64,000 bases of DNA, from the NCBI GenBank assembly GCA_015063785.1, contig SVTM01000009.1:1-64000 (forward strand), given 5' to 3'. Below the pieces are notes generated by a model. That model was not told where the DNA came from and searched no databases. It worked only from the letters and a program-made list of their open reading frames with translations. Position numbers and translations under genes: made by a program. Shown here one piece after another: positions 1-64,000 of the stretch (positions within the stretch are counted from its first letter, which is position 1; the number at the start of each line of letters is the position of its first letter). This DNA is from Oscillospiraceae bacterium. Lineage in GTDB: Bacteria > Bacillota > Clostridia > Oscillospirales > CAG-382.

Positions 1-95
1 GCTACCGATATCAAAGTACCTATCCAAGTAATCATTGATATGGGAATTGGTAATGCCATAAGTATATAATATAATACACACATAGTTTTCTTCAT
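1..95 (-). CDS. Tiny hydrophobic peptide, partial (runs off left edge): MKKTMCVLYYILMALPIPISMITWIGTLISV...
   Basis: Manual translation of minus strand from ATG at 95; SD-like AAAGGAAGG upstream; no stop before window edge. Confidence 0.4.
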   Translation of the reverse strand, partial: MKKTMCVLYYILMALPIPISMITWIGTLISV

Positions 96-202
96 AGTAT
101 TTACCTTCCTTTCGCCAAAATTCGACACTCTTACTATAAAGACTGTATAATCTGGATGCCAATGTTTTTGACAACATCTTTATATTAAATTAAGAGCAAA
201 AT

Positions 203-283
203 TTATTCCTTATTGTTAAAAATAAATGTTGCTACTGGAACTATTATTGCAACGGCAATCACAAACCAAGTAGTAAAATTCAT
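203..283 (-). CDS. Tiny single-span membrane peptide MNFTTWFVIAVAIIVPVATFIFNNKE
   Basis: Manual translation; strong SD (AAAGGAG, 7 nt before ATG); below the ORF-track size cutoff. Confidence 0.45.
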   Translation of the reverse strand: MNFTTWFVIAVAIIVPVATFIFNNKE

Positions 284-441
284 AACCGAACTCCTTTCAA
301 AGGCTCGTCAAATTTCGACACTCTTTATAGTCTATTACAAAGTTAGAATCAAAATCTTATACCGGTTCTATTATATCACAATCAGGAACTTTTTTCAACA
401 AAACCCGTCAAATATTATATCGGCGACCGGACTCTTTTCGA

Positions 442-470
442 TTGACAAAACATCCGCCGCGTGCTACAAT
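442..470 (+). promoter_or_regulatory. Sigma-A type promoter TTGACA-17-TACAAT
   Basis: TTGACA 442-447, 17-nt spacer, TACAAT 465-470, upstream of ATG 503. Confidence 0.7.
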
Positions 471-502
471 TATTACAGTATAAACACCATGGAGGATTTG
501 AC

Positions 503-2350
503 ATGAAAAACAAAAGAACGATATCTTTTTTGGTTTGTGCACTTCTCGCCTTTTCTTTTTGTGTATCCTTTGTTTCTGCCGACACTGCACAGGAGAGCGA
601 AGAAGCTCTGATCTCCGAGGAAATGGCAATTGCCATGGAACTTGAAGCCAAAGCAAAAGCAGAAAAAGAAGCATACAACACCTATCCCGAAGAGGAAGTG
701 TACACCATCGGCGCCGAAGAATATGTTGCCGATTATGGCGAAAACGAAAGCGAAAACGATATTGCAAGCGCGACCACCTCGTTCAATACTCAGGATATGC
801 TTGCCTGGGGCGAAAATATCAGCTGGAAATTCGAGGACGGATATCTTGGCGTTGAGGGAGTGGGTGCTTTTCCCGAGGGAATCTCTCCCTGGGCACAGTA
901 TTATTACAACGACATATACGAAGCGATTATTCTCGAGGGCATAACCTATATCGGCGACGAAGCATTTGCAAACTGTCACAACCTTTCTGTTGTACATATG
1001 CCCGATTCGGTGGAATACATCAGCGAAAGAGCCTTTGTGGGTGCCGCCGACCAAGGATATCTCGTTTTCGTTTGCTCACCAGACAGTTATGCCTGCAAAT
1101 TTGCGCTGTCCCACGGCATATTTGTTGAAGCGGATGGCTTATACGATACGCCCTTGTCGCAGGGAAACATAGACGGCGTTTCGTGGGAACTGTGGGCGGA
1201 CGGCAGTCTTTTTATAACAGGAAACGGTGAGATTCCCGACTTCCTTACAGAATTTGCCCCGTGGCACGAATATTGTGACATGGTTAAAACTGTTGAGATA
1301 GGAACAGGTATTGAAAGAATAGGCGAATTTGCTTTTCAGGATTGTGCAAATCTTGGCGAGGTTTATATCCCTGCCTCGGTAAAAGAGATTGCGGTCAGCG
1401 CGTTTTTTGACCTTGATTTTGAAAACATGACGGTTTACTGCGACGAAAACACCGCCGCAGAAGAATTTGTAACCGAACATTCTATCCCTGCCGAGATAAC
1501 ACGCATAAGCACAAGCGGAAATATCGGCGACAACATTACATGGGAGCTTTCTGACGGTGTGCTGACGCTTTCGGGCGAAGGCGATATGGAGGATTATGCT
1601 TTCTTTGGTTTTACCTACAACAAAGCGCAAAAGATAGTTGTGAACGAAGGAATAACCTCTATCGGCGCAAACTCGTTTGTTGGTTTTGCCTACGTTACAG
1701 AAGTTGAGCTTGCCGATAGCATCGAAACCATTGAACACGGCGCATTCAATATGTGCAGATCGATCGAAAAGTTGAAACTTCCAAAATCGTTAAGAGTGAT
1801 CGACGATCAAGCTTTTTCCGAATGTTGTTCGCTTAAAGAAGTGGATTTTCCCGAAGGACTTGAAAAGATCGGCAAATGCGCTTTTGAATGTTGCGAAGAG
1901 CTTGAGACCGTAAACCTTCTTACAAGGATAGAACGCATCGACGATCAGGCTTTTTCGCTATGCACAAAGCTTTCGGGAGTATTCATTCCCTCGTCGGTCC
2001 GCCGTCTTGGAGACTATATATTCAATGAGTGCGCGGAAGATCTTGTTATCCACGGACTTGCGGGTACAAAGGTGGAAGAATATGCCGACGAATACGGCAT
2101 TGATTTTGAAGAGATTCCCGTGATTGATTCTGAAGATCCGTGCCTTACGGTGCCTGCAATTAAAGAAGAAGCACCGAAAAGAGAACTGACAGGTGCCGAA
2201 AAGATTGTTGATGCTGTTGCAGACAATATCATTTTTGTTCTTATTGGTCTTTGTGCCATCGTTGCTGTTGTCTTTGCGCTTGTCGTCGTGTTCAAGATAA
2301 AGAGCGTTAAAAAAGCAAAGGCTGCAAAAAAGCAAGAAAAAGACGAATAA
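503..2350 (+). CDS. BspA-type leucine-rich-repeat surface protein with signal peptide and C-terminal TM anchor
   Basis: Signal sequence MKNKRTISFLVCALLAFSF; repeated 'I..IG..AF..C..L..V..P.SV..I...AF' units; C-terminal TM plus Lys-rich tail. Confidence 0.85.
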   Translation: MKNKRTISFLVCALLAFSFCVSFVSADTAQESEEALISEEMAIAMELEAKAKAEKEAYNTYPEEEVYTIGAEEYVADYGENESENDIASATTSFNTQDMLAWGENISWKFEDGYLGVEGVGAFPEGISPWAQYYYNDIYEAIILEGITYIGDEAFANCHNLSVVHMPDSVEYISERAFVGAADQGYLVFVCSPDSYACKFALSHGIFVEADGLYDTPLSQGNIDGVSWELWADGSLFITGNGEIPDFLTEFAPWHEYCDMVKTVEIGTGIERIGEFAFQDCANLGEVYIPASVKEIAVSAFFDLDFENMTVYCDENTAAEEFVTEHSIPAEITRISTSGNIGDNITWELSDGVLTLSGEGDMEDYAFFGFTYNKAQKIVVNEGITSIGANSFVGFAYVTEVELADSIETIEHGAFNMCRSIEKLKLPKSLRVIDDQAFSECCSLKEVDFPEGLEKIGKCAFECCEELETVNLLTRIERIDDQAFSLCTKLSGVFIPSSVRRLGDYIFNECAEDLVIHGLAGTKVEEYADEYGIDFEEIPVIDSEDPCLTVPAIKEEAPKRELTGAEKIVDAVADNIIFVLIGLCAIVAVVFALVVVFKIKSVKKAKAAKKQEKDE

Positions 2351-2384
2351 TTTTTAAAAAAGCGCAGCAAAAAACTTTTTAATG

Positions 2385-2416
2385 ACTTTACCCCGATAGA
2401 TCTTCTGTCGGGGTTT
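2385..2416 (+). terminator. Intrinsic terminator
   Basis: ACCCCGATAGATCTTCTGTCGGGGTTT hairpin. Confidence 0.6.
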
Positions 2417-2454
2417 GTTGTTGCCAAACGCCCACTGTAATTAAAGTTTCGGTC

Positions 2455-2517
2455 GAGCCTTTTCAAAGGCTCGCAGTGTCAAGAGGCGGCGCCTCTTGTC
2501 GCTCTCTGCAGAGAGCG
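2455..2517. repeat. Cluster of three adjacent palindromes
   Basis: GAGCCTTTTCAAAGGCTC (2455-2472), AAGAGGCGGCGCCTCTT (2481-2497), CGCTCTCTGCAGAGAGCG (2500-2517). Confidence 0.7.
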
Positions 2518-2551
2518 AAACTCCCCCCTTTCTTCTGTCCGGTAAAAGCAA

Positions 2552-2580
2552 AAACGCACCCAAAAGAGGGTGCGTTTTCT
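2552..2580 (-). terminator. Intrinsic terminator of HAD phosphatase gene
   Basis: AAAACGCACCCAAAAGAGGGTGCGTTTT. Confidence 0.6.
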
Positions 2581-2596
2581 TAAAATTCATAAAAAA

Positions 2597-3403
2597 TCAA
2601 AGCTCGACATTTGCAACACTTTCAAAGATCAGGTCGGGTTTTTCGGCGTCGGATGCCTTTTGTACCATTTCATCGGTGGTCTCGCCCGACATAACGAGCA
2701 TGGATAACATTCCGTTTTTCTTGCCCAGAGCAATGTCGGTATACAATCTGTCGCCAACCATAACGGCGTGTTTTCTGTCGATGCCCGAAAGAGTTTCAAT
2801 CATCTCAACCGTTTCGGCATAGGGCTTTCCGAAATATCTCGGCTCAACGCCTGTCGAAAGAGTGACCGCACCGCAGATGGCGCCGCTGTCGGGAATATAT
2901 CCGTCCTCGGTGGGGCAGTTGATGTCAGGATGGGTGGAGAAAAACTTTGCGCCGTTTCTGATGAGGGTGCAGGCTTTTTCAAGCTTTTCATATGTCAGAG
3001 TAAGGTCGAAGCTTACCACAACGATATCCGACTTGTCAGAAAGGGTTATGCCTGCCTGCGTAAAGCTCTCCTCAAGAGCAGGCGTGCCCACAAGATACAC
3101 CGGCTTTCCGGGGTAATATTTCTTAAGATACGCAATCGTAACGTCGCCCGAGGTCACGATCATGTCACGCTCGCAAGGGAAACCGAGAGAATTGAGCTTT
3201 TTTACGTAATCGTTGGGGTTGCGTGATGCATTGTTGGTAAAATACATAAGCTTTCTGCCCGATTTTATGATGCGTTCGCAAAAATCTATGGCACCGTCAA
3301 TGGGATTTTTGCCAAGATATATTGTGCCGTCCATGTCGAGAACAAAAAGCTTGGTTTCCGAAAGCTTTTTTAAGTTTTCGGGAGTGTTATTATACAAAGT
3401 CAT
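2597..3403 (-). CDS. HAD-IIA family hydrolase (NagD-like)
   Basis: FVLDMDGTIYLG, FTNNASR, MVGDRLYTDIALGK motifs. Confidence 0.85.
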   Translation of the reverse strand: MTLYNNTPENLKKLSETKLFVLDMDGTIYLGKNPIDGAIDFCERIIKSGRKLMYFTNNASRNPNDYVKKLNSLGFPCERDMIVTSGDVTIAYLKKYYPGKPVYLVGTPALEESFTQAGITLSDKSDIVVVSFDLTLTYEKLEKACTLIRNGAKFFSTHPDINCPTEDGYIPDSGAICGAVTLSTGVEPRYFGKPYAETVEMIETLSGIDRKHAVMVGDRLYTDIALGKKNGMLSMLVMSGETTDEMVQKASDAEKPDLIFESVANVEL

Positions 3404-3434
3404 AAACAGCCTCTATTTAAAAATATTGTTTTCG

Positions 3435-4016
3435 TCATCTGTAATGGGTCATGTTTTTTGTAACGTATGGGCCAACGCCGCGATACAAAAGGTAAAAGAC
3501 CACTGCCTGCAACGATGCTTTGATAAGATTGAAGGGGACAATCCAGGTCAAGATAAACTCGAATTTGCCAAAAACTTCGGCAAGAGCCGGCATAAATTTT
3601 GCATAAAAAGGCAGAACGATGAAAAAGTTTGAAAGTGCCGCAGTGATAATAACGGCAATTACTGCAATGGGAAGCACAAAAAACAGCTTCTTTTTCATCA
3701 AAGTTTTCTTAAAAGTGTATCGAGCAAGGATTCCCACCGACAATGCGTATACCGAACCGAGGATGAGGTTTGAAAGTTCACCGACGGCAAAGGTCTTGGT
3801 CTGAAGCAGGTGGAAAAGATTTTTGATAAGTACAACTATAACACCTGCCACGGGATTGATGGTAACCGACGCGAGAAGCGCGGGGACGTCTGAAAAATCC
3901 ACGTCAAGAAAGTCGGCAGGTGCAGGGAATATGGGAAAATGCGGAAAAATCATCAAAACCGAGGCAACCGCAGAGAGAATGCCTACATACACGATGGTTT
4001 TTAATCTTAAATTCAT
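3435..4016 (-). CDS. ECF transporter S component, riboflavin-type (RibU-like)
   Basis: Six-TM hydrophobic protein with 'FLDVDFSDVPALLASVTINPVAGVIVVLIKNLFHLL'; downstream of an FMN riboswitch; start at MNLRLKT with SD. Confidence 0.8.
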   Translation of the reverse strand: MNLRLKTIVYVGILSAVASVLMIFPHFPIFPAPADFLDVDFSDVPALLASVTINPVAGVIVVLIKNLFHLLQTKTFAVGELSNLILGSVYALSVGILARYTFKKTLMKKKLFFVLPIAVIAVIITAALSNFFIVLPFYAKFMPALAEVFGKFEFILTWIVPFNLIKASLQAVVFYLLYRGVGPYVTKNMTHYR

Positions 4017-4315
4017 AACAAACAGCCCTTTCATAAAAACTATTTTTTGTTTTCATAAGCGTCAGACTTTCTGCCGCTATGGCGTTTGTTTCTTCTTTCA
4101 TATCTGCATTGAAAGCTTCCGGATAGTAAAAAGCATTCCTACTTTCATAAAAGCTCCCAAAAAACAGAAAAAGCCATGAAAACTCAAGAAAAAGAGATTT
4201 CAAGGCAAGAAAACCGTTTCAAATATTTTAAGGTCGAACCGGATTTTTAATTTCGCCGGTAAATGCCTGCAAGCTTTTTGTTAAAGCACATTCGACCTTG
4301 CAATCTTTGCGTTTT

Positions 4316-4470
4316 TCTATCTTCATCCAGACTTTACTGTCGGCTTCGGAATTGCCGCACCGCGCGAAAAAATTCATGCAGCTTTCGGCTCACCGAATCA
4401 GCAACTTTCACTTGAAAAGTCGCTCTCGGGCTGTACCGTCGGTGGGGAAACGCTCCCCGCCTCGAAAGAA
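4316..4470 (-). ncRNA. FMN riboswitch (RFN element)
   Basis: Minus strand reads GCGGGGAGCGTTTCCCCACCGACGGTACAGCCCGAGAGC...GATTCGGTG...AATTCCGAAGCCGACAGTAAAGTCTGGATG, matching RFN consensus blocks. Confidence 0.93.
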
Positions 4471-4526
4471 AAAACATAGCACGAGGTTTTGCTAAAAAAA
4501 TACCAAAACCTGTTTTTTGCAAAATC

Positions 4527-4556
4527 GGGATGCACACAAAAGTGCGCATCCCGAAA
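4527..4556 (-). terminator. Intrinsic terminator of tuf
   Basis: GGGATGCGCACTTTTGTGTGCATCCC hairpin on minus strand. Confidence 0.6.
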
Positions 4557-4567
4557 GAGTATCAAAA

Positions 4568-5770
4568 TTACTTGATAACGTTGATAACAACGCCGGAACC
4601 TACTGTTCTGCCGCCTTCACGGATAGCGAAGCGGAGACCGTTTTCCATAGCGATAGGAGCGATGAGCTCAACGTTCATGTCAACGTTGTCGCCGGGGTTG
4701 CACATTTCAACGCCGTCGGGAAGAGTGATGATACCGGTAACGTCAGTTGTTCTGAAGTAGAACTGAGGTCTGTAGTTCGAGAAGAAGGGCTTATGACGTC
4801 CGCCTTCCTTTTCTGTAAGAACGTAAACCTGGCCTACGAACTGAGTGTGAGGAGTGATGGAACCGGGCTTTGCAAGAACCTGTCCTCTTTCGATTTCGTT
4901 CTTTGCGATACCACGGAGAAGAGCACCGATGTTGTCGCCTGCTTCAGCATAGTCCATCATCTTGTGGAACATTTCGATACCTGTGATGGTGGTCTTTCTT
5001 GCTTCGTCAGCGAGACCAACGATTTCAACTTCGTCAGCCATCTTTACCTGGCCTCTTTCAACTCTACCTGTAGCAACAGTACCACGACCGGAGATCGAGA
5101 ATACGTCTTCGACAGGCATAAGGAAGGGCTTATCAGCTGCACGGTCAGGAGTAGGAATGTAGTTATCTACTGCTTCCATGAGCTCAAGGATAGGAGCGTA
5201 AGCGGGATCAGAGATATCGTTGCCTGCATCAAGAGCAGCTCTTGCAGAACCACGAATGATCGGAATATCGTCGCCGGGGAAGTCGTAGGAAGAGAGAAGG
5301 TCTCTTGTTTCCATTTCAACGAGGTCGAGGAGTTCGTCGTCGTCAACGAGGTCGCACTTGTTGAGGAATACTACGAGAGCGGGGATACCAACCTGACGGC
5401 CGAGAAGGATGTGCTCACGAGTCTGAGCCATAGGACCGTCTGTACCGGCAACAACGAGGATAGCGCCGTCCATCTGAGCAGCACCGGTGATCATGTTCTT
5501 AACGTAGTCAGCATGGCCGGGGCAGTCAACGTGAGCGTAGTGACGATTAACTGTTTCGTACTCAACGTGACGGGTGTTGATCGTGATACCTCTTGCTCTT
5601 TCTTCGGGAGCGTTGTCGATCTGGTCGTATGCCATGAATTCGTTTGCACCGTTCTGGATAGAAAGAGTCTTTGTGATAGCAGCTGTAAGAGTTGTCTTAC
5701 CGTGGTCAACGTGACCGATAGTACCAATGTTTACATGGGGCTTGCTTCTTTCAAATTTTGCCTTTGCCAT
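4568..5770 (-). CDS. tuf: Elongation factor Tu
   Basis: [33 protein letters not shown]...; start corrected to 5770. Confidence 0.98.
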
Positions 5771-5956
5771 TGTTTTGGCCTCCTTATAGTTAAATTTTAA
5801 TTGTGCGCCGTCGGAAGTCTTTCCACACGGGCACAGACTGCCATTCGGCATAATGCTACTTACAATTATAATGAATACAGAGCTTTCTGTCAATATATAA
5901 TTGTAATTTTTTTACAAAATGTTAGGAATTATTTACACAATTCGCTGTGCATTCCT

Positions 5957-5985
5957 CCCACATCCGAGGATTTTGTCGGATGTGG
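5957..5985 (-). terminator. Terminator between fusA and tuf
   Basis: CCACATCCGACAAAATCCTCGGATGTGG hairpin. Confidence 0.5.
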
Positions 5986-6009
5986 AGAGAAAACTGCGAA
6001 TTATAAAAA

Positions 6010-8094
6010 TTACTGCTGGGACTTGCCGCGCTTCGAGATGATCTCGTCTGCGATATTCTTGGGCACTTCCATATACTTGCAGGGTTCCATTACATAGGTA
6101 CCACGTCCCTGAGTCTTCGAACGGAGGTCGGTTGCATAACCGAACATATTCGAAAGAGGAACGAACGAACGAATCTGCTGTCCGCCTGCGATGGGGTCCA
6201 TACCTTCGATCTGGCCACGGCGAGAGTTGATATCACCGATAACGTCGCCCATGTAGTCATCAGGAACAACTACAACGACCTTCATAATAGGCTCGGTGAG
6301 GCAAGAGTTTGCCTTGCGCAGAGCTTCCTTGATAGCCATGGAGCCCGCCATCTTAAACGCCATTTCGGACGAGTCGACTTCGTGGTAGGAACCATCGTAA
6401 AGGTTAACCTTAACGTCAACAACAGGGTAGCCTGCGAGTACACCCGACTGGAGTGCGCCCTGGATACCTGCGTCAACTGCGGGGATGTATTCCTTGGGAA
6501 TAGCACCACCGACAACGGTGTTTTCAAATTCGTATCCCTTGCCTGCCTCGTTGGGTTCAACCTTGATCTTGACGTGACCATACTGACCCTTACCACCGGA
6601 CTGACGGGCATACTTCATATCAACATCAGCTGTTCCCTTGATGGTTTCTCTGTAAGCAACCTGAGGAGCGCCGACGTTTGCTTCAACCTTGAATTCACGG
6701 AGAAGTCTGTCAACGATGATTTCGAGGTGGAGCTCACCCATACCTGCGATGATGGTCTGACCTGTTTCCTCGTCGGAATAGGTACGGAATGTGGGGTCTT
6801 CTTCTGCAAGCTTTGCAAGAGCGATACCCATCTTTTCCTGACCTGCCTTGGTCTTGGGTTCGATAGCAACACGGATAACGGGTTCCGGGAATTCCATAGA
6901 TTCAAGAATGATCTGATGGTTTTCATCACAGAGAGTGTCACCGGTTGTTGTATTCTTGATACCGATTACGCCTGCGATATCGCCGGAGTAAAGGACATCG
7001 ATGTCTGCTCTTTCGTTGGCGTGCATCATAACGATACGGCCAAATCTTTCACGAGCCTTCTTTACAGGGTTGTAAACGGTCGAACCTGCAGAGATTGTAC
7101 CCGAGTAAACACGGATAAAGCAGAGACGGCCTACGAAGGGGTCGGTCATGATCTTGAACGCAAGAGCCGAGAAAGGCTCGCTGTCGGAGCTTTCGCGCTT
7201 GTCTTCTTCTTCTGTGCCGGGAATGAAACCTGTGATAGCAGGAACATCAACGGGAGAAGGCATGTAGTCAACGATAGCGTCGAGAAGCTTCTGTACGCCC
7301 TTGTTCTTGTACGAAGTACCGCAAACAACGGGAACCATTGTGTTGGCAATGGTAGACTTTCTGATTGCAGCCTTCATTTCTTCGATTGTAAATTCTTCGC
7401 CGCCGAGGTACTTGTCAAGGAGAGACTCGTCAGATTCAGCGATGTGCTCGATGAGCTCTGCTCTGTACTGCTCTGCCTTTTCCTGCATATCAGCGGGGAT
7501 ATCTGTTTCTTCAATGACCTTTCCGATGTCGTCCTTATAAATATAGGCCTTCATCTGAAGAAGATCGATGATGCCGCAGAACTTTTCTTCTGCGCCGATG
7601 GGGAGCTGGATCGGAACCGCATTTGCCTTAAGGCGATCGCGGATCATTCCGACAACTCTGTAAAAGTCCGCACCCATGATGTCCATCTTGTTGACATAGC
7701 ACATACGCGGTACACCGTACTTGTCAGCCTGACGCCAAACGGTTTCAGACTGGGGCTCAACGCCGCCCTTTGCGCAAAGAACTGTTACAGAACCGTCAAG
7801 GACACGAAGCGAACGTTCAACTTCAACTGTGAAGTCAACGTGGCCGGGGGTGTCGATGATGTTGATTCTGTTGTTGTTCCAATAGCAGGTGGTAGCAGCA
7901 GAAGTGATGGTGATACCTCTCTCCTGTTCCTGTTCCATCCAGTCCATGGTTGCGCCGCCGTCGTGAGTCTCACCCATTTTGTGAGTCTTACCGGTGTAGT
8001 ACAGAATTCGCTCGGTTGTTGTTGTTTTACCAGCATCGATATGCGCCATGATACCGATGTTTCTGGTTCTTTCAAGCGGATATTCTCTTCCCAT
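6010..8094 (-). CDS. fusA: Elongation factor G
   Basis: [25 protein letters not shown]..., full-length EF-G. Confidence 0.98.
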
Positions 8095-8189
8095 TTGGAA
8101 CTATTACTCCTTAACTATTTATAAGACAGCACTACGCCGCCAAAGCGACGAAATGCAAATTTTCAGTTTTGGCAACCTTTTTGCCCAAA

Positions 8190-8657
8190 TCAATATCTGT
8201 AATGTGCAAAAGCCTTGTTTGCTTCAGCCATCTTGTGAGTATCTTCACGCTTCTTTACGGAAGAACCGAGTCCGTTAACTGCGTCCATGATTTCGTTGGC
8301 AAGCTTTTCGGACATCTTTCTTTCGCCTCTTGCGCGAGAATAGGTTGTAAGCCATCTGAGACCGAGTGTCTGTCTTCTTTCAGGTCTTACTTCGATCGGC
8401 ACCTGATATGTCGAACCGCCTACACGGCGAGCCTTAACTTCAAGAACGGGCATGATGTTTTCCATAGCCTTCTGGAAAGCTTCAAGGGGATCATTACCCT
8501 TTTCCTTGATGATATCAAAAGCGTCGTAAACAATTTTCTGAGCTACACCCTTTTTACCGTCGTACATGATGTTGTTGATAAGCTTTGTTACAAGCTTGGA
8601 ATTGTAGAGCGGATCCGGGAGTACGTCTCTCTTCGGTACAGAACCTCTTCTTGGCAC
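8190..8657 (-). CDS. rpsG: 30S ribosomal protein S7
   Basis: (V)[20 protein letters not shown]...; GTG start at 8657 after GGAGGGAAG. Confidence 0.97.
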
Positions 8658-8853
8658 TATACTTCCCTCCTTCATATAATAGATGAATTCATAGGTACTC
8701 GAAATTTTTCATTACTGAATGAATACCTTCCGTCAGCACTTTGGAAGTTCCGCGAGTTTATATAAAACAATGTGCGGCTTATCCAAAATACAAACCTTGT
8801 CCGCAAAACGCGGAGCGAATCAGCCAACAGGCTATTGGGAAACGCAAAAAGAA

Positions 8854-9276
8854 TTACTTCTTTGCAGCCTTTTCCTTCTTAGCACCGTACTTCGAACGCG
8901 ACTGATTTCTCTTTGCGACGCCCTGTGTATCGAGTGTACCACGGATAATGTGATAACGTACACCAGGGAGGTCCTTTACTCTTCCGCCGCGGATAAGAAC
9001 AACAGAGTGTTCCTGGAGATTGTGTCCGATACCGGGAATGTAGGATGTAACTTCGATTCCGTTGGTAAGACGAACTCTCGCGATTTTACGAAGAGCAGAG
9101 TTAGGCTTCTTAGGAGTCTTTGTCGAAACCTTTGTGCAAACGCCTCTCTTTTGGGGAGAACTTGCGTCTGTAGCAACCTTCTTAAGGGTGTTGATACCCT
9201 TCTGAAGAGCAGGAGACTTAGACTTGTAAGTAGACTGTTCACGTCCTTTTCTGACTAACTGGTTAAATGTTGGCAT
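8854..9276 (-). CDS. rpsL: 30S ribosomal protein S12
   Basis: [14 protein letters not shown]...[58 protein letters not shown]. Confidence 0.98.
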
Positions 9277-9512
9277 ACCGCACCTCCTCTTTTTAATATA
9301 AAAAATTGTATGAAAAGTGAAATTTGTGCCGAAATGTGTTACACTCACACACAAAAAGGCATTTTATTCACACTAATCAACTCATACATTATAGCGCAAA
9401 CTTTTCCAATTGTCAACACTTTTTTTGACTTTTTGAAAAATTGTCGCGTTGTACTCAAAACACAAATTATCTTTGTGTATTTTGGTCAATCTGCTGAAAA
9501 AATATTCCTTTT

Positions 9513-10469
9513 TCACAGCACCTTTTCCATCAGCAAAAACATCATCGGAATGGTGATGCACGAAAGGGTGTGCGACACCAGCGCCATGCCTGTGGATATC
9601 GAGGTATCCTTGCCGTATGCCGACGGAACGACGATGGTGTTAAGCCCCAGCGGCATGCTTGATGCGCAGACTGCACAGATAACCGCCGTTTCGGGAACAA
9701 AATCGAGCAGAGAAAACACGAATATGGTAACCACCGGAAAAACCACAAGGCGAAGCACCGACGAAAGATAGATGCCGATATCCGAAAAAGTCTTTTTGAA
9801 ATCCATCTTCGCCACCGTGATGCCGGTAAGAAGCATGGCAACCGGCGACATGCAGCTTCCGCACACATCAATTACATCTGCGGCAAAAGACGGAAGTGAT
9901 ATAGAAAAGTGATCGAACAGAATTCCGAGCGCCATGCCGACAAAGATCGAAACAAACATGGGATTTACAAAAGCTTTAAGCCTTTCGGCAACCCCCTTCT
10001 TCTCCCCTTCCGACGGAATAAGAAGAGTGGGCACGCCCCACATATAGATAAACGCCCACATGGGCAGACAATAAACGAGATATTCGGGGAAAATTGCTGG
10101 AAAGACCGCCATTACAACTGCATTGCCCATGAAGCCGAAATTTGAAAAAGTGAAGCCGTAGACGTAATAATTTCTGACATAGCTGTCTTTTGAACAGAGC
10201 TTTGAAAAAAGCATCGCTACAGGGATCATCACAACGGTTATCACAAGAGACACAGCCAGCGACGGGAGATAGCTTTTTATCTTATCCACCGTGAAATTGC
10301 CAATAAATGTGCCCAGCACAAGCGCGGGGATGAAAAGATTGTTTTCAAGCTTGGCAAGCACCGTTGATGAATTTTCGGGGATAGCTTTAAGCTTTGCAAG
10401 CAAAAAGCCCAATGCTATGAGTGAGAAAAGATATCCCATCTGGGAAAGTGTAGTAAAGAAAATTTCCAT
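9513..10469 (-). CDS. AEC (auxin efflux carrier-like) family transporter
   Basis: Ten-TM architecture, 'FTFSNFGFMGNAVV' and 'SSMPLGLNTIVVPSAYGKD' motifs. Confidence 0.85.
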   Translation of the reverse strand: MEIFFTTLSQMGYLFSLIALGFLLAKLKAIPENSSTVLAKLENNLFIPALVLGTFIGNFTVDKIKSYLPSLAVSLVITVVMIPVAMLFSKLCSKDSYVRNYYVYGFTFSNFGFMGNAVVMAVFPAIFPEYLVYCLPMWAFIYMWGVPTLLIPSEGEKKGVAERLKAFVNPMFVSIFVGMALGILFDHFSISLPSFAADVIDVCGSCMSPVAMLLTGITVAKMDFKKTFSDIGIYLSSVLRLVVFPVVTIFVFSLLDFVPETAVICAVCASSMPLGLNTIVVPSAYGKDTSISTGMALVSHTLSCITIPMMFLLMEKVL

Positions 10470-10471
10470 TT

Positions 10472-11260
10472 TTATGCCTTTCGTTCACAAACAAGAGATC
10501 TGCCTTCCCATTCGCGGCATTTTTCAATACCGAGAATGTCGGCAACAGTGGGCGCAATATCGAGAATGCTTACGTTTTCAAGCTTTTTGCCGCACTCAAA
10601 TTCTTTCCCGATAAAAAACATGGGGATAATCATATCACAATCCGCATCACTTCCGTGGGCGCGGTCATGACCGCCGTGGTCGGCGGTGACGATGATGGTG
10701 TAATCCTTTCCCGCCTCGGCAATCACTCTTTTGACGTTGTTGATAGCACAGCTTATATACGAAAGATAGGTTTCACTCATCCATCCGCAGTCGTGACCAC
10801 CCTTTTCATCAGTCTCGACCATGTAAAGAAATACAAAATCGGGAGTGTACTTTTTTATGTGGCAAAGAGCCTTGTCGGTAAGTATTCCGTCGGTATGCTC
10901 GTCGCCGTAAGAATTGATATATTCCGCGGCAAAAAGCGAACCCGATCTTGAAATATCCCGCAGGGGATGCCAGCCATAGAACATGGAAGACTTTCCGCCT
11001 GCCGCTTTTATTTGTTCAAAAATTCCGTTCACCGGACGCACGGGCGGAGTATACGTATTGGTTGTGATACCGTGTCTTTCGGGAGGAACACTGTGGAACA
11101 TGGACATATGGCACGGCAAGGTCACAGATGGATAGACGGTTTTGGCATCAAGAACGTACGAACCGATCTTCATCATCTCATCGCAAAAAGTGTTTTTGCA
11201 CAACAAAAATCCGTCAGGGCGCATACCATCGATCGACACAAGAATTACTTTGTTATCCAC
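10472..11260 (-). CDS. Alkaline phosphatase superfamily / nucleotide pyrophosphatase-phosphodiesterase
   Basis: ILVSIDGMRPDGF, TVYPSVTLPCHMSMFHSVPPERHGI, TADHGGHDRAHGS; GTG start at 11260 inferred from SD. Confidence 0.85.
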   Translation of the reverse strand: MDNKVILVSIDGMRPDGFLLCKNTFCDEMMKIGSYVLDAKTVYPSVTLPCHMSMFHSVPPERHGITTNTYTPPVRPVNGIFEQIKAAGGKSSMFYGWHPLRDISRSGSLFAAEYINSYGDEHTDGILTDKALCHIKKYTPDFVFLYMVETDEKGGHDCGWMSETYLSYISCAINNVKRVIAEAGKDYTIIVTADHGGHDRAHGSDADCDMIIPMFFIGKEFECGKKLENVSILDIAPTVADILGIEKCREWEGRSLVCERKA

Positions 11261-11434
11261 ACCAACAACTCCTTTATAAATCATTTGTATTCGCAAATAT
11301 ATTCATTATAAATATATCACCAACGGCACATTTTGTCAAGAAGAGTTTTTATTTCTAAAACGATGCGCCCGCCAAACTCCATTGGTTTGTGTATTTTTTC
11401 GATACTATTATACAACTTATAAAACTATTGTCTA

Positions 11435-11463
11435 TTGCAAAAAAATCGGCTTCGTGATATAAT
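11435..11463 (+). promoter_or_regulatory. Sigma-A type promoter TTGCAA-17-TATAAT
   Basis: TTGCAA 11435-11440, TATAAT 11458-11463. Confidence 0.6.
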
Positions 11464-11490
11464 ATCAAAAAACGACGGAGGCTTTTGAAA

Positions 11491-13623
11491 ATGGCTTTTT
11501 ATATAAGACCTGCAGGCTTGCACTATGACCGCGGAAGATGCGATGGCGGTGTTTATGAATACACCAAAACCGTAACCCTCGAAAAGGACGAAATCTTCAC
11601 CATCAACGCTTTTGCCGCAGGAAGATACAAGCTTTTTATCAACGAAAAATATATCTGCGAAGGTCCCTGCAGATCTGCGCAGGATATCCGATTTTTTGAT
11701 AAAGTCACGGTGGCTCTTCACAAGGGTGAAAACGTGATCCGCGCCGTGGTGTTTCACGTTGTAGAAACCACAGCTTTCACGACCGGCTTTGTTTTTTCAA
11801 AGCCCGAGTTTATCTTTGAAGCACGCTCGGAAAGCACAGTTTTTGGCACCGACGAGAGCTGGAAATGCGAGTTTATAAACAATCATCTTCTTATAGATCT
11901 TGATAGTTTTATTTTTCCTCGTGAAGACGTCTGTGGCGACAGAGTGACCACCGCTTTGCCTATAGAGCGCGGCGACAGCTTTGATTTTGTAACACCGCGC
12001 ACTCTCCCCTACGGCTGGGCGCCCTTCAGACTGCGCGAGCGCGAGATTGCAATGATCGCACCGGCAGAGGAGATCACCTTTACCGAAGTACGCCGTGGCA
12101 AAAACTTTATTGAATACGACGCAGGCAAGTACGTGACGGCAAACGTTTCTTTCTCGTTCAAATCAGGATGCGACGCAAAGATAACCTACGCCGAATGTTA
12201 TGTTTTTGATGACGGAAAGCGTAATCGCGGCGACACAAGCGGCAGGATCGAGGGTATTTACGACAAGGTTTCGTCAGGATCGCACGATTTCACCTTCAAC
12301 ACCTTTTGGTACCGTGCTTTCAGATATATAAGAGTAGAAACAGAAACCCCTGAAAAGGTGGTTTCGGCAAAAGGCTATATATATCACTATCCTGTGACAT
12401 ACGACGGATCTTTCACCTGCTCTGACGAAAATTTCAACAAGATGCAGGAGATCAGCATAAACACCCTGCTTTGCTGCACCACCGAGCTTTTTGTCGACTG
12501 TCCGTATTACGAGCAGCAGCAATATGACATGGACAGCGCAATCGAAGCCGCTGTTTATATGCGATTAACCTCCGACCGCAAGCTTGTGAAAAAGTGCATT
12601 TATGATTTTGCGGCATCCCAGCAGCCCTGCGGACTTTTGTGCGCAAACTATCCCTGCACAATGACTCAGATAATTCCCGGCTTTTCGCTTTTCTGGATCT
12701 GGCTTTTGCATGATTATCTTGAGGCGACGGCAGATTCAGAGTATGTGCGTTCGCACATTGGCACGGTTGACAAAATACTCAACTATTTCGATACACACCT
12801 CACGCAGGACGGACTTGTCACCACCTCGAGAGAATGGGATTTTGTCGATTGGGTACCCGGATGGGAGCGCGGAAACGCGCCTGTTTGTGACGGCAAGCCC
12901 CACACGATATACAGCCTGTATCTTGCCTGCGCGCTGAAAAACGCGGCTCATATTGCATCGGTCTGCGCACGTCCCCATCTTGCGGCAGAATATACCGAAA
13001 GATACAACGCCCTTTGCTCTGCCATAAACGAAAAACTTTTTGACAAAGAAAAAGGAATGTACCATGACGGTGAGGGCACTTTCAGTATGCACACAATTAT
13101 GTGGGCAATCCTTTCGGGTATTGTAACCGGTGAAAAAGCCAAAGAAATGGCACAAAAGCTTGACCTTTCGGATATTTACAAAAGCTCATACTCGATGAAT
13201 TTTTTCCTGTTCCGCGCCCTTGAAAAGGCAGGTTGTTATGAAAAGGCGGCAAACTATTTCGGCGGCTGGCAAAAAATGATAGATATGGGTTGCACCACCT
13301 GGTGCGAAAACCCCGACGATCCGAGAAGCGAATGCCACGCCTGGAGCTGTGCTCCCCTTTATGAATTTTCGGCAAACGTTCTTGGTGTGAAATACAGCCT
13401 TAATGACGAAATAGTTATTGCCCCCAACAGGATGGGCCTTGAATTTGCACGCGGCAAGGTACCGACACGCTTTGGTATTGTGGAAGTTGATTGGAAGACA
13501 GACGGTAAAAAATTTGCCATCAACATTTCCTCACCCGAGGGTGTTGCCAAAAAGCTCGTTTTGCCGAACGGAGAAACGATCGTTTTTACAGAGGCCGAAA
13601 AGAGTTGTACTTTCGATATATAG
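11491..13623 (+). CDS. Alpha-L-rhamnosidase-like glycoside hydrolase (GH78-type)
   Basis: 'LFVDCPYYEQQQYDMDSAIEAAVYM' and 'DMGCTTWCENPDDPRSECHAWSCAPLYEF' are typical of the GH78 (alpha/alpha)6 domain. Confidence 0.8.
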   Translation: MAFYIRPAGLHYDRGRCDGGVYEYTKTVTLEKDEIFTINAFAAGRYKLFINEKYICEGPCRSAQDIRFFDKVTVALHKGENVIRAVVFHVVETTAFTTGFVFSKPEFIFEARSESTVFGTDESWKCEFINNHLLIDLDSFIFPREDVCGDRVTTALPIERGDSFDFVTPRTLPYGWAPFRLREREIAMIAPAEEITFTEVRRGKNFIEYDAGKYVTANVSFSFKSGCDAKITYAECYVFDDGKRNRGDTSGRIEGIYDKVSSGSHDFTFNTFWYRAFRYIRVETETPEKVVSAKGYIYHYPVTYDGSFTCSDENFNKMQEISINTLLCCTTELFVDCPYYEQQQYDMDSAIEAAVYMRLTSDRKLVKKCIYDFAASQQPCGLLCANYPCTMTQIIPGFSLFWIWLLHDYLEATADSEYVRSHIGTVDKILNYFDTHLTQDGLVTTSREWDFVDWVPGWERGNAPVCDGKPHTIYSLYLACALKNAAHIASVCARPHLAAEYTERYNALCSAINEKLFDKEKGMYHDGEGTFSMHTIMWAILSGIVTGEKAKEMAQKLDLSDIYKSSYSMNFFLFRALEKAGCYEKAANYFGGWQKMIDMGCTTWCENPDDPRSECHAWSCAPLYEFSANVLGVKYSLNDEIVIAPNRMGLEFARGKVPTRFGIVEVDWKTDGKKFAINISSPEGVAKKLVLPNGETIVFTEAEKSCTFDI

Positions 13624-13651
13624 CGTTTTAATACAGATGCAGACATAAATA

Positions 13652-13690
13652 AAGGACGAAGAACATTAACGATTCTTCGTCCTTTTTATA
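13652..13690 (+). terminator. Intrinsic terminator
   Basis: AAAGGACGAAGAACATTAACGATTCTTCGTCCTTTTT. Confidence 0.7.
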
Positions 13691-13827
13691 ATCATGGTAT
13701 TATTAGTTTATAATTACTGTCTTGATCGCATCAACCCACGAAACTTCACAGCCAAAATTTTCAGACCCTTTCGAGAGTACAAAATACAAACAGCTCTCCA
13801 CGCCGGAGAGCTGCTTGCATACTGTTT

Positions 13828-14841
13828 TTATTCTATAAAACCGATTTCGATTAACTTTCTGCAAAGTGATTCTGCATAGGTGAAAAATCCGAGATCATTC
13901 GGATGAAGCTTTTTATCAGAAAAAAGCTCTTCACATCTGCCGACAAAATTCATGCCGTCCACAACTGTGACATTTTCAAAATCAGCACAGATATCGCAGA
14001 TGGTATCGTGAATGCCAAAGAAATCACCCGTCGGTCTTTCAATGTCGTTATCCTTGCGCCAGACGGGAGAAATGGCAACTATGGGCGTTGTGGGATAGAT
14101 AGACGTCAGCTTTTCATAAAAGCCCTTTATATTCGAAACAAAAGATTCACGGGTCGGCATTCCGTTCCAATCGTTTGTGCCATATGCCACAAAGATAAGC
14201 TCGGGATCGAAAGAATCTTTGAAAAGTACGCGAGAATTGTGCACGTCTCCGCCGATGCCTTTGTTTACAAACTCGTAGCCGTTGCGTCTTGCAGTTATGG
14301 CGGCATAGTCATACGACGGATGCTCGGCATCATACCCTTGGGTTATCGAGTCGCCAAAAAACAGAACTCTTTTGCCGTTTTTTTCAACGGGACGCCATTT
14401 TTCGCCACAAAGGTCACTGACAGATATTCCGTCAAAGAGAAAATCCTTAACCGATGCGCAGGCAAGCTGGGGAAAATATATCTCGACAAGCTTTTTACCG
14501 TCCGCAAGTTCAATGTTAAGATTAAAATCTGTCTCTGTACCTTTTTCGAACTGTCCGCCCGAATGGTCGCACAACACACCGTTTACATAAGTGTCAAAAT
14601 AGAAAAAGCTTCGGCTCGAGCCCTGCTCGATAGCGGTTTTGGCGCATATGCTTTTCGCTTTGGTTTCAAAAGCGATTATAATGCCCGAGGTGGCAAAAGT
14701 CTTCGTGTAAAAATCCGGTTTGTAAAGATATGCTTCTCTTTGCTCGTGCGAAAAACGTGCGAGATATACCCTGCCCTTTTCTTCGTATATTTCAACTGCA
14801 CCGGTTGAAGTCTTTTTTAGAAATTCAATCATATTTTTCAT
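13828..14841 (-). CDS. SGNH/GDSL-type hydrolase
   Basis: VLFFGDSITQGYD, GIGGD, AYGTNDW, DKKLHPNDLG motifs. Confidence 0.88.
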   Translation of the reverse strand: MKNMIEFLKKTSTGAVEIYEEKGRVYLARFSHEQREAYLYKPDFYTKTFATSGIIIAFETKAKSICAKTAIEQGSSRSFFYFDTYVNGVLCDHSGGQFEKGTETDFNLNIELADGKKLVEIYFPQLACASVKDFLFDGISVSDLCGEKWRPVEKNGKRVLFFGDSITQGYDAEHPSYDYAAITARRNGYEFVNKGIGGDVHNSRVLFKDSFDPELIFVAYGTNDWNGMPTRESFVSNIKGFYEKLTSIYPTTPIVAISPVWRKDNDIERPTGDFFGIHDTICDICADFENVTVVDGMNFVGRCEELFSDKKLHPNDLGFFTYAESLCRKLIEIGFIE

Positions 14842-14897
14842 TCTTTTTACCTTTTCCGCGTCTGCTAACAGCCAATTAACAATACAGTTTAAAAATA

Positions 14898-14927
14898 TGG
14901 CACCCCCAAAACTGAGGGTGCCATAAA
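14898..14927 (-). terminator. Terminator of SLH gene
   Basis: GGCACCCTCAGTTTTGGGGGTGCC hairpin. Confidence 0.6.
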
Positions 14928-14948
14928 ATTGTGCTTTAGTTAAATCGA

Positions 14949-17900
14949 TTAACCTCTTGCAACGATCATGAGAGTTACGAATTCGAATTCTTCATCATCT
15001 CTTTCTTCGGAAACAACGTATACTGTGAGAGCGTCTTCGCCTTCGTTGTAATACTTGTTTTCTGTATCGTCTTCAGCAGTTACAGAAAGCATTTCAACAT
15101 CTTCGATTGTAAGAGTACCTGTGCTTCTGTCATAGAGAGCATAGATTGTGTTTTCATCGGTGAGGAGAGCGGAGTCGCCGGCACCTTCGAGGATGAGGAT
15201 GTTTTCTGTTTCTTCATAAGATTCGATCTTAACGAGATCTGCACTGTCCTTAGCAAGGCTTGCAACCTTACCGCCGGTTGTGTTCTTGATGAAGCCTTCT
15301 TCTGTTACAAGATAGAGCGAGTGAGCTGCGAGTTCTGTGGAGGAAGCCTTTGCAGTTTCCTTCTGAGGAGCAACTTCGCCTGTCTTGGGATCAACAGTCT
15401 TATAAACGATTGTTGTCTTGCCTTCTTCGTCAACTGTTTCGATGGACGAAAGGATGATAGCATAGTTTTCATCAACCTTGCTGTCATTAACGATTTCGCC
15501 GCCGATTTCAGCGTATACGAATGCGAGGTTTTCGTTTGTTACGGAATCAGGGTTGTTCGAAAGAACGATGATTGCCTTTGTGAATACGTTTGCCGCATCA
15601 TCAGCATCAAAGTTGGGAAGGTTAGCCGAGTCGTAGATTACGTAGTTGGATTCGCCTTCTTCGTCAACATAGTTAACAACGATCTTTGTGCTGTCTGTGA
15701 TTGTAACGTACTTCATGCCGTTGGGCTTGAGGGAAGCAGGAACACTGCCGCCTGCGGGAGCAACGAACTGATAAAGCTTGTTCTGAACCTTCTTAAGAGT
15801 TACACCGTCAACTTCAACGCTGTAAGTCTTGGATTCCATTTCCTTGTCTGTAAGGTCAGCTGCCTTTGCGGAAGGAACGTAGGGATTGAATGTGTATTCG
15901 CCGGACTTACCTACTGTGTAAGAGCAGATGTTGTTAACAAGGCCCTTATCTACGAAGTAGTTATCGTCATGGTAACCGGATGCAGAGTTTTCGTTTTCCT
16001 TTGTAACGGGAACGAGCTTGAACTCGCCGTCGATGAATGCGCGAACGTAGTTTTCTGTTACGAGGCTACCGTTAACATCGATACCGCCTGCCTTGAACAC
16101 TACCTTGAGTTCGTCTTCGTTGATGTACTGGATAACTGCATATTGTTCTGCGAGGTTAACTTCTTCCTGAAGGATCTTTGCAAGATATACACGGCCGCCG
16201 TTTACAACGAATTCCCATGTTGTATCGATACCGTACTTCTTAACGGAGGATCTCCAAGGAGAAGCAAAGCCGTTAGCCGCACTTTCAGCTGCACTTGCTG
16301 CTGTATCGCGGTCGAGACCGAGAAGACCTGTTACCTTGTCGTTTGCCCAAGAAATATGACCAACGATCTGGTTGTCAGAGTTCCAAGCAGCTGTGCCTGT
16401 ACCGTCGGACCATGTTGTGGAGTTAGCGTCGGATGCGTCGTACTTGACGGGATGAGCGATTACAGTTCTGAAGCCTGCGTTTGCATCGTCGGGAGCGATT
16501 CTGATGTAGTTACCGGGAGCGCAAACGTATGCGTAAACGTACTTGCCGTTTTCATAAGAACCGCCGACTACCTTAGCGTCGCCAACGTAGATTTCGGGCA
16601 TTGTCTTATCAGCATTGTAGTATGCTCTGTAAGAGGAGTCGCCTGTGTGCTTAGCCTTAAGTGTGAAAGCATCGCCCTTCTTGTCAACGATCTTACCGAA
16701 GGTGTAGGGCTGTACCCAGAAGTAATCGACGATACCGTCAGAGTTGGAATCGTAGTACTGAGTGTTGTAGCGTCCGCCGCTGGTGGAGATTACAGAAACA
16801 ACAGAAACGAGATTTTCATGGTTTCTCATGTTCTGAGCCTTCCAAGCATCCTTGTTAGCTTCGGTGTAAACACCGGGCTCGGGGAATGCAGGCTGAGCCT
16901 TGTTTGCCCATGTGCGGCCTGCAGTGAAGATCATTCTGCCTTCGTCGTCAGACCATGTGGGAACGATGGACCAAGAATAGTTGGGAACATCGTTGGGCTT
17001 GTTCCAGAAGTAAGCCTTGTCAGCGAGGAAGTTTACAACGCCGGAACGAAGCTTTCTGTTATCTCTGGAAGAGTTGTAGTGATAGTAATCCTTGAAGTGA
17101 TCTTCGCCGGACTTTGTGGCGATGGAAGCTGTGGATTCTGCTACCATCTTACCGTTTGCAAAAGCTGCAAGAACGGTACCGTCCTTCTTGACATACATTG
17201 TGATATCGCGGAGGAAGTAGTCGTCTGCGTTACCTGTAAGACCAAGATCGGAGAAGAGAAGAACAGATTCTTCATCCTGAAGTCTTGCAGAATTTTCGTA
17301 AGGAACGATAGCAGCTGTCTGGATAAGAACTTCATCCATTGTTTCGCCGCCGAGGGGCTTGTATGCCTTGTAGTCTGCGCCTTGGCCTATTTCGGAGAGG
17401 TCGATAGCGTAGTTAGGAGTAGCAACTACACGACGAACGATCTCTTCGATGCCGTAGATCTTGTGGCAAACTGTTTCAGCTGTAGGAATGTATACGAACT
17501 GGTTAGCTGCGCCAACGTTTTCTCTTTCGAATGCAGGAATGTAGAGTTCTTCATAAGTCTCGTTCATTTCTGCATAGAAAGCGTTATGAAGGATGATAGC
17601 AACCTGACCACGGTTGAGGTTGTCTGTGTATTCAACCTTCTTGTAGTCGATGTTCTTGTCAAGACCGATTCTTTCAGCCACGTCTATGTATTCGTGAGGA
17701 TAAGCAAGAGCTTCGTCCTTTTCATAGCCGAGAGCACGGACGATCATTACGTAGCAGTCCTGAAGGCTGATCTTGCCGGAGGGGTCAAATTCGGTAGCCG
17801 AACGGCCCTTGATAACGCCGGAATCAGAAGCCCAGGAGATCATTCCGAAGAATGTGGGATCCTTAAGGTCTGTGAAACCGGAAAGGTTTTCGCCGCCCTC

Positions 17901-18158
17901 AAGCGATCTGCCGCCCTTCATAAGACGGTAGATGAAAGCAGCCATCTGTTCACGAGTAACAGGTTTGTTTGCGCCATAGGTTGTTTCGCTCTGGCCCTTT
18001 GCAATTCCGAGGGAATTGAGAAGCTGCACTGCATCATAGAGAGCCTCGTCTTTTGCAGAAACGTCTTTGAAGTTAGCTGCAGAAGAAGCGAAGGTGCAAA
18101 GTGTTGCAAGTGTTGCGACAACAAGAACCATAGACAAAATTTTGGCAAATTTTCTCAT
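14949..18158 (-). CDS. S-layer homology (SLH) domain surface protein, paralog 1
   Basis: Signal peptide MRKFAKILSMVLVVATLATL and three SLH repeats (e.g. 'PVTREQMAAFIYRLMKG...FTDLKDPTFFGMISWASDSGVIKG'); start corrected to 18158. Confidence 0.9.
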   Translation of the reverse strand: MRKFAKILSMVLVVATLATLCTFASSAANFKDVSAKDEALYDAVQLLNSLGIAKGQSETTYGANKPVTREQMAAFIYRLMKGGRSLEGGENLSGFTDLKDPTFFGMISWASDSGVIKGRSATEFDPSGKISLQDCYVMIVRALGYEKDEALAYPHEYIDVAERIGLDKNIDYKKVEYTDNLNRGQVAIILHNAFYAEMNETYEELYIPAFERENVGAANQFVYIPTAETVCHKIYGIEEIVRRVVATPNYAIDLSEIGQGADYKAYKPLGGETMDEVLIQTAAIVPYENSARLQDEESVLLFSDLGLTGNADDYFLRDITMYVKKDGTVLAAFANGKMVAESTASIATKSGEDHFKDYYHYNSSRDNRKLRSGVVNFLADKAYFWNKPNDVPNYSWSIVPTWSDDEGRMIFTAGRTWANKAQPAFPEPGVYTEANKDAWKAQNMRNHENLVSVVSVISTSGGRYNTQYYDSNSDGIVDYFWVQPYTFGKIVDKKGDAFTLKAKHTGDSSYRAYYNADKTMPEIYVGDAKVVGGSYENGKYVYAYVCAPGNYIRIAPDDANAGFRTVIAHPVKYDASDANSTTWSDGTGTAAWNSDNQIVGHISWANDKVTGLLGLDRDTAASAAESAANGFASPWRSSVKKYGIDTTWEFVVNGGRVYLAKILQEEVNLAEQYAVIQYINEDELKVVFKAGGIDVNGSLVTENYVRAFIDGEFKLVPVTKENENSASGYHDDNYFVDKGLVNNICSYTVGKSGEYTFNPYVPSAKAADLTDKEMESKTYSVEVDGVTLKKVQNKLYQFVAPAGGSVPASLKPNGMKYVTITDSTKIVVNYVDEEGESNYVIYDSANLPNFDADDAANVFTKAIIVLSNNPDSVTNENLAFVYAEIGGEIVNDSKVDENYAIILSSIETVDEEGKTTIVYKTVDPKTGEVAPQKETAKASSTELAAHSLYLVTEEGFIKNTTGGKVASLAKDSADLVKIESYEETENILILEGAGDSALLTDENTIYALYDRSTGTLTIEDVEMLSVTAEDDTENKYYNEGEDALTVYVVSEERDDEEFEFVTLMIVARG

Positions 18159-18259
18159 AAATTTTTGTCCTCCTGTAAAATATATTGCCACGCTTGCGCG
18201 GGCATAAACAGATCGACGCATATAATGATAATTGCGCCTATACTCCATTTATCACATAT

Positions 18260-18321
18260 ATTATATCAGCTTACTCGCAAAATATCAACACCAAATTCGG
18301 AAATGTAACACTTTTGTAACA
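18260..18321 (-). promoter_or_regulatory. Promoter of SLH paralog 1 with TGTTACA-N4-TGTTACA direct repeat
   Basis: Minus strand: repeat 18304-18321, 15-nt gap, -35 TTGATA (18283-18288), 17-nt spacer, -10 TATAAT (18260-18265). Confidence 0.7.
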
Positions 18322-18641
18322 AAGCGCAAAAACGGCAAGGCGATTTAGTGCAGTTTTACCAATGATTTTGGTGGATTTTTAAGAGATATGACGATAGTTG
18401 CAGCTTTTCCTTGCTTGCGAACCGCATATCACGCAACTTGAGCGGTGAAAAAAGAGTTTACCTTAAGATGCAACCGATCAATAGTCTACACTTCTTGGTA
18501 TATGTGCAGGTTATTTCTCGACCGGATTCGATGTTGTTCTGTTGCATGTTTGGTACTCAGGACACGGTTTGATTCACTCATGTTTGAGCACAAGCATCTT
18601 TATTGTGATGCTTGATCTTTTGTCAGAAAGGGAAACAAAAA

Positions 18642-18666
18642 GCTCCCGGCATTTCTGCCGGGAGCC
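18642..18666 (-). terminator. Terminator of SLH paralog 2
   Basis: GCTCCCGGCATTTCTGCCGGGAGC hairpin. Confidence 0.7.
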
Positions 18667-18685
18667 AAACTTTACTGAAGTTTAA

Positions 18686-21600
18686 TTACTTTGTAACAAC
18701 GATGGACTTAACAGTCTTGATGGAGTCATCAGTGTTCTTGTCGTCGATTTCGTCAGCTACGATGTAGAGAGTGAAGCTTGCAGCTTCTTCAAGACCTTCG
18801 TAGGAGTTGTCTTCAACAGTGAGGATGTCATCATCAGCTGTCTGGTAAACAGATGTGGATGTGTAGTAGAGGAATGTTGTGTCATCAGTGATAACGTAGG
18901 TGTTACCGTCGCCGATTTCGAGGAACTTGTTAGCTTCTTCGTAACCGCCGTTGAAGGTAGCCTTGAACATCTTGTCTTCTACATAAGTGTTGCCGATTGT
19001 AGCTGTTTCAGCGATCTTGCCTTCTTCATTCATAAGAACGAATGTGCCGCCTGCGGGAGCTCCAAGGCCCTTAACAGTTTCGATATCGCCTGCAGTTGCT
19101 GCGTCGGTGATGTTGAGAACTGTGTAGATGTTCTTTTCCTTACCGTCTTCATCTGCGATTGTCTTAGCGGAAAGAACGATTCTGTAGTCGTATGTTACAT
19201 CAGACTTGAACTCATCGATTTCAGCATAGAGGATGCCGAGGTTTTCGTAAGAGGAAGCTGTGTTGTTAACAAATACGGACATTACGTTTGTGAATGTTGT
19301 TTCTGCGAAGTCAGGAAGTGTCTTGGATGTGTAAACTGTGTAAACATCTTCGCCTTCATCGTCAACAGTCTTGATGATGAGCTTGGAGTAGTCCTTAAGA
19401 GTGAACTTGGAGATGCCTTCGATACCTGTTACGTTATAGATGGAACCTGTGAAGTTCTTGATGCTTGCGGAAGCTGCTGCGAGGTAAACTGCGCCTTCTT
19501 CGTCCTTATCAGCGAAGATTGTAGCTGCTTCATCAGCGCCTGCAAAGTCGATTGCTGTGAATGTGTAAGCACCGTCAGAATCAACTGTGTATGTGCTGAA
19601 CTTGTTGAGGAAGTCGTTGTACATAACTGTTTCAGCTACTTCCTTGTCAGTGATCTTCTGGTTGTCGATTTCTTCGAGGAGCTCGTAAGCGCCGTCGTAG
19701 GAAACGAATGTGTTAGCGTAGTCAGCGAGCTGAACAGCCTTAACTGCACCGTCGATAACTGCGTTTACATAGAAGTATGTTACGAATTCGCCGTCAACAA
19801 CGCCTGTAGCGGAGTAAACGATTCTTTCGTCAGTGATCTTTTCAGCGCCTTCGCCGGATACAACGTACTTAGTTACGGGATCTTCGTCATAGTTGAGAAC
19901 GATCGCGTAGTTAGCGTCTGCGTCGAAATCGCCGGAGGAAACGCCATCCTTGTGGAGGAGAACGTCGCCCTTGATGTATGCCTTGTATGTCTTACCAGCC
20001 TTGAAGTCTGCGTAAGAAGGAACGTTGATGTAGTTGATGTACTTGTCTTCTGCGCCTACGAATTCAACTGTTTCACCGGACTTGAAGGTAACAGTCTTGG
20101 AATCGTCGGAGCTGGATCTTGCGGAAACCATAGCTTCGATGGGAGCGATTGTTTCAGCAACCTTAACGTACTTAGCGCCTTCGTTTACGTATGCGAGAAC
20201 GAAGTCACCGGACTTGTAGTCGCCTTCAACTGTAGCGTCTTCAGTGTAGATGGAGTAGTAGTCTGCGCTGTTGAAGTTCTGGAGACCCTTGAAGTCCTTG
20301 TTCTTCTTGTCAACGATTTCAACAAATGTGTAATCCTTGATGAAGAGGTAGTCAACGTAACCGTCTCCGTTGGAGTCGTATACATCAGCTTCGTAGAGAC
20401 CTTCGTTATAAACGATGGGGAATACTTCTTCGAATTCAACTGTGAGGTTGTCGTAAGAACCGTTAGCGGACTGTACGTATGCACCATTGAAGTTGATTTC
20501 TGTGTTAGTGAATGCGAATGTAGCATTGTCTTCATCGTAAGAACCTGTTTCGAGGTCGATGAACTTGATGCCGTCTTCAGCGTCGTAATCCTTCTTGTAG
20601 GAGTAAGGAGCCTGATCGTAGTCGAGGTAAGCAGAGATGCCGCCGAATTCAACGATACCTGTCATAACCTTGTCGCCGTCAGCCTTCTTAACGCCGCCAA
20701 CATAGTATTCCTTGTCGGTCTTTGTGGAAGTAGCGATCTTAACATCAGCTGCAGTGATTGTCTTCTTAACGAGGTTGGACTTAGCAGCGATAACTTCGTC
20801 GTCAGCAACGTCCTTAGCATCCTTCTTAACGAAGAGTGTGAGTTCTGCGAGGAAGTATTCGTCAGCGTCACCGTCGAGGCCGAGTTCTTCGAGTTCGAAG
20901 TCAACGCCTGTAGCGATTACGTTGCCGTCGTTGTCGTATCTTGTACCTGTGATGAGCTCAACGTCGTTGAGTTCGTCGTAAGTAGCAGTTACGCTGTCGA
21001 TACCGTAGTGAGTTGTACCAAGAACTACGAATGTTTCTTCTTCAACACCGAAGATCTTGTGAGCGATTGTTTCTGTTGTTTCAACAGGAACGTAAGCGTC
21101 GGTTGTACCGTTTGTAACCCACTCGTATTCAACAGTTGTTTCGTTCATGTCAGCGTAGAATGCGTTGGCAAGAAGGATAGCAACCTGGCCACGGTTAAGG
21201 GTTGTTGTGTAGTCAACATCAGAAGCGATGTTTTCGTCGAGACCGAGCTCTTCAGCCTTGTCGGTGTAACCGAAAGGATAGGAGAGAGGACCGTCATTCT
21301 CGTAACCGAGAGCACGAACGAGCATTACATATGCGTCCTGGAGAGTGATGCCACCCTTAGGATTGAATGTTGTAGCGGATGTGCCCTTGATAACTCCGGC
21401 GTTGGAAGCCCAAGAAATCATGTTGAAGAATGTGGAATCTTCGAGGTCGGTGAAGGGAGTTGTGTTAACGCCGCCTTCAGACGATCTACCTGCCTTCATG
21501 AGTCTGTAAACGAAAGCAGCCATCTGCTGACGTGTTACATTCTCTTCGGGGCTGAACTTTGTTTCAGATGTACCCTTAGCTACGCCGAGAGTGGAGAGGA

Positions 21601-21733
21601 GCTCAACTGCTTCGTAGAGAGCTTCGTCATCATAAGAAACATCTTCGAATGCTGCGCTTGCTGCGAAGGGGATCATACCGATGATCATCATAGCCGCAAG
21701 AGCGAGTGTGAGAAGTTTTGTGATCTTTCTCAT
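18686..21733 (-). CDS. S-layer homology (SLH) domain surface protein, paralog 2
   Basis: Signal peptide MRKITKLLTLALAAMMIIG plus three SLH repeats closely matching paralog 1; start corrected to 21733. Confidence 0.9.
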   Translation of the reverse strand: MRKITKLLTLALAAMMIIGMIPFAASAAFEDVSYDDEALYEAVELLSTLGVAKGTSETKFSPEENVTRQQMAAFVYRLMKAGRSSEGGVNTTPFTDLEDSTFFNMISWASNAGVIKGTSATTFNPKGGITLQDAYVMLVRALGYENDGPLSYPFGYTDKAEELGLDENIASDVDYTTTLNRGQVAILLANAFYADMNETTVEYEWVTNGTTDAYVPVETTETIAHKIFGVEEETFVVLGTTHYGIDSVTATYDELNDVELITGTRYDNDGNVIATGVDFELEELGLDGDADEYFLAELTLFVKKDAKDVADDEVIAAKSNLVKKTITAADVKIATSTKTDKEYYVGGVKKADGDKVMTGIVEFGGISAYLDYDQAPYSYKKDYDAEDGIKFIDLETGSYDEDNATFAFTNTEINFNGAYVQSANGSYDNLTVEFEEVFPIVYNEGLYEADVYDSNGDGYVDYLFIKDYTFVEIVDKKNKDFKGLQNFNSADYYSIYTEDATVEGDYKSGDFVLAYVNEGAKYVKVAETIAPIEAMVSARSSSDDSKTVTFKSGETVEFVGAEDKYINYINVPSYADFKAGKTYKAYIKGDVLLHKDGVSSGDFDADANYAIVLNYDEDPVTKYVVSGEGAEKITDERIVYSATGVVDGEFVTYFYVNAVIDGAVKAVQLADYANTFVSYDGAYELLEEIDNQKITDKEVAETVMYNDFLNKFSTYTVDSDGAYTFTAIDFAGADEAATIFADKDEEGAVYLAAASASIKNFTGSIYNVTGIEGISKFTLKDYSKLIIKTVDDEGEDVYTVYTSKTLPDFAETTFTNVMSVFVNNTASSYENLGILYAEIDEFKSDVTYDYRIVLSAKTIADEDGKEKNIYTVLNITDAATAGDIETVKGLGAPAGGTFVLMNEEGKIAETATIGNTYVEDKMFKATFNGGYEEANKFLEIGDGNTYVITDDTTFLYYTSTSVYQTADDDILTVEDNSYEGLEEAASFTLYIVADEIDDKNTDDSIKTVKSIVVTK

Positions 21734-21808
21734 TTGGAAATCCTCCTGTAATAAAATTTTTGGAAGCGGAAAACGACGAATGATCGGCCTTTTCCTACTT
21801 ACAGACTT

Positions 21809-21870
21809 ATGATAATACACAATCGATTTTTTTGCAATACCTTTTGATAGTTTGTAACACAACTGTAACA
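21809..21870 (-). promoter_or_regulatory. Proximal promoter of SLH paralog 2 with TGTTACA-N4-TGTTACA direct repeat
   Basis: Repeat 21853-21870, 15-nt gap, -35-like TTGCAA 21832-21837, 17-nt spacer, -10-like TATCAT 21809-21814. Confidence 0.6.
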
Positions 21871-21921
21871 CGAGGCCACCGTGTGCAAAACTGAAAAGAT
21901 CTCGCAACTGATTGTACTTTT

Positions 21922-21983
21922 ATAATACAACATGCTTTTTGTTTTTGCAATAGGTTTTGCGATATTGTAACACGACTGTAACA
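21922..21983 (-). promoter_or_regulatory. Distal promoter of SLH paralog 2 with TGTTACA-N4-TGTTACA direct repeat
   Basis: Repeat 21966-21983, 15-nt gap, -35-like TTGCAA 21945-21950, 17-nt spacer, -10 TATTAT 21922-21927. Confidence 0.6.
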
Positions 21984-22031
21984 CTACCCCTCCCCCGCGC
22001 CGCACAAAAGCCGCTGCATACGTATAAGACG

Positions 22032-22062
22032 CAAAAAAACCGGATTTGTTCCGGTTTTTTCG
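22032..22062 (-). terminator. Intrinsic terminator after D,D-carboxypeptidase
   Basis: AAAAAACCGGATTTGTTCCGGTTTTTT hairpin. Confidence 0.6.
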
Positions 22063-22091
22063 TTTTGTCGTTTTGTTTTTTAAATTTTGGT

Positions 22092-23492
22092 TTATCTTCT
22101 GTATCTTCTCTGTCTTTTACGCGCCTTATAATATAAGAAGCAATAAAGCACAAACAGCACGACCGCAGAAATTGCCGCCGTGATAAACCATCGGCTTGTA
22201 AAGAACGCCGTGAGAATACTGAGAACATAAAGCAGATTGCTGCGCTCGACCGATATGCCCGAAACGAGGCTTGTGGTACCCAGCGTTACGCTGCCCTTGT
22301 ATTTCACAACAAGCTCACCGAAGGTCTGACCCTTTTCGATGGGAGCCTTGGCGTCGCTGAGCACACGGTTGTCGAGTTGGATATCCTTTTCAAAATCAAG
22401 GTTGTTGGGCAAAAGCGCCGAAATGTCCTGTGCCGCGTGCAAGGTCACGTGGTCGACCTTTGCCGCAAGCTCAACAGGGATCTCACATTGAATAACGCCG
22501 GCGCCCGCCACCTTTTGCACCGAAAAATTTTCAAAGCATGCGTTCATAAGCAAAAGGGTGTCGTCAAAGGCGTAGTTTTCTTTTTCGGTGCCGCCTGCGT
22601 TCATAACCACCGTAAGATACGAAAGCCCGTCACGCGAAACGGCGGCGACAACACAGTTTCCGCCCTCGGGGGTGGATCCCGAGCTTAAACCGAGCGTTCC
22701 CTTGTAAAAATAGTTCTTTTCGTTCTCGACCCGTCTTATCATACGGTTGCGGTTGTAAAGATATCTGCGCTCGGATGTGAGGTTTGTCGCCTCGATGGTA
22801 TAGTTTGTCGAGCTTGCCATTTTTACAAGCTCGTTGATGTAAAAGGCGTGGCATGAAATAATGGCAAGATCTCGCACCGTCGTTTTCATTTCCGGATCGT
22901 GCAGTCCCGTGGGATTTTTGAAAGTGGTATTCTTTGCTCCCAACTGCGCGGCACGCTTGTTCATCATTTCGCAAAAGCCGTCAACAGAACCACCCACGTG
23001 CTCGGCAAGAACGTTGGCACAGTCGTTGGCACCGTTGACAAGCAGTCCGTAAAGTAGCTCGCGCACCGTGAAACCCTCGCCTGCCTTTATGGGACGGGTG
23101 GGGTTGATTCGCGTACCCGACGTGATCTTCACTGCGTTTTCCGACGCGTATATCATGGTATCGAGATCGGTAACGTTTTCAAAAACCACCACAGCCGTCA
23201 TCAGCTTTACCGCCGAGGCAGGAAAAAGCAGCACGTCGGGATTTTTTTCGTACATAACGCTTCCGGTGTCAAGATTTACCGCCATGGCATATACCGAATC
23301 AAGCGCAGGCTGTTCGACCGAGGCAAAATCAAAAAATGTTTTGTTGTCGAGATACGAAAGAGGCTTTGCCGAAAGCTGCACCTCTTCGACCTCGTCCGCA
23401 AGAACCACGGGGGCAAACAGCGGAACGAGCATCTGCAGGCATAATAGCATGCAAATTGCCCTTCTTATAATAGGAAGATTTTTTTTGTTCAT
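22092..23492 (-). CDS. D-alanyl-D-alanine carboxypeptidase (PBP5/6, peptidase S11)
   Basis: FPASAVKLMTA (SxxK), LVNGANDCANVLAEHVGGS (SxN-like), FYKGTLGLSSGS (KTG-like). Confidence 0.88.
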   Translation of the reverse strand: MNKKNLPIIRRAICMLLCLQMLVPLFAPVVLADEVEEVQLSAKPLSYLDNKTFFDFASVEQPALDSVYAMAVNLDTGSVMYEKNPDVLLFPASAVKLMTAVVVFENVTDLDTMIYASENAVKITSGTRINPTRPIKAGEGFTVRELLYGLLVNGANDCANVLAEHVGGSVDGFCEMMNKRAAQLGAKNTTFKNPTGLHDPEMKTTVRDLAIISCHAFYINELVKMASSTNYTIEATNLTSERRYLYNRNRMIRRVENEKNYFYKGTLGLSSGSTPEGGNCVVAAVSRDGLSYLTVVMNAGGTEKENYAFDDTLLLMNACFENFSVQKVAGAGVIQCEIPVELAAKVDHVTLHAAQDISALLPNNLDFEKDIQLDNRVLSDAKAPIEKGQTFGELVVKYKGSVTLGTTSLVSGISVERSNLLYVLSILTAFFTSRWFITAAISAVVLFVLYCFLYYKARKRQRRYRR

Positions 23493-24421
23493 AGCAACTT
23501 CTCCCTTTCAAAATATTCCTGCGCCTGGGAAATATTCTGCAGGATCTCTTTTTTCAGCTCGTCGAGCGAGGAAAACTTTTTTTCATCACGCAGATGGCGG
23601 CAAAATTCGATTCTGACTTCTTTTCCGTAAAGATCACCGTCAAAACCGATGATGTGGGTCTCGCAAAGGACGGGGGTGTTTTCGCCGTCGTTCACCGTTG
23701 GGTTTGTCCCCACGTTCGTAACGCCGGCATATTTTTTGCCGTCAAAAACGCAAAGGCTTATATACACCCCGTTTTTCGGGCGCAGCTTTTTTTCGGGGAA
23801 AAACTGATTTACGGTGGGCGAGCCGAGGATGCGTCCCAGCTTTTTGCCGTGGACTACCTCTGAACAGAAAGAATATCTTCTGCCAAGAAGCTCTGCCGCC
23901 TCCTCCATTTTTCCCTCGCAGATCAGCTCACGCACACGGGTGGAATTGATACATTCGCCGTGCTTTAAAACGCAATCGAGAACCACGACCTTTTTGCCCA
24001 AAGCCTCCATTTCGCGCTTCAGGGTATCGGCGTTTCCGCTTCTTCCTGCGCCAAAGCTGTAGTTGTCTCCGCAGATCGCGATCTCGCAGCCGAGAGCTTT
24101 TACAAGAATTTCTTCGCAGAACTGCCTGCACGAAAGATTTTTTACTTCGTCAAAATCGTCAAGACAAAGAAGGTCGGCGCAAAGATCCGAAAGTATCTGT
24201 GCCTTTTCCGAATTGTCTGTGATTATTCTGTTTATGCCGTTTTTGAAATTGGACGGATGATCCGAAAAGGTATAGACGCAGGACAAAAGGCCGCTTTCGT
24301 TGGCAAGAGCGACTGCTTTGTTTATGAGAGCCGCGTGGCCAAGGTGTATTCCGTCGAAATTTCCCAGCGCCACCACACTCTTTTTTTGAGGTATATGATT
24401 TTTGCGGTCGATGATCTGCAT
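23489..24421 (-). CDS. ribF: Bifunctional riboflavin kinase/FAD synthetase
   Basis: VVALGNFDGIHLGHAALI..., GRILGSPTVNQF, KNGVYISLCVFDGKKYAGVTNVGTNPTV. Confidence 0.92.
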   Translation of the reverse strand: MQIIDRKNHIPQKKSVVALGNFDGIHLGHAALINKAVALANESGLLSCVYTFSDHPSNFKNGINRIITDNSEKAQILSDLCADLLCLDDFDEVKNLSCRQFCEEILVKALGCEIAICGDNYSFGAGRSGNADTLKREMEALGKKVVVLDCVLKHGECINSTRVRELICEGKMEEAAELLGRRYSFCSEVVHGKKLGRILGSPTVNQFFPEKKLRPKNGVYISLCVFDGKKYAGVTNVGTNPTVNDGENTPVLCETHIIGFDGDLYGKEVRIEFCRHLRDEKKFSSLDELKKEILQNISQAQEYFEREKLL

Positions 24422-24742
24422 TGTAGTTCCTTTTCGTAATAGTATTGGTTGTTTTTTGCCTATATATATGATACCCTTTTTAGACGGTTATGTCAAGGCA
24501 CTTTTCGTAATACAAAAAAACAAAAACATACCTGTTTTGCGCCCAAATACTTCGGATTGTGCCAAGGTAAGGCAAAATAGTGAAAATTATTTTTGATTTT
24601 TTTCAAAAATCCAAAAGAATTGCTTCGAACGCTTTTTGTTGTGGAAGAAAGCAAAAACGGGTATAATTTTAATTGCACGGCAGAACGCTGTATGCAAAAA
24701 ACTGTTTTACTTATTATATAAATGAATGAAAGGAATGATCTT

Positions 24743-25381
24743 ATGACCGATATGCCGGTTTTCGGCATACTCTGCTGCGGAAAAGATATTACCGAGCTTT
24801 CGGAATCGGTGAGAGCCTGCTCGTATATCACCTCTGTTATGAAAGACAGCGGTTTTGTTTTGGGTGGTTATCACACCCAGCTTTTAGCAAAAAACAACGA
24901 AAAGCTGACAAAGATGTGTGAAAACAAGCTTTTGCACATCTGCCGCACCTGCGACGTTGTTTTCACTGTGGGGTGCGACGGCTTTGCCGCCGACGATGTG
25001 ATGCCGGAGATAACAGCAAAGCTTTGCGACGGTGATGCGGCTTTTTTCACCTCGCATCTCTGCGGACTTGCAAATATTTCAAACTACGACACGGCAGGAA
25101 CCAAAAAGAAAAAGGCGGTGTTCCCTCCCTCGCGGAGCGTGGCCGGAATCAAAGATGCCGTTCTTATCATGAACATCAGGAACGATCTTTCTTTTATACG
25201 CTCGCTGCTGCCTCCGCTTTTGCCCTCGGTTGCCTTTGCCGCCGCCTGTCTTTCGGGCAAAGATGCACAAGACTGCAAGAAGATAAACGAAGCTCTTGAA
25301 AGACTGTGTGATACAAAATCAAAGGTGGGTGGAAAAATATTTTTTGAAAACATTCAAAAACTCGACACAAAAAATCGCTGA
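24743..25381 (+). CDS. Divergent MogA/MoaB-like (molybdopterin-binding domain) protein
   Basis: 'CDVVFTVGCDGFAADDVMPEIT' resembles 'TTGGTGxxxxDVTPEAT'; 'AVFPPSRSVAGIKDAVLIMNI' resembles the SRxxAGxxGxxLIVNLPG block. Confidence 0.5.
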   Translation: MTDMPVFGILCCGKDITELSESVRACSYITSVMKDSGFVLGGYHTQLLAKNNEKLTKMCENKLLHICRTCDVVFTVGCDGFAADDVMPEITAKLCDGDAAFFTSHLCGLANISNYDTAGTKKKKAVFPPSRSVAGIKDAVLIMNIRNDLSFIRSLLPPLLPSVAFAAACLSGKDAQDCKKINEALERLCDTKSKVGGKIFFENIQKLDTKNR

Positions 25382-25562
25382 TTTGATAAAATTTATAATT
25401 TATATCACATTTGTTAAAAATGTATTCATCAATGTCGTTGACGAAAAGTATACAATATTAGTGTTGATAAAATTAATAAATTGTGTAATTTATCAACATC
25501 CAATAATTGTATGAAAAGATTGTTAAACGTTCGGGAAATTTTTCGCCGACATGGAGGAACAC

Positions 25563-26252
25563 ATGGGACTAAAAATACTGATTGCAGATGATGACACAAA
25601 CACTTGTGACCTGCTGAAGATCTGTCTTGAAAACGAAGATTACGAGATCGTTGTTGCAAACAACGGTGTAAAGGCGGTTTCTGCCTTCAAGATCTACGAA
25701 CCCGATCTTGTACTTCTCGACATTATGATGCCCGGCAAGGACGGTTGGCAAGTCTGCCGCGAGATCCGCGAGATCTCCTCGAAGCCCATCATCATGCTCA
25801 CCGCCAAAAACGAAGTTTTTGACAAAGTTTTGGGTCTTGAGCTCGGCGCAGATGATTTTGTCACCAAGCCCTTTGATACAAAAGAAGTTGTGGCTCGCAT
25901 AAAGGCTGTTTTCCGCCGTTGCGCAGGTCACGAGAGCGACGATTCCGAAGTTGTAAAGTTTGACAACCTCGAAATCTCCCTTCAGAAATACGAGCTTAAG
26001 CTCTGCGGAAAGTCGGTGGATATCCCCCCCAAGGAACTCGAGCTTCTCTATTTTCTCACATCCAACTACAACAGAGTTTTCACCCGTGACCAGCTGCTCG
26101 ATAAAGTTTGGGGATTTGACTATCTCGGCGACTCGAGAACTGTTGACGTACATATCAAGAGACTCCGCGAAAAGCTTACAGACATCTCCGAAAAATGGCA
26201 GATCAAAACAGTTTGGGGCGTAGGCTACAAGTTCGAGCTTCTCCAGCAGTAA
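25563..26252 (+). CDS. OmpR/PhoB-family response regulator (orphan)
   Basis: Receiver DDD/D-IMMPGKDGW/T/K residues; winged-helix 'NRVFTRDQLLDKVWGFDYLGDSRTVDVHIKRLREKL'; no adjacent kinase. Confidence 0.93.
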   Translation: MGLKILIADDDTNTCDLLKICLENEDYEIVVANNGVKAVSAFKIYEPDLVLLDIMMPGKDGWQVCREIREISSKPIIMLTAKNEVFDKVLGLELGADDFVTKPFDTKEVVARIKAVFRRCAGHESDDSEVVKFDNLEISLQKYELKLCGKSVDIPPKELELLYFLTSNYNRVFTRDQLLDKVWGFDYLGDSRTVDVHIKRLREKLTDISEKWQIKTVWGVGYKFELLQQ

Positions 26253-26266
26253 TTTTTTGGATATAA

Positions 26267-26293
26267 AAACCGCATCGTACGATGCGGTTTTTT
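26267..26293 (+). terminator. Terminator of response regulator gene
   Basis: AAAACCGCATCGTACGATGCGGTTTTTT. Confidence 0.75.
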
Positions 26294-26309
26294 GTTTAAT
26301 CGATATTTG

Positions 26310-26498
26310 TTATTCGGAGACAACAAGCCCCCTGTCCCCTGCCATAACGCTTCCGTCCATAAGCGAAATATAGGGTGAAAATCTTGTAACCACGCTGCTT
26401 TCGCGCAATTCCACCGTAACGTCGGGAAAAATATCGCTGATATTACAGCACACAATAAAAGGCTTTGATACGCCCAAAACACCGCGTTGTCTGTATTG
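26310..26498 (-). pseudogene. Possible 3' gene remnant at the island edge
   Basis: Start-less open frame QYRQRGVLGVSKPFIVCCNISDIFPDVTVELRESSVVTRFSPYISLMDGSVMAGDRGLVVSE*; protein-like composition, no good start codon. Confidence 0.35.
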
Positions 26499-26563
26499 TT
26501 ACTGATAATAACAGTAAACCACATAAACTGTATACAGCTATATTGATTTAACTATTATCAAAA

Positions 26564-27766
26564 TTATATTTCAAACAAATGCAATTCTTCAAACAAAGCC
26601 CTTTGTTTTTTTGCTGTGCCAACCACTTTGGTCAGAGATTTCCTTGGTCGAAGCCCTAAAACACTGCGAACAAAATACCGAATCGGAAGATATACCCAAA
26701 ATATGGGCAACAAAAGTTTAACCCGTTTAACAAATGGAAAACTTCTATAAACCCGTCTGTTTATCTTGCGAACAAATGAAATTGCCGAAGACTTATTGTC
26801 TCCCATAGATTTTTCATCTGTAAATAAACTTCCCATTGCCGCAGTGTTAGCGCTCCCCATATTTCCGCCGCTAAAAACTGAATCCATGAATAACTCACAA
26901 GTGTGTTCGTCAACACTATTGCACCAAAGACAACAAGCAGGATCCAATCCCAAATATTGCACACAGGTTTTAGCGGAAACTTCGGCAAACGTTAATAGTC
27001 CGCATTGCTTCAAGACAGGACACACATCGTCTGCAAAACGAGATCCTTCTGTTGCCACAAAAACCATCCAGTCACATAACTGACGCAGTCCAATTCCACC
27101 TTCGAACATATGCCTTACCATATGCAGAAGAAGCGAGAGCGCTTGATTCGATCTGTTCAGAACAGGAAATTCATACCCACACATTGTGCCTGTTTCAATA
27201 TGATCAAGGAATTTTTCGGTGGCTTCTTTGGCAAGCTTTCCGCCCGGGGTATCCGGAAAGCTTGTTACCTGTTCATGGAGTTCGATCAAAACTCCGGATT
27301 TTGTAAAGCCGCTGTGGAAATCGTGATTGTCGTCAGACATTGCATAGCCTTCCTGCAAAAGAAGTGCTTTGGCAGCATTCATATCGGAATTTCTGACAAG
27401 AAGATCTATATCCCCAAGCGCCCGAAGCTCCGGTTGCGGATAATATCGGGCAGAGCTGCTACCTTTTAAGACAGCAACGGGGATGTTGGCTTGCTTAAAT
27501 ATACGAACCACATCTCTCTGAGCAATCAATAGGCGCTCGTTTTGAAACATGCTGGCTGTCACGTGGTTTTTCCACTGTTGACATATTTCACCCGGTATGG
27601 ATATTTCCGCCCGTCTTGCACCGTCGTATACAAAGCTTGCTACACCTTGTTCTTTGGCGATTTTTGCGATTTGATGCCAATCAAACGATGTGTCTGTTGT
27701 ACAGGATGTATTCCACAATGCAGTTTGTAAAAAAAACAGTATCTTATCGTTTGTTTCAACATTCAT
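26564..27766 (-). CDS. Nucleotidyltransferase family protein (PF14907-like)
   Basis: 'IPVAVLKGSSSARYYPQPELRALGDIDLLVRNSDMNAA' NTase signature and overall architecture. Confidence 0.75.
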   Translation of the reverse strand: MNVETNDKILFFLQTALWNTSCTTDTSFDWHQIAKIAKEQGVASFVYDGARRAEISIPGEICQQWKNHVTASMFQNERLLIAQRDVVRIFKQANIPVAVLKGSSSARYYPQPELRALGDIDLLVRNSDMNAAKALLLQEGYAMSDDNHDFHSGFTKSGVLIELHEQVTSFPDTPGGKLAKEATEKFLDHIETGTMCGYEFPVLNRSNQALSLLLHMVRHMFEGGIGLRQLCDWMVFVATEGSRFADDVCPVLKQCGLLTFAEVSAKTCVQYLGLDPACCLWCNSVDEHTCELFMDSVFSGGNMGSANTAAMGSLFTDEKSMGDNKSSAISFVRKINRRVYRSFPFVKRVKLLLPIFWVYLPIRYFVRSVLGLRPRKSLTKVVGTAKKQRALFEELHLFEI

Positions 27767-28406
27767 GGTTTATCTCCGCCATCATACTAATGTCGTCATC
27801 AGGATTTAAAAATTTTACTACCCGTGCTGGATTACCTGCCACAACCGAATATGGTGGAACATCTTTAGTAACAACCGAACACTTTGCCACAATAGATCCC
27901 TTACCTATAGTTATTCCTTTCAAAATAGACGAATACTGTCCAATCCAAACATTGTCCTCAATGATAATAGGATCCCTTTTAGCCCATTTCCAACTCCAAT
28001 TATCGTTATCAAAGCCATTTCTGCTCATACGCTCTCTTGCTTTTGGTTCTGTGGGGTGATTATTATTGTCATAAATAACGACATCATTTGAAATTATTAC
28101 ACAGTCGCCTATGACAATGCTTTCAGCCGCTCCAATAACAGATTTTTCCCCAAGATAAAAATGTTCACCAATATGTATCATACCGTTAACGTCAACCAAA
28201 AGTGTCCCATAAATATTGGCATTTGAACCAATCACGATTCTGTTTTTTTCTTTAGTCCTATTAAGACATCGGGCAGAAGAAAAAACCACAACATTTTGTC
28301 CTATTATAGCGTTTCGTGAAAATAAATATTTGGCTCGTATACGTTTCATTAATCTTGTAAAAATCAAAAAAACAACCTCCTGAATTATACTGTCAAAGCA
28401 ACACAA
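27756..28406 (-). CDS. Hexapeptide-repeat O-acyltransferase (LbetaH)
   Basis: 'IEDNVWIGQYSSILKGITIGKGSIVAKCSVVTKDVPPYSVVAGNPARVVKF'. Confidence 0.9.
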   Translation of the reverse strand: MCCFDSIIQEVVFLIFTRLMKRIRAKYLFSRNAIIGQNVVVFSSARCLNRTKEKNRIVIGSNANIYGTLLVDVNGMIHIGEHFYLGEKSVIGAAESIVIGDCVIISNDVVIYDNNNHPTEPKARERMSRNGFDNDNWSWKWAKRDPIIIEDNVWIGQYSSILKGITIGKGSIVAKCSVVTKDVPPYSVVAGNPARVVKFLNPDDDISMMAEINHEC

Positions 28407-28445
28407 TTGGCATCTTTCAACATAATGTTGAATTGATACGTAATA

Positions 28446-29987
28446 TTATTTGTTACAGTTTCGGAATATGCTTTTTGTAATAACATTCCTGATTTTTCCT
28501 AACAAACGCTTTGATTCTTGCCGATATATTAATGAAAGCACAAGAATCCCACTCAATCCTGCCAAGAAGGCGGTAAATACCGCAAATATTATCCATGTAA
28601 AATATGTATCGATGATAATATGCTTTTGAATAATCCCCAAAAGCATACTTATTCCCACAACTACGCACGATGATCCGAAAATGCCTTTATAGGTAAAATG
28701 CGAATCAAACTGTAGAATGTGACGATGGTTGAAGTGTATGAAATCAATCATTCTATATATTGTAGCAATAATTCGCCCAAGAATCAACCCTTCCATTCCG
28801 CCGAAATACATACCAACCACAGATAAAGCAACAGTAAACAACGCTTCGATTATGCTAGCTTTTTGTATTTCTTTGAATTTGCCAGCAGCAACAATAATAA
28901 TTGACTGCTGTATTCTTATCGTCCAAACAGCTCCAAGAACAGTAAACAAATGACACAGTGTGGGTTTCGCATACTGAATCCCTTCGAACACGCCGGAATA
29001 GATTGTCATGAACGGCATATACAACACTGACACACATGAGAATATTATTGTCCAAAAGACTTGAAACAGGAACTCGAACTCACGATAAACGCAACGAAGA
29101 TGATCCTTATCCTGTCTGACAATCAAATCTCCAAAGCTAGCAGAAACTCCATTGCAGACGGTGTTCGAAATCATGATAACCGCATTAAGTACTAGATTAT
29201 AAGTTGTGAACACACTGATTTCAGTCATTTCCGTCTTGGAAAATGTCAGTATAAATATCCCAGAATTCATAATTACCATCGAAAGTATTTGTTGAATAAA
29301 AACCTCTCGCTGATTGTGGAATTCATACACAGAATACTTTATATTATAACGAAAAAATGGAAATTTTTTTCTTGTAATATAATAATATCCAAGCGCTCGA
29401 AACAAATAGGCAGAGGTGGCCAATAATACTGTTATCAAAATATGAAGTCTGAAATATGAACATATTATGATAGTCAAAGAAAACAAACAAGTGCTTATAG
29501 AATTGATTAACACAATATATCGGTTATTTTGCGTAGCACTCAGCAGTACCTTGTACTTTCCAATAAACAACAACTGCGTTGCCCCATTCAAACCGATCAA
29601 ACAAAACAGGATAGATACCATCCAATGCGGATATTGAACTTCTGCGGTTAGGCTAGGATAAATCACAGATACAGCCAAAACAAGCAGAACAAACGCAATG
29701 CCCATTTTGAAATATAATCGCTTGGCTGAATACAGTATTCTGTTAACACAATCGATGTTATTTTCAGCCAGCGGTTGGTACAATGCAAAAATTGCGGCGC
29801 CTGACAACCCTGCTTCAATCAAAGTAAAATATTGAATCAACTGTTGTAGTGACGTAATCAAGCCGTTAGCTTCTGAGCCATAGTTGACAATAATAGCGTT
29901 CGGCAAAAAAAATCCGACCAAGGCTACAACTATTTCAGAAAACAATGCAATCGCTGTATTGTTCAAACTGTTCTTTCGTCTACTCAT
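28446..29987 (-). CDS. Polysaccharide flippase (Wzx-like, MATE/MOP superfamily)
   Basis: About 12-14 TM hydrophobic protein in polysaccharide cluster. Confidence 0.8.
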   Translation of the reverse strand: MSRRKNSLNNTAIALFSEIVVALVGFFLPNAIIVNYGSEANGLITSLQQLIQYFTLIEAGLSGAAIFALYQPLAENNIDCVNRILYSAKRLYFKMGIAFVLLVLAVSVIYPSLTAEVQYPHWMVSILFCLIGLNGATQLLFIGKYKVLLSATQNNRYIVLINSISTCLFSLTIIICSYFRLHILITVLLATSAYLFRALGYYYITRKKFPFFRYNIKYSVYEFHNQREVFIQQILSMVIMNSGIFILTFSKTEMTEISVFTTYNLVLNAVIMISNTVCNGVSASFGDLIVRQDKDHLRCVYREFEFLFQVFWTIIFSCVSVLYMPFMTIYSGVFEGIQYAKPTLCHLFTVLGAVWTIRIQQSIIIVAAGKFKEIQKASIIEALFTVALSVVGMYFGGMEGLILGRIIATIYRMIDFIHFNHRHILQFDSHFTYKGIFGSSCVVVGISMLLGIIQKHIIIDTYFTWIIFAVFTAFLAGLSGILVLSLIYRQESKRLLGKIRNVITKSIFRNCNK

Positions 29988-30033
29988 CCTTTAATTTGCT
30001 CCAAATCACCATTAAGAGTAACTCCTAACCAAT

Positions 30034-31314
30034 TCAAATCACTGTCAGCAATGCTGCGCAAAACCACAAATAGCTATATGTTACATTATCCACCGATATT
30101 AAAGATATCATTATAGTCAACAATCCAAGCGCAAGACTCAAAGTCAATTCTTTCTCGTTCTTACCGCTCAAATGCTTTGATTTATTAATACCTGAAATAG
30201 CAGCAACAACAAAGAGCAAACACAACGCGCCTCCGACAATCAACCCATTTTCGCATACAATAGATAACCAGTTGTTGTGGCAATCCCGAGCAGTACTGGT
30301 ATAGTATCTTGTTTGACCCATACCAATGCCTAACAACGGATTATGATCAAAAAAAATTGTTATTACATCTTTCCAAATAGAAAATCGACCGTATTCATCT
30401 GTCAACCCGGAACGATTATCATACGATGTCAACAAGCTGTTTATCGCATCATGCACAAAATCTGTTACGATAAGCAAAAATATAAGGATAAATACCAATA
30501 CAAGATTGACAAGCTTCATGTAATTGCGAACCCGGATATTGGCAATACGATATCCGGCAACAAGTGTCATTATAAATAGAATTGCAAAACACAAGAGGCC
30601 CATTCGTGAACCGGTTAGCAAAATACAAATTGCTGAAACGCCAATTCCGCACCACTCTTTAACAGTACCATTTCTGTTTATTATTCTTAGAAAACATATG
30701 ATTGAACATAAGGCAAACACACCTATAACTGAATTTGGATCAATCATCGTCCCTCTAAGACGATATATCTGCACGAGCGCGCCATCATAAAAGTTAGAGG
30801 TTAATAGGAAAAGACCGGACGACATTCTGTTCGCAGTTGCTACTCCGGGAATTAACATTCCGGCTTTCAGAAGAATATACGATATAATAAAAACGCTACC
30901 ATACCCAATTCCTGTTGCTACGCAAACATTCGGGACATCTTTCCAAGTTTCCTTGCCGCAACAGTTACAATAAACAAAACAGCACCCCCAAACAATGGTC
31001 AACAAAAGTGCCGCTTTAAGAGCACTATTAGAAGCATTGTTTGCAATATTCACCACAACAACAGCTCCAGACAATACACCGGCCGCCATAAGCCATTTAG
31101 TTGCATGCAACTGATAGCCGCCACGAATAAACATTCTGACAAGCAGTATCAAACAAAAAATCATATACGGTTTAATCGTTGCTCCGGCCACGGATATGCC
31201 GTACATATCCACCGGCATAAGTATCCAGATCAGATGCTCAAAGCTAACTTTTTTCTTTCCGAGCGCAAGGTACGACAACACCCAGGCTAAAATAATCCAT
31301 ATCCAAATTGCCAT
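30034..31314 (-). CDS. O-antigen ligase/polymerase-like (Wzy_C superfamily) membrane protein
   Basis: Multi-TM with 'LTGSRMGLLCFAILFI' and periplasmic-loop 'PLLGIGMGQTRYYTSTARDCHNNWLSIVCENGLIVGG' with His in the Wzy/WaaL loop. Confidence 0.8.
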   Translation of the reverse strand: MAIWIWIILAWVLSYLALGKKKVSFEHLIWILMPVDMYGISVAGATIKPYMIFCLILLVRMFIRGGYQLHATKWLMAAGVLSGAVVVVNIANNASNSALKAALLLTIVWGCCFVYCNCCGKETWKDVPNVCVATGIGYGSVFIISYILLKAGMLIPGVATANRMSSGLFLLTSNFYDGALVQIYRLRGTMIDPNSVIGVFALCSIICFLRIINRNGTVKEWCGIGVSAICILLTGSRMGLLCFAILFIMTLVAGYRIANIRVRNYMKLVNLVLVFILIFLLIVTDFVHDAINSLLTSYDNRSGLTDEYGRFSIWKDVITIFFDHNPLLGIGMGQTRYYTSTARDCHNNWLSIVCENGLIVGGALCLLFVVAAISGINKSKHLSGKNEKELTLSLALGLLTIMISLISVDNVTYSYLWFCAALLTVI

Positions 31315-31325
31315 ATTGCACTCCT

Positions 31326-32429
31326 TTAGTTATCTCTACAGTTTTCCTTCGCACGATTTTGAGCAGCCGACAGTGTAAAACGGCAACAAACAGTCTCGTA
31401 TGCCGCTGATGCGATTGTTTCATATTTATTGTTATCGGACACTGCTCGGCTTAATCCTTCCAGTATTCCGTCTGTTGTTGTGTTCTGTAAAAACCATCCG
31501 TTTTCGCCGTGACAAATCAAATCCCGAAGTCCGCCAACAGGCGAAGCAAGAACAGGGATACCGCAGCCCATCGATTCCAAAACGCTATTCGGCATTCCTT
31601 CGGTGTCTGTCGGAAACAACAGGTACTTCCAGCTCTTAATCGTATCGGGAATGCGGTTATGTTCAACCCATCCCAACAAATGAATATATGAATCGGCGTT
31701 AAGCTCTGCGATTCTTTCTCGGCACAACAATTCTTGCTTTCCCGAACCGATGATCTCCATGGAATAATCCTGATGAGTCTTGTGAAATTCATAAAAAGCA
31801 TCTATGCTTTCCATCACATGTTTTCCTGCGGTGAGTCGGCATATCATACCGATTGTCGGTTTTCGGTTTTCAAAAGCAATTTTGTCAGACGGATCGGTAT
31901 ATAAATGAATAATCCGACTATGTTTGTTTCGGATCAATCCTGCCCATTCGCTCAGCACACCCGGACTTTCCACGCACACGCTGTTGGCACGGTTTGCCAT
32001 TCGGGAAATCAGTTTTCCGGATAGCCTTGTTCCTGTACTCGATCTTCCCTCTTTCATCACGTTTCCGTAAAGGAAGTAGTTTACATCCGCTCTCTTGCAC
32101 TTTGCAGCTAAAAAAGGAAACAGCATTTTGTCTCCGATCCAAAAAAACACCGGAACGTCGCGAGAGACAGTGCGAAGAATATGCCAGGACATCTTCAATT
32201 GCAGAAGCAATATATCCAGCAAACGCTTTGCTTTGTTCTTTGCCCGCAAAATATGCCATGTGTGCAGGGTCGCTTTAACATCCGACTCAATCATAAGATT
32301 TCCGCCCACAACGTGTATTTCGTCATAAACGGCAGAAATAACCCGCAGAAATTTACTCAAGGTAACTTCTGCCGACCGATTGGCAGCAATCATTGGATTG
32401 GTTATCACATAACACACGTTGTTTTTCAT
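31326..32429 (-). CDS. Glycosyltransferase family 4
   Basis: 'IGMICRLTAGKHVMESIDAF...PTDTEGMPNSVLESMGCGIPVLASPVGGLRDLI'. Confidence 0.88.
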   Translation of the reverse strand: MKNNVCYVITNPMIAANRSAEVTLSKFLRVISAVYDEIHVVGGNLMIESDVKATLHTWHILRAKNKAKRLLDILLLQLKMSWHILRTVSRDVPVFFWIGDKMLFPFLAAKCKRADVNYFLYGNVMKEGRSSTGTRLSGKLISRMANRANSVCVESPGVLSEWAGLIRNKHSRIIHLYTDPSDKIAFENRKPTIGMICRLTAGKHVMESIDAFYEFHKTHQDYSMEIIGSGKQELLCRERIAELNADSYIHLLGWVEHNRIPDTIKSWKYLLFPTDTEGMPNSVLESMGCGIPVLASPVGGLRDLICHGENGWFLQNTTTDGILEGLSRAVSDNNKYETIASAAYETVCCRFTLSAAQNRAKENCRDN

Positions 32430-32450
32430 AGTTTACTCCGATTGGTTCAT

Positions 32451-33590
32451 TTATAAGACGTCAAATACCGATCTCAATTTTTGGTTATATTCAGTAACTG
32501 AAGATTGAGCTGCAAAAATGCGCCCGTTTTCCTGAAATACATCTGACCTGTTTATTGTTGACAATACAGCATCAATCGCACTTTGTATATCATTTTCTTT
32601 AAAAACAATACCTGCTCGGCTCACTTCAACAAACTCTTTTGCACCGGCAACGTCACAAGCCACCACCGGAATACCTGCCGCGGCAGCCTCCACACCTGCG
32701 AGTGGAAATCCTTCAAACGACGGTATCATCAACACAGACACAGCTTTTAGCATATCCGGAATATCCTCACGTCTTCCCAAAAGCACTGTCGCGTCTTCAA
32801 GTCCGCATTCTTTGATTTGTTGATTCAATTCATCTCTATATTCCTGTTCTCTGACTTCACCGGCAAACAGCCCAACTGCATCTATGCCAAGCTCACGGAG
32901 TTTTCGGATCACCGCCAAAACAAATGACTGCTGTTTTGAACGTTGAATCAACGCAACATGACCTATTAAAACACGGTTTTCAAGATGCAAACCGTATTGC
33001 ATCCGGACAGAGTCCAAAAAGCGCTGTCCGTTTCCCCCTGCATATCGGCTGTTATCCACAGGATTGTACAATACCTCTAACTTGGTGACAGCGGATGATG
33101 CGGCGATTTGCCCTCCAACGCAGTTAGATACTGCCATTACACGTTTCACGGCACGCCATTTGCTGCATACATTCAGCAGTTTTTTTGTCGGACCATCCAA
33201 GAATATATGGTGCAGATGCCATACAACAGGTTTGTGTTTCAGCGTCCCACATACTGCGCTCCATGGCAAAGCAGCAGGTCCGGGTGCATACAGGATGTCG
33301 GGCTTGTGTTTTCCGATCGCACGCAGAGACCGCATGATACATTTTGCTGACATCCAGGCATAGAGCAAATATGCTTTAATTCCTTTAACACCTGTCGGCA
33401 AATTCATATTGCCAAGCAGTATATAAGGTATTTGTCTTTTATCAAGTTCATCGGACAAAAGCCCTTTTTCGGGGATAAGGCACAGAAAGTCATATCGGTC
33501 TTGAAGCAGATCCATAACCATCAGCGTCATCTTCTGACCGCCGGAAACTGTTGAGAGTGTCTCCCAAACAAGTATTTTCTTTTTAGGCAC
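32451..33590 (-). CDS. Glycosyltransferase family 4
   Basis: 'PSFEGFPLAGVEAAAAGIPVVACDVAGAKEFV'. Confidence 0.88.
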   Translation of the reverse strand: MPKKKILVWETLSTVSGGQKMTLMVMDLLQDRYDFLCLIPEKGLLSDELDKRQIPYILLGNMNLPTGVKGIKAYLLYAWMSAKCIMRSLRAIGKHKPDILYAPGPAALPWSAVCGTLKHKPVVWHLHHIFLDGPTKKLLNVCSKWRAVKRVMAVSNCVGGQIAASSAVTKLEVLYNPVDNSRYAGGNGQRFLDSVRMQYGLHLENRVLIGHVALIQRSKQQSFVLAVIRKLRELGIDAVGLFAGEVREQEYRDELNQQIKECGLEDATVLLGRREDIPDMLKAVSVLMIPSFEGFPLAGVEAAAAGIPVVACDVAGAKEFVEVSRAGIVFKENDIQSAIDAVLSTINRSDVFQENGRIFAAQSSVTEYNQKLRSVFDVL

Positions 33591-35034
33591 CTATTTCACT
33601 CCCTACAAGTTGAAGAATCAAATCAAATATATCCGTCATTTCATATTGCTCTTTCACTAACTGAATGTTGGCACCGGAAATAATAGCAGTACGCCATCTA
33701 TGACCACCGGAAGACACCATGTGCATGGTACCGGACTTATCGAAGATTTTTTCTCCAAGCTCCCACTCGCCGCCATATCGTTCGTCCATCTGAAAGATGA
33801 TCTCAGGATATTTGTCCAAATGCTTTCCGTGATAGAATGTATTTGTGCGGACGATCCATTCAAACAGGGGTTTGTCCTCGCCATCAACAAGTATAGGACG
33901 TAAATATTCAATAATTTTGTCCGCTAAAGCATCCTTATCTTCAACACTGTCATTGATTCGGATTCCTCCATAACTGTAATTTTTGACAGCAGAGAGATCA
34001 CTCATATATGCCTGTGTGTGATCCCAATCAAAGTCTTTACCTGATGCAAAAACACTTTTCCATACAGGAAAACGCTTTGCCATTCTGACCGCCCATGAAG
34101 GCAAGCCTATGGTTTTTATGGTTTTCATTGCTGCTGACTTGATCAATCGTTTAGCTGTTTTTTTGACAGAGGTTTTCTTGGCGTTTCCTTCTTTCGGTGT
34201 CAAAAATCCGCCGCGGCGAAGCAGCTCGTTGATTCGAACCGTACATACGGGACGGGCTCCGTGACCGTGGTCGCTGACAATCAGCAAAGGAGTATTGGGG
34301 AATCGTTCTCTGACAGAACCAATATACCTGTCCATACGGATATACATATCCCGAATCGTATTCTCAAACGGATTAGAACCGGGATATAACGGATGTGTGG
34401 GATCGCAGTATTTCCAAAACTCATGTTGTATACCATCAGTTGTGGAAAAATAAGCAAAGAGAACATCTGCATCTTCGTTTTTCAACGCAAGGTCGGTCAG
34501 TCGGATTTCCTCCTCCGCTTTGGCAAAAAACTCATCACGAAGCGTGCCCAACGATTGTTCTGCTGTAAACTTGCTTTCTGTTCCAAGGATATCAATATTC
34601 GGAGAATATAAATCCTTTTTTTCTTCCGGATATACATAAATTTGACCGTCCAAAGGTCTTGTGATCATCAAACCGTTGATTTGCCAACCACGCTTGATAT
34701 TCATCGGAAGAAGGACTGCACATGTAAGTCCACGACTGTTCAGCACATCCCAAAATGTTTTTCCGTGAAATACCGAATCATCAAACGTAAGCGGTTTATA
34801 TGTGTTTTCCTTAGCTCCGAGATTGACAAAATTCAGAATACCATGCTCAGACGGGTCTTGACCTGTATAAATTGTTGACCAGGCAGGAGTGGTGTCTGCA
34901 GGAAAAACAGATCTGAGTTTAGGAAAACCGGATTCCTGCATCATTCCGTAAAGATTTGGCAGACTTTCTTTATATTTCAGAACAACATCCCGATCCATGC
35001 CGTCTATACCAAGGATAATCAATTTACCTACCAT
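33583..35034 (-). CDS. Alkaline phosphatase family / type I phosphodiesterase
   Basis: 'LIILGIDGMDRDVV', 'FPADTTPAWSTIYTGQDPSEHGI', 'LIVSDHGHG'. Confidence 0.85.
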   Translation of the reverse strand: MVGKLIILGIDGMDRDVVLKYKESLPNLYGMMQESGFPKLRSVFPADTTPAWSTIYTGQDPSEHGILNFVNLGAKENTYKPLTFDDSVFHGKTFWDVLNSRGLTCAVLLPMNIKRGWQINGLMITRPLDGQIYVYPEEKKDLYSPNIDILGTESKFTAEQSLGTLRDEFFAKAEEEIRLTDLALKNEDADVLFAYFSTTDGIQHEFWKYCDPTHPLYPGSNPFENTIRDMYIRMDRYIGSVRERFPNTPLLIVSDHGHGARPVCTVRINELLRRGGFLTPKEGNAKKTSVKKTAKRLIKSAAMKTIKTIGLPSWAVRMAKRFPVWKSVFASGKDFDWDHTQAYMSDLSAVKNYSYGGIRINDSVEDKDALADKIIEYLRPILVDGEDKPLFEWIVRTNTFYHGKHLDKYPEIIFQMDERYGGEWELGEKIFDKSGTMHMVSSGGHRWRTAIISGANIQLVKEQYEMTDIFDLILQLVGSEIGA

Positions 35035-35048
35035 TCTGTATTCCTCAA

Positions 35049-35723
35049 TCACTGCTTACATTCTTTAACACAGTTCATAACTGCATCTACCACTTCGCGA
35101 GTCATATTCTCCAATTCCTGATTACCGGATATGATAGTTGCGCCGTACAAGTCCGCAACTTTATCATAAAGAGGTTCGCGGATTTCGAGATACAGCGGAT
35201 CCGGAATATCATCCTTTCTGGAACAGCAGACATCCACAGGAGTCTTGATGTAAACAAGAAGATCCGGCTTTGGTGCCCGTTTCCACTTATGTTCCATCGT
35301 ATCTTTTATATAATCCTCGCCAAGACCAAGGTTTGTCGCATAAGTCACAACGTTGTCATATACATAACGATCCACAAGAAGTGTAGTGCCAAAAAGGCGT
35401 TTTAATGTGATGGAAAAGAATATCTGCAATTTGAATTCCATTGTTGTCAGTGCAGAAAAAACCCGATACACACCTTTTTTCTTCGATTGCTTCCGCATTT
35501 TTTCCAGATAGGCTTTATAATCGCCTCCGTACGGATCACTTTCGTGTTTCATCAGCAACTTTTTGCCCAGGTGTATTATCGGGCGCAGATACTTGATAAC
35601 ATAAGCTGCTCTGACAACTTCTACACGATACCCGGCGTCTTTAAGATGCTGATATGCATATTCAATACTTGTTGATTTTCCGGATCCGTCAAGACCCATA
35701 AAACAAATCATTTTTGGTTTCAT
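35049..35723 (-). CDS. Thymidylate-kinase-like P-loop kinase
   Basis: 'ICFMGLDGSGKST' Walker A, 'LLVDRYVYDNVV'. Confidence 0.75.
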   Translation of the reverse strand: MKPKMICFMGLDGSGKSTSIEYAYQHLKDAGYRVEVVRAAYVIKYLRPIIHLGKKLLMKHESDPYGGDYKAYLEKMRKQSKKKGVYRVFSALTTMEFKLQIFFSITLKRLFGTTLLVDRYVYDNVVTYATNLGLGEDYIKDTMEHKWKRAPKPDLLVYIKTPVDVCCSRKDDIPDPLYLEIREPLYDKVADLYGATIISGNQELENMTREVVDAVMNCVKECKQ

Positions 35724-36682
35724 TTCAAATTTTCCCTTATAGCTGTCAAGGCCTCAGCTGAGCAGATACTCCACGATATCGGTTCGGAAAGCAAGCCTTT
35801 ATCGGATTTCAGGCTGCTTAACATATGCATTTCGCTATTCATGTCAGCTTCGTCTGAGAGGATGCGAACTGCGCTGTCAACAGCATGAATATGTTTCAAT
35901 CCGGGCAGGTCGCTGCAAGCAGCAACCGGTGTGCCGCACGCTAAGGCCTCCATAACCGAAAGAGGTATGCTGATCACATATTCAATCGATTTTGTCGGAA
36001 ACAGGTATACATCTGCCATCTGATAGATTTTTTCTACGTTCTGTAAATATCCGGACAGGATCCTGACATTTGACTTCAGCAGCATATCTTTGGTTTGCTT
36101 ATCTTCAAACATTCCGCTTACCACGACAAGCTTTTCAAAGTCATTTTCCGACAGTTTTGTAAATTGCTCCAACCCTCGCCCGGAAGAGCAATGCCCTACA
36201 TGAACCACTAGCTTTTTGTCCGGAGAAAATCCGTATTCTTGCTTGATCTTATATACCTCATCGGCGGACACAGGAACAAACTTATCTTTGTTTATTCCGA
36301 CGCGCAGAAACACAGCTTTACATCCGTTCTTTATCTTTACGCCTGATAAATCTTCCGGTATCAAAGCAAAGTAATGATTTCCGGGCGCTTTTCTTTCACA
36401 AAGCGCTTTATATGATCTATCCGGTTCCTGGACGCATACTAACCATACATTTTTACAGAGTAGGCAAAGGACTCTGATTAAATAATAGAGTGCCTTGCCG
36501 GCTCTTGCAAAAACAACTGTGACATCGCTGCTAAGCGTTTTTTTTACCAGTCCTGGGATGTCCTTAAGTCTGGAATAAAGAACTGTACATTCTTTCTCCC
36601 ATTCACGCGAATAATGTGTCGCAATGTTACGCATTCCTTCGTTTTCCTGACCATTGATGTTACTGATTACGTGAATTGTCAT
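35720..36682 (-). CDS. Glycosyltransferase (GT4/GT-B-like)
   Basis: 'VVHVGHCSSGRGLEQFTKL...FPTKSIEYVISIPLSVMEALACGTPVAACSDLPGL'. Confidence 0.8.
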   Translation of the reverse strand: MTIHVISNINGQENEGMRNIATHYSREWEKECTVLYSRLKDIPGLVKKTLSSDVTVVFARAGKALYYLIRVLCLLCKNVWLVCVQEPDRSYKALCERKAPGNHYFALIPEDLSGVKIKNGCKAVFLRVGINKDKFVPVSADEVYKIKQEYGFSPDKKLVVHVGHCSSGRGLEQFTKLSENDFEKLVVVSGMFEDKQTKDMLLKSNVRILSGYLQNVEKIYQMADVYLFPTKSIEYVISIPLSVMEALACGTPVAACSDLPGLKHIHAVDSAVRILSDEADMNSEMHMLSSLKSDKGLLSEPISWSICSAEALTAIRENLK

Positions 36683-36700
36683 TGCGACACCCCTTTATCA

Positions 36701-38158
36701 TTATCTGAACAATGTTTTCTTTAGTTTAGAAAAAGCTTTTAGTGAGCGTTTCAAATCTTCAAAATCACGCAAGCCACGCCACATTCTGTGTACAATATAC
36801 CAAGGACGCAGATAATATTTTTTTCTCGCATAGGAACAAAACGAAACCAGCTCATCAGCAGATAGTTCCGGCGTTTGAATAATACAGTTCAAGGTTCCAT
36901 CCTCACGAAGATACTCTTGGTAATCGCCGTTTATATATCCGTTTTCCATAGCCCACTGATATGCACGCGTCCCGGGATATGGAATCAGCGGGAAAAATTG
37001 TGCCGTATCAGTTTTATAACGCAACGCAGCTTTGAGAGTATTCTCCATTGTTTGTCGTGTTTCGCCCGGATTGCCCACCATATAACAGGCGTGTACCATC
37101 AATCCTGCTCTACGAGCATCTTTTATGTAGTTTTCGATCTGTGCTACTGTTGTTCCTTTCTGAATGTTATTGAGGATATTTTGATCTACACTCTCAATTC
37201 CCGGAATAATAAGATGGCAGCCTGCTTTCTTCATCTGAACCATGGTCTCATAATCCAAGTTCACACGAGCATTACACAGCCAACGGATTTTTTTGTGCAA
37301 CCCTCGTTCAATCATCATTTTACACAGAGTTGCAACCCTATCTTTATTGATCGTAAAAGTATCGTCTTCGAATACAATTTCTTTTACATTGGGAAAGTTT
37401 TCAACGATATATTCTATTTCGCCAATAACATGTTCTGGCGATCTTAAGCGATACTTGTGTCCATGAAGTGTTTGCGGATATACACAAAAGTTACAGCGCG
37501 CAGGACATCCGCGTCCGGTAAACATTTGAATTACAGGAAAAGCTGCAGCCGGAAATACATAGTCTGTAACACACAGATATTCTTTTATAAACTCCGCTGC
37601 ATATGGAATTTGATCCAAGTCTGTAATCAGTTCCGCATCCGGATTATGTACGATACTTTTGTTGTCTCTGTATGTCAAGCCACGGACTGTATTTAGCTTT
37701 TCACTATTCTTCAAGGCAAATGCCAGATCGAGAACGATCTGGTCAAACTCTCGGCGCGCAATGCCATCAATTCCTGCGTTGATGTTCATTGTTTCTTCCG
37801 GCACAGCTGACGGATGAGTGCCCACGAGAAGGGTAAATGAAGAGGGGTATCTTTGTTTTATCTGCAAAGCAAACTCTGCATCAGAATAAATTGACGGGGT
37901 ACTTGTATCTAAAACAAATAACCTAGCGTCAGCTGCTTCATTCTTTATTCGCTCTAATGTTTGATCTTTAGTGAGTTGTTTTGCCGGAGCATCAATAAAT
38001 ACGATTTCAAAGCCATGTTTGCGACAATAAGCAGCAGCGTAAATCAGCCATAACGGGTAGTATAACACACCGCTATGGCCAATCGATGGGCTTCTGGATT
38101 CTCTGGAAAACTTTCCATATTCAGCCTTAAACGGCGGATTGATAAAACATATTTTCAT
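36701..38158 (-). CDS. B12-binding-domain radical SAM protein
   Basis: N-terminal cobalamin-binding-like domain, 'FTGRGCPARCNFCVYP' CxxxCxxC, 'CYMVGNPGETRQTMENT'. Confidence 0.9.
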   Translation of the reverse strand: MKICFINPPFKAEYGKFSRESRSPSIGHSGVLYYPLWLIYAAAYCRKHGFEIVFIDAPAKQLTKDQTLERIKNEAADARLFVLDTSTPSIYSDAEFALQIKQRYPSSFTLLVGTHPSAVPEETMNINAGIDGIARREFDQIVLDLAFALKNSEKLNTVRGLTYRDNKSIVHNPDAELITDLDQIPYAAEFIKEYLCVTDYVFPAAAFPVIQMFTGRGCPARCNFCVYPQTLHGHKYRLRSPEHVIGEIEYIVENFPNVKEIVFEDDTFTINKDRVATLCKMMIERGLHKKIRWLCNARVNLDYETMVQMKKAGCHLIIPGIESVDQNILNNIQKGTTVAQIENYIKDARRAGLMVHACYMVGNPGETRQTMENTLKAALRYKTDTAQFFPLIPYPGTRAYQWAMENGYINGDYQEYLREDGTLNCIIQTPELSADELVSFCSYARKKYYLRPWYIVHRMWRGLRDFEDLKRSLKAFSKLKKTLFR

Positions 38159-38171
38159 AGGATCTTGTCCT

Positions 38172-38939
38172 TTATTTTAGATTTCGATACTTTTTTATTC
38201 CTCGTATGCAATACCAGATCATGTAATATGCGGACTCAAAAGCGGAAAGACCGACGCTACGATATGTATTCCAATTCATTTTCGCAGCCTTGATTTTATT
38301 TCCTGATTTTGATGTGGCAGACACCCGATATATTAGTAGTGGTTGATTGATTCCTTGAACTACGGCTCCGTCACGAAGGCAACCGAGCCAACAGGCAAAA
38401 TCCTCATGCATATGGTCCCCCTCGACCATGTGCTTCTGCAACAGTTCTTTTCGTACCAAAACAGAAGAGTTTGAAATGATGTTTTGCTTTAGTAACTGAC
38501 GATATGTGATTCGGTTTGGTATCTGCATAATCCACGAGTACGGTGTACCGTCAGCCTTAATAAACGAAGATCCGGTAAAAAACAAATCAGCCTCATCATT
38601 TTTAAGAAGTTCCATCTGTTTTTCAAGCTTGTCTGCTGTCCATAAATCGTCACTATCCAAAAAAGCAATCCAGTTGCCCGATGCCGAATCCACACCTCGT
38701 TTACGGCTGTATGAAACACCACTGTTAATCGGATTGGTTAATACCACTATCCGCGAATCCATTTTTTTATATCTACAAACTAAATCAGCCGTGCAATCAG
38801 TTGACGCATCATTAATAATTATCAATTCCCAACAATCGCATGTTTGAGACAAAACGGATTGTATAGACTCTTCAATTGTCTTTTCGGCATTATAAGCCGG
38901 CATAACAATGGATATCAAAGGAGGCTTATGTTTTATCAT
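38172..38939 (-). CDS. Glycosyltransferase family 2
   Basis: 'ISIVMPAYNAEKTIEESIQSVLSQTCDCWELIIINDASTD...IAFLDSDDLW'. Confidence 0.93.
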   Translation of the reverse strand: MIKHKPPLISIVMPAYNAEKTIEESIQSVLSQTCDCWELIIINDASTDCTADLVCRYKKMDSRIVVLTNPINSGVSYSRKRGVDSASGNWIAFLDSDDLWTADKLEKQMELLKNDEADLFFTGSSFIKADGTPYSWIMQIPNRITYRQLLKQNIISNSSVLVRKELLQKHMVEGDHMHEDFACWLGCLRDGAVVQGINQPLLIYRVSATSKSGNKIKAAKMNWNTYRSVGLSAFESAYYMIWYCIRGIKKYRNLK

Positions 38940-39045
38940 AACGATACTTCTTCCTTGGATTATAAATCTCCACGAATTTTATATAAAGACTTTGTGTCTT
39001 GTTGCAAAACAACAATTCAAAAGGATTATTTAACCTCGCAGTTTA

Positions 39046-39516
39046 TCAACCTTTTTTTATATTCGCAAGATTACTGCGAAGGCGTATAACAAAATGCCTG
39101 AACGGTCTAATTGCACACCAAAAGCGGCAATACAGCCTATAGCCGGGATTTGACACCTCTATACGCTTGCCATCTCTTGTGAATGCCGATACTACAGCAA
39201 CCAGTTGGTCGGGATATATTTTTTCCATCTGCACAAGGTTATCTCCGTTGCAAACATAGTAATCGTCTTTTACCGCAACAACTCTGTGCATTACGTATTT
39301 TCCGCTGGGATACTGATATACAGGCAGATCATATTTCTTTAATTTTTCAGGTAATGGAGACAGTTCAACACTGTCTTTTCCTTCTCGCAGCATGGGCAAC
39401 ATACTTCTTCCACGAAAAGGCAAATACCTGATCACTTGTCCCGATAAAACCTGTTCACGGACAAGCTGCATAAGTTCTTCGCCCTCTATGAATCCTTCAT
39501 TACGCAAGGAAATCAA
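39046..39516 (-). CDS. S24/S26 family (signal-peptidase-like) peptidase without an obvious N-terminal TM
   Basis: 'LPFRGRSMLPML' catalytic Ser block and 'KYVMHRVVAVKDDYYVCNGDN' (Ser/His-type dyad). Confidence 0.8.
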   Translation of the reverse strand: MISLRNEGFIEGEELMQLVREQVLSGQVIRYLPFRGRSMLPMLREGKDSVELSPLPEKLKKYDLPVYQYPSGKYVMHRVVAVKDDYYVCNGDNLVQMEKIYPDQLVAVVSAFTRDGKRIEVSNPGYRLYCRFWCAIRPFRHFVIRLRSNLANIKKG

Positions 39517-39760
39517 GCTCCTTCAGACGAGCTATAAAAGTGTCCACACTCTTTTCAGCTCTTTCGCGATCCACATCATACTCTGCAAGCAGTGCTTCCA
39601 CCAGATCAGCTTTTTCTGCGTCAACCGTCAACTTTTCCCACAAAAACTTTCCTGTGTCATTCAGCGTGATCATCATATCAAGATTAGTCACACCTTCGGA
39701 AGGTAGGGCAACTGTTTGACCGGCTACGGTACGCAGAATAAAACCTTCTTTTAACTTCAT
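39500..39760 (-). CDS. PqqD-family protein (RiPP recognition element fold)
   Basis: 86 aa 'FILRTVAGQTVALPSEG...ITLNDTGKFLWEKLTVDAEKADLVEALLAEYDVDRERAEKSVDTFIARLKEL'. Confidence 0.88.
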   Translation of the reverse strand: MKLKEGFILRTVAGQTVALPSEGVTNLDMMITLNDTGKFLWEKLTVDAEKADLVEALLAEYDVDRERAEKSVDTFIARLKELDFLA

Positions 39761-40515
39761 GATTGTTTTCCTCCGAATCTCTTAATTGCTTCTTTACTCA
39801 TTGCCGCCTGAGAAATCAGTGCGGCTTCTTTTGTGGGCGTACAGCGGAGTTTCCACATCGGGACAGATAGCATCAGGTCATCCAGCAATTCCAACAGACG
39901 AGTTCTTACATTCGCCATTTTGGGTCTAACAGTCTGATCCAACAGTGAAAAAATTGCTTTTGCACCATAATAAGGTTCTATCTCGTTGATTTCACCGCGT
40001 GACAGAACACAAATACCGCCAATCGGTACTCGCATGTTGATGTTTTGATCGGTTTTTCCGCTCCATGGAGTGCCATACGCATACCAACAGTCATCCTCCT
40101 TGCGCAGTGCAGGCTTGTCATCATTAAGCATAACAACTGCTTCGCCAAACGCAGCTCTCCACATATTTGTATGAGTAGATTTTCCTGTTCCGCATGGAGC
40201 TGAAAACAGGTATGCATATCCATCCATCACAACAGCAGATGAGTGAAGCAACATTCCATCGAAATCCAGCAGCTGACGATAAAAACTGCCGCCGGTACAA
40301 AGATACTCACAATCATCAAGACTGAGATGAGGCTGTCGGTCTTTCAGGCTTTGCGGATTACTTGTAATGGTAATATCCGCTTGGCCAACAGTTTCGGTTA
40401 AGTATGGTTCTGCCTGACTAAGTGTTCGGCCGAATGAATCCATTCTAACACGCAACCCGGCTATTAAATAATCATGTTCCATAAACTCCTCGATTCCTTG
40501 TTCCGCCGAAAGCAT
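39757..40515 (-). CDS. HprK-related kinase-like protein
   Basis: 'LLHSSAVVMDGYAYLFSAPCGTGKSTHTNMWRAAFGEAVVMLNDDKPALRKEDDCWYAYGTPWSGK'. Confidence 0.8.
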   Translation of the reverse strand: MLSAEQGIEEFMEHDYLIAGLRVRMDSFGRTLSQAEPYLTETVGQADITITSNPQSLKDRQPHLSLDDCEYLCTGGSFYRQLLDFDGMLLHSSAVVMDGYAYLFSAPCGTGKSTHTNMWRAAFGEAVVMLNDDKPALRKEDDCWYAYGTPWSGKTDQNINMRVPIGGICVLSRGEINEIEPYYGAKAIFSLLDQTVRPKMANVRTRLLELLDDLMLSVPMWKLRCTPTKEAALISQAAMSKEAIKRFGGKQS

Positions 40516-40541
40516 TTGGGCAAGATGGACCTATGTTTTCC

Positions 40542-41243
40542 TCACTTTGCGTCGCGATGATGCAATACAATTCCCACTGTTTTCAGCATAATTTTGAAAT
40601 CCATCCACAAAGAACGCTTCTTTATGTACTCAATATCATACAGAATCTTTTCTTCCGGGCGAATGCTATATCCGCCATTGACTTGCGCCAATCCTGTAAT
40701 ACCGGGCTTTACTGCCAATCGCTGTGAAAAGCCATGAATATATGTTTCAAACGCTTCATAAAAACAAGGGCGCTCAGGTCTTGGTCCGACAAGAGTCATA
40801 GATCCTGCAAGCACATTGAAAAATTGCGGAAGCTCGTCCAAACGATACTGTCTTAGGGCGGCGCCGAGCTTGGTGATACGGGAATCCTGAGCCCCCTCTG
40901 ACCACTGTGCTCCGCCGGCTTCGGCATCCATTGTCATTGTTCGGAACTTGATGATCTTGAAAGGTTTGCCGTTTATTCCCAATCGAGTCTGACGGTAGAA
41001 TACCGTTCCTCCCATATTAGCTTTTATCATTATTGCAATGATAAGCATAGGGAGAGCTGTAACAATGATTCCAATAACCGCGAAAATAATATCCGCCATG
41101 CGCTTGATAAAATTGTATATATTCTTTTTTTTCAGTTGTGGCAGCTGCTCAACATAGAATTCATCCGTGACTTCGTATGGCAAAATTACCGTATTACTGC
41201 TGCCGGGTAATTCTGTCCGGACAATAGTAGCTTCGTGTTGCAT
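40542..41243 (-). CDS. Undecaprenyl-phosphate sugar-1-phosphate transferase
   Basis: 'IKFRTMTMDAEAGGAQWSEGAQDSRITKLGAALRQYRLDELPQFFNVLAGSMTLVGPRPERP...KPGITGLAQVNGG'. Confidence 0.94.
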   Translation of the reverse strand: MQHEATIVRTELPGSSNTVILPYEVTDEFYVEQLPQLKKKNIYNFIKRMADIIFAVIGIIVTALPMLIIAIMIKANMGGTVFYRQTRLGINGKPFKIIKFRTMTMDAEAGGAQWSEGAQDSRITKLGAALRQYRLDELPQFFNVLAGSMTLVGPRPERPCFYEAFETYIHGFSQRLAVKPGITGLAQVNGGYSIRPEEKILYDIEYIKKRSLWMDFKIMLKTVGIVLHHRDAK

Positions 41244-41326
41244 GGCTGAACTTTCTCATTTCTTTCTTTTTTATTACCTGCATTTACTTCATAAGACTAT
41301 GAGCAAACGCTCTTGATACAAGGAAC

Positions 41327-41349
41327 GCTCCCGAACAAACTTCGGGAGT
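41327..41349 (-). terminator. Hairpin between SLH-stalk gene and sugar transferase gene
   Basis: ACTCCCGAAGTTTGTTCGGGAGC; weak T-tract. Confidence 0.35.
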
Positions 41350-41407
41350 ATACCTCAAACCAAGGGATGAGGGAAAGAATCGGATATAAATATATCCCCC
41401 TAACTAT

Positions 41408-42547
41408 TTACCCCCAACCAGTTCCATTATCCCCTTCATCGGGAAGTCCCTCATCGGTCTCGGGTATTTCATTTTCGGGTGTATCGGTTCCGGGTGTATC
41501 AGTTCCGGGTGTGTCGGTTCCGGGTGTATCGGTACCGGGTGTGTCGGTACCGGGTGTATCGGTACCGGGTGTATCGGTACCGGGTGTATCGGTACCGGGT
41601 GTATCGGTTCCGGGTGTATCGGTTCCAGGGGTGTCGGTTCCCGGGGTGTCGGTTCCGGGAGTGTCGGTTCCCGGGGTGTCGGTTCCGGGAGTGTCGGTAC
41701 CGGGTGTGTCTGTACCGGGTGTGTCTGTACCGGGTGTATCGGTACCGGGAGTGCTGGTTCCGGAACTACCGGTTCCGGGTCTTATTGTGCCGGAACTGCC
41801 TCCGGTGGAACTGCCGGTTCCGGGTCTTGTTGTGCCGGAACTGCCTCCGGCGGAACTGCCGGCTCCGGGAGTCGGAACTACAGGAATGCCAACGTTTTTC
41901 TCACGACCGTTTTTCTGAATTTTTCTGGCTTCAGAAAGCTGACGGTCTGTAAAGACATTTTGTTCTACCAAACGCTTTGCCAAAGTGATTTCGGAGCCGT
42001 TCAGTTTTGCATCCAGTGCATTCCAAAATATACCAATTGCATCTGCTCTGGTAAAATCAGCATCCGCTTCAGCGGTTTGTATCAGTCTGAGCTCATGCGC
42101 CAATTTGTATGGGTCATTCCAAACAAAGAGGGGTTCCTCTCCTTGGTCTGAATAATTCAAAGCTCGGAGAACCAGTGTGAGGAACATATAGTCAGTCATT
42201 TTATCGTTAGGAGAAAAGGTGGTTACAGCTGTTCCGTTGGTGATACCGTTTTCAAAGGCATAACCTACATAACCTGCCGCCCACTCGGGGACATCGGTAA
42301 ATTCATTATTGTATACGCCATTCTGTGCTGTTTTTTCCATGCCGATCATACGAACCAAAAGAGTTACACCTTCGGCTCGAGTCAAACCCTTTTCAAGCTC
42401 GTATCCATTGTCGGTGCCGAGAAAAAGCCCAAGCTCGTTAAGAGCATCGGCTGTGTTGACGTCGGATTTATCAACAGCAAAAACGGTGACAGACAAAATG
42501 CCCACCAATATCGCAAGGATCAGTACTGTAATTATTTTTTTCATCAA
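41408..42547 (-). CDS. SLH-domain protein with (GTDTP)18 stalk and C-terminal EGDNGTGWG tag
   Basis: Signal peptide, SLH-like repeats ('EFTDVPEWAAGYVGYAFENGITNGTAVTTFSPNDKM'), Gly/Ser/Pro/Thr-rich stalk, C-terminus DEGLPDEGDNGTGWG. Confidence 0.85.
   Translation of the reverse strand: MMKKIITVLILAILVGILSVTVFAVDKSDVNTADALNELGLFLGTDNGYELEKGLTRAEGVTLLVRMIGMEKTAQNGVYNNEFTDVPEWAAGYVGYAFENGITNGTAVTTFSPNDKMTDYMFLTLVLRALNYSDQGEEPLFVWNDPYKLAHELRLIQTAEADADFTRADAIGIFWNALDAKLNGSEITLAKRLVEQNVFTDRQLSEARKIQKNGREKNVGIPVVPTPGAGSSAGGSSGTTRPGTGSSTGGSSGTIRPGTGSSGTSTPGTDTPGTDTPGTDTPGTDTPGTDTPGTDTPGTDTPGTDTPGTDTPGTDTPGTDTPGTDTPGTDTPGTDTPGTDTPGTDTPGTDTPGTDTPENEIPETDEGLPDEGDNGTGWG
41477..41760. repeat. 15-nt tandem repeat encoding GTDTP units
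   Basis: 18 in-frame TDTP units plus one STP variant, read directly. Confidence 0.9.
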
Positions 42548-42578
42548 AATATACCTTTCCGCAAAATATTCTTTAGAG

Positions 42579-42634
42579 TTGTCATTCTCAGGGAGAACCG
42601 TTGATTTCTCAACGGTCCTCGCTCAAAATGACAA
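42579..42634. repeat. Small palindromic (REP/MITE-like) element
   Basis: Terminal inverted repeats TTGTCATT...AATGACAA enclosing ACCGTTGATTTCTCAACGGT. Confidence 0.5.
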
Positions 42635-42639
42635 ACCAA

Positions 42640-42692
42640 AAACCGGAGTTGAGTCAGGATATATTTCTATATCCTGACTCGCCAGTTTTTAA
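42640..42692 (-). terminator. Hairpin downstream of 36-aa peptide gene (terminator/attenuator)
   Basis: Minus strand CTGGCGAGTCAGGATATAGAAATATATCCTGACTCAACTCCGGTTTTT. Confidence 0.6.
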
Positions 42693-42736
42693 GTGATGTT
42701 AATCGATAAGAATCACACACCACTATCGGTTACTAA

Positions 42737-42847
42737 TTAACCCCAACCGGTTCCGTTATCGCCTTCTGCGGGATCCGAAGCTGTGATAACATCTTCAACG
42801 TTGAACGGAAGAATTTCAACAACAGGTTCTTCAAATAACTTTTTCAT
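42737..42847 (-). CDS. 36-aa precursor-like peptide MKKLFEEPVVEILPFNVEDVITASDPAEGDNGTGWG
   Basis: Manual translation; SD AAGGAGAA upstream of ATG; C-terminal nonapeptide identical to that of the adjacent SLH protein; not in the ORF track because of its size. Confidence 0.8.
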   Translation of the reverse strand: MKKLFEEPVVEILPFNVEDVITASDPAEGDNGTGWG

Positions 42848-42868
42848 ATAGATTCTCCTTCCCTTAGA

Positions 42869-45800
42869 TTAGTGCAGAGATGCGTAAGCCGCATCAGAGA
42901 ACTTCATAATTTCGTAGAGCCAAGGATTATTAGTTGCGTTTCTTGCAACATAGCTTTCAAGACTATCCACTACTGTCACTATTTCTTCACCAGCAGCATT
43001 CTTGAACACACAAGTAACGTCACAACGACCATCTGCTACAACAATTTTGTCGATAGTGAATACAGTATAAGAACCACTTGTTGTACAATCTGCAGCGTTA
43101 ATAGTTACAGTTTGAGTCACACCATAATGATCGACGAAGCTGATATCTGCAGAGCCACCGGAAATTGCAGAAGTCTTAATTGCAATCTGCATAGAGATTT
43201 TGCTTTCAAGTACAAACTGTGTTCCATAGTAAGCATCTGCGTTATTACCAGTAATGCTACGTCCATCTACGCATGTCGGGGTTGTCTGAGTTGCGTATGC
43301 CTTTTGTGTTTCCGTCAATGTGCTATTTGCAAGATCTGCAGTATTGTAATTAAACTTAACCTGTGCAGCTGCTCCATAGTTCAGCATGTCGATCAGAAGA
43401 GTTCTTGTTTCTTCCGCTGTACGTGTAGAACTTGTAGCAATGTCTTCTTTGTCAACGTTACGCAGGATGTAATCGCGAATACTATCAGTCTTGGTTACAC
43501 TGATCTGCTTATCATTAGCATCATAGATAGTAACATTAACTTTATCACACATTTCTTTTGCCGCGATACCTGCATACTTAATTACATAGTAATTACCACT
43601 CTTAGTACAATCACTCAAATTAATGGTAATTGTCTCATCAGCTCTGTCATCTGCATATTCTCTAACAATTACAGCATATCCGGTATTATCAACATAGCTT
43701 GTGTTGAATGCAAAGTTGATATCCAGTTCATTGCCGAGAGTGAGGTTTGTACCGAAGAATTCCTTCAGTTCAACCTTCGCCAATGTATACTTACCTTCCG
43801 CATAAGCTACTTCATAGTCATCAACGGTAGTAGTAACGTTGCCACATTCGTTAGCAGTAACTACAGAAGCAACATCTGTCAGAACGACAGAACCGTTGTT
43901 AACGAGAGTAGCAATTCCATCAGCCTTGCGGCATGCAACTGTGAGGTTGCCGCCTACATTGACTGTACCGTCTGCACCGATGTTAGCGGTTTCGCCGTCT
44001 GCCATGTAGATTTCAACCTTTGCGCCATTCTTGATGTCAAGAACAGCAGCCTTGCCTGCAATTGTACCGATGTTGATACCATGGCTGGAGTTGTAGCTGT
44101 AATCTGCACCACCGTCGGAGAATGCCTTACCAACGATAAGTGTAGCACCGTCTACAGTGATCTGTGCGGGCTTGCCAACGCGGTCAGAATCTGTGTTGTC
44201 ACGGCCGCTGTAATCCTTACCGGTCAGCTGCATTGCTGCAGTATTGAACTCTGCAGTATCTTCAACAGTAATCATACCGTTGCCGTAAACGTTGGTCTGC
44301 CATGTTGCGATAAGCTTAGCAGTGTCAGATACTGTGATGTAACCCATTGTTGTAACCTGCATTGCGTAAACAGTGGAAGTGCCGGAGATATTGATTGCAC
44401 CGTTGTAGTAAGACTTAACGATAGAGTTGCCACCTGCATCGTGAACGATAGAGTCGATCACGTTGATTGTAGCGTTCTGACGTGCGTCAAGTTCGGGGAT
44501 CAAGATCTCTGCATCCTTGATGTTTACTGTTGCGTTCTGGAATGTAACAACAGGAAGTTCATACTTAGGTGCAGTACCTGTGATAGTGAATTCGATATCC
44601 TTTTTGAAGTCGATTTCTGTGCTGATTTCGCTGCCTTCAACATCAAGAACGGTGATTGTCTCGCCATTCTGAACTGCGTCGAGTGCTTCAGCGAATGTCT
44701 CATAGCCAACTTCGTCGATCTTAGCAACAGCGGGAACAACCACGTACTTGCCGTCGGCATACTTAACCACGCTGCCTTCAACAGTGGTGGTTACAGTAGC
44801 TCCTGCGGGAGCTGTGAGAGTTGCATCAGCTGCAGTGAGAACGTACTTAGCGTACTGGCTGTTAGTAAGAGTTCCAACAGTGTTTGCGCCTTCAAACTTG
44901 AATGTCTGAACGCCGGAGTAACCGGTGCGTTCCCAAATGCCGATGCTGGAAATATTACAATTCTTCAAAGTAACAGTCTTTCCAGCGTAGTTCTGAATGT
45001 AGAGACCGTATGTAACGCCAGTCATCTTTACGTTTTCGAGGGTTGCGCTAGTGCCGTATACCCAATGGAAACCGTAGTTGCCGCCGTTAACAGTTACATT
45101 CTTAACCACAACTGTGGGAGTGGACTTGTTTGCATACAAGAAGCCATAACCGTAGTTGGAAACAGTACAGTTTTCAACTGTGATGCTCTTGATACGGTTT
45201 GTAGTAACGGCATAGCCGGTACCATCCACAAAGTTCACGTTCTTAACAACAGCAGCTGTGCTAGTACCCGAAACGCTGATGTTGCCGGTGTACTTGAAGT
45301 TTGCACCGTCGATTGTGAGGCTCTTGTTAACAGTTACGTCTTCGGTAATGTCAGCAAGAAGAACGATTGTGTCCTTTGCCTGTGCTGCGCCAATTGCTTC
45401 TTCGAGAGATTCGTACTTAGTACCGTTTACTTCAGCAACATAGTTAGCTACTCTTACGCCCCATGTGCCGTTATTCTCTTCAAGAATATAACCTGCGGGA
45501 AGACCTGCGTTTCCGGTTACTACAGTAGAACCGTTCTTAAGAGCGGCTGCAGCAAGGGAAAGTGTTACAGGATATTCTGTAGCAGCTGCTTCAGCAGACA
45601 GGAGAACGTCGCCAATCAGAGATGCCTCTGCCTTTACTGTAAGTGCACCGGGGTTAGCATTAGCGTTAGCCTGCTGCATCCAGATAGACTTGTTAGCACC
45701 CTCGATTGTACCGCCATTGACGGTGAGGATGTTCTGTGCTTCAGTACCGTTGAGGAACTGACGGATTGCACGGTAGGTAGACTTAACAGTGCCGCCCTTG

Positions 45801-48800
45801 ATAACGGTTTCTGCATAAGTACCCTTGCCGTTTGTGAGGTTGTCGATACCGTAAGCCATATCGGTGCCACCGAGGTGTTCGATAGTAACACCGTCAACTG
45901 TAAGCTTACCGCGCTGGTTGGAGATTACAGAGGAGTAAGCGTTAAAGAAGCGGTTGTTGGTAGCAGTAAGAGCGATCGTACCTGTGCCGCTAATGGTCAA
46001 GTCTGCGCCGGGATTGATGTTGATCAGACCGAAGCTGCCGGTAGCATTGTCAGTACCGGTGATGTTGAAGCTGCCCAAACCAATCTCAACTCTCTTGCCT
46101 TCGGGGATGTTGACGGAACCGGTCAGAACGATGTCGCTTCTGACAGTGATGTAACCACCTTCTATCACTTCGTCGATCGCTTTCTGAAGAGAATCGAAGT
46201 ACTTAGAACCGTTTGCGGTATAAGCGGAAGCTACATAGGTAATCTTATTGCCGTTCAGGGTAACATTGCCGTTGGCAACGTAGTAGGGATCCTTGAACAT
46301 AGCCTTAGCTTCTTCAACAGTCATATTATCATCTGTGATAGCAACGTTGGAGCCGGAAGCCCTCAGATCGATCTGGAAGCCCTCAGCAAAGTCACAGTCA
46401 ATGAAGCTGACGTTCTTGTTGTAGTAGCGGTGGCCAGCGTAGTTGCCCTGGTCGATGGAGCAGTTGGTGTAGCTTACATTGCCAAATGTGCTTGCATAGC
46501 TGCACCAGCCGGTGATATCACAGTTTTCAAACGCGATATTGCCGCCTGTGGATCCATCGAAGTGGACAGCAAAGTTGGAGCCATTGATGGTGGAATTCTT
46601 AATTGTAATATCGCCTTTAGCGTAGCAATATCTCATGCCGTTGTAGCCGGTGAGTTTTACGCCTTCGATAGCGATATCCTTACCGTTTACGCAAAGTGCG
46701 CAGTCGTAATTGCCGGTCTTTTCGTTATGAACGTTGAGATTCTTAACTGTTGCGCCGGAAGAAACGACTACTCTGCCGGTGATGTTAACAAGGTTACCAG
46801 TAGCATCGGTTTCACCGACAACTATGATTGCCTTGTTTACAGCAATGTCTGTGGTGTAATCGCCTGCAAGGATTGTAACGGTTTCGCCGGGCTGTGCAGC
46901 GTCGATTGCTTCCTTGATAGTTTCGTAGAAGATATCGCCGATCTGTGCCACGTAGTTCTTAGGAGCAAGAACGGTTTCGCCGTTTACTACAACAGTGATG
47001 TCGTTGTTAGCGCCGAAGCTGCCCTTCTTGTTGTTCCACAGGCTGTTGCCGGAAACATTACCGTTACCAAATCCTGTAACAGTGGTAGCTGCATCAACAG
47101 TGATTCTAGCACCTGTGGAGAAGCTGGTATCGATTTCGATTGCTGCCTTGCCGTCAACCGGTGCGGAAGCATTGAATGTAGTCTTTGCCACAGTGAGATC
47201 AGTGAAAGCACTTGTGCTTTCGGTGTAAACAAGCACGGACTTACCTACAGAATTGAAGGTACATTCGTTGAATGCAACTGCACCTGCACCGTATGTCCAT
47301 ACGTTGTATGCATCGGCACTGTTCTGGTTGAATGTACACTTATTAAAGGTTTCGGATGTTCCATAGAGGAATACCTGACCGTTAATTGTACAGTTGTTGT
47401 AAACCAGATTGCCCGAATGCTGGAGACCTGTGTAGTTTACGTTAGGATAGTAGTCGAAGGTTACGTTGTTGAAGGTAACATTCGCGCTACCCATGTTGAA
47501 CGCGCCGATGTTGTCAAATACAACGCCGTCAACCGCACCTGTAATGGTGATATCCTTGCCGGAAATACCAACGAGAGAATATGTGCCGGCAGCGTAAATC
47601 TTGACTTCGTCGCCATCCTTTGCTGCTGCGAAAGCATCAGCGAGCTTGAGGTAAGCTGTGTCACCGATCATTGCCTCTACAACTACGGGTGTGCCGTTTA
47701 CAACAACATCGACACCCATTTCAGCAATGTCGGGGAGATAGATAACATCTGTAAGAGCAGAACCGTCGGTAACAGAGCAACCGTCGAAGGTAGCAATTAC
47801 ATCATTCTTACCGAAGTCAATATTCATGTTGGGATTGAACTCAACGTTATTAAGGTCTGCATCCTGATAGAATCTGAGCTGGTTGTAATAACCCTCTGCA
47901 AATTCAGTATCAGAAATCGTAACCTTGTTGATAGTAGAAGCAAAGCTGGTCCAACCTGTAATCACACAGTTTTCGATTACGATATTGCCGCCGGCAGAGC
48001 CGTCAAAGTGAATACCGTAAGTAGCACCTGTAATAACGCTGTTCTTGAATGTTACAGTGCCGGTAGTGTAGCAACTACGGAAGCCGTTTCCACCGGTAAT
48101 GTTACAATTTTCAACAAGGACATCCTTTGCGTTGATATAACCAGCACTGCTGGAACCATTATTTACGTTAAGGTTCTTCACGGTCGCGCCGTCAGCAGTG
48201 ATGTTCAGCTTGCCGGTGATGTTAACAAGGTTGTTACCATCAGCATCGGTTTCGCCGACAACTGTGATTGCCTTGTTGATGTTAAGATTCTGAGTATAAG
48301 CGCCTGCAAAGATTGTTACGGTTTCGCCGGGCTGTGCAGCTGCGATTGCTTCATTGATGGATGCGTAGCAAACATCGCCGATCTTAGCAGTAGCGCGAAC
48401 TACCTTGTAAGCGCCGTCGGCATACTTAACCACGCTGTCTTCAACAGGTGTGGTTACAGTAAATCCTTCGGGAGCTGTGAGAGTTGCATCAGCTGCAGCG
48501 AGAACGTACTTAGCGTACTGGCTGTTAGAAAGAGCTACAACAGTGTTTGCGCCTTCAAACTTGAATGTCTGAACGCCGGAAGAACCGGTGCGTTCCCAAA
48601 TGTTGATACTTGTAATATTGCAATTCTTGAGTTCAATTGTCTTTCCAGCGTAGTTCTGAATGAGAAGACCGTTTGTAACGCCAGTCATTGTTACGTCTTC
48701 GAGGGTTGCGGTAGTGCCGTATACCCAATGAATACCGTAAATACCACCATTCATAGTTACCTTGTTAACAACGACTGTGGGAGTGGACTTGTTTGCATAC

Positions 48801-51800
48801 AGGAATCCATCATAACCATTGAGCGTACAGTTTTCAACTGTGATGCTCTTGATGCGGTTAGTAGTAATAGCATAAGTCTCTGTATAATCCACAAAGTTCA
48901 CATTCTTAACAACAGCCTCTGTGGTATTACCCGAAACGCTGATGTTGCCGGTGTACTTGTGGCTTGCACCGTCGATTGTGAGGCTCTTGTCAACAGTTAC
49001 GTTTTCGGTAATGTCAGCAAGAAGAACGATTGTGTCCTTTGCCTGTGCTGCTGTGATTGCCTTAGCGAGGGTTTCATACTTCGCTTCGCCGATCTGTGCA
49101 ACATAGTTAGCTACTCTTACGCCCCATGTGCCGTCGCCGTTATCCTGAGGAACATATCCTTCTGCGCAGTACGCATCTGCAATACGAGTATTGAACGTAC
49201 CGCCGGAGATAAATCCAACAATCTGCTTGTCGGGTGTTTCGCCTTTAACGCTTGCATATGAGCCTACTGCATCTGTCTTAGCAGAATTAAATGTACCGCC
49301 GGTAATGCTTACAGTCGGTGTTTCATTTGTCGGCTCATTATTTGCACGGTTCACGATCTGGAGAGCATGGCCGGTGCATGCTGCAAAGTTGTTGTCCCAA
49401 TAGCCATCGTCTTCAAATGCGGTTTCGGGTGCGGTACCGTTAATTGTACCGTCTGTAATCAGCAGAGTACCACTTCTGAAGCTGATACCGTCCATACCTT
49501 CGATGATACCGCCGTTTACAGTCAGCTTACCATTCATAGGATGCTCGATACCGGCAGTAGAATAACTATTGCTGATAGCAGTTGTGATATAACCACCATT
49601 GATGGTGATCTCGGTATTATCACGGTTTCTGTTACCTGCGATAGCAGCGAAGAAGCCCTTGAGTGTACCGCCATTGACGGTCAGCTTAGCTGTGCCGTTT
49701 TCAGCGTTATCGCCGGATGCAGTCATCATAACCGCACCATAGACGTCATACTTGCTGTTGCCCCAGCCTGCTTCGCTGTAGCTTGCATCAAGAGTACCGT
49801 TCTTTGCGTCAGAGCTGTCTGCGATTGTGAGGTCACCGCCGAAGTCAACTGTAATAAGAGCTGTACCGCTCTCTGCAGCGCCATATTCCCAAACAGCGGG
49901 ATCATAGTTTACAGTCTTACCGTTGAGGTCCAAAGTAACAACCTTACCTGCTGCGATGTGAACAGTCTCGGTAAGAGTAACGTCACTAACCAGTGTAACG
50001 GTTTCGTTAGCCTGCGCTGCGTTAATTGCATCAGCGATAGATCTGTAGTATGTATCACCGATCTTAGCAACGTTACGAATGATTTTGCCGTCGAGATTAA
50101 CAGTGGAAGTACCACTAATGTTAACAAGATCGATCATCTTGCCATTAGCATTAGTACAATTTGTAACTGTTACTACTGCGCCGCTAACAGAATGGATACC
50201 ATCCTGATATACATCAGAGGTATTGGCGCCGTCAACATCAAATTTACAATTCTTGATTGTAGCATCAAAGTAGGTTCTGATTACACCGTAAGTGCCGTTG
50301 TCCATGATGGTACAGCCATCAAATACACAGCTTGCGGGAGAACCGCTCATTGCTACCCAACCGATAATTGTACAATCCTTATAAGTAAGGTTTGCACCTT
50401 CAGTAATGCCGTCGAAGTGAATTGCGTAAACGCTTGTAGCTTCGAAGGTTACATTTTCAAATACGAGGTCGCCCTTCGCATATGCCCATCTCTGAGCGTT
50501 GCCGCCCTTGATGTGCAGATTCTTAAGTGTAAGGTTTTCAAGAGTACCGCCGAGTGTACCTTCGAGGATGACAGCAGGTGTGCCGTCATCATTTGTTTCG
50601 CCGACAACAGTAATGCCTGCCTTCATGGAAGGAAGTGTATATGTGCCTGCAAGGATTGTTACGGTTTCGCCGGGCTGTGCAGCTGCGATTGCATCAGCAA
50701 GGGTTGCATAGCCGGTCTTTCTGGTATATCCGTCAAGATCACGTCCGATATAAGCCACAGCGTCAACTACTGTCCAAGTACCGTCGCCATTATTCTTAAT
50801 CGCGCTCTTATTTTCGGGATACTGAACTTCCCAAGTATAATGCTGATGGAAAACATCCGCATTGTAGGTACCGCCGGTAACCACTACATGACGCTCGCCC
50901 TGTCCTTTTGCGTTGAAGATCCAAGGAGAACCGTTATCACCGGTGCCAACATTACCAAGAGTGAAGGTACCGCCATTGATAATTATGCCTTCGTTTCCGC
51001 CGGTGTAAGCCAGAGAATCTTTTGCCTTATCAAGCTTGTAAGTACCGTTTTCAACAGTAATGGTGCAACCGTCTTCATAGTTTGCAAGGAGAGAGTAAAC
51101 CGTATTGGTTGCAGCAACATCTACAGTACCGTTACCGGTAAGAGTCAGGTGACCGTTATTATCTGTGGAGAACACACCAACCAGCATAATGTTGGTTCCT
51201 GTGTATTCGCCGGAGATAGTCTTGCCGTTAAGATCGATAGTTACAGTCTTGCCATCTACGAGGAAGTAAGTGTCGTGGCTACCGTCAAGAAGCTGAAGTT
51301 CGGTCTTTGCAAGATCGATGTTTTCGAGAAGAACGATTGTGTCGTTTGGCTGTGCTTCGTTGATAGCTTCCTGCAGGCTGGTGTACTTGGTTCCGTTGAG
51401 TTCTGCAACGTCAATTACATCCTCAACTACTGTGTAACCACCATCTGCAGCTACTGCCTTGTAGCCGTCAGCTACATATGCAGTAGGATCCTGATCGAAA
51501 GTACCGCCGGTGATCGACATTGTGCCGCTTACACCGAGAGTAGCATTCTTACCGCCGGAGAAGTCACCGCCGGTGATGGTAGCCTTTGCACCTGCCTGAA
51601 CACATACTGCGGAACCGCTGTCCATAGTAGTGCCCTTGGGGCCTACGAATGTACCGTCCATGATAGTAACATCTGCCCCGCCGGAGATATTTACTGCATG
51701 ACGTGTACCGCTTGTTGCGTCAATCTTGTATGTACCGCCGTTGATGGTTGCGGTAACCGCGCCATCAATGCGCACGCCGTGACGTGTGGAGGTTACGTTA

Positions 51801-54800
51801 ACATTTTCAAGTTCAAAGATACCTGCATTGATTTCGATTGCGCTGAATCCGCCGTTATCGTTGTCAATTGTACCGTTGGAAATCTTAAGAGATTTAGGAG
51901 TGCAAGGAGCGATGTAGCCGTTCAGCGTCTTACCATTCAGGTCAAGAACTACAGTTGCGCCGTCGGGAATGGTCAGCGCGTTAGTAGTTACACTACGAAG
52001 AACCTTGATCTGATTGTCAGCCTGTGCAGCATTGACTGCAGACTGGAGATCGAAGTAAATTGCTTCGTCGATAGAAGCGACTGCGTCCACGATGGTAGGA
52101 GTTTCTCCGGTGGAAGTCTCAACCGTAACATTCTCAACGGTATTTGTACCCGTCAGAATGCTGGGTTCACCACCATAGAGATAACCAAGCCCGTTGTTCG
52201 CATAGCCGTCGCCATAAGCGCCTGTATAGGTCTTAATCGCTACATTCTTAGCAGACAGGTTTTCACCGGTACAGGGCTGTGTGCCATCATTGCTCGATGA
52301 CATACCAACAATGGAGCCCAGGCCGCCCGCTGCGGACTTGATGGTCAGACCCTCAACCACAGCGTTCTTGATCGTGCTGCCCTCGCCCAGGTAACCGATC
52401 ACACCGCCAGCGCACCAGAAAGTGGAGGAGATAGTGCCGTTAGTAGCCCTAACGGAAACATTGTTGAAATCGGAGTAGCCATGGCCGACAATGCCGCCGA
52501 TGTAGCCGCGTCCGGAAATCTCCACGGTACCGGTCACATGGATGTTTTCAAAGTCAGTGGTAGTTGCATTACCGACCAGGCCGCCCACATAGTTGGAATT
52601 ATTGGTGGACTTGACAGTAACGTTATGCAGGGTCAGATTCTTGATCACAGCCTGCTCGGATTCAATGAAGGATCCGGTATAAGCAAACAGGCCAAGGTAT
52701 TCGCCTGCCTGTTCAACATACAGGTTGGAGATGGTGTGGTCACCACCGTCGAAAATGCCCATAAAGGAACCGTGGTCCTTCTTTTCGCCGATGGGGTTCC
52801 AGTTAATGCTGGCCAGATCAATGTCAGCAGTCAGCTTGACATACTTGCCAAGGAACTGGTTGGAGCGATCAGACTGGACATTGTCCACAGTATCACGGAA
52901 ATAAATCAGTTCTTCCAGATTGTTGATCAAATAGGGATCTTCAGCAGTACCGGAACCGGTGAGACCGGTAACGATCTTCTTTACACCGCCGAGTTCTGCC
53001 CATACAACAGGGTTGATGCCATCAGCGTCGTTCATCTGTGCATCTGTTGTTGCAACAAGAGTATCGTCGATGTAAAGTTCAACATGTGTGGGCTGAGCAC
53101 CTGCGTTGGGATGTCCTTCTACCCATGTTGTTGTCCAATACTCATCGTTGGATGCGGGGTAGAAGAAGTTCCAAGTTATGGAATCCTGAGCACCGTCGAT
53201 GATATTGCCAACGTTGTTAAGTTCAGTTGTCGCAATAAGAGTTTCGCCGGAATACAGCTTGAGATAATAGCTTTCAGCTGCATTTGTGCTTTCAGACTGA
53301 CCCCATACACGAACATAGCCGTCAACTTCCTTTGTATAAGCAAGGGAGTTGCTGCCGGTAGGAGCTGCAGGAGCAGGAGTATATACTGTTGCATTAACTG
53401 TAGCAGTATCCGCCTTAGTGTAGGAAGCAGAAGCATCAGTCACATTGATACCGTAACGACCATCATCGCTATTCAGAGTAATAGCCACAACGGAATTGCC
53501 CTCAATGGAAAGGCTCTGGTTGGCTCTGAGATAGAAGCCTTCCTTTACACCTTCAGCGGTGATTTCCGAGTTGGTAACAGTGTAGGAACCGCCCAAAGCA
53601 AGGCGACCTTCAATGTTCTTTACATTGATGACAGAATTTTCAATGACAAACTCATCGTATGTACTGTTGCCGGCCAATACGGCGGTCAAAACAGTAGTTG
53701 CGTCATTTGCGATTGTGATTGTAGTGCCGTTTATCAGCTCGATATTTGCGCCGGTACCGCCGTTTGTACCGATAAGATAGTTGCCTTTGAAGCCTGTTGC
53801 AACAAGGTCAACATCATCAAGTACAAGTGTTTGACCCTGGAACATCCAAAGTACTGCGGTTCCGGAATCCTTAGTCTCATTGGGAGCAACCACGATAGTA
53901 CCATTCTTAAATGTTGTGGTACCAAAGTACAGATCGTACTCACTCAGTGTAAGAGTTTTGCCGTTAAGATTAATAACAGAAGCGTCAGTAATTGCACTCT
54001 GTCTGCTCAAAACGGGAGCTGCATCACTAAGAAGAACAATTTCATCGTCTTCTGTAGCTGCTGCGAATGCTTCTTCGAGTGTCGCGAACTCAACTTCGCC
54101 GATCTTGGCAATGTTAGTTACTGCAGGAGCTTTCTCTACTACAGTTTCTGTGCTAACATCCCACGCATATCCGTCAGCGATCCATTCTGCAGGAACTTCG
54201 CTGGGATATGTACCGCCGGAAATGCTGACAGTCTTACCGTCACCGGTATCCATGGGGAATGTCTTGAATTCACCATTCGTGATGGTAATGTTTGCTGAGT
54301 TAGGTGTGCTGATCATAGAGGTGGCGCCATTGGATTCAAACACGCCTCCATTGATCACCATATCGCCGTATACGACAGCGATAGCACCGTTACTGGTCTG
54401 CGGGAAGGTGAAATTGCCGCTGTTGACAGTCAGCTTTCCGCCGTCAGCTACATAGATTGCAGAACCCATGCTCATCGGCGAGGTGCTGACATTGACAACA
54501 GCATTGCCGTCGCCAATAAAGGTCAGCTCACCATTCACGGTGAAGGCATACGTAGGTGACCATGCAAAACCAGTAACAGACAGGGTCATAGTTTTACTAT
54601 TCAAGTCGATGGTAATATTCTTACCAGCTTCAACAGTTGCACCTGTTACAGTGACATCTGTCAGAAGCTTGATGGTTTTGCCATCAGCATTAGCCAGAGC
54701 ATCATAGAAGGACTCGTAGCCGGTGCCGTCAACCTCTGCGACATGGGTTTCAGTCTGTGTCTCAACGGCATCTTCAGCAAACACCATCGTCGGCATCATG

Positions 54801-54865
54801 CCAACAATCATCATAATGCTGAGAAGCACCGCCATGAGACGCTTAAAATTGAATTTCATGTGCAT
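42869..54865 (-). CDS. Giant (about 4000 aa) secreted beta-helix/GLUG-type surface protein
   Basis: Signal peptide MKFNFKRLMAVLLSIMMIVGMMPTMVFA; repeated 'AKIGDxxYxSIxEAIAAAQPGETVTILAGTYT' modules, right-handed beta-helix-like segments, GLUG-like 'GGLVGNATT...GGIVGHG'; start corrected to 54865. Confidence 0.88.
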   Translation of the reverse strand: MHMKFNFKRLMAVLLSIMMIVGMMPTMVFAEDAVETQTETHVAEVDGTGYESFYDALANADGKTIKLLTDVTVTGATVEAGKNITIDLNSKTMTLSVTGFAWSPTYAFTVNGELTFIGDGNAVVNVSTSPMSMGSAIYVADGGKLTVNSGNFTFPQTSNGAIAVVYGDMVINGGVFESNGATSMISTPNSANITITNGEFKTFPMDTGDGKTVSISGGTYPSEVPAEWIADGYAWDVSTETVVEKAPAVTNIAKIGEVEFATLEEAFAAATEDDEIVLLSDAAPVLSRQSAITDASVINLNGKTLTLSEYDLYFGTTTFKNGTIVVAPNETKDSGTAVLWMFQGQTLVLDDVDLVATGFKGNYLIGTNGGTGANIELINGTTITIANDATTVLTAVLAGNSTYDEFVIENSVINVKNIEGRLALGGSYTVTNSEITAEGVKEGFYLRANQSLSIEGNSVVAITLNSDDGRYGINVTDASASYTKADTATVNATVYTPAPAAPTGSNSLAYTKEVDGYVRVWGQSESTNAAESYYLKLYSGETLIATTELNNVGNIIDGAQDSITWNFFYPASNDEYWTTTWVEGHPNAGAQPTHVELYIDDTLVATTDAQMNDADGINPVVWAELGGVKKIVTGLTGSGTAEDPYLINNLEELIYFRDTVDNVQSDRSNQFLGKYVKLTADIDLASINWNPIGEKKDHGSFMGIFDGGDHTISNLYVEQAGEYLGLFAYTGSFIESEQAVIKNLTLHNVTVKSTNNSNYVGGLVGNATTTDFENIHVTGTVEISGRGYIGGIVGHGYSDFNNVSVRATNGTISSTFWCAGGVIGYLGEGSTIKNAVVEGLTIKSAAGGLGSIVGMSSSNDGTQPCTGENLSAKNVAIKTYTGAYGDGYANNGLGYLYGGEPSILTGTNTVENVTVETSTGETPTIVDAVASIDEAIYFDLQSAVNAAQADNQIKVLRSVTTNALTIPDGATVVLDLNGKTLNGYIAPCTPKSLKISNGTIDNDNGGFSAIEINAGIFELENVNVTSTRHGVRIDGAVTATINGGTYKIDATSGTRHAVNISGGADVTIMDGTFVGPKGTTMDSGSAVCVQAGAKATITGGDFSGGKNATLGVSGTMSITGGTFDQDPTAYVADGYKAVAADGGYTVVEDVIDVAELNGTKYTSLQEAINEAQPNDTIVLLENIDLAKTELQLLDGSHDTYFLVDGKTVTIDLNGKTISGEYTGTNIMLVGVFSTDNNGHLTLTGNGTVDVAATNTVYSLLANYEDGCTITVENGTYKLDKAKDSLAYTGGNEGIIINGGTFTLGNVGTGDNGSPWIFNAKGQGERHVVVTGGTYNADVFHQHYTWEVQYPENKSAIKNNGDGTWTVVDAVAYIGRDLDGYTRKTGYATLADAIAAAQPGETVTILAGTYTLPSMKAGITVVGETNDDGTPAVILEGTLGGTLENLTLKNLHIKGGNAQRWAYAKGDLVFENVTFEATSVYAIHFDGITEGANLTYKDCTIIGWVAMSGSPASCVFDGCTIMDNGTYGVIRTYFDATIKNCKFDVDGANTSDVYQDGIHSVSGAVVTVTNCTNANGKMIDLVNISGTSTVNLDGKIIRNVAKIGDTYYRSIADAINAAQANETVTLVSDVTLTETVHIAAGKVVTLDLNGKTVNYDPAVWEYGAAESGTALITVDFGGDLTIADSSDAKNGTLDASYSEAGWGNSKYDVYGAVMMTASGDNAENGTAKLTVNGGTLKGFFAAIAGNRNRDNTEITINGGYITTAISNSYSTAGIEHPMNGKLTVNGGIIEGMDGISFRSGTLLITDGTINGTAPETAFEDDGYWDNNFAACTGHALQIVNRANNEPTNETPTVSITGGTFNSAKTDAVGSYASVKGETPDKQIVGFISGGTFNTRIADAYCAEGYVPQDNGDGTWGVRVANYVAQIGEAKYETLAKAITAAQAKDTIVLLADITENVTVDKSLTIDGASHKYTGNISVSGNTTEAVVKNVNFVDYTETYAITTNRIKSITVENCTLNGYDGFLYANKSTPTVVVNKVTMNGGIYGIHWVYGTTATLEDVTMTGVTNGLLIQNYAGKTIELKNCNITSINIWERTGSSGVQTFKFEGANTVVALSNSQYAKYVLAAADATLTAPEGFTVTTPVEDSVVKYADGAYKVVRATAKIGDVCYASINEAIAAAQPGETVTIFAGAYTQNLNINKAITVVGETDADGNNLVNITGKLNITADGATVKNLNVNNGSSSAGYINAKDVLVENCNITGGNGFRSCYTTGTVTFKNSVITGATYGIHFDGSAGGNIVIENCVITGWTSFASTINKVTISDTEFAEGYYNQLRFYQDADLNNVEFNPNMNIDFGKNDVIATFDGCSVTDGSALTDVIYLPDIAEMGVDVVVNGTPVVVEAMIGDTAYLKLADAFAAAKDGDEVKIYAAGTYSLVGISGKDITITGAVDGVVFDNIGAFNMGSANVTFNNVTFDYYPNVNYTGLQHSGNLVYNNCTINGQVFLYGTSETFNKCTFNQNSADAYNVWTYGAGAVAFNECTFNSVGKSVLVYTESTSAFTDLTVAKTTFNASAPVDGKAAIEIDTSFSTGARITVDAATTVTGFGNGNVSGNSLWNNKKGSFGANNDITVVVNGETVLAPKNYVAQIGDIFYETIKEAIDAAQPGETVTILAGDYTTDIAVNKAIIVVGETDATGNLVNITGRVVVSSGATVKNLNVHNEKTGNYDCALCVNGKDIAIEGVKLTGYNGMRYCYAKGDITIKNSTINGSNFAVHFDGSTGGNIAFENCDITGWCSYASTFGNVSYTNCSIDQGNYAGHRYYNKNVSFIDCDFAEGFQIDLRASGSNVAITDDNMTVEEAKAMFKDPYYVANGNVTLNGNKITYVASAYTANGSKYFDSLQKAIDEVIEGGYITVRSDIVLTGSVNIPEGKRVEIGLGSFNITGTDNATGSFGLININPGADLTISGTGTIALTATNNRFFNAYSSVISNQRGKLTVDGVTIEHLGGTDMAYGIDNLTNGKGTYAETVIKGGTVKSTYRAIRQFLNGTEAQNILTVNGGTIEGANKSIWMQQANANANPGALTVKAEASLIGDVLLSAEAAATEYPVTLSLAAAALKNGSTVVTGNAGLPAGYILEENNGTWGVRVANYVAEVNGTKYESLEEAIGAAQAKDTIVLLADITEDVTVNKSLTIDGANFKYTGNISVSGTSTAAVVKNVNFVDGTGYAVTTNRIKSITVENCTVSNYGYGFLYANKSTPTVVVKNVTVNGGNYGFHWVYGTSATLENVKMTGVTYGLYIQNYAGKTVTLKNCNISSIGIWERTGYSGVQTFKFEGANTVGTLTNSQYAKYVLTAADATLTAPAGATVTTTVEGSVVKYADGKYVVVPAVAKIDEVGYETFAEALDAVQNGETITVLDVEGSEISTEIDFKKDIEFTITGTAPKYELPVVTFQNATVNIKDAEILIPELDARQNATINVIDSIVHDAGGNSIVKSYYNGAINISGTSTVYAMQVTTMGYITVSDTAKLIATWQTNVYGNGMITVEDTAEFNTAAMQLTGKDYSGRDNTDSDRVGKPAQITVDGATLIVGKAFSDGGADYSYNSSHGINIGTIAGKAAVLDIKNGAKVEIYMADGETANIGADGTVNVGGNLTVACRKADGIATLVNNGSVVLTDVASVVTANECGNVTTTVDDYEVAYAEGKYTLAKVELKEFFGTNLTLGNELDINFAFNTSYVDNTGYAVIVREYADDRADETITINLSDCTKSGNYYVIKYAGIAAKEMCDKVNVTIYDANDKQISVTKTDSIRDYILRNVDKEDIATSSTRTAEETRTLLIDMLNYGAAAQVKFNYNTADLANSTLTETQKAYATQTTPTCVDGRSITGNNADAYYGTQFVLESKISMQIAIKTSAISGGSADISFVDHYGVTQTVTINAADCTTSGSYTVFTIDKIVVADGRCDVTCVFKNAAGEEIVTVVDSLESYVARNATNNPWLYEIMKFSDAAYASLH

Positions 54866-54941
54866 TGAAACTCCTTTCAAAAAATTTTGCTTTTGGGTTT
54901 GGAATAAAAGGGTGTTTGGGGGGCTCTCGGATGTTTTTCAT
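54843..54941 (-). CDS. Possible 32-aa leader ORF MKNIREPPKHPFIPNPKAKFFERSFNAHEIQF overlapping the giant gene start
   Basis: ATG preceded by AAAGGAG; stop lies just inside the giant ORF (23-nt overlap). Confidence 0.3.
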   Translation of the reverse strand: MKNIREPPKHPFIPNPKAKFFERSFNAHEIQF

Positions 54942-55138
54942 AATGTAGCAACTCCTTTCTGTCCATACAAGAAATGTGTGGTTTTTGTTTTCTAATATTA
55001 CATCACAGTGTGAGTAACTTATAAATAAATAGGAAGATATTGTTTGATGAAAGGGCGATTTATTCACACACAGCTTACGGAAGCCTGAAAAATCTGCAAC
55101 ACCTTCGCTTTTCAAAATCGCTTTTGCTGCGACGCCGA

Positions 55139-55837
55139 TTACCACCGGAAAAACTCGTCGGCATATTGCAAAGCATCCTCTGCATTGCCGCCAAGCTTTT
55201 TCTTCAGCACACAGGCTGCCTCGTCCAAATTTGGCGGACGAGTGTCCATGTTGTGACAATCAGACACAAGAACAGCTCTGTATTCGGTTATAAGCCTGAT
55301 CGCACGGTTTCTTCCGCAAAGTTGCATCAAAGCTGCTGTGCTTACCTGGATGGGAAAGCCTGTTTCCAGCAATTGCTCGATGCGCGCCTTGGACTGAAAT
55401 CTGATATATCGATCCAAATGAGCGATCATCGGTGTGATTCCGCGCCGTCCTTCGATGGCATACAGCTGACGGAACATTTCGTCGTTCCACAAAGTCATGG
55501 GCGGCTCTACAAGCAGAAGCTTTGTCCCTGCATAACACAGCTGTTCAAGCTCTGCCCAATCTGCCATCCCCGGCACATATGCAACCTCTGCCGCAAGTAT
55601 CAGCTGCGGATGTTTTTTGTTTTCAAGATTTTCCTTTAGCTTGTCCCAGGATCTGTTACGACGTGCCAAAAAGTCAGATATATGCTCGCGGTTTCTATAA
55701 AAATGCGGAGTAAGCGCCACTGTGTTGACACCTTGCTTTTCCTCTGCATCAAGCATTGCCAGCGCGGTTTCTATATCCGGTGCACCGTCATCCATCCCGG
55801 GCAATATATGGGTGTGAAAATCATTCATCGGTTTCAT
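55139..55837 (-). CDS. CpsB/YwqE-type (PHP) tyrosine-protein phosphatase
   Basis: 'MNDFHTHILPGMDDGAPDIETALAML...LTPHFY...LAAEVAYVPGM'; start inferred at 55837. Confidence 0.92.
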   Translation of the reverse strand: MKPMNDFHTHILPGMDDGAPDIETALAMLDAEEKQGVNTVALTPHFYRNREHISDFLARRNRSWDKLKENLENKKHPQLILAAEVAYVPGMADWAELEQLCYAGTKLLLVEPPMTLWNDEMFRQLYAIEGRRGITPMIAHLDRYIRFQSKARIEQLLETGFPIQVSTAALMQLCGRNRAIRLITEYRAVLVSDCHNMDTRPPNLDEAACVLKKKLGGNAEDALQYADEFFRW

Positions 55838-56663
55838 GATTACTGTTATCAGGCGCCGACTCGCTGGGATCGGATTTTGTATGATGACCATAACCATAAC
55901 CATAGCCGTATCTGCCGTACTTGCTATAGCGATACTTGCCATAGCCACTGCCGGATTCGGAATTCATGCCATTGAAAACATAACCAAGAACCTTGGCCTT
56001 GGCATATTCCATCTGTTCCATGGCATGCATAACCGCTCCACGCTCGGACTGATCTGCCTTTACAACAAACAAAACGCCGTCTGTCAGAGGAGCCAAAACC
56101 ACAGAATCGATAACCAGATTTACCGGAGGAGTATCGATGATGATATAATCAAAATTTGATCTGAGCGCTGTTATCAACGTCTGCATTCTTCCGGATGCAA
56201 GAAGCTCGGAAGGATTGGGCGGGATATCGCCTGACAAAAGAACACTGATTCCCAGCGATTCGATCTTGTTTATGGTTACATTCAGATTTTTAAGATCCAT
56301 CAGCAGATTGCTGAGGCCAACATTGGTGCTGGCACCCAAAAGTCGATGTAACTTTGGACGGCGGAGGTCGCAGTCGATAATCAGCACCTTCGCTTCGGTT
56401 TGAGCAATTGAAATTGCCAGATTCAACGCAGTAAGGCTTTTGCCCTCGCTCTGCATGGCAGACATAACAATGATCACCTTGCAACCTTCGGTATCCGCAA
56501 GGGCAAAATTTACATTGGTACGAAGTGTCTTGTATGCTTCACGCAGATAAAAACCGCTTTTGGATGTCAGAATATGCTTTCTGTCCTCTGCGATGGTTGC
56601 GCGTTTCTTTGCATCGGATCTTTTTTTATTTGATTTTGTATGTTTACCAAACAGGCCGCTCAT
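55821..56663 (-). CDS. CpsD/CapB-type bacterial tyrosine kinase
   Basis: 'VIIVMSAMQSEGKSLTALNLA', 'VLIIDCDLRRPKLHRLL', Tyr-rich C-terminus GYGKYRYSKYGRYGYGYGYGHH. Confidence 0.94.
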   Translation of the reverse strand: MSGLFGKHTKSNKKRSDAKKRATIAEDRKHILTSKSGFYLREAYKTLRTNVNFALADTEGCKVIIVMSAMQSEGKSLTALNLAISIAQTEAKVLIIDCDLRRPKLHRLLGASTNVGLSNLLMDLKNLNVTINKIESLGISVLLSGDIPPNPSELLASGRMQTLITALRSNFDYIIIDTPPVNLVIDSVVLAPLTDGVLFVVKADQSERGAVMHAMEQMEYAKAKVLGYVFNGMNSESGSGYGKYRYSKYGRYGYGYGYGHHTKSDPSESAPDNSNHETDE

Positions 56664-57424
56664 TTATTCGACTCCTCCTCTCTTGTTGTGGTGTAATAGC
56701 CATAGCTGTTTTCAGAAGAAGTTATATCAAAATTCGGAATTCTGCCAAGAACAGGCAACGGATATAACATGGTCAGATCATTTTCGTTCTTGATGCGAGT
56801 GTCGCTTAGATAATGAAGTGTGAGAAGTATCACAGCAAGAAAAACTCCAAGAGCACCGCCAAGCAGGGTCATACGCTCGTAGCTGGGAGAATAACGCCCG
56901 GTGGGAACCTTGGCTGTGTCAACAACCTCTGCTGATGTTCCGTCGATGATTTGAGAGATTTCGCCGGGAGCCACGTCAGCCGCTGCGTTGGCAATACGAG
57001 CTGCTTCTTTTGGATCCTCGTGAAGTACGTAGATACAGAATATTTCTGTATCGTTAAGCTGCGAGGCTTTGATGGCTTTGTTGAGCTGGCCAACCGAATA
57101 CTCGCCATTCAGATTTTTCGAAATTTTTTCAAGCACGCGCTCGCTCTTTGCAATGCTGATGTAGGTATTAACCAAGCTTTTGGAGGCAGACAAGTCAGAG
57201 CTTGAAAGATATTCTTTGGTTTCGTCGCCTTTGTTATTGTTAACATAAATTGATATCTTGGCCTGATACATTGGCGTTACAAACCGATATGTAATGCCGA
57301 GCGCTATCGAAGCGCCGAGAATCATACATATCAGGATTACCCACCATCTGCGCAGATAAGCACGTAGCAACCCTTGCAAATCAATATCAATTCCACTGTT
57401 TCTTTCATTCAATGTTTCTTGCAT
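56660..57424 (-). CDS. Wzz/CpsC-type chain-length regulator
   Basis: 'IDLQGLLRAYLRRWWVILICMILGASIALGITY' TM1, second C-terminal TM, periplasmic domain. Confidence 0.9.
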   Translation of the reverse strand: MQETLNERNSGIDIDLQGLLRAYLRRWWVILICMILGASIALGITYRFVTPMYQAKISIYVNNNKGDETKEYLSSSDLSASKSLVNTYISIAKSERVLEKISKNLNGEYSVGQLNKAIKASQLNDTEIFCIYVLHEDPKEAARIANAAADVAPGEISQIIDGTSAEVVDTAKVPTGRYSPSYERMTLLGGALGVFLAVILLTLHYLSDTRIKNENDLTMLYPLPVLGRIPNFDITSSENSYGYYTTTREEESNK

Positions 57425-57917
57425 AATACGCCTTCCTTACTTCCAATCGGTGTCTGTTGTTTTTGCTATGTATTGCATCCATTTGCTCGTTGCAAAAAAG
57501 GTTTTATGGTGTGTTGCGACGAAAGTGAAATAAGGTCTTTTTTCGCAGCGTTTATCCCCTCGTGTCAACAAAGTGGTCACAATATATTTATTTTATCATA
57601 ACACAGAATCACAAAAAAATCAATACGCTCAAAGCGATTTGTTGAAAAAATAAGGCTCAATTCATTCAATTTTAACAATTTATTCATGTATCGTTTGTCA
57701 AGCGCTTTTCTCTTGCAATTGTTGTAACGAAGATGCTTAAAAAACGCCCCTATGTGTGACATTTTTCGCCGTGTGTACCTGCATTTCTGCCCTTAAGTCC
57801 ATTTTTGATTCACCTTCTTTCCAAGATCAGCTTTCTCTATATAACAACGACGTAAATACATATAAAATGGTCTTGGTTTTAAATTTGTCTTATCAATTAT
57901 TAAGACGGTTGTTAATA

Positions 57918-57959
57918 TACAAAAAAGCCCATCACTTTGCGTAGTGACAGGCTTTTTTT
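57918..57959. terminator. Intrinsic terminator-like hairpin upstream of the cps operon
   Basis: AAAAAAGCCCATCACTTTGCGTAGTGACAGGCTTTTTTT. Confidence 0.5.
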
Positions 57960-58210
57960 CAGCACATGAACCGTTATATGAAGCGTATATCGCTTGAATA
58001 TACACAATTTTTGTTTGCTAAACGTTCACCGTTTTTCATATTTGTCTATAAATGATTCACATTCCGGTTTCGAAATCTGTCAAACTTCGCACAGTATTCT
58101 TTGCAGTAATTGCTTCCTGTTTTCTGTGTTGTATCAATTGGTATGAAAATAATGTCTTTTGAAAAATCAAAGTCATCCTTTTTCACAAGGAAATACATGA
58201 ACTTTTCATC

Positions 58211-58272
58211 CAAAATAACAAAAAGAAAGACGCTTCGGACGTCTTTCTTTTTGTTGGTCTGAGTGGCGGGAC
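58211..58272. repeat. Partial duplicate of the tRNA-Pro 3' end plus its terminator hairpin (copy A)
   Basis: CAAAATAACAAAAAGAAAGACG..CTTCGGACGTCTTTCTTTTTGTTGGTCTGAGTGGCGGGAC matches 58390-58453 except for a 2-nt indel. Confidence 0.85.
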
Positions 58273-58435
58273 ACAGCTTGCTCCGCAATCTGCCTTGCTC
58301 GGCGCAAGCGCCTTCGCACCTTTTTGCTAAAAACAGCCATTCAGGCTGTTTTCTTCACGCAAAAAGCCCTCTTAGGGTTCAAGTCCCTGCAAAATAACAA
58401 AAAGAAAGACGCCCTTCGGACGTCTTTCTTTTTGT

Positions 58436-58511
58436 TGGTCTGAGTGGCGGGACTTGAACCCACGGCCTCTACCACCCCAAGGTAGCGCTCTACCACCTGA
58501 GCCACACCCAG
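58436..58511 (-). tRNA. tRNA-Pro(GGG), CCA encoded
   Basis: Cloverleaf on minus strand: acceptor CTGGGTG/CACTCAG, D-arm GCTCAGGTGGTAGAGC, anticodon arm CTACC-TTGGGGT-GGTAG, T-arm GTGGGTTCAAGTCCCGC, ACCA. Confidence 0.92.
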
Positions 58512-58655
58512 ATCTATTCAACGAATGATATTATATCATCTTGAAACCGATTTGTCAAGCCTTTTTTTGCTTTTTGTCAAAAAAATGTTTTATGCCCAAA
58601 AATCAAATGATTTACAGGGGAAAACTGTGCATTTTCCCCTGTAAAGACTTGTATT

Positions 58656-60056
58656 TTATTCTTTCGCTTCCGAAAGCTTGCGTCCCATGATTGCACCCAT
58701 AACAGACGCCATCATAAGTCCACGGGTCCATCCGCTGGAATCGCCCAGACAATGGAGACCATCGATGCTGGTGTTGAAATCCTCGTCCATGCGCACGCGG
58801 TTGCTGTAAAATTTAAGCTCAGGCGAATAAAGCAGGGTTTCCGTCGAAGCAAAGCCGGGAACCACCTCGTCAACCGCCTGGATAAAGTTGATTATGTTTG
58901 TCATGGCGCGATAAGGCATTGCCGCCGTGATATCACCTGCCACAGCATCCACAAGAGTGGGACGAAGGTTTGACTGACTGAGTTCCTTGGGCCATGTGCG
59001 CTTGCCGTCGAGAATATCGCCAAAGCGCTGGCACAGAATGTGTCCGTTGGCAAGCATATTCGTCAGCTCGCCCACCTTCTGCGCATACGAGATAGGCTGA
59101 TTGAAGGGGGTGCTGAAATTATGCGAGCAAAGGATGGCAAGATTGGTGTTGGACGATTTGAGTTCTTTATACGAATGGCCGTTGACCACAGCAAGATCGT
59201 TGTCGTAATTTTCCTGGCTGACAAAACCGCCGGGGTTCTGGCAGAAGGTACGCACCTTGTTTTTGAAAGGACGGGGATAGCCGATCAGCTTGGATTCATA
59301 AAGCACTTCGTTGACCTGCTCCATAACCTCGTTGCGCACCTCGACGCGCACGCCGATGTCAACAGTTCCGGGGTCGTGGGCAATTCCGTGCTCGGCACAC
59401 AGGCGCTCAAGCCAATCTGCGCCGCGGCGACCGGTGGCAACGACGGTGTGTTTTGCCTCAACGTCATATTCCACCTTTCCGTCGGTTATGTGCGCTCCCA
59501 TGCAGACCTTGTCCTTAAGTATGAGGTTTGTGCATTCAAAGCCAAACATGATCTCGACGCCGTTGTTGAGAAGATACTGCTCAATGGCGTAATAGATGTC
59601 CTGCGCCTTTTCGGTTCCGAGATGGCGGATGGGACAATCGACAAGCTTAAGACCTGCCTTGATGGCTCTTTTTCTGATCTCTTTTACAGCCTCGGGGTTG
59701 CTGATTCCCTCAACGTGGGTATCGGCGCCGAAATCAAGATAGATACTGTCGACGTAATCTATCATGTCCTGCGCCTTCTGCTCGCCGATGAGGTTTGGCA
59801 GATCGCCTCCCACGTCAGAGCTTAACGAAAGCTTGCCGTCCGAAAAAGCACCTGCACCCGAAAAGCCCGTAGTGATATGACAGAACGGCTTGCAGTTTGC
59901 ACAGCTTTTCAATTTATTCTTGGGGCACGAGCGGTTTTCAATGGCTCTTCCCTTTTCTACGATAAGTATTTTTTCTTTGCTTCCGCACCGTAACATTTCG
60001 AGCGCGGTAAATATGCCGGCAGGACCTGCGCCGACGATGAGAATATCCTTTTTCAT
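58656..60056 (-). CDS. FAD-dependent dehydrogenase/oxidoreductase (COG2509-like)
   Basis: 'DILIVGAGPAGIFTALEML' Rossmann motif, 'HITTGFSGAGAFSDGKLSLS', 'GLHCLGDSSGWTRGLMMASVMG'. Confidence 0.88.
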   Translation of the reverse strand: MKKDILIVGAGPAGIFTALEMLRCGSKEKILIVEKGRAIENRSCPKNKLKSCANCKPFCHITTGFSGAGAFSDGKLSLSSDVGGDLPNLIGEQKAQDMIDYVDSIYLDFGADTHVEGISNPEAVKEIRKRAIKAGLKLVDCPIRHLGTEKAQDIYYAIEQYLLNNGVEIMFGFECTNLILKDKVCMGAHITDGKVEYDVEAKHTVVATGRRGADWLERLCAEHGIAHDPGTVDIGVRVEVRNEVMEQVNEVLYESKLIGYPRPFKNKVRTFCQNPGGFVSQENYDNDLAVVNGHSYKELKSSNTNLAILCSHNFSTPFNQPISYAQKVGELTNMLANGHILCQRFGDILDGKRTWPKELSQSNLRPTLVDAVAGDITAAMPYRAMTNIINFIQAVDEVVPGFASTETLLYSPELKFYSNRVRMDEDFNTSIDGLHCLGDSSGWTRGLMMASVMGAIMGRKLSEAKE

Positions 60057-60248
60057 ATCGAACTGTTTCCCTCCGATAGAATTATTTTGTCACATAGACC
60101 TTTAATAATATATCATGTCAAAAGCCGTTGTTTGTTAAAGAATTTGAAACTTTTATGCCGATATATGAAAAATTGCATTTTTTCTCTTGACAAAAGGCTT
60201 TTTTTGTCATATAATCTGTTCCAAGCTGTAAAAAGCGCGACAATCGAA

Positions 60249-60366
60249 TATATCAGGGGTGCTGTTGCACAAGGCGTCGGACGCGGCGCGTGATGACAAC
60301 GGCTGAGATGGGATCTCTCCCGAACCCTTTTAACCTGTTCGGATAATACCGGCGTAGGAAGATATT
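60249..60366 (+). ncRNA. TPP riboswitch (THI element)
   Basis: AGGGGTGCTG...CGGCTGAGATGGGATCTCTCCCGAACCCTTTTAACCTGTTCGGATAATACCGGCGTAGGAAGATAT. Confidence 0.95.
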
Positions 60367-60395
60367 TCACAACACACATATATTTGTTGAAATCA

Positions 60396-60430
60396 CCGCA
60401 CCGATGTATTCTGTGCGGTTTTTGTTTTTC
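60396..60430 (+). terminator. Expression-platform terminator of the TPP riboswitch
   Basis: CCGCACCGATGTATTCTGTGCGGTTTTTG. Confidence 0.7.
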
Positions 60431-60491
60431 CCGGGGACAGACCGCAGTCGCAAAAAGCTTTTTCGCTAAATTTTGAAAGGAAAAACAAAAA

Positions 60492-61052
60492 ATGAACAAC
60501 AAAAGAAAATCTAATCTGTACGCTCTTGTAGAATGTGCAATCCTCGTGGCATTAAGTTTTGTTTTGAGTCTTATCAAAATATTCGAAATGCCTTTCGGAG
60601 GCTCTGTCACCTTGCTCAGCATGCTGCCCGTTTGCGTTGCGGCATTGCGCAACGGCCCGAAATGGGGCTTGGGCGCGGCGTTTGTTTACTCGATAACCCA
60701 GGCGATGGTGTCTGGTGCTGCAGGATGGGGTCTTTCGGTGGGAGTGCTCATCACCTGCTATCTTCTTGACTACATCGTTGCTTTCACTGTTTTGGGCCTT
60801 TGCGGATTTTTCTGCAAAAAAAGCGCACTTGTTCAATCGATCAGCGTTGTGGGCGTGTGCATTCTGAGATTTTTGTGCCACTATGCTTCGGGCGTTACCA
60901 TCTGGAAATCCTCTGCCTTTGACGCAGGTTACACAAATCCATATCTTTATTCGCTTCTTTACAACGGCGCGTACATGCTTCCCGAAGCAATATTCACCGC
61001 CATCGGTGCTTTTATCATCATCAAAGCTTTCAAATCAAGAAAGTTGCTCTGA
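60492..61052 (+). CDS. thiT: Energy-coupled thiamine transporter S component
   Basis: 'SLIKIFEMPFGGSVTLLSMLPVCVAALRNGPKWGLGAAFVYS' and conserved C-terminal block; TPP riboswitch upstream. Confidence 0.93.
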   Translation: MNNKRKSNLYALVECAILVALSFVLSLIKIFEMPFGGSVTLLSMLPVCVAALRNGPKWGLGAAFVYSITQAMVSGAAGWGLSVGVLITCYLLDYIVAFTVLGLCGFFCKKSALVQSISVVGVCILRFLCHYASGVTIWKSSAFDAGYTNPYLYSLLYNGAYMLPEAIFTAIGAFIIIKAFKSRKLL

Positions 61053-61922
61053 CAAAAGCTCCGAATCGCAAAATGGCGGACATTCAATCTTCATTTCCTG
61101 CCTTGTGACAGGATGGAGAAAGCTCACCTCGGTGCAATGGAGAAACAGGGTCTTGCCTGCGATCTCCTTGCCATAGAGATAATCATATTTCAAAGGGCAG
61201 CCTATGTGTGCCATATGCACCCGTATCTGATGAGTTCTGCCGGTTATGGGGCGGACGAGAGCAACAGCGCTTTCGTCTGCCCTTTTTTCTATTATTTCGT
61301 ATTCGGTAACAGCTTCTTTTCCGCCCTCGTCCACCATTCTTTTTATAACGCTGTCGGGGCATCTTGCAATGGGAGCCTCCACCCTTCCCTTGTCCTTTTC
61401 GGGACATCGAGACAAAAGGGCAAGATATCTCTTTTTTATTCTTCCCTCTTTTATATCCTCCGACATAACGGTGGCGGAAAGTTTGTTTTTTGCCACAAGG
61501 ACAATACCCGTGGTATCGCGGTCGAGGCGCGTTATGGGACGGAAAACAAAGTTTTCGCCGCGATAATAATACATAACGGCGTTGCCGAGGGTGTTGTCGT
61601 AATTATATGCACTTGGATGGATCGGCATATCCTTGGGTTTTGACACAGCAAGGATATCTTCGTCCTCGTATATAACATGTATGGGAAGATCGACGGGCAC
61701 GACATTTTCTGACGGTTTTTCCTCGGCAATCACAATAACAAGGCTCTGCCCTACGGCAACCCTTTCGCGCACCGTCACGTTTTTTCCGTCCAGCAATATT
61801 CCGCCCTGACGTTTGAGCTCGGGCAGGAGTCGGGAGGAAACGCAAAGCTTCCTTTTCAAAAGCTCGAGAACACTTTTTCCGTCATCCGACGCATCAATAA
61901 GGTGTCTTATCTCTCTTATCAT
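61035..61922 (-). CDS. RluA-family pseudouridine synthase
   Basis: 'RPITRLDRDTTGIVLVAKN' catalytic motif, 'VRPITGRTHQIRVHMAHIGCPLKYDYLYG'. Confidence 0.93.
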   Translation of the reverse strand: MIREIRHLIDASDDGKSVLELLKRKLCVSSRLLPELKRQGGILLDGKNVTVRERVAVGQSLVIVIAEEKPSENVVPVDLPIHVIYEDEDILAVSKPKDMPIHPSAYNYDNTLGNAVMYYYRGENFVFRPITRLDRDTTGIVLVAKNKLSATVMSEDIKEGRIKKRYLALLSRCPEKDKGRVEAPIARCPDSVIKRMVDEGGKEAVTEYEIIEKRADESAVALVRPITGRTHQIRVHMAHIGCPLKYDYLYGKEIAGKTLFLHCTEVSFLHPVTRQEMKIECPPFCDSELLSEQLS

Positions 61923-61925
61923 TTT

Positions 61926-62954
61926 TTACTTTTCAACAAATCCCTTTTCTTCATCAAATTCATAAAGAGCAATGTCGGTTCCCCAGCCGTTTTCATCCCG
62001 GAAATCGCGCGAGAAAAGAAAACTTCCATCCGAAAGAGATGCCATTCCCGTGGTACCATAGGGGAAATCTATGCCGAAAACGCCGCTTTTTTCATCGTAC
62101 TTTCCTATCTCGGCAAGAAAAAGCTTTTCACCCTTTTCGTCGATACCGCAAAGAGAGCCGTATTCAGAACTTTTTTTCATGTCTATGGCAAACATGGGAT
62201 AGTTGGGAAAATTATTCTTTTGACCCGGATAAACGGCGGCAAAAATAAGCCCCGTTTTCTCATCATATTCAAGATTCTGCACGCCGAAATTTGTGTTTCC
62301 GGTATAAACAAAATACTTGCCGTCGCATTTTGACGGACCACATCTGTGCATATCGGTCTGAACAAGGGGCCGCTCGTACTTTTTCAATTCATCAACGTCA
62401 TATCTCAACAACACCTGATGGTCGTTGTCGCACCTTGCGGTATCTGAATACACACCGTAGGCAACGTAAAGATGCTTTTTGGAAGAAAGGTCGCCCGCCA
62501 TCGGTGCAAAGGTCATGCCGTCTATACCACTGCATCCGTATCTGTGACCGCAAGCTTCGTAATCACGCAAAACCTCATCAAGAAACACCGCTGTCATAAT
62601 GCCGTCTTTTTCGGCATCCATGTCCCGGCGGTCGATCTTTTCGACATCAAAGATCGCAACGTAAAAACCATCCTTGACGTCAATGAGGTTTCCAAGTCCT
62701 TTCAGTATTCCCGCACCGATTTTGTCGTGTTTGAATTCCAACGAGCCATACACCCTGCCGTCATCGTAGTTATATGCAATACATCCAAGATGTCCTGCAA
62801 GCCCTTTTACACTTCCGATGATATTTCCGTAAAGGTCGGTCTTTATAAGGCATGTGGTAAAAGAGTAATAGATATATTCCCGTTTCTTATCTATGGCAAT
62901 CCCTTGGATGTGCCCTGTATTTATACCGCAAAGCTTCACGTTTGGCTTTTTCAT
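61926..62954 (-). CDS. Uncharacterised protein, possible beta-propeller
   Basis: Long ORF in operon-like array; repeated strand-like segments; no confident family. Confidence 0.55.
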   Translation of the reverse strand: MKKPNVKLCGINTGHIQGIAIDKKREYIYYSFTTCLIKTDLYGNIIGSVKGLAGHLGCIAYNYDDGRVYGSLEFKHDKIGAGILKGLGNLIDVKDGFYVAIFDVEKIDRRDMDAEKDGIMTAVFLDEVLRDYEACGHRYGCSGIDGMTFAPMAGDLSSKKHLYVAYGVYSDTARCDNDHQVLLRYDVDELKKYERPLVQTDMHRCGPSKCDGKYFVYTGNTNFGVQNLEYDEKTGLIFAAVYPGQKNNFPNYPMFAIDMKKSSEYGSLCGIDEKGEKLFLAEIGKYDEKSGVFGIDFPYGTTGMASLSDGSFLFSRDFRDENGWGTDIALYEFDEEKGFVEK

Positions 62955-62955
62955 A

Positions 62956-64000
62956 TCATACGCCTTTCTTGTTTTTTTCGAAATATTTTCTCATATAAAG
63001 AATGATAAAAAATCCGGCAAGAGGAAACAACGATGCGCCAAGCACAGCACAACGCATTCCGAACTGTTCTGCCGTCATGCCAAGGCTTTGCGATATATTT
63101 GCCGCAAAACCGCTTGCTCCCACTGTATCGGCAACGATGCCCACAAGCTGGGGTGCAAGGGATGCGCCGGCGTCTCCTCCTGCCGCCATAAGAGCATACA
63201 CCGCAACCCCTGCCGCGGGAAATTTTTCACCCACAAAAGCGATCGTTCCGGGCCAGAGCATCGAGGTGCAAAGTCCTGTCAGCACGCACGCCGCAAGGCT
63301 GAAAACAGGCAACATGCTGACGCTTGCGACAAGATAGCACAAAAAAGCGCCTGCCATACCGAAAAGCATTACTTTAAGGATGTTTCTGCCGTATTTTGCA
63401 TAAAGGGTACGGCCGATACCGAGAAAAACGGCAAACAAAGCCATGCCGAATATATCTCCCCAAACCTTGGGCACACCTGCCGCCATTTCCATAAAGCTTG
63501 ATACCCACTGGGTCATGGTGCATTCCGACGCGCCGCCGAGAAAAATGCATATCATACACAAAACAACGCCTTTTGAAAAAAGCTTGTTTTCGGTCTTTTT
63601 TTCGCTCTCTTTGCCATCCATGTCAGGCAAATCTGCGACAAGAAACATAACCGCCGCAACAAGGGGCACAACTGCCCAGAAAAGGGCAAGATACATCCAG
63701 TTTTGCGCACCGAAAACTTTAAGATAAACAGAGTTAAGAATAACCGCGCCCACAACGCCCCAGGCGTAGATCGAATGGAGCTTGCTCATATCGCGCTCGG
63801 GATTTTTTGACGGCATTGCCGCCACCATCGGGCTCATCAGCACCTCGGCAAGCCCTGCCGAGACCGAATAGATGACGATTCCGATGCAAAGCCAAAGATA
63901 TGCATGCGATGGGAAAAGATGCGGCATGACCGCATAGCACAAAAGGCCTGCCGCCGTTATAAAGGGCATGGCACGAACGGTGGCATGAATATTGAATTTT
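62956..64000 (-). CDS. MFS transporter, 5'-truncated by the window edge
   Basis: Multi-TM; frame stays open to 64000 (KFNIHATVRAMPFITAAGLLCYAV). Confidence 0.8.
   Translation of the reverse strand, partial: KFNIHATVRAMPFITAAGLLCYAVMPHLFPSHAYLWLCIGIVIYSVSAGLAEVLMSPMVAAMPSKNPERDMSKLHSIYAWGVVGAVILNSVYLKVFGAQNWMYLALFWAVVPLVAAVMFLVADLPDMDGKESEKKTENKLFSKGVVLCMICIFLGGASECTMTQWVSSFMEMAAGVPKVWGDIFGMALFAVFLGIGRTLYAKYGRNILKVMLFGMAGAFLCYLVASVSMLPVFSLAACVLTGLCTSMLWPGTIAFVGEKFPAAGVAVYALMAAGGDAGASLAPQLVGIVADTVGASGFAANISQSLGMTAEQFGMRCAVLGASLFPLAGFFIILYMRKYFEKNKKGV

Follow-up and report, generated by a model that had tools for sequence, protein, structure and literature searches.

A direct-repeat operator upstream of a tandem SLH gene pair in Oscillospirales: a probable site for an OmpR-family response regulator

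The tandem SLH genes and their promoters

The window – the whole stretch of 64,000 nucleotides analysed here, from an Oscillospiraceae genome – carries on its minus strand two SLH genes arranged in tandem. SLH gene 1 (14949-18158, with its ATG at 18158) encodes a protein of 1069 amino acids whose N-terminus resembles a signal peptide and which contains an SLH domain; its paralog, SLH gene 2 (18686-21733), begins with an ATG at 21733 and ends at 18686. Read letter by letter on the minus strand, the DNA upstream of SLH gene 1 holds a direct repeat, TGTTACA-AAAG-TGTTACA (18304-18321; hereafter the operator), then 15 nt, and then a predicted promoter consisting of TTGATA (-35, 18283-18288), 17 nt and TATAAT (-10, 18260-18265), a layout that recurs in relatives. 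The arrangement corresponds exactly to that given for 18260-18321 in a preliminary description of the region. Throughout, -35 and -10 elements and transcription starts are sequence predictions.

SLH gene 2 is preceded by two units of the same kind, also on the minus strand. The proximal one comprises the operator TGTTACA-GTTG-TGTTACA (21853-21870) and a predicted, genus-conserved promoter (TTGCAA at 21832-21837, 17 nt, TATCAT at 21809-21814), the distal one the operator TGTTACA-GTCG-TGTTACA (21966-21983) and a second predicted promoter (TTGCAA at 21945-21950, 17 nt, TATTAT at 21922-21927). The offset of 15 nt claimed for all three sites is thus exact by sequence. What had been described as three promoters are three operator-promoter units, but they serve only two genes, SLH gene 2 having both a proximal and a distal unit. 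The distal operator is present in G002 as well; reading upstream of SLH gene 2 in G001, G003 and G004 did not reveal it. The SLH gene 2 promoters of G001, G002 and G003, and the one at L225, have a further half-site, TGTWACA, upstream of the operator at a distance of exactly 20 nt; among 42 SLH promoters five have such a third half-site, against 0.13 expected at that position.

Other features of the window deserve brief mention. With the transcription start placed from the -10 element, both genes have a 5′ leader (18159-18253 for SLH gene 1 and 21734-21802 for SLH gene 2, minus strand) that opens with a predicted stem-loop. In the case of SLH gene 1 the stem, UAAAUGGAG/UUCUGUUUA, is common to five members of the genus, while the loops vary; folding was better than that of shuffled sequences in seven of eight leaders (z -2.4 to -4.9), and the structure may act as an mRNA stabiliser. 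Rfam models identify two ordinary riboswitches, for FMN (4312-4473, minus strand) and TPP (60245-60377, plus strand).

A critical property of the operator is its rarity. In the genome of 2.50 Mb the 18-mer pattern occurs exactly at three places, all of them at SLH gene 1 and SLH gene 2 and all 15 nt before a -35 element – the outcome of the genome-wide scan of motif and offset that the preliminary description had proposed – and there is no further match genome-wide with up to one mismatch. The reversed pattern, used as a control in the same genome, gave no exact match and one with up to one mismatch. When up to two mismatches were allowed, the number of matches was close to that of the reversed control, and the signal in this genome thus consists of these three sites only. 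The genome encodes approximately 30 SLH reading frames (83 SLH domain matches), and the operator marks two tandem ones. Far from being a box used widely in the genome, it singles out one tandem gene pair with great specificity.

Conservation across genus, family and order

All five genomes of the genus carry the operator at the same SLH pair, with the layout of 15 nt, a -35 hexamer and 17 nt. The sequence between the promoter elements has diverged although operator and layout are kept; a single mismatch is found in the SLH gene 2 operator of G004. Homologues of the tandem pair are present in 14 of 63 genomes of the family, and each of the 26 operators read in front of these homologues has three mismatches or fewer and stands 14-15 nt before a TTG -35 element. 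These 26 sites were chosen by gene rather than by motif, and the result is therefore not circular. For one truncated gene (G036, contig C65) the gene-anchored reading obtained no start; the same genome has an exact operator with an SLH gene behind it on another piece.

Beyond the 14 pair-bearing genomes, exact operators occur in the family only in G038, where the operator precedes a different SLH gene, and in G047, where no recognisable promoter accompanies it. The G047 site (L055, contig C5) is an array of TGTTACA-like repeats. For the association of the exact operator with the SLH pair across the family, Fisher's test gives p 4e-8 (relatedness not corrected for).

At the level of the order, the operator combined with a -35 element at a distance of 13-16 nt gave 28 matches, spread over 16 genera and 23 genomes of the 396 scanned, and the reversed pattern gave none; such counts over relatives are non-independent events, and most of the genomes are metagenome assemblies. 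All but two of the 28 precede genes for exported SLH-type proteins, the two exceptions both being in G147. A scan for the full promoter among GTDB species returned, among the matches listed, named hosts that include the cultured Intestinimonas butyriciproducens (L101).

It could be argued that the repeats reflect chance, or a recent duplication without function, since SLH gene 1 and SLH gene 2 are tandem paralogs and one operator copy could simply have been inherited. This we consider extremely improbable: the operator is kept across genera and families while the flanking promoter DNA diverges, and none of the order-wide matches has a counterpart among the controls. Indeed, the pattern of conservation already refutes a functionless repeat.

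The distance between operator and promoter varies little before SLH genes. Across 42 non-redundant SLH promoters (SLH proteins being recognised by an iterated profile checked against shuffled decoys), scanned for offsets of 12-18 nt, the distance to the -35 element is 15 nt in 35 and 14 nt in the remaining seven, whereas the offsets of 46 matches that do not precede SLH genes are spread over the whole of that range (Fisher p 4e-10). An A-tract shortly before the -35 element is also conserved in SLH promoters.

A different reading of the site is that it forms an inverted repeat built from TGT-N-ACA units and bound by a repressor of another family, for instance a TetR- or BlaI-like dimer. TGTTACA is nearly self-complementary, and the 18-mer as a whole can likewise be read as an imperfect palindrome. 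In a palindrome, however, one half-site would have T at its centre and the other A; on the coding strand the central base is T in both halves of all 26 family sites. Moreover, the orientation of the site to the gene is fixed, and it sits in front of the -35 element instead of covering the promoter. Such a repressor site is on these grounds very improbable. All 20 exact family sites linked to SLH genes have TGTTACA on the coding strand, which favours an oriented, head-to-tail dimer. That the same element is kept before the same kind of gene throughout the order makes it very likely that a two-component regulator does dock there. Among open-access papers we found no report of the element in Oscillospirales, nor of a box like it at S-layer promoters.

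The same operator is also found outside SLH genes. In other Clostridia it precedes genes for NlpC/P60 hydrolases and D-Ala-D-Ala carboxypeptidases. The NlpC/P60 loci (L086, L099, L106, L118 and L131; Lachnospiraceae and related bacteria) have the operator 16-17 nt from the -35 element and a spacer of 16 nt. Further occurrences lie before DUF1189 genes in Mesobacillus and Bacillus at an offset of 17 (L112, L113, L121, L129 and L159), and before PilT-like ATPase genes in Gastranaerophilales at an offset of 12 (L114, L119, L132, L141, L145, L149 and L156).

Candidate regulators

The nature of the protein that reads the operator is a central issue. The genome encodes three OmpR-type regulators, RR-A, RR-B and RR-C. 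When 41 regulators of ten genomes that carry the operator are placed in a tree, exactly two clades, the WalR-like one and that of RR-A, are represented once in every genome. The two are about equally likely to supply the regulator, judging from sequence. RR-B (contig C54) is an unlikely candidate, its clade being confined to the family and its own gene carrying a different repeat. RR-B genes have their own direct repeat of 11-nt period and TTTCACA-N4-TTTCACA type (L050 on contig C54 of G000, and also G001, G004, G037 and G054), which is likely to be a box of other specificity through which RR-B controls its own gene. Upstream of the RR-A gene and of the genes for the WalR-like regulators, a search for a copy of the operator that might serve autoregulation found none.

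The WalR-like regulator, RR-C (G000, contig C49), is encoded next to a HAMP-PAS histidine kinase gene, and its involvement would tie synthesis of the surface coat to signals of peptidoglycan growth. This is a serious possibility, albeit one that we place somewhat short of even. The operator fits perfectly both the consensus TGTWAH-N5-TGTWAH and the VicR form TGTWAHA-N4-TGTWAHA (PMC4168254). The top score of RR-C is to YycF (293.5 bits, cut-off 340) and that of its kinase to WalK (435.8, cut-off 725), both below cut-off. A WalR-like member is present in all ten operator genomes; the occurrences of the operator before hydrolase and carboxypeptidase genes in other Clostridia are in keeping with it, and the genome with the NlpC/P60 locus L131 (G420) has a best match to RR-A of only 45%. 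In addition, WalR of C. difficile raises six S-layer protein genes (PMC9210968).

Against RR-C stand the details of the half-sites: position 4 is T in 32 of 32 S-layer half-sites compared with 12 of 20 VicR half-sites (p 2e-4), and position 6 is C in 31 of 32 compared with 4 of 20 (p 7e-9), the yardstick in both cases being one distant species. The recognition helix of the WalR-like protein has drifted in G237 (RMVDTAITR) and G144 (RVVDVAVRR), and the operators there are unchanged. Neither is there a clear genome-wide excess of the degenerate WalR consensus, which has 18 matches besides the SLH sites against 14 for the control. Enrichment before cell-envelope genes, set as a test beforehand, was found for S-layer genes; within this one genome, however, the box does not recur at a range of cell-envelope genes, and only the SLH pair stands out. 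The preliminary description had proposed a regulon with a WalR-like box. The consensus TGTWAH-N5-TGTWAH is indeed matched, but neither WalR identity nor a wider regulon is established, and the fit noted for the plus strand, while correct, adds nothing because TGTWACA is nearly self-complementary and both strands fit.

RR-A (25551-26252, plus strand), a response regulator of the OmpR family whose gene has no kinase gene beside it, is the second candidate. According to this reading it is an MtrA-like protein whose neighbouring kinase was lost in the family and that activates the coat genes, a proposal we hold tentatively and with less than even confidence. No kinase gene was found next to RR-A in the family, and one is adjacent in the other families examined. 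Each of the ten operator genomes has one RR-A ortholog, with an unchanged recognition helix, RT[VI]DVH[IVM]KR, in all ten; the gene lies approximately 4 kb from SLH gene 2 in G000, G001 and G002. Its top NCBIfam match is MtrA at 237 bits, with YycF at 236, the MtrA score being under the 300-bit cut-off. In its strict GTTAC-N6-GTTAC core the operator is similar to the site of MtrA in Streptomyces, [GT]T[GA]ACC-N5-GT[GT]AC (PMC5650626).

Nonetheless, RR-A is also found in genera that have no SLH pair and must thus have other work, and no linkage to SLH genes was seen outside the genus. Its C-terminus also resembles ResD/SrrA, whose reported sites differ. A bolder proposal – that RR-A, its adjacent kinase lost in this family, reads an S-layer box common to the order and acts as a near-dedicated and WalR-independent activator of the two coat genes – is less likely than not. 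The response regulator that the preliminary description named beside WalR (given as 25563-26252) fits the role, and the WalR-like regulator is about equally likely.

Proposed mechanism and comparison with known systems

Our data suggest that the element is probably an activator site for a response regulator of the OmpR/PhoB family – WalR-like or RR-A – whose half-sites are bound head to tail and which governs a two-gene surface-coat regulon. The site has the format of an OmpR/PhoB operator: a direct repeat of 11-nt period with constant polarity, both half-sites being T-centred in 26 of 26 cases. Its placement is that of a class I activator, 14-15 nt upstream of a separate -35 element in all 42 non-redundant SLH promoters; class I activators usually sit upstream of a separate -35. 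The original suggestion that one regulator of OmpR-family style co-controls both SLH genes is well supported by the 11-nt repeat and by the offset of 14-15 nt across family and order.

We infer binding, activation (as opposed to repression), the transcription start and the identity of the regulator from the DNA. Each TGTTACA half-site would take up one molecule of the regulator, so that two molecules sit head to tail, separated by one helical turn, over positions -68 to -51 or thereabouts. So bound, they would bring RNA polymerase to the promoter that follows 14-15 nt further on, aided by the conserved A-tract that adjoins the -35 element. The same site before both tandem genes would create the two-gene surface-coat regulon, and the second operator-promoter unit of SLH gene 2 may raise or buffer the output of that gene.

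Beyond a few model species, little is known of how S-layer genes, with their very high output, are kept in step with growth of the wall. A single strict cis-element at S-layer-type promoters across uncultured gut Clostridia would set the likely coat genes apart where SLH proteins number in the dozens; it predicts that these genes are co-regulated, and it narrows the regulator to two proteins.

There exist parallels with several known systems. The pho box replaces the -35 element; the S-layer operator instead lies 14-15 nt upstream of one. In C. difficile the domains that anchor S-layer proteins are different, being of the CWB2 type. Regulators of the OmpR/PhoB family bind to direct repeats of a 7-mer that recur every 11 nt (PMC4168254, PMC5650626). 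The PhoB pho box, CTGTCATA-W-A-W-CTGTCACA (consensus quoted in PMC4168254), shares the 7-bp repeats, the 11-nt period and TGT.A.A, and differs at position 4, which is T in the S-layer operator and C in the pho box. Overexpression of WalR in C. difficile, which raises the six S-layer protein genes (PMC9210968), defines a broad RNA-seq regulon in another order, as opposed to a tandem SLH pair marked by a single strict box.

The closest likenesses are to the boxes of the two candidate types of regulator. With the WalR/YycF/VicR box the operator shares a 7-mer direct repeat of 11-nt period, the full consensus at both half-sites and cell-envelope targets. Whereas VicR sites vary around the refined form reported for S. 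mutans (PMC4168254), the core of the S-layer operator is fixed as GTTAC, its use in the genome is limited to two SLH genes, and its offset is constant at 14-15 nt. With the actinobacterial MtrA site it shares the direct repeat, the GT.AC core and the 11-nt period (PMC5650626). The MtrA site of S. coelicolor whiI, reported at -69 to -53 (PMC5650626), is moreover placed alike. The MtrA consensus is loose, whereas the S-layer half-sites are nearly identical, and the host of the S-layer operator belongs to a Clostridia lineage. As far as the letters go, the S-layer core appears closer to the MtrA site than to the looser sites of VicR.

Follow-up and report, generated by a model that had tools for sequence, protein, structure and literature searches.

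A probable LPP-type RiPP pathway within a clostridial capsule operon, and precursor genes dispersed behind genes for secreted proteins

What would a kinase, a leader-binding protein and a protease make inside a capsule operon that holds no classical RiPP synthase? The question is raised by positions 39046-40515 (minus strand) of the window, as we call the whole 64,000-nucleotide stretch of an Oscillospiraceae contig (SVTM01000009.1) analysed here, where overlapping genes encode an HprK/PEPCK-fold kinase, a PqqD-type RRE and a Ser/His/Asp signal-peptidase-like protease. An earlier note on this DNA had pointed out these three tightly packed genes, together with a PF14907-like nucleotidyltransferase at the far end of the cluster, and both observations hold: the trio is real, with fold, PF05402 match and catalytic residues in agreement, and the nucleotidyltransferase closes the operon. 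We consider it probable that the locus is a pathway of the linear polyphosphorylated peptide (LPP) type set inside a capsule operon, its modified peptides being deployed with surface proteins and capsule. The gene run reads as follows:

55139..57424, minus strand: Wzz, CpsD-like kinase and CpsB phosphatase, opening the capsule gene run (PF02706, AAA/ParA, PF19567)
42869..54880, minus strand: 4003-aa Sec-secreted protein (signal peptide heuristic; beta-helix E 4e-9)
42737..42847, minus strand: LPP-like precursor peptide of 36 aa, MKKLFEEPVVEILPFNVEDVITASDPAEGDNGTGWG (strong ribosome site; conserved family)
41408..42547, minus strand: secreted SLH-domain protein; 18 PGTDT repeats, EGDNGTGWG end (SLH E 8.5e-7)
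40542..41243, minus strand: capsule priming sugar transferase, Bac_transf (PF02397 E 1e-65)
39757..40482, minus strand: HprK-like kinase of the LppK/PadeK type (annotated 39757-40515; fold match, catalytic residues)
39500..39760, minus strand: discrete RRE of the PqqD family, LppB type (PF05402 E 8e-17)
39046..39516, minus strand: signal-peptidase-I-like Ser/His/Asp protease, LppS type (TTG start)
27756..38939, minus strand: genes for polysaccharide assembly, flanked by the protease and nucleotidyltransferase genes (domain scans)
26564..27766, minus strand: PF14907 nucleotidyltransferase of the LppN/PsmN type, last operon gene (PF14907 E 1.7e-46)

The gene for the 4003-aa protein stops 21 nt before the precursor gene. 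The polysaccharide segment contains glycosyltransferases, a B12 radical SAM protein, a phosphodiesterase, and thymidylate-kinase-like, Wzy-like, flippase-like and hexapeptide transferase genes; the B12-binding radical SAM protein (36701-38158, minus strand) is near HpnJ (E 1e-115), below the cutoff.

The kinase gene most likely starts at 40482 and not at 40515, as judged from the alignment with locus L081 and from the ribosome site (AGGAG-TTT-ATG, MEHDYLIAGL). A Pfam scan gave no match for this protein, nor for any of 14 relatives; in its predicted structure (pLDDT 90) it resembles PEP carboxykinase and HPr kinase, the best match having E 8e-7, and by alignment it carries H91, K112, D132 and D133. 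In the RRE, alignments show N34 and F75 kept, with S71 standing where LppB has Asp. For the protease, the match to archaeal signal peptidase is weak (NCBIfam TIGR02228 at E 4e-4, short of the cutoff); in its model it is similar to SpsB/LexA (prob 1.00, with a modest E of 2.5e-3), and its S38, H77 and D92 are invariant across 14 relatives; it is likely the leader peptidase. PDB sequence searches with the kinase, protease and nucleotidyltransferase returned nothing useful. Among known cassettes, SynChlorMet (NCBIfam ScmC/ScmD) offers a likeness of the kinase to ScmC (E 1e-6) and, weakly, of the RRE to ScmD, both far below family cutoffs.

The earlier note had treated the missing lasso synthase as an anomaly, a view that the literature does not bear out. 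LPP RiPP clusters, described in 2026, comprise a YxxP-leader precursor, an HprK-like kinase, a discrete RRE, an archaeal-type signal-peptidase-like leader protease, an NTP transferase and an MsbA-like exporter; they often lie in capsule loci and have no lasso cyclase, as exemplified by lpp of Paenibacillus alginolyticus (PMC13381572), so the missing synthase is normal for the class. In that system LppK phosphorylates core Ser3, LppS cleaves after Thr-1 with the help of the RRE, and LppB binds YxxP, its Asp bonding the leader Tyr; the exporter is a frequent companion and not a stated requirement, and the homologue of the nucleotidyltransferase showed no activity in the heterologous host used there (PMC13381572). 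Within the open-access literature searched, this was the sole match for the gene set. Like LPP clusters, the window has an HprK-like kinase with His-Lys-Asp-Asp, a discrete PqqD-fold RRE, a Ser/His/Asp protease and an NTP transferase, together with a leader resembling the [Y/W]xxPx[V/L] type, a capsule setting and no cyclase among the operon proteins scanned. It departs from them in having Phe for the leader Tyr and Ser for the RRE Asp, a leader that diverges from the Bacilli consensus after the proline, no exporter at the locus, precursors dispersed behind secreted-protein genes, and a core tail that recurs at the end of an SLH protein; the main text of PMC13381572 makes no mention of S-layer, SLH or secreted proteins.

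Phosphorylated lasso peptides of the paeninodin/pseudomycoidin type also combine an HprK-like kinase with His-Lys-Asp-Asp, an RRE and a nucleotidyltransferase, and PsmN has been reported to install hexoses on phospho-Ser (PMC9266682). By contrast with those systems, neither a macrolactam cyclase nor a B2 cysteine protease turned up in the domain scans of the operon proteins examined, and the predicted phospho-site is near the core start instead of at a C-terminal Ser. A lasso peptide was rejected as product on the absence of cyclase and B2 protease from those scans; the earlier note had likewise seen neither in the sequence.

The 36-mer carries the leader motif FxxPxV (FEEPVV), a predicted cleavage site after T22 and a predicted phospho-site at S24. 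Beyond FxxPxV, its leader follows a Clostridial variant, E..F..EDII.S, as against the LPP consensus YxxPxVLxHQxIxFETxxS. Across Clostridia and other Bacillota, sixteen cassette loci have precursors of the form MKK.[YF]..P.[IVL]E..F..EDII.S, most with a Ser close to the predicted cleavage site. This Clostridial family ([Y/F]xxPx[IVL]E..F..EDII.S) is new, and no match to it was found in Pfam or NCBIfam. In one genome (G006), tandem precursors have diverged leaders and cores that are identical over the 27 codons compared, with two synonymous and no amino-acid changes.

Leader and RRE covary. RRE position 71 is Ser at all three Phe-leader loci (the window, L149 and L208), and Asp (11), Gly (1) or His (1), never Ser, at thirteen Tyr-leader loci (Fisher p 0.0018, uncorrected for descent). 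In the RRE tree, where branch supports are moderate, L149 and L208 fall together and the window falls with L040, which has Asp; since the window RRE groups apart from the other two, the Phe/Ser pairing likely arose at least twice. Both locus types coexist in genome G623 (L133 and L208). Given the leader motif and this covariation, the 36-mer is likely the substrate of the RRE pathway, much as the earlier note had proposed for its PqqD protein and the peptide, and peptide phosphorylation and cleavage by the cassette are the best reading of the trio.

Several points weigh against an LPP-type reading: the lack of an exporter at the locus, the position of the nucleotidyltransferase 11 kb downstream of the core genes together with the inactivity of its published homologue, and the leader departure, as do the housekeeping kinases in the class count and the g11 orphans described below. 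No MsbA-like exporter was found in the window, and the best match elsewhere in the genome is 44% identical, with no close copy; such exporters were found at L119, L123, L129, L130, L132 and L195-L197, and at L119, L123, L129, L130, L132, L195 and L197 the order kinase-RRE-protease-ABC-nucleotidyltransferase is accompanied by a precursor. A scan of genome contigs with the kinase gave two loci only. L081 is a fragment of an Oscillospiraceae metagenome-assembled genome whose kinase is 89% identical in its first 100 residues; there an ABC transporter gene immediately precedes the kinase gene, and DNA from that junction is kept in the window. This suggests that an exporter was lost from this site, the L081 contig being of low coverage and possibly chimeric.

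Precursors are not confined to cassettes. The host genome has two further precursors on other contigs (C45 and C55), both of the Tyr type and each behind a large secreted-protein gene; its second cassette (L041) has Asp in the RRE and no adjacent precursor. By profile search, precursors occur in 24/63 family genomes and 36/391 class genomes, with up to 13 per genome. Across the class, a kinase homologue is present in 35 of the 36 precursor-bearing genomes versus 110/391 overall, a count that takes in some probable housekeeping HPr kinases and so is a less specific marker than the full cassette. The association persists without the ten genomes that supplied query precursors (25/26, p about 5e-15) and is weaker at the family level (16/24, p 0.01), where several genomes are incomplete. 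The earlier note had named a conserved neighbourhood without any short peptide gene as contrary evidence; such neighbourhoods do occur locally at many loci, but several of these genomes carry a precursor elsewhere, mostly behind secreted-protein genes, so its local absence does not refute the peptide hypothesis.

Several variant loci were observed besides these. At L041 (G000:C45:37501-57500), L033, L034 and L043, a second kinase-RRE-protease cassette adjoins Wzz/CpsD/CpsB genes; in L034, L041 and L043 the cassette is followed by a lipoprotein-like gene of ~780-815 aa, and in all four by a gene for a peptide of 57-61 aa, conserved in the genus, that contains a GSYTG motif and ends much like QDADDL. 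A kinase-RRE pair lies beside a dihydrofolate-reductase-like gene, without the protease, at L115, L120, L125, L126 and L128, and an SLH-like secreted protein gene adjoins the kinase at L113, L115, L120, L125 and L128. Fused RRE-kinase or kinase-RRE genes are found near YxxP-leader peptides in L082 (6172-7329 and 7435-9165), with an ABC transporter, and in L061 (10697-13210), with a probable radical SAM gene; they are possibly a sister system.

The position behind secreted-protein genes is the common one. One simple signal-peptide rule was applied to all complete same-strand genes just upstream of a precursor, and 48 of 59 evaluable precursors, not all independent as some loci come from closely related genomes, have an upstream gene that this rule scores as Sec-secreted, against a background of 19% (296/1521 ORFs; p about 2e-24). 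The proportion is 14/15 for cassette-linked precursors, 2/2 for orphans of the host genome, 18/25 for family orphans and 14/17 for orphans of two other genomes; exceptions are concentrated in genus g11, where orphans often have no secreted neighbour. The gap between the two genes is mostly about 10-25 nt, and several are of 100-300 nt. Since the precursor gene follows a giant secreted-protein gene in the window and a secreted-protein gene in most relatives, we infer that the peptide would be made together with a surface protein.

A further connection to the surface is the tail EGDNGTGWG, the last nine residues of both the 36-mer and the SLH protein, a match that the earlier note does not list. 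Four of the nine codons differ, all synonymously, with zero amino-acid changes, and the pattern DNGTGWG-stop has exactly two occurrences in the genome. In appearance the SLH tail is a precursor core, as many family cores have the GDN...W motif in common. The precursor relies on an RRE leader and the SLH protein on Sec, so the common tail would most simply serve recognition once both have left the cytoplasm. A widespread sorting signal was considered and rejected: the exact tail is limited to these two genes of the genome, mismatch hits in 394 order genomes were scattered, reversed-pattern controls also gave matches, and the checked hits were not tails of such proteins. Small secreted proteins beside other cassettes share C-termini pairwise (L129/L130 ADIVDY, L118/L121 DDDNWTGLY, L141/L055 LPFVPFD); these tags, and QDADDL, did not match the precursors of their cassettes.

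By homology with LPP enzymes, the RRE would bind the 36-mer leader (FEEPVV), the HprK-like kinase would (poly)phosphorylate a core serine, most likely S24, and the protease would take off the leader, most likely after T22, to give ASDPAEGDNGTGWG; the PF14907 enzyme may put a sugar or nucleotide on the phosphate. The product would be made alongside the surface protein, and the SLH protein would show the same tail on the wall via the Sec route, so that an extracellular partner probably recognises the common tail. Homology and covariation give this biosynthetic reading good support; for the surface role the support is gene order and co-occurrence only. The part in polysaccharide or S-layer assembly that the earlier note put forward would be a candidate function.

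Other readings of the same genes have to be weighed. The direct target of the cassette might be the tail at the C-terminus of the SLH protein and of other surface proteins, the 36-mer being only one small tail carrier. The identical nine-residue C-termini under selection and the SLH gene lying between the precursor and kinase genes fit this idea, which we nevertheless hold to be quite unlikely, as an RRE leader motif is missing from the SLH protein, which is exported via Sec; besides, it is the sole protein of at least 100 aa to end in such a tail among the loci retrieved, whereas leader-bearing peptides are common. The tail could also be a glycan attachment site (N-G-T) for the polysaccharide of the operon, with the LPP enzymes only preparing the peptide. 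Such a role, for which the priming transferase and the flippase-like and Wzy_C/O-antigen-ligase-like genes would be at hand, seems unlikely given that the N-X-S/T sequon is absent from most precursor cores and that scans of the operon proteins revealed no oligosaccharyltransferase. That the enzymes have small molecules or sugars as their substrates in capsule synthesis, the peptide being unrelated, would explain the many cassette loci with no precursor beside them; the Phe/Ser covariation, the genome-level co-occurrence and the orphan precursors in several of those very genomes make it highly improbable.

An LPP-type pathway acting on the 36-mer remains the preferred reading. A broader proposal we advance tentatively, as a possibility rated somewhat below even: in Clostridia, the LPP enzymes may form a genome-wide system working in trans, in which many secreted surface proteins are each paired with a leader-bearing peptide gene of their own, the phosphorylated product joins its protein at the capsule or wall, and the SLH protein displays the same tail in wall-anchored form. 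In the Phe/Ser pairing, leader-RRE specificity gains a second natural solution. Furthermore, the dispersed precursors behind secreted-protein genes and the core tail on a wall protein provide a genomic handle on LPP function, pointing to a surface role that can be tested.
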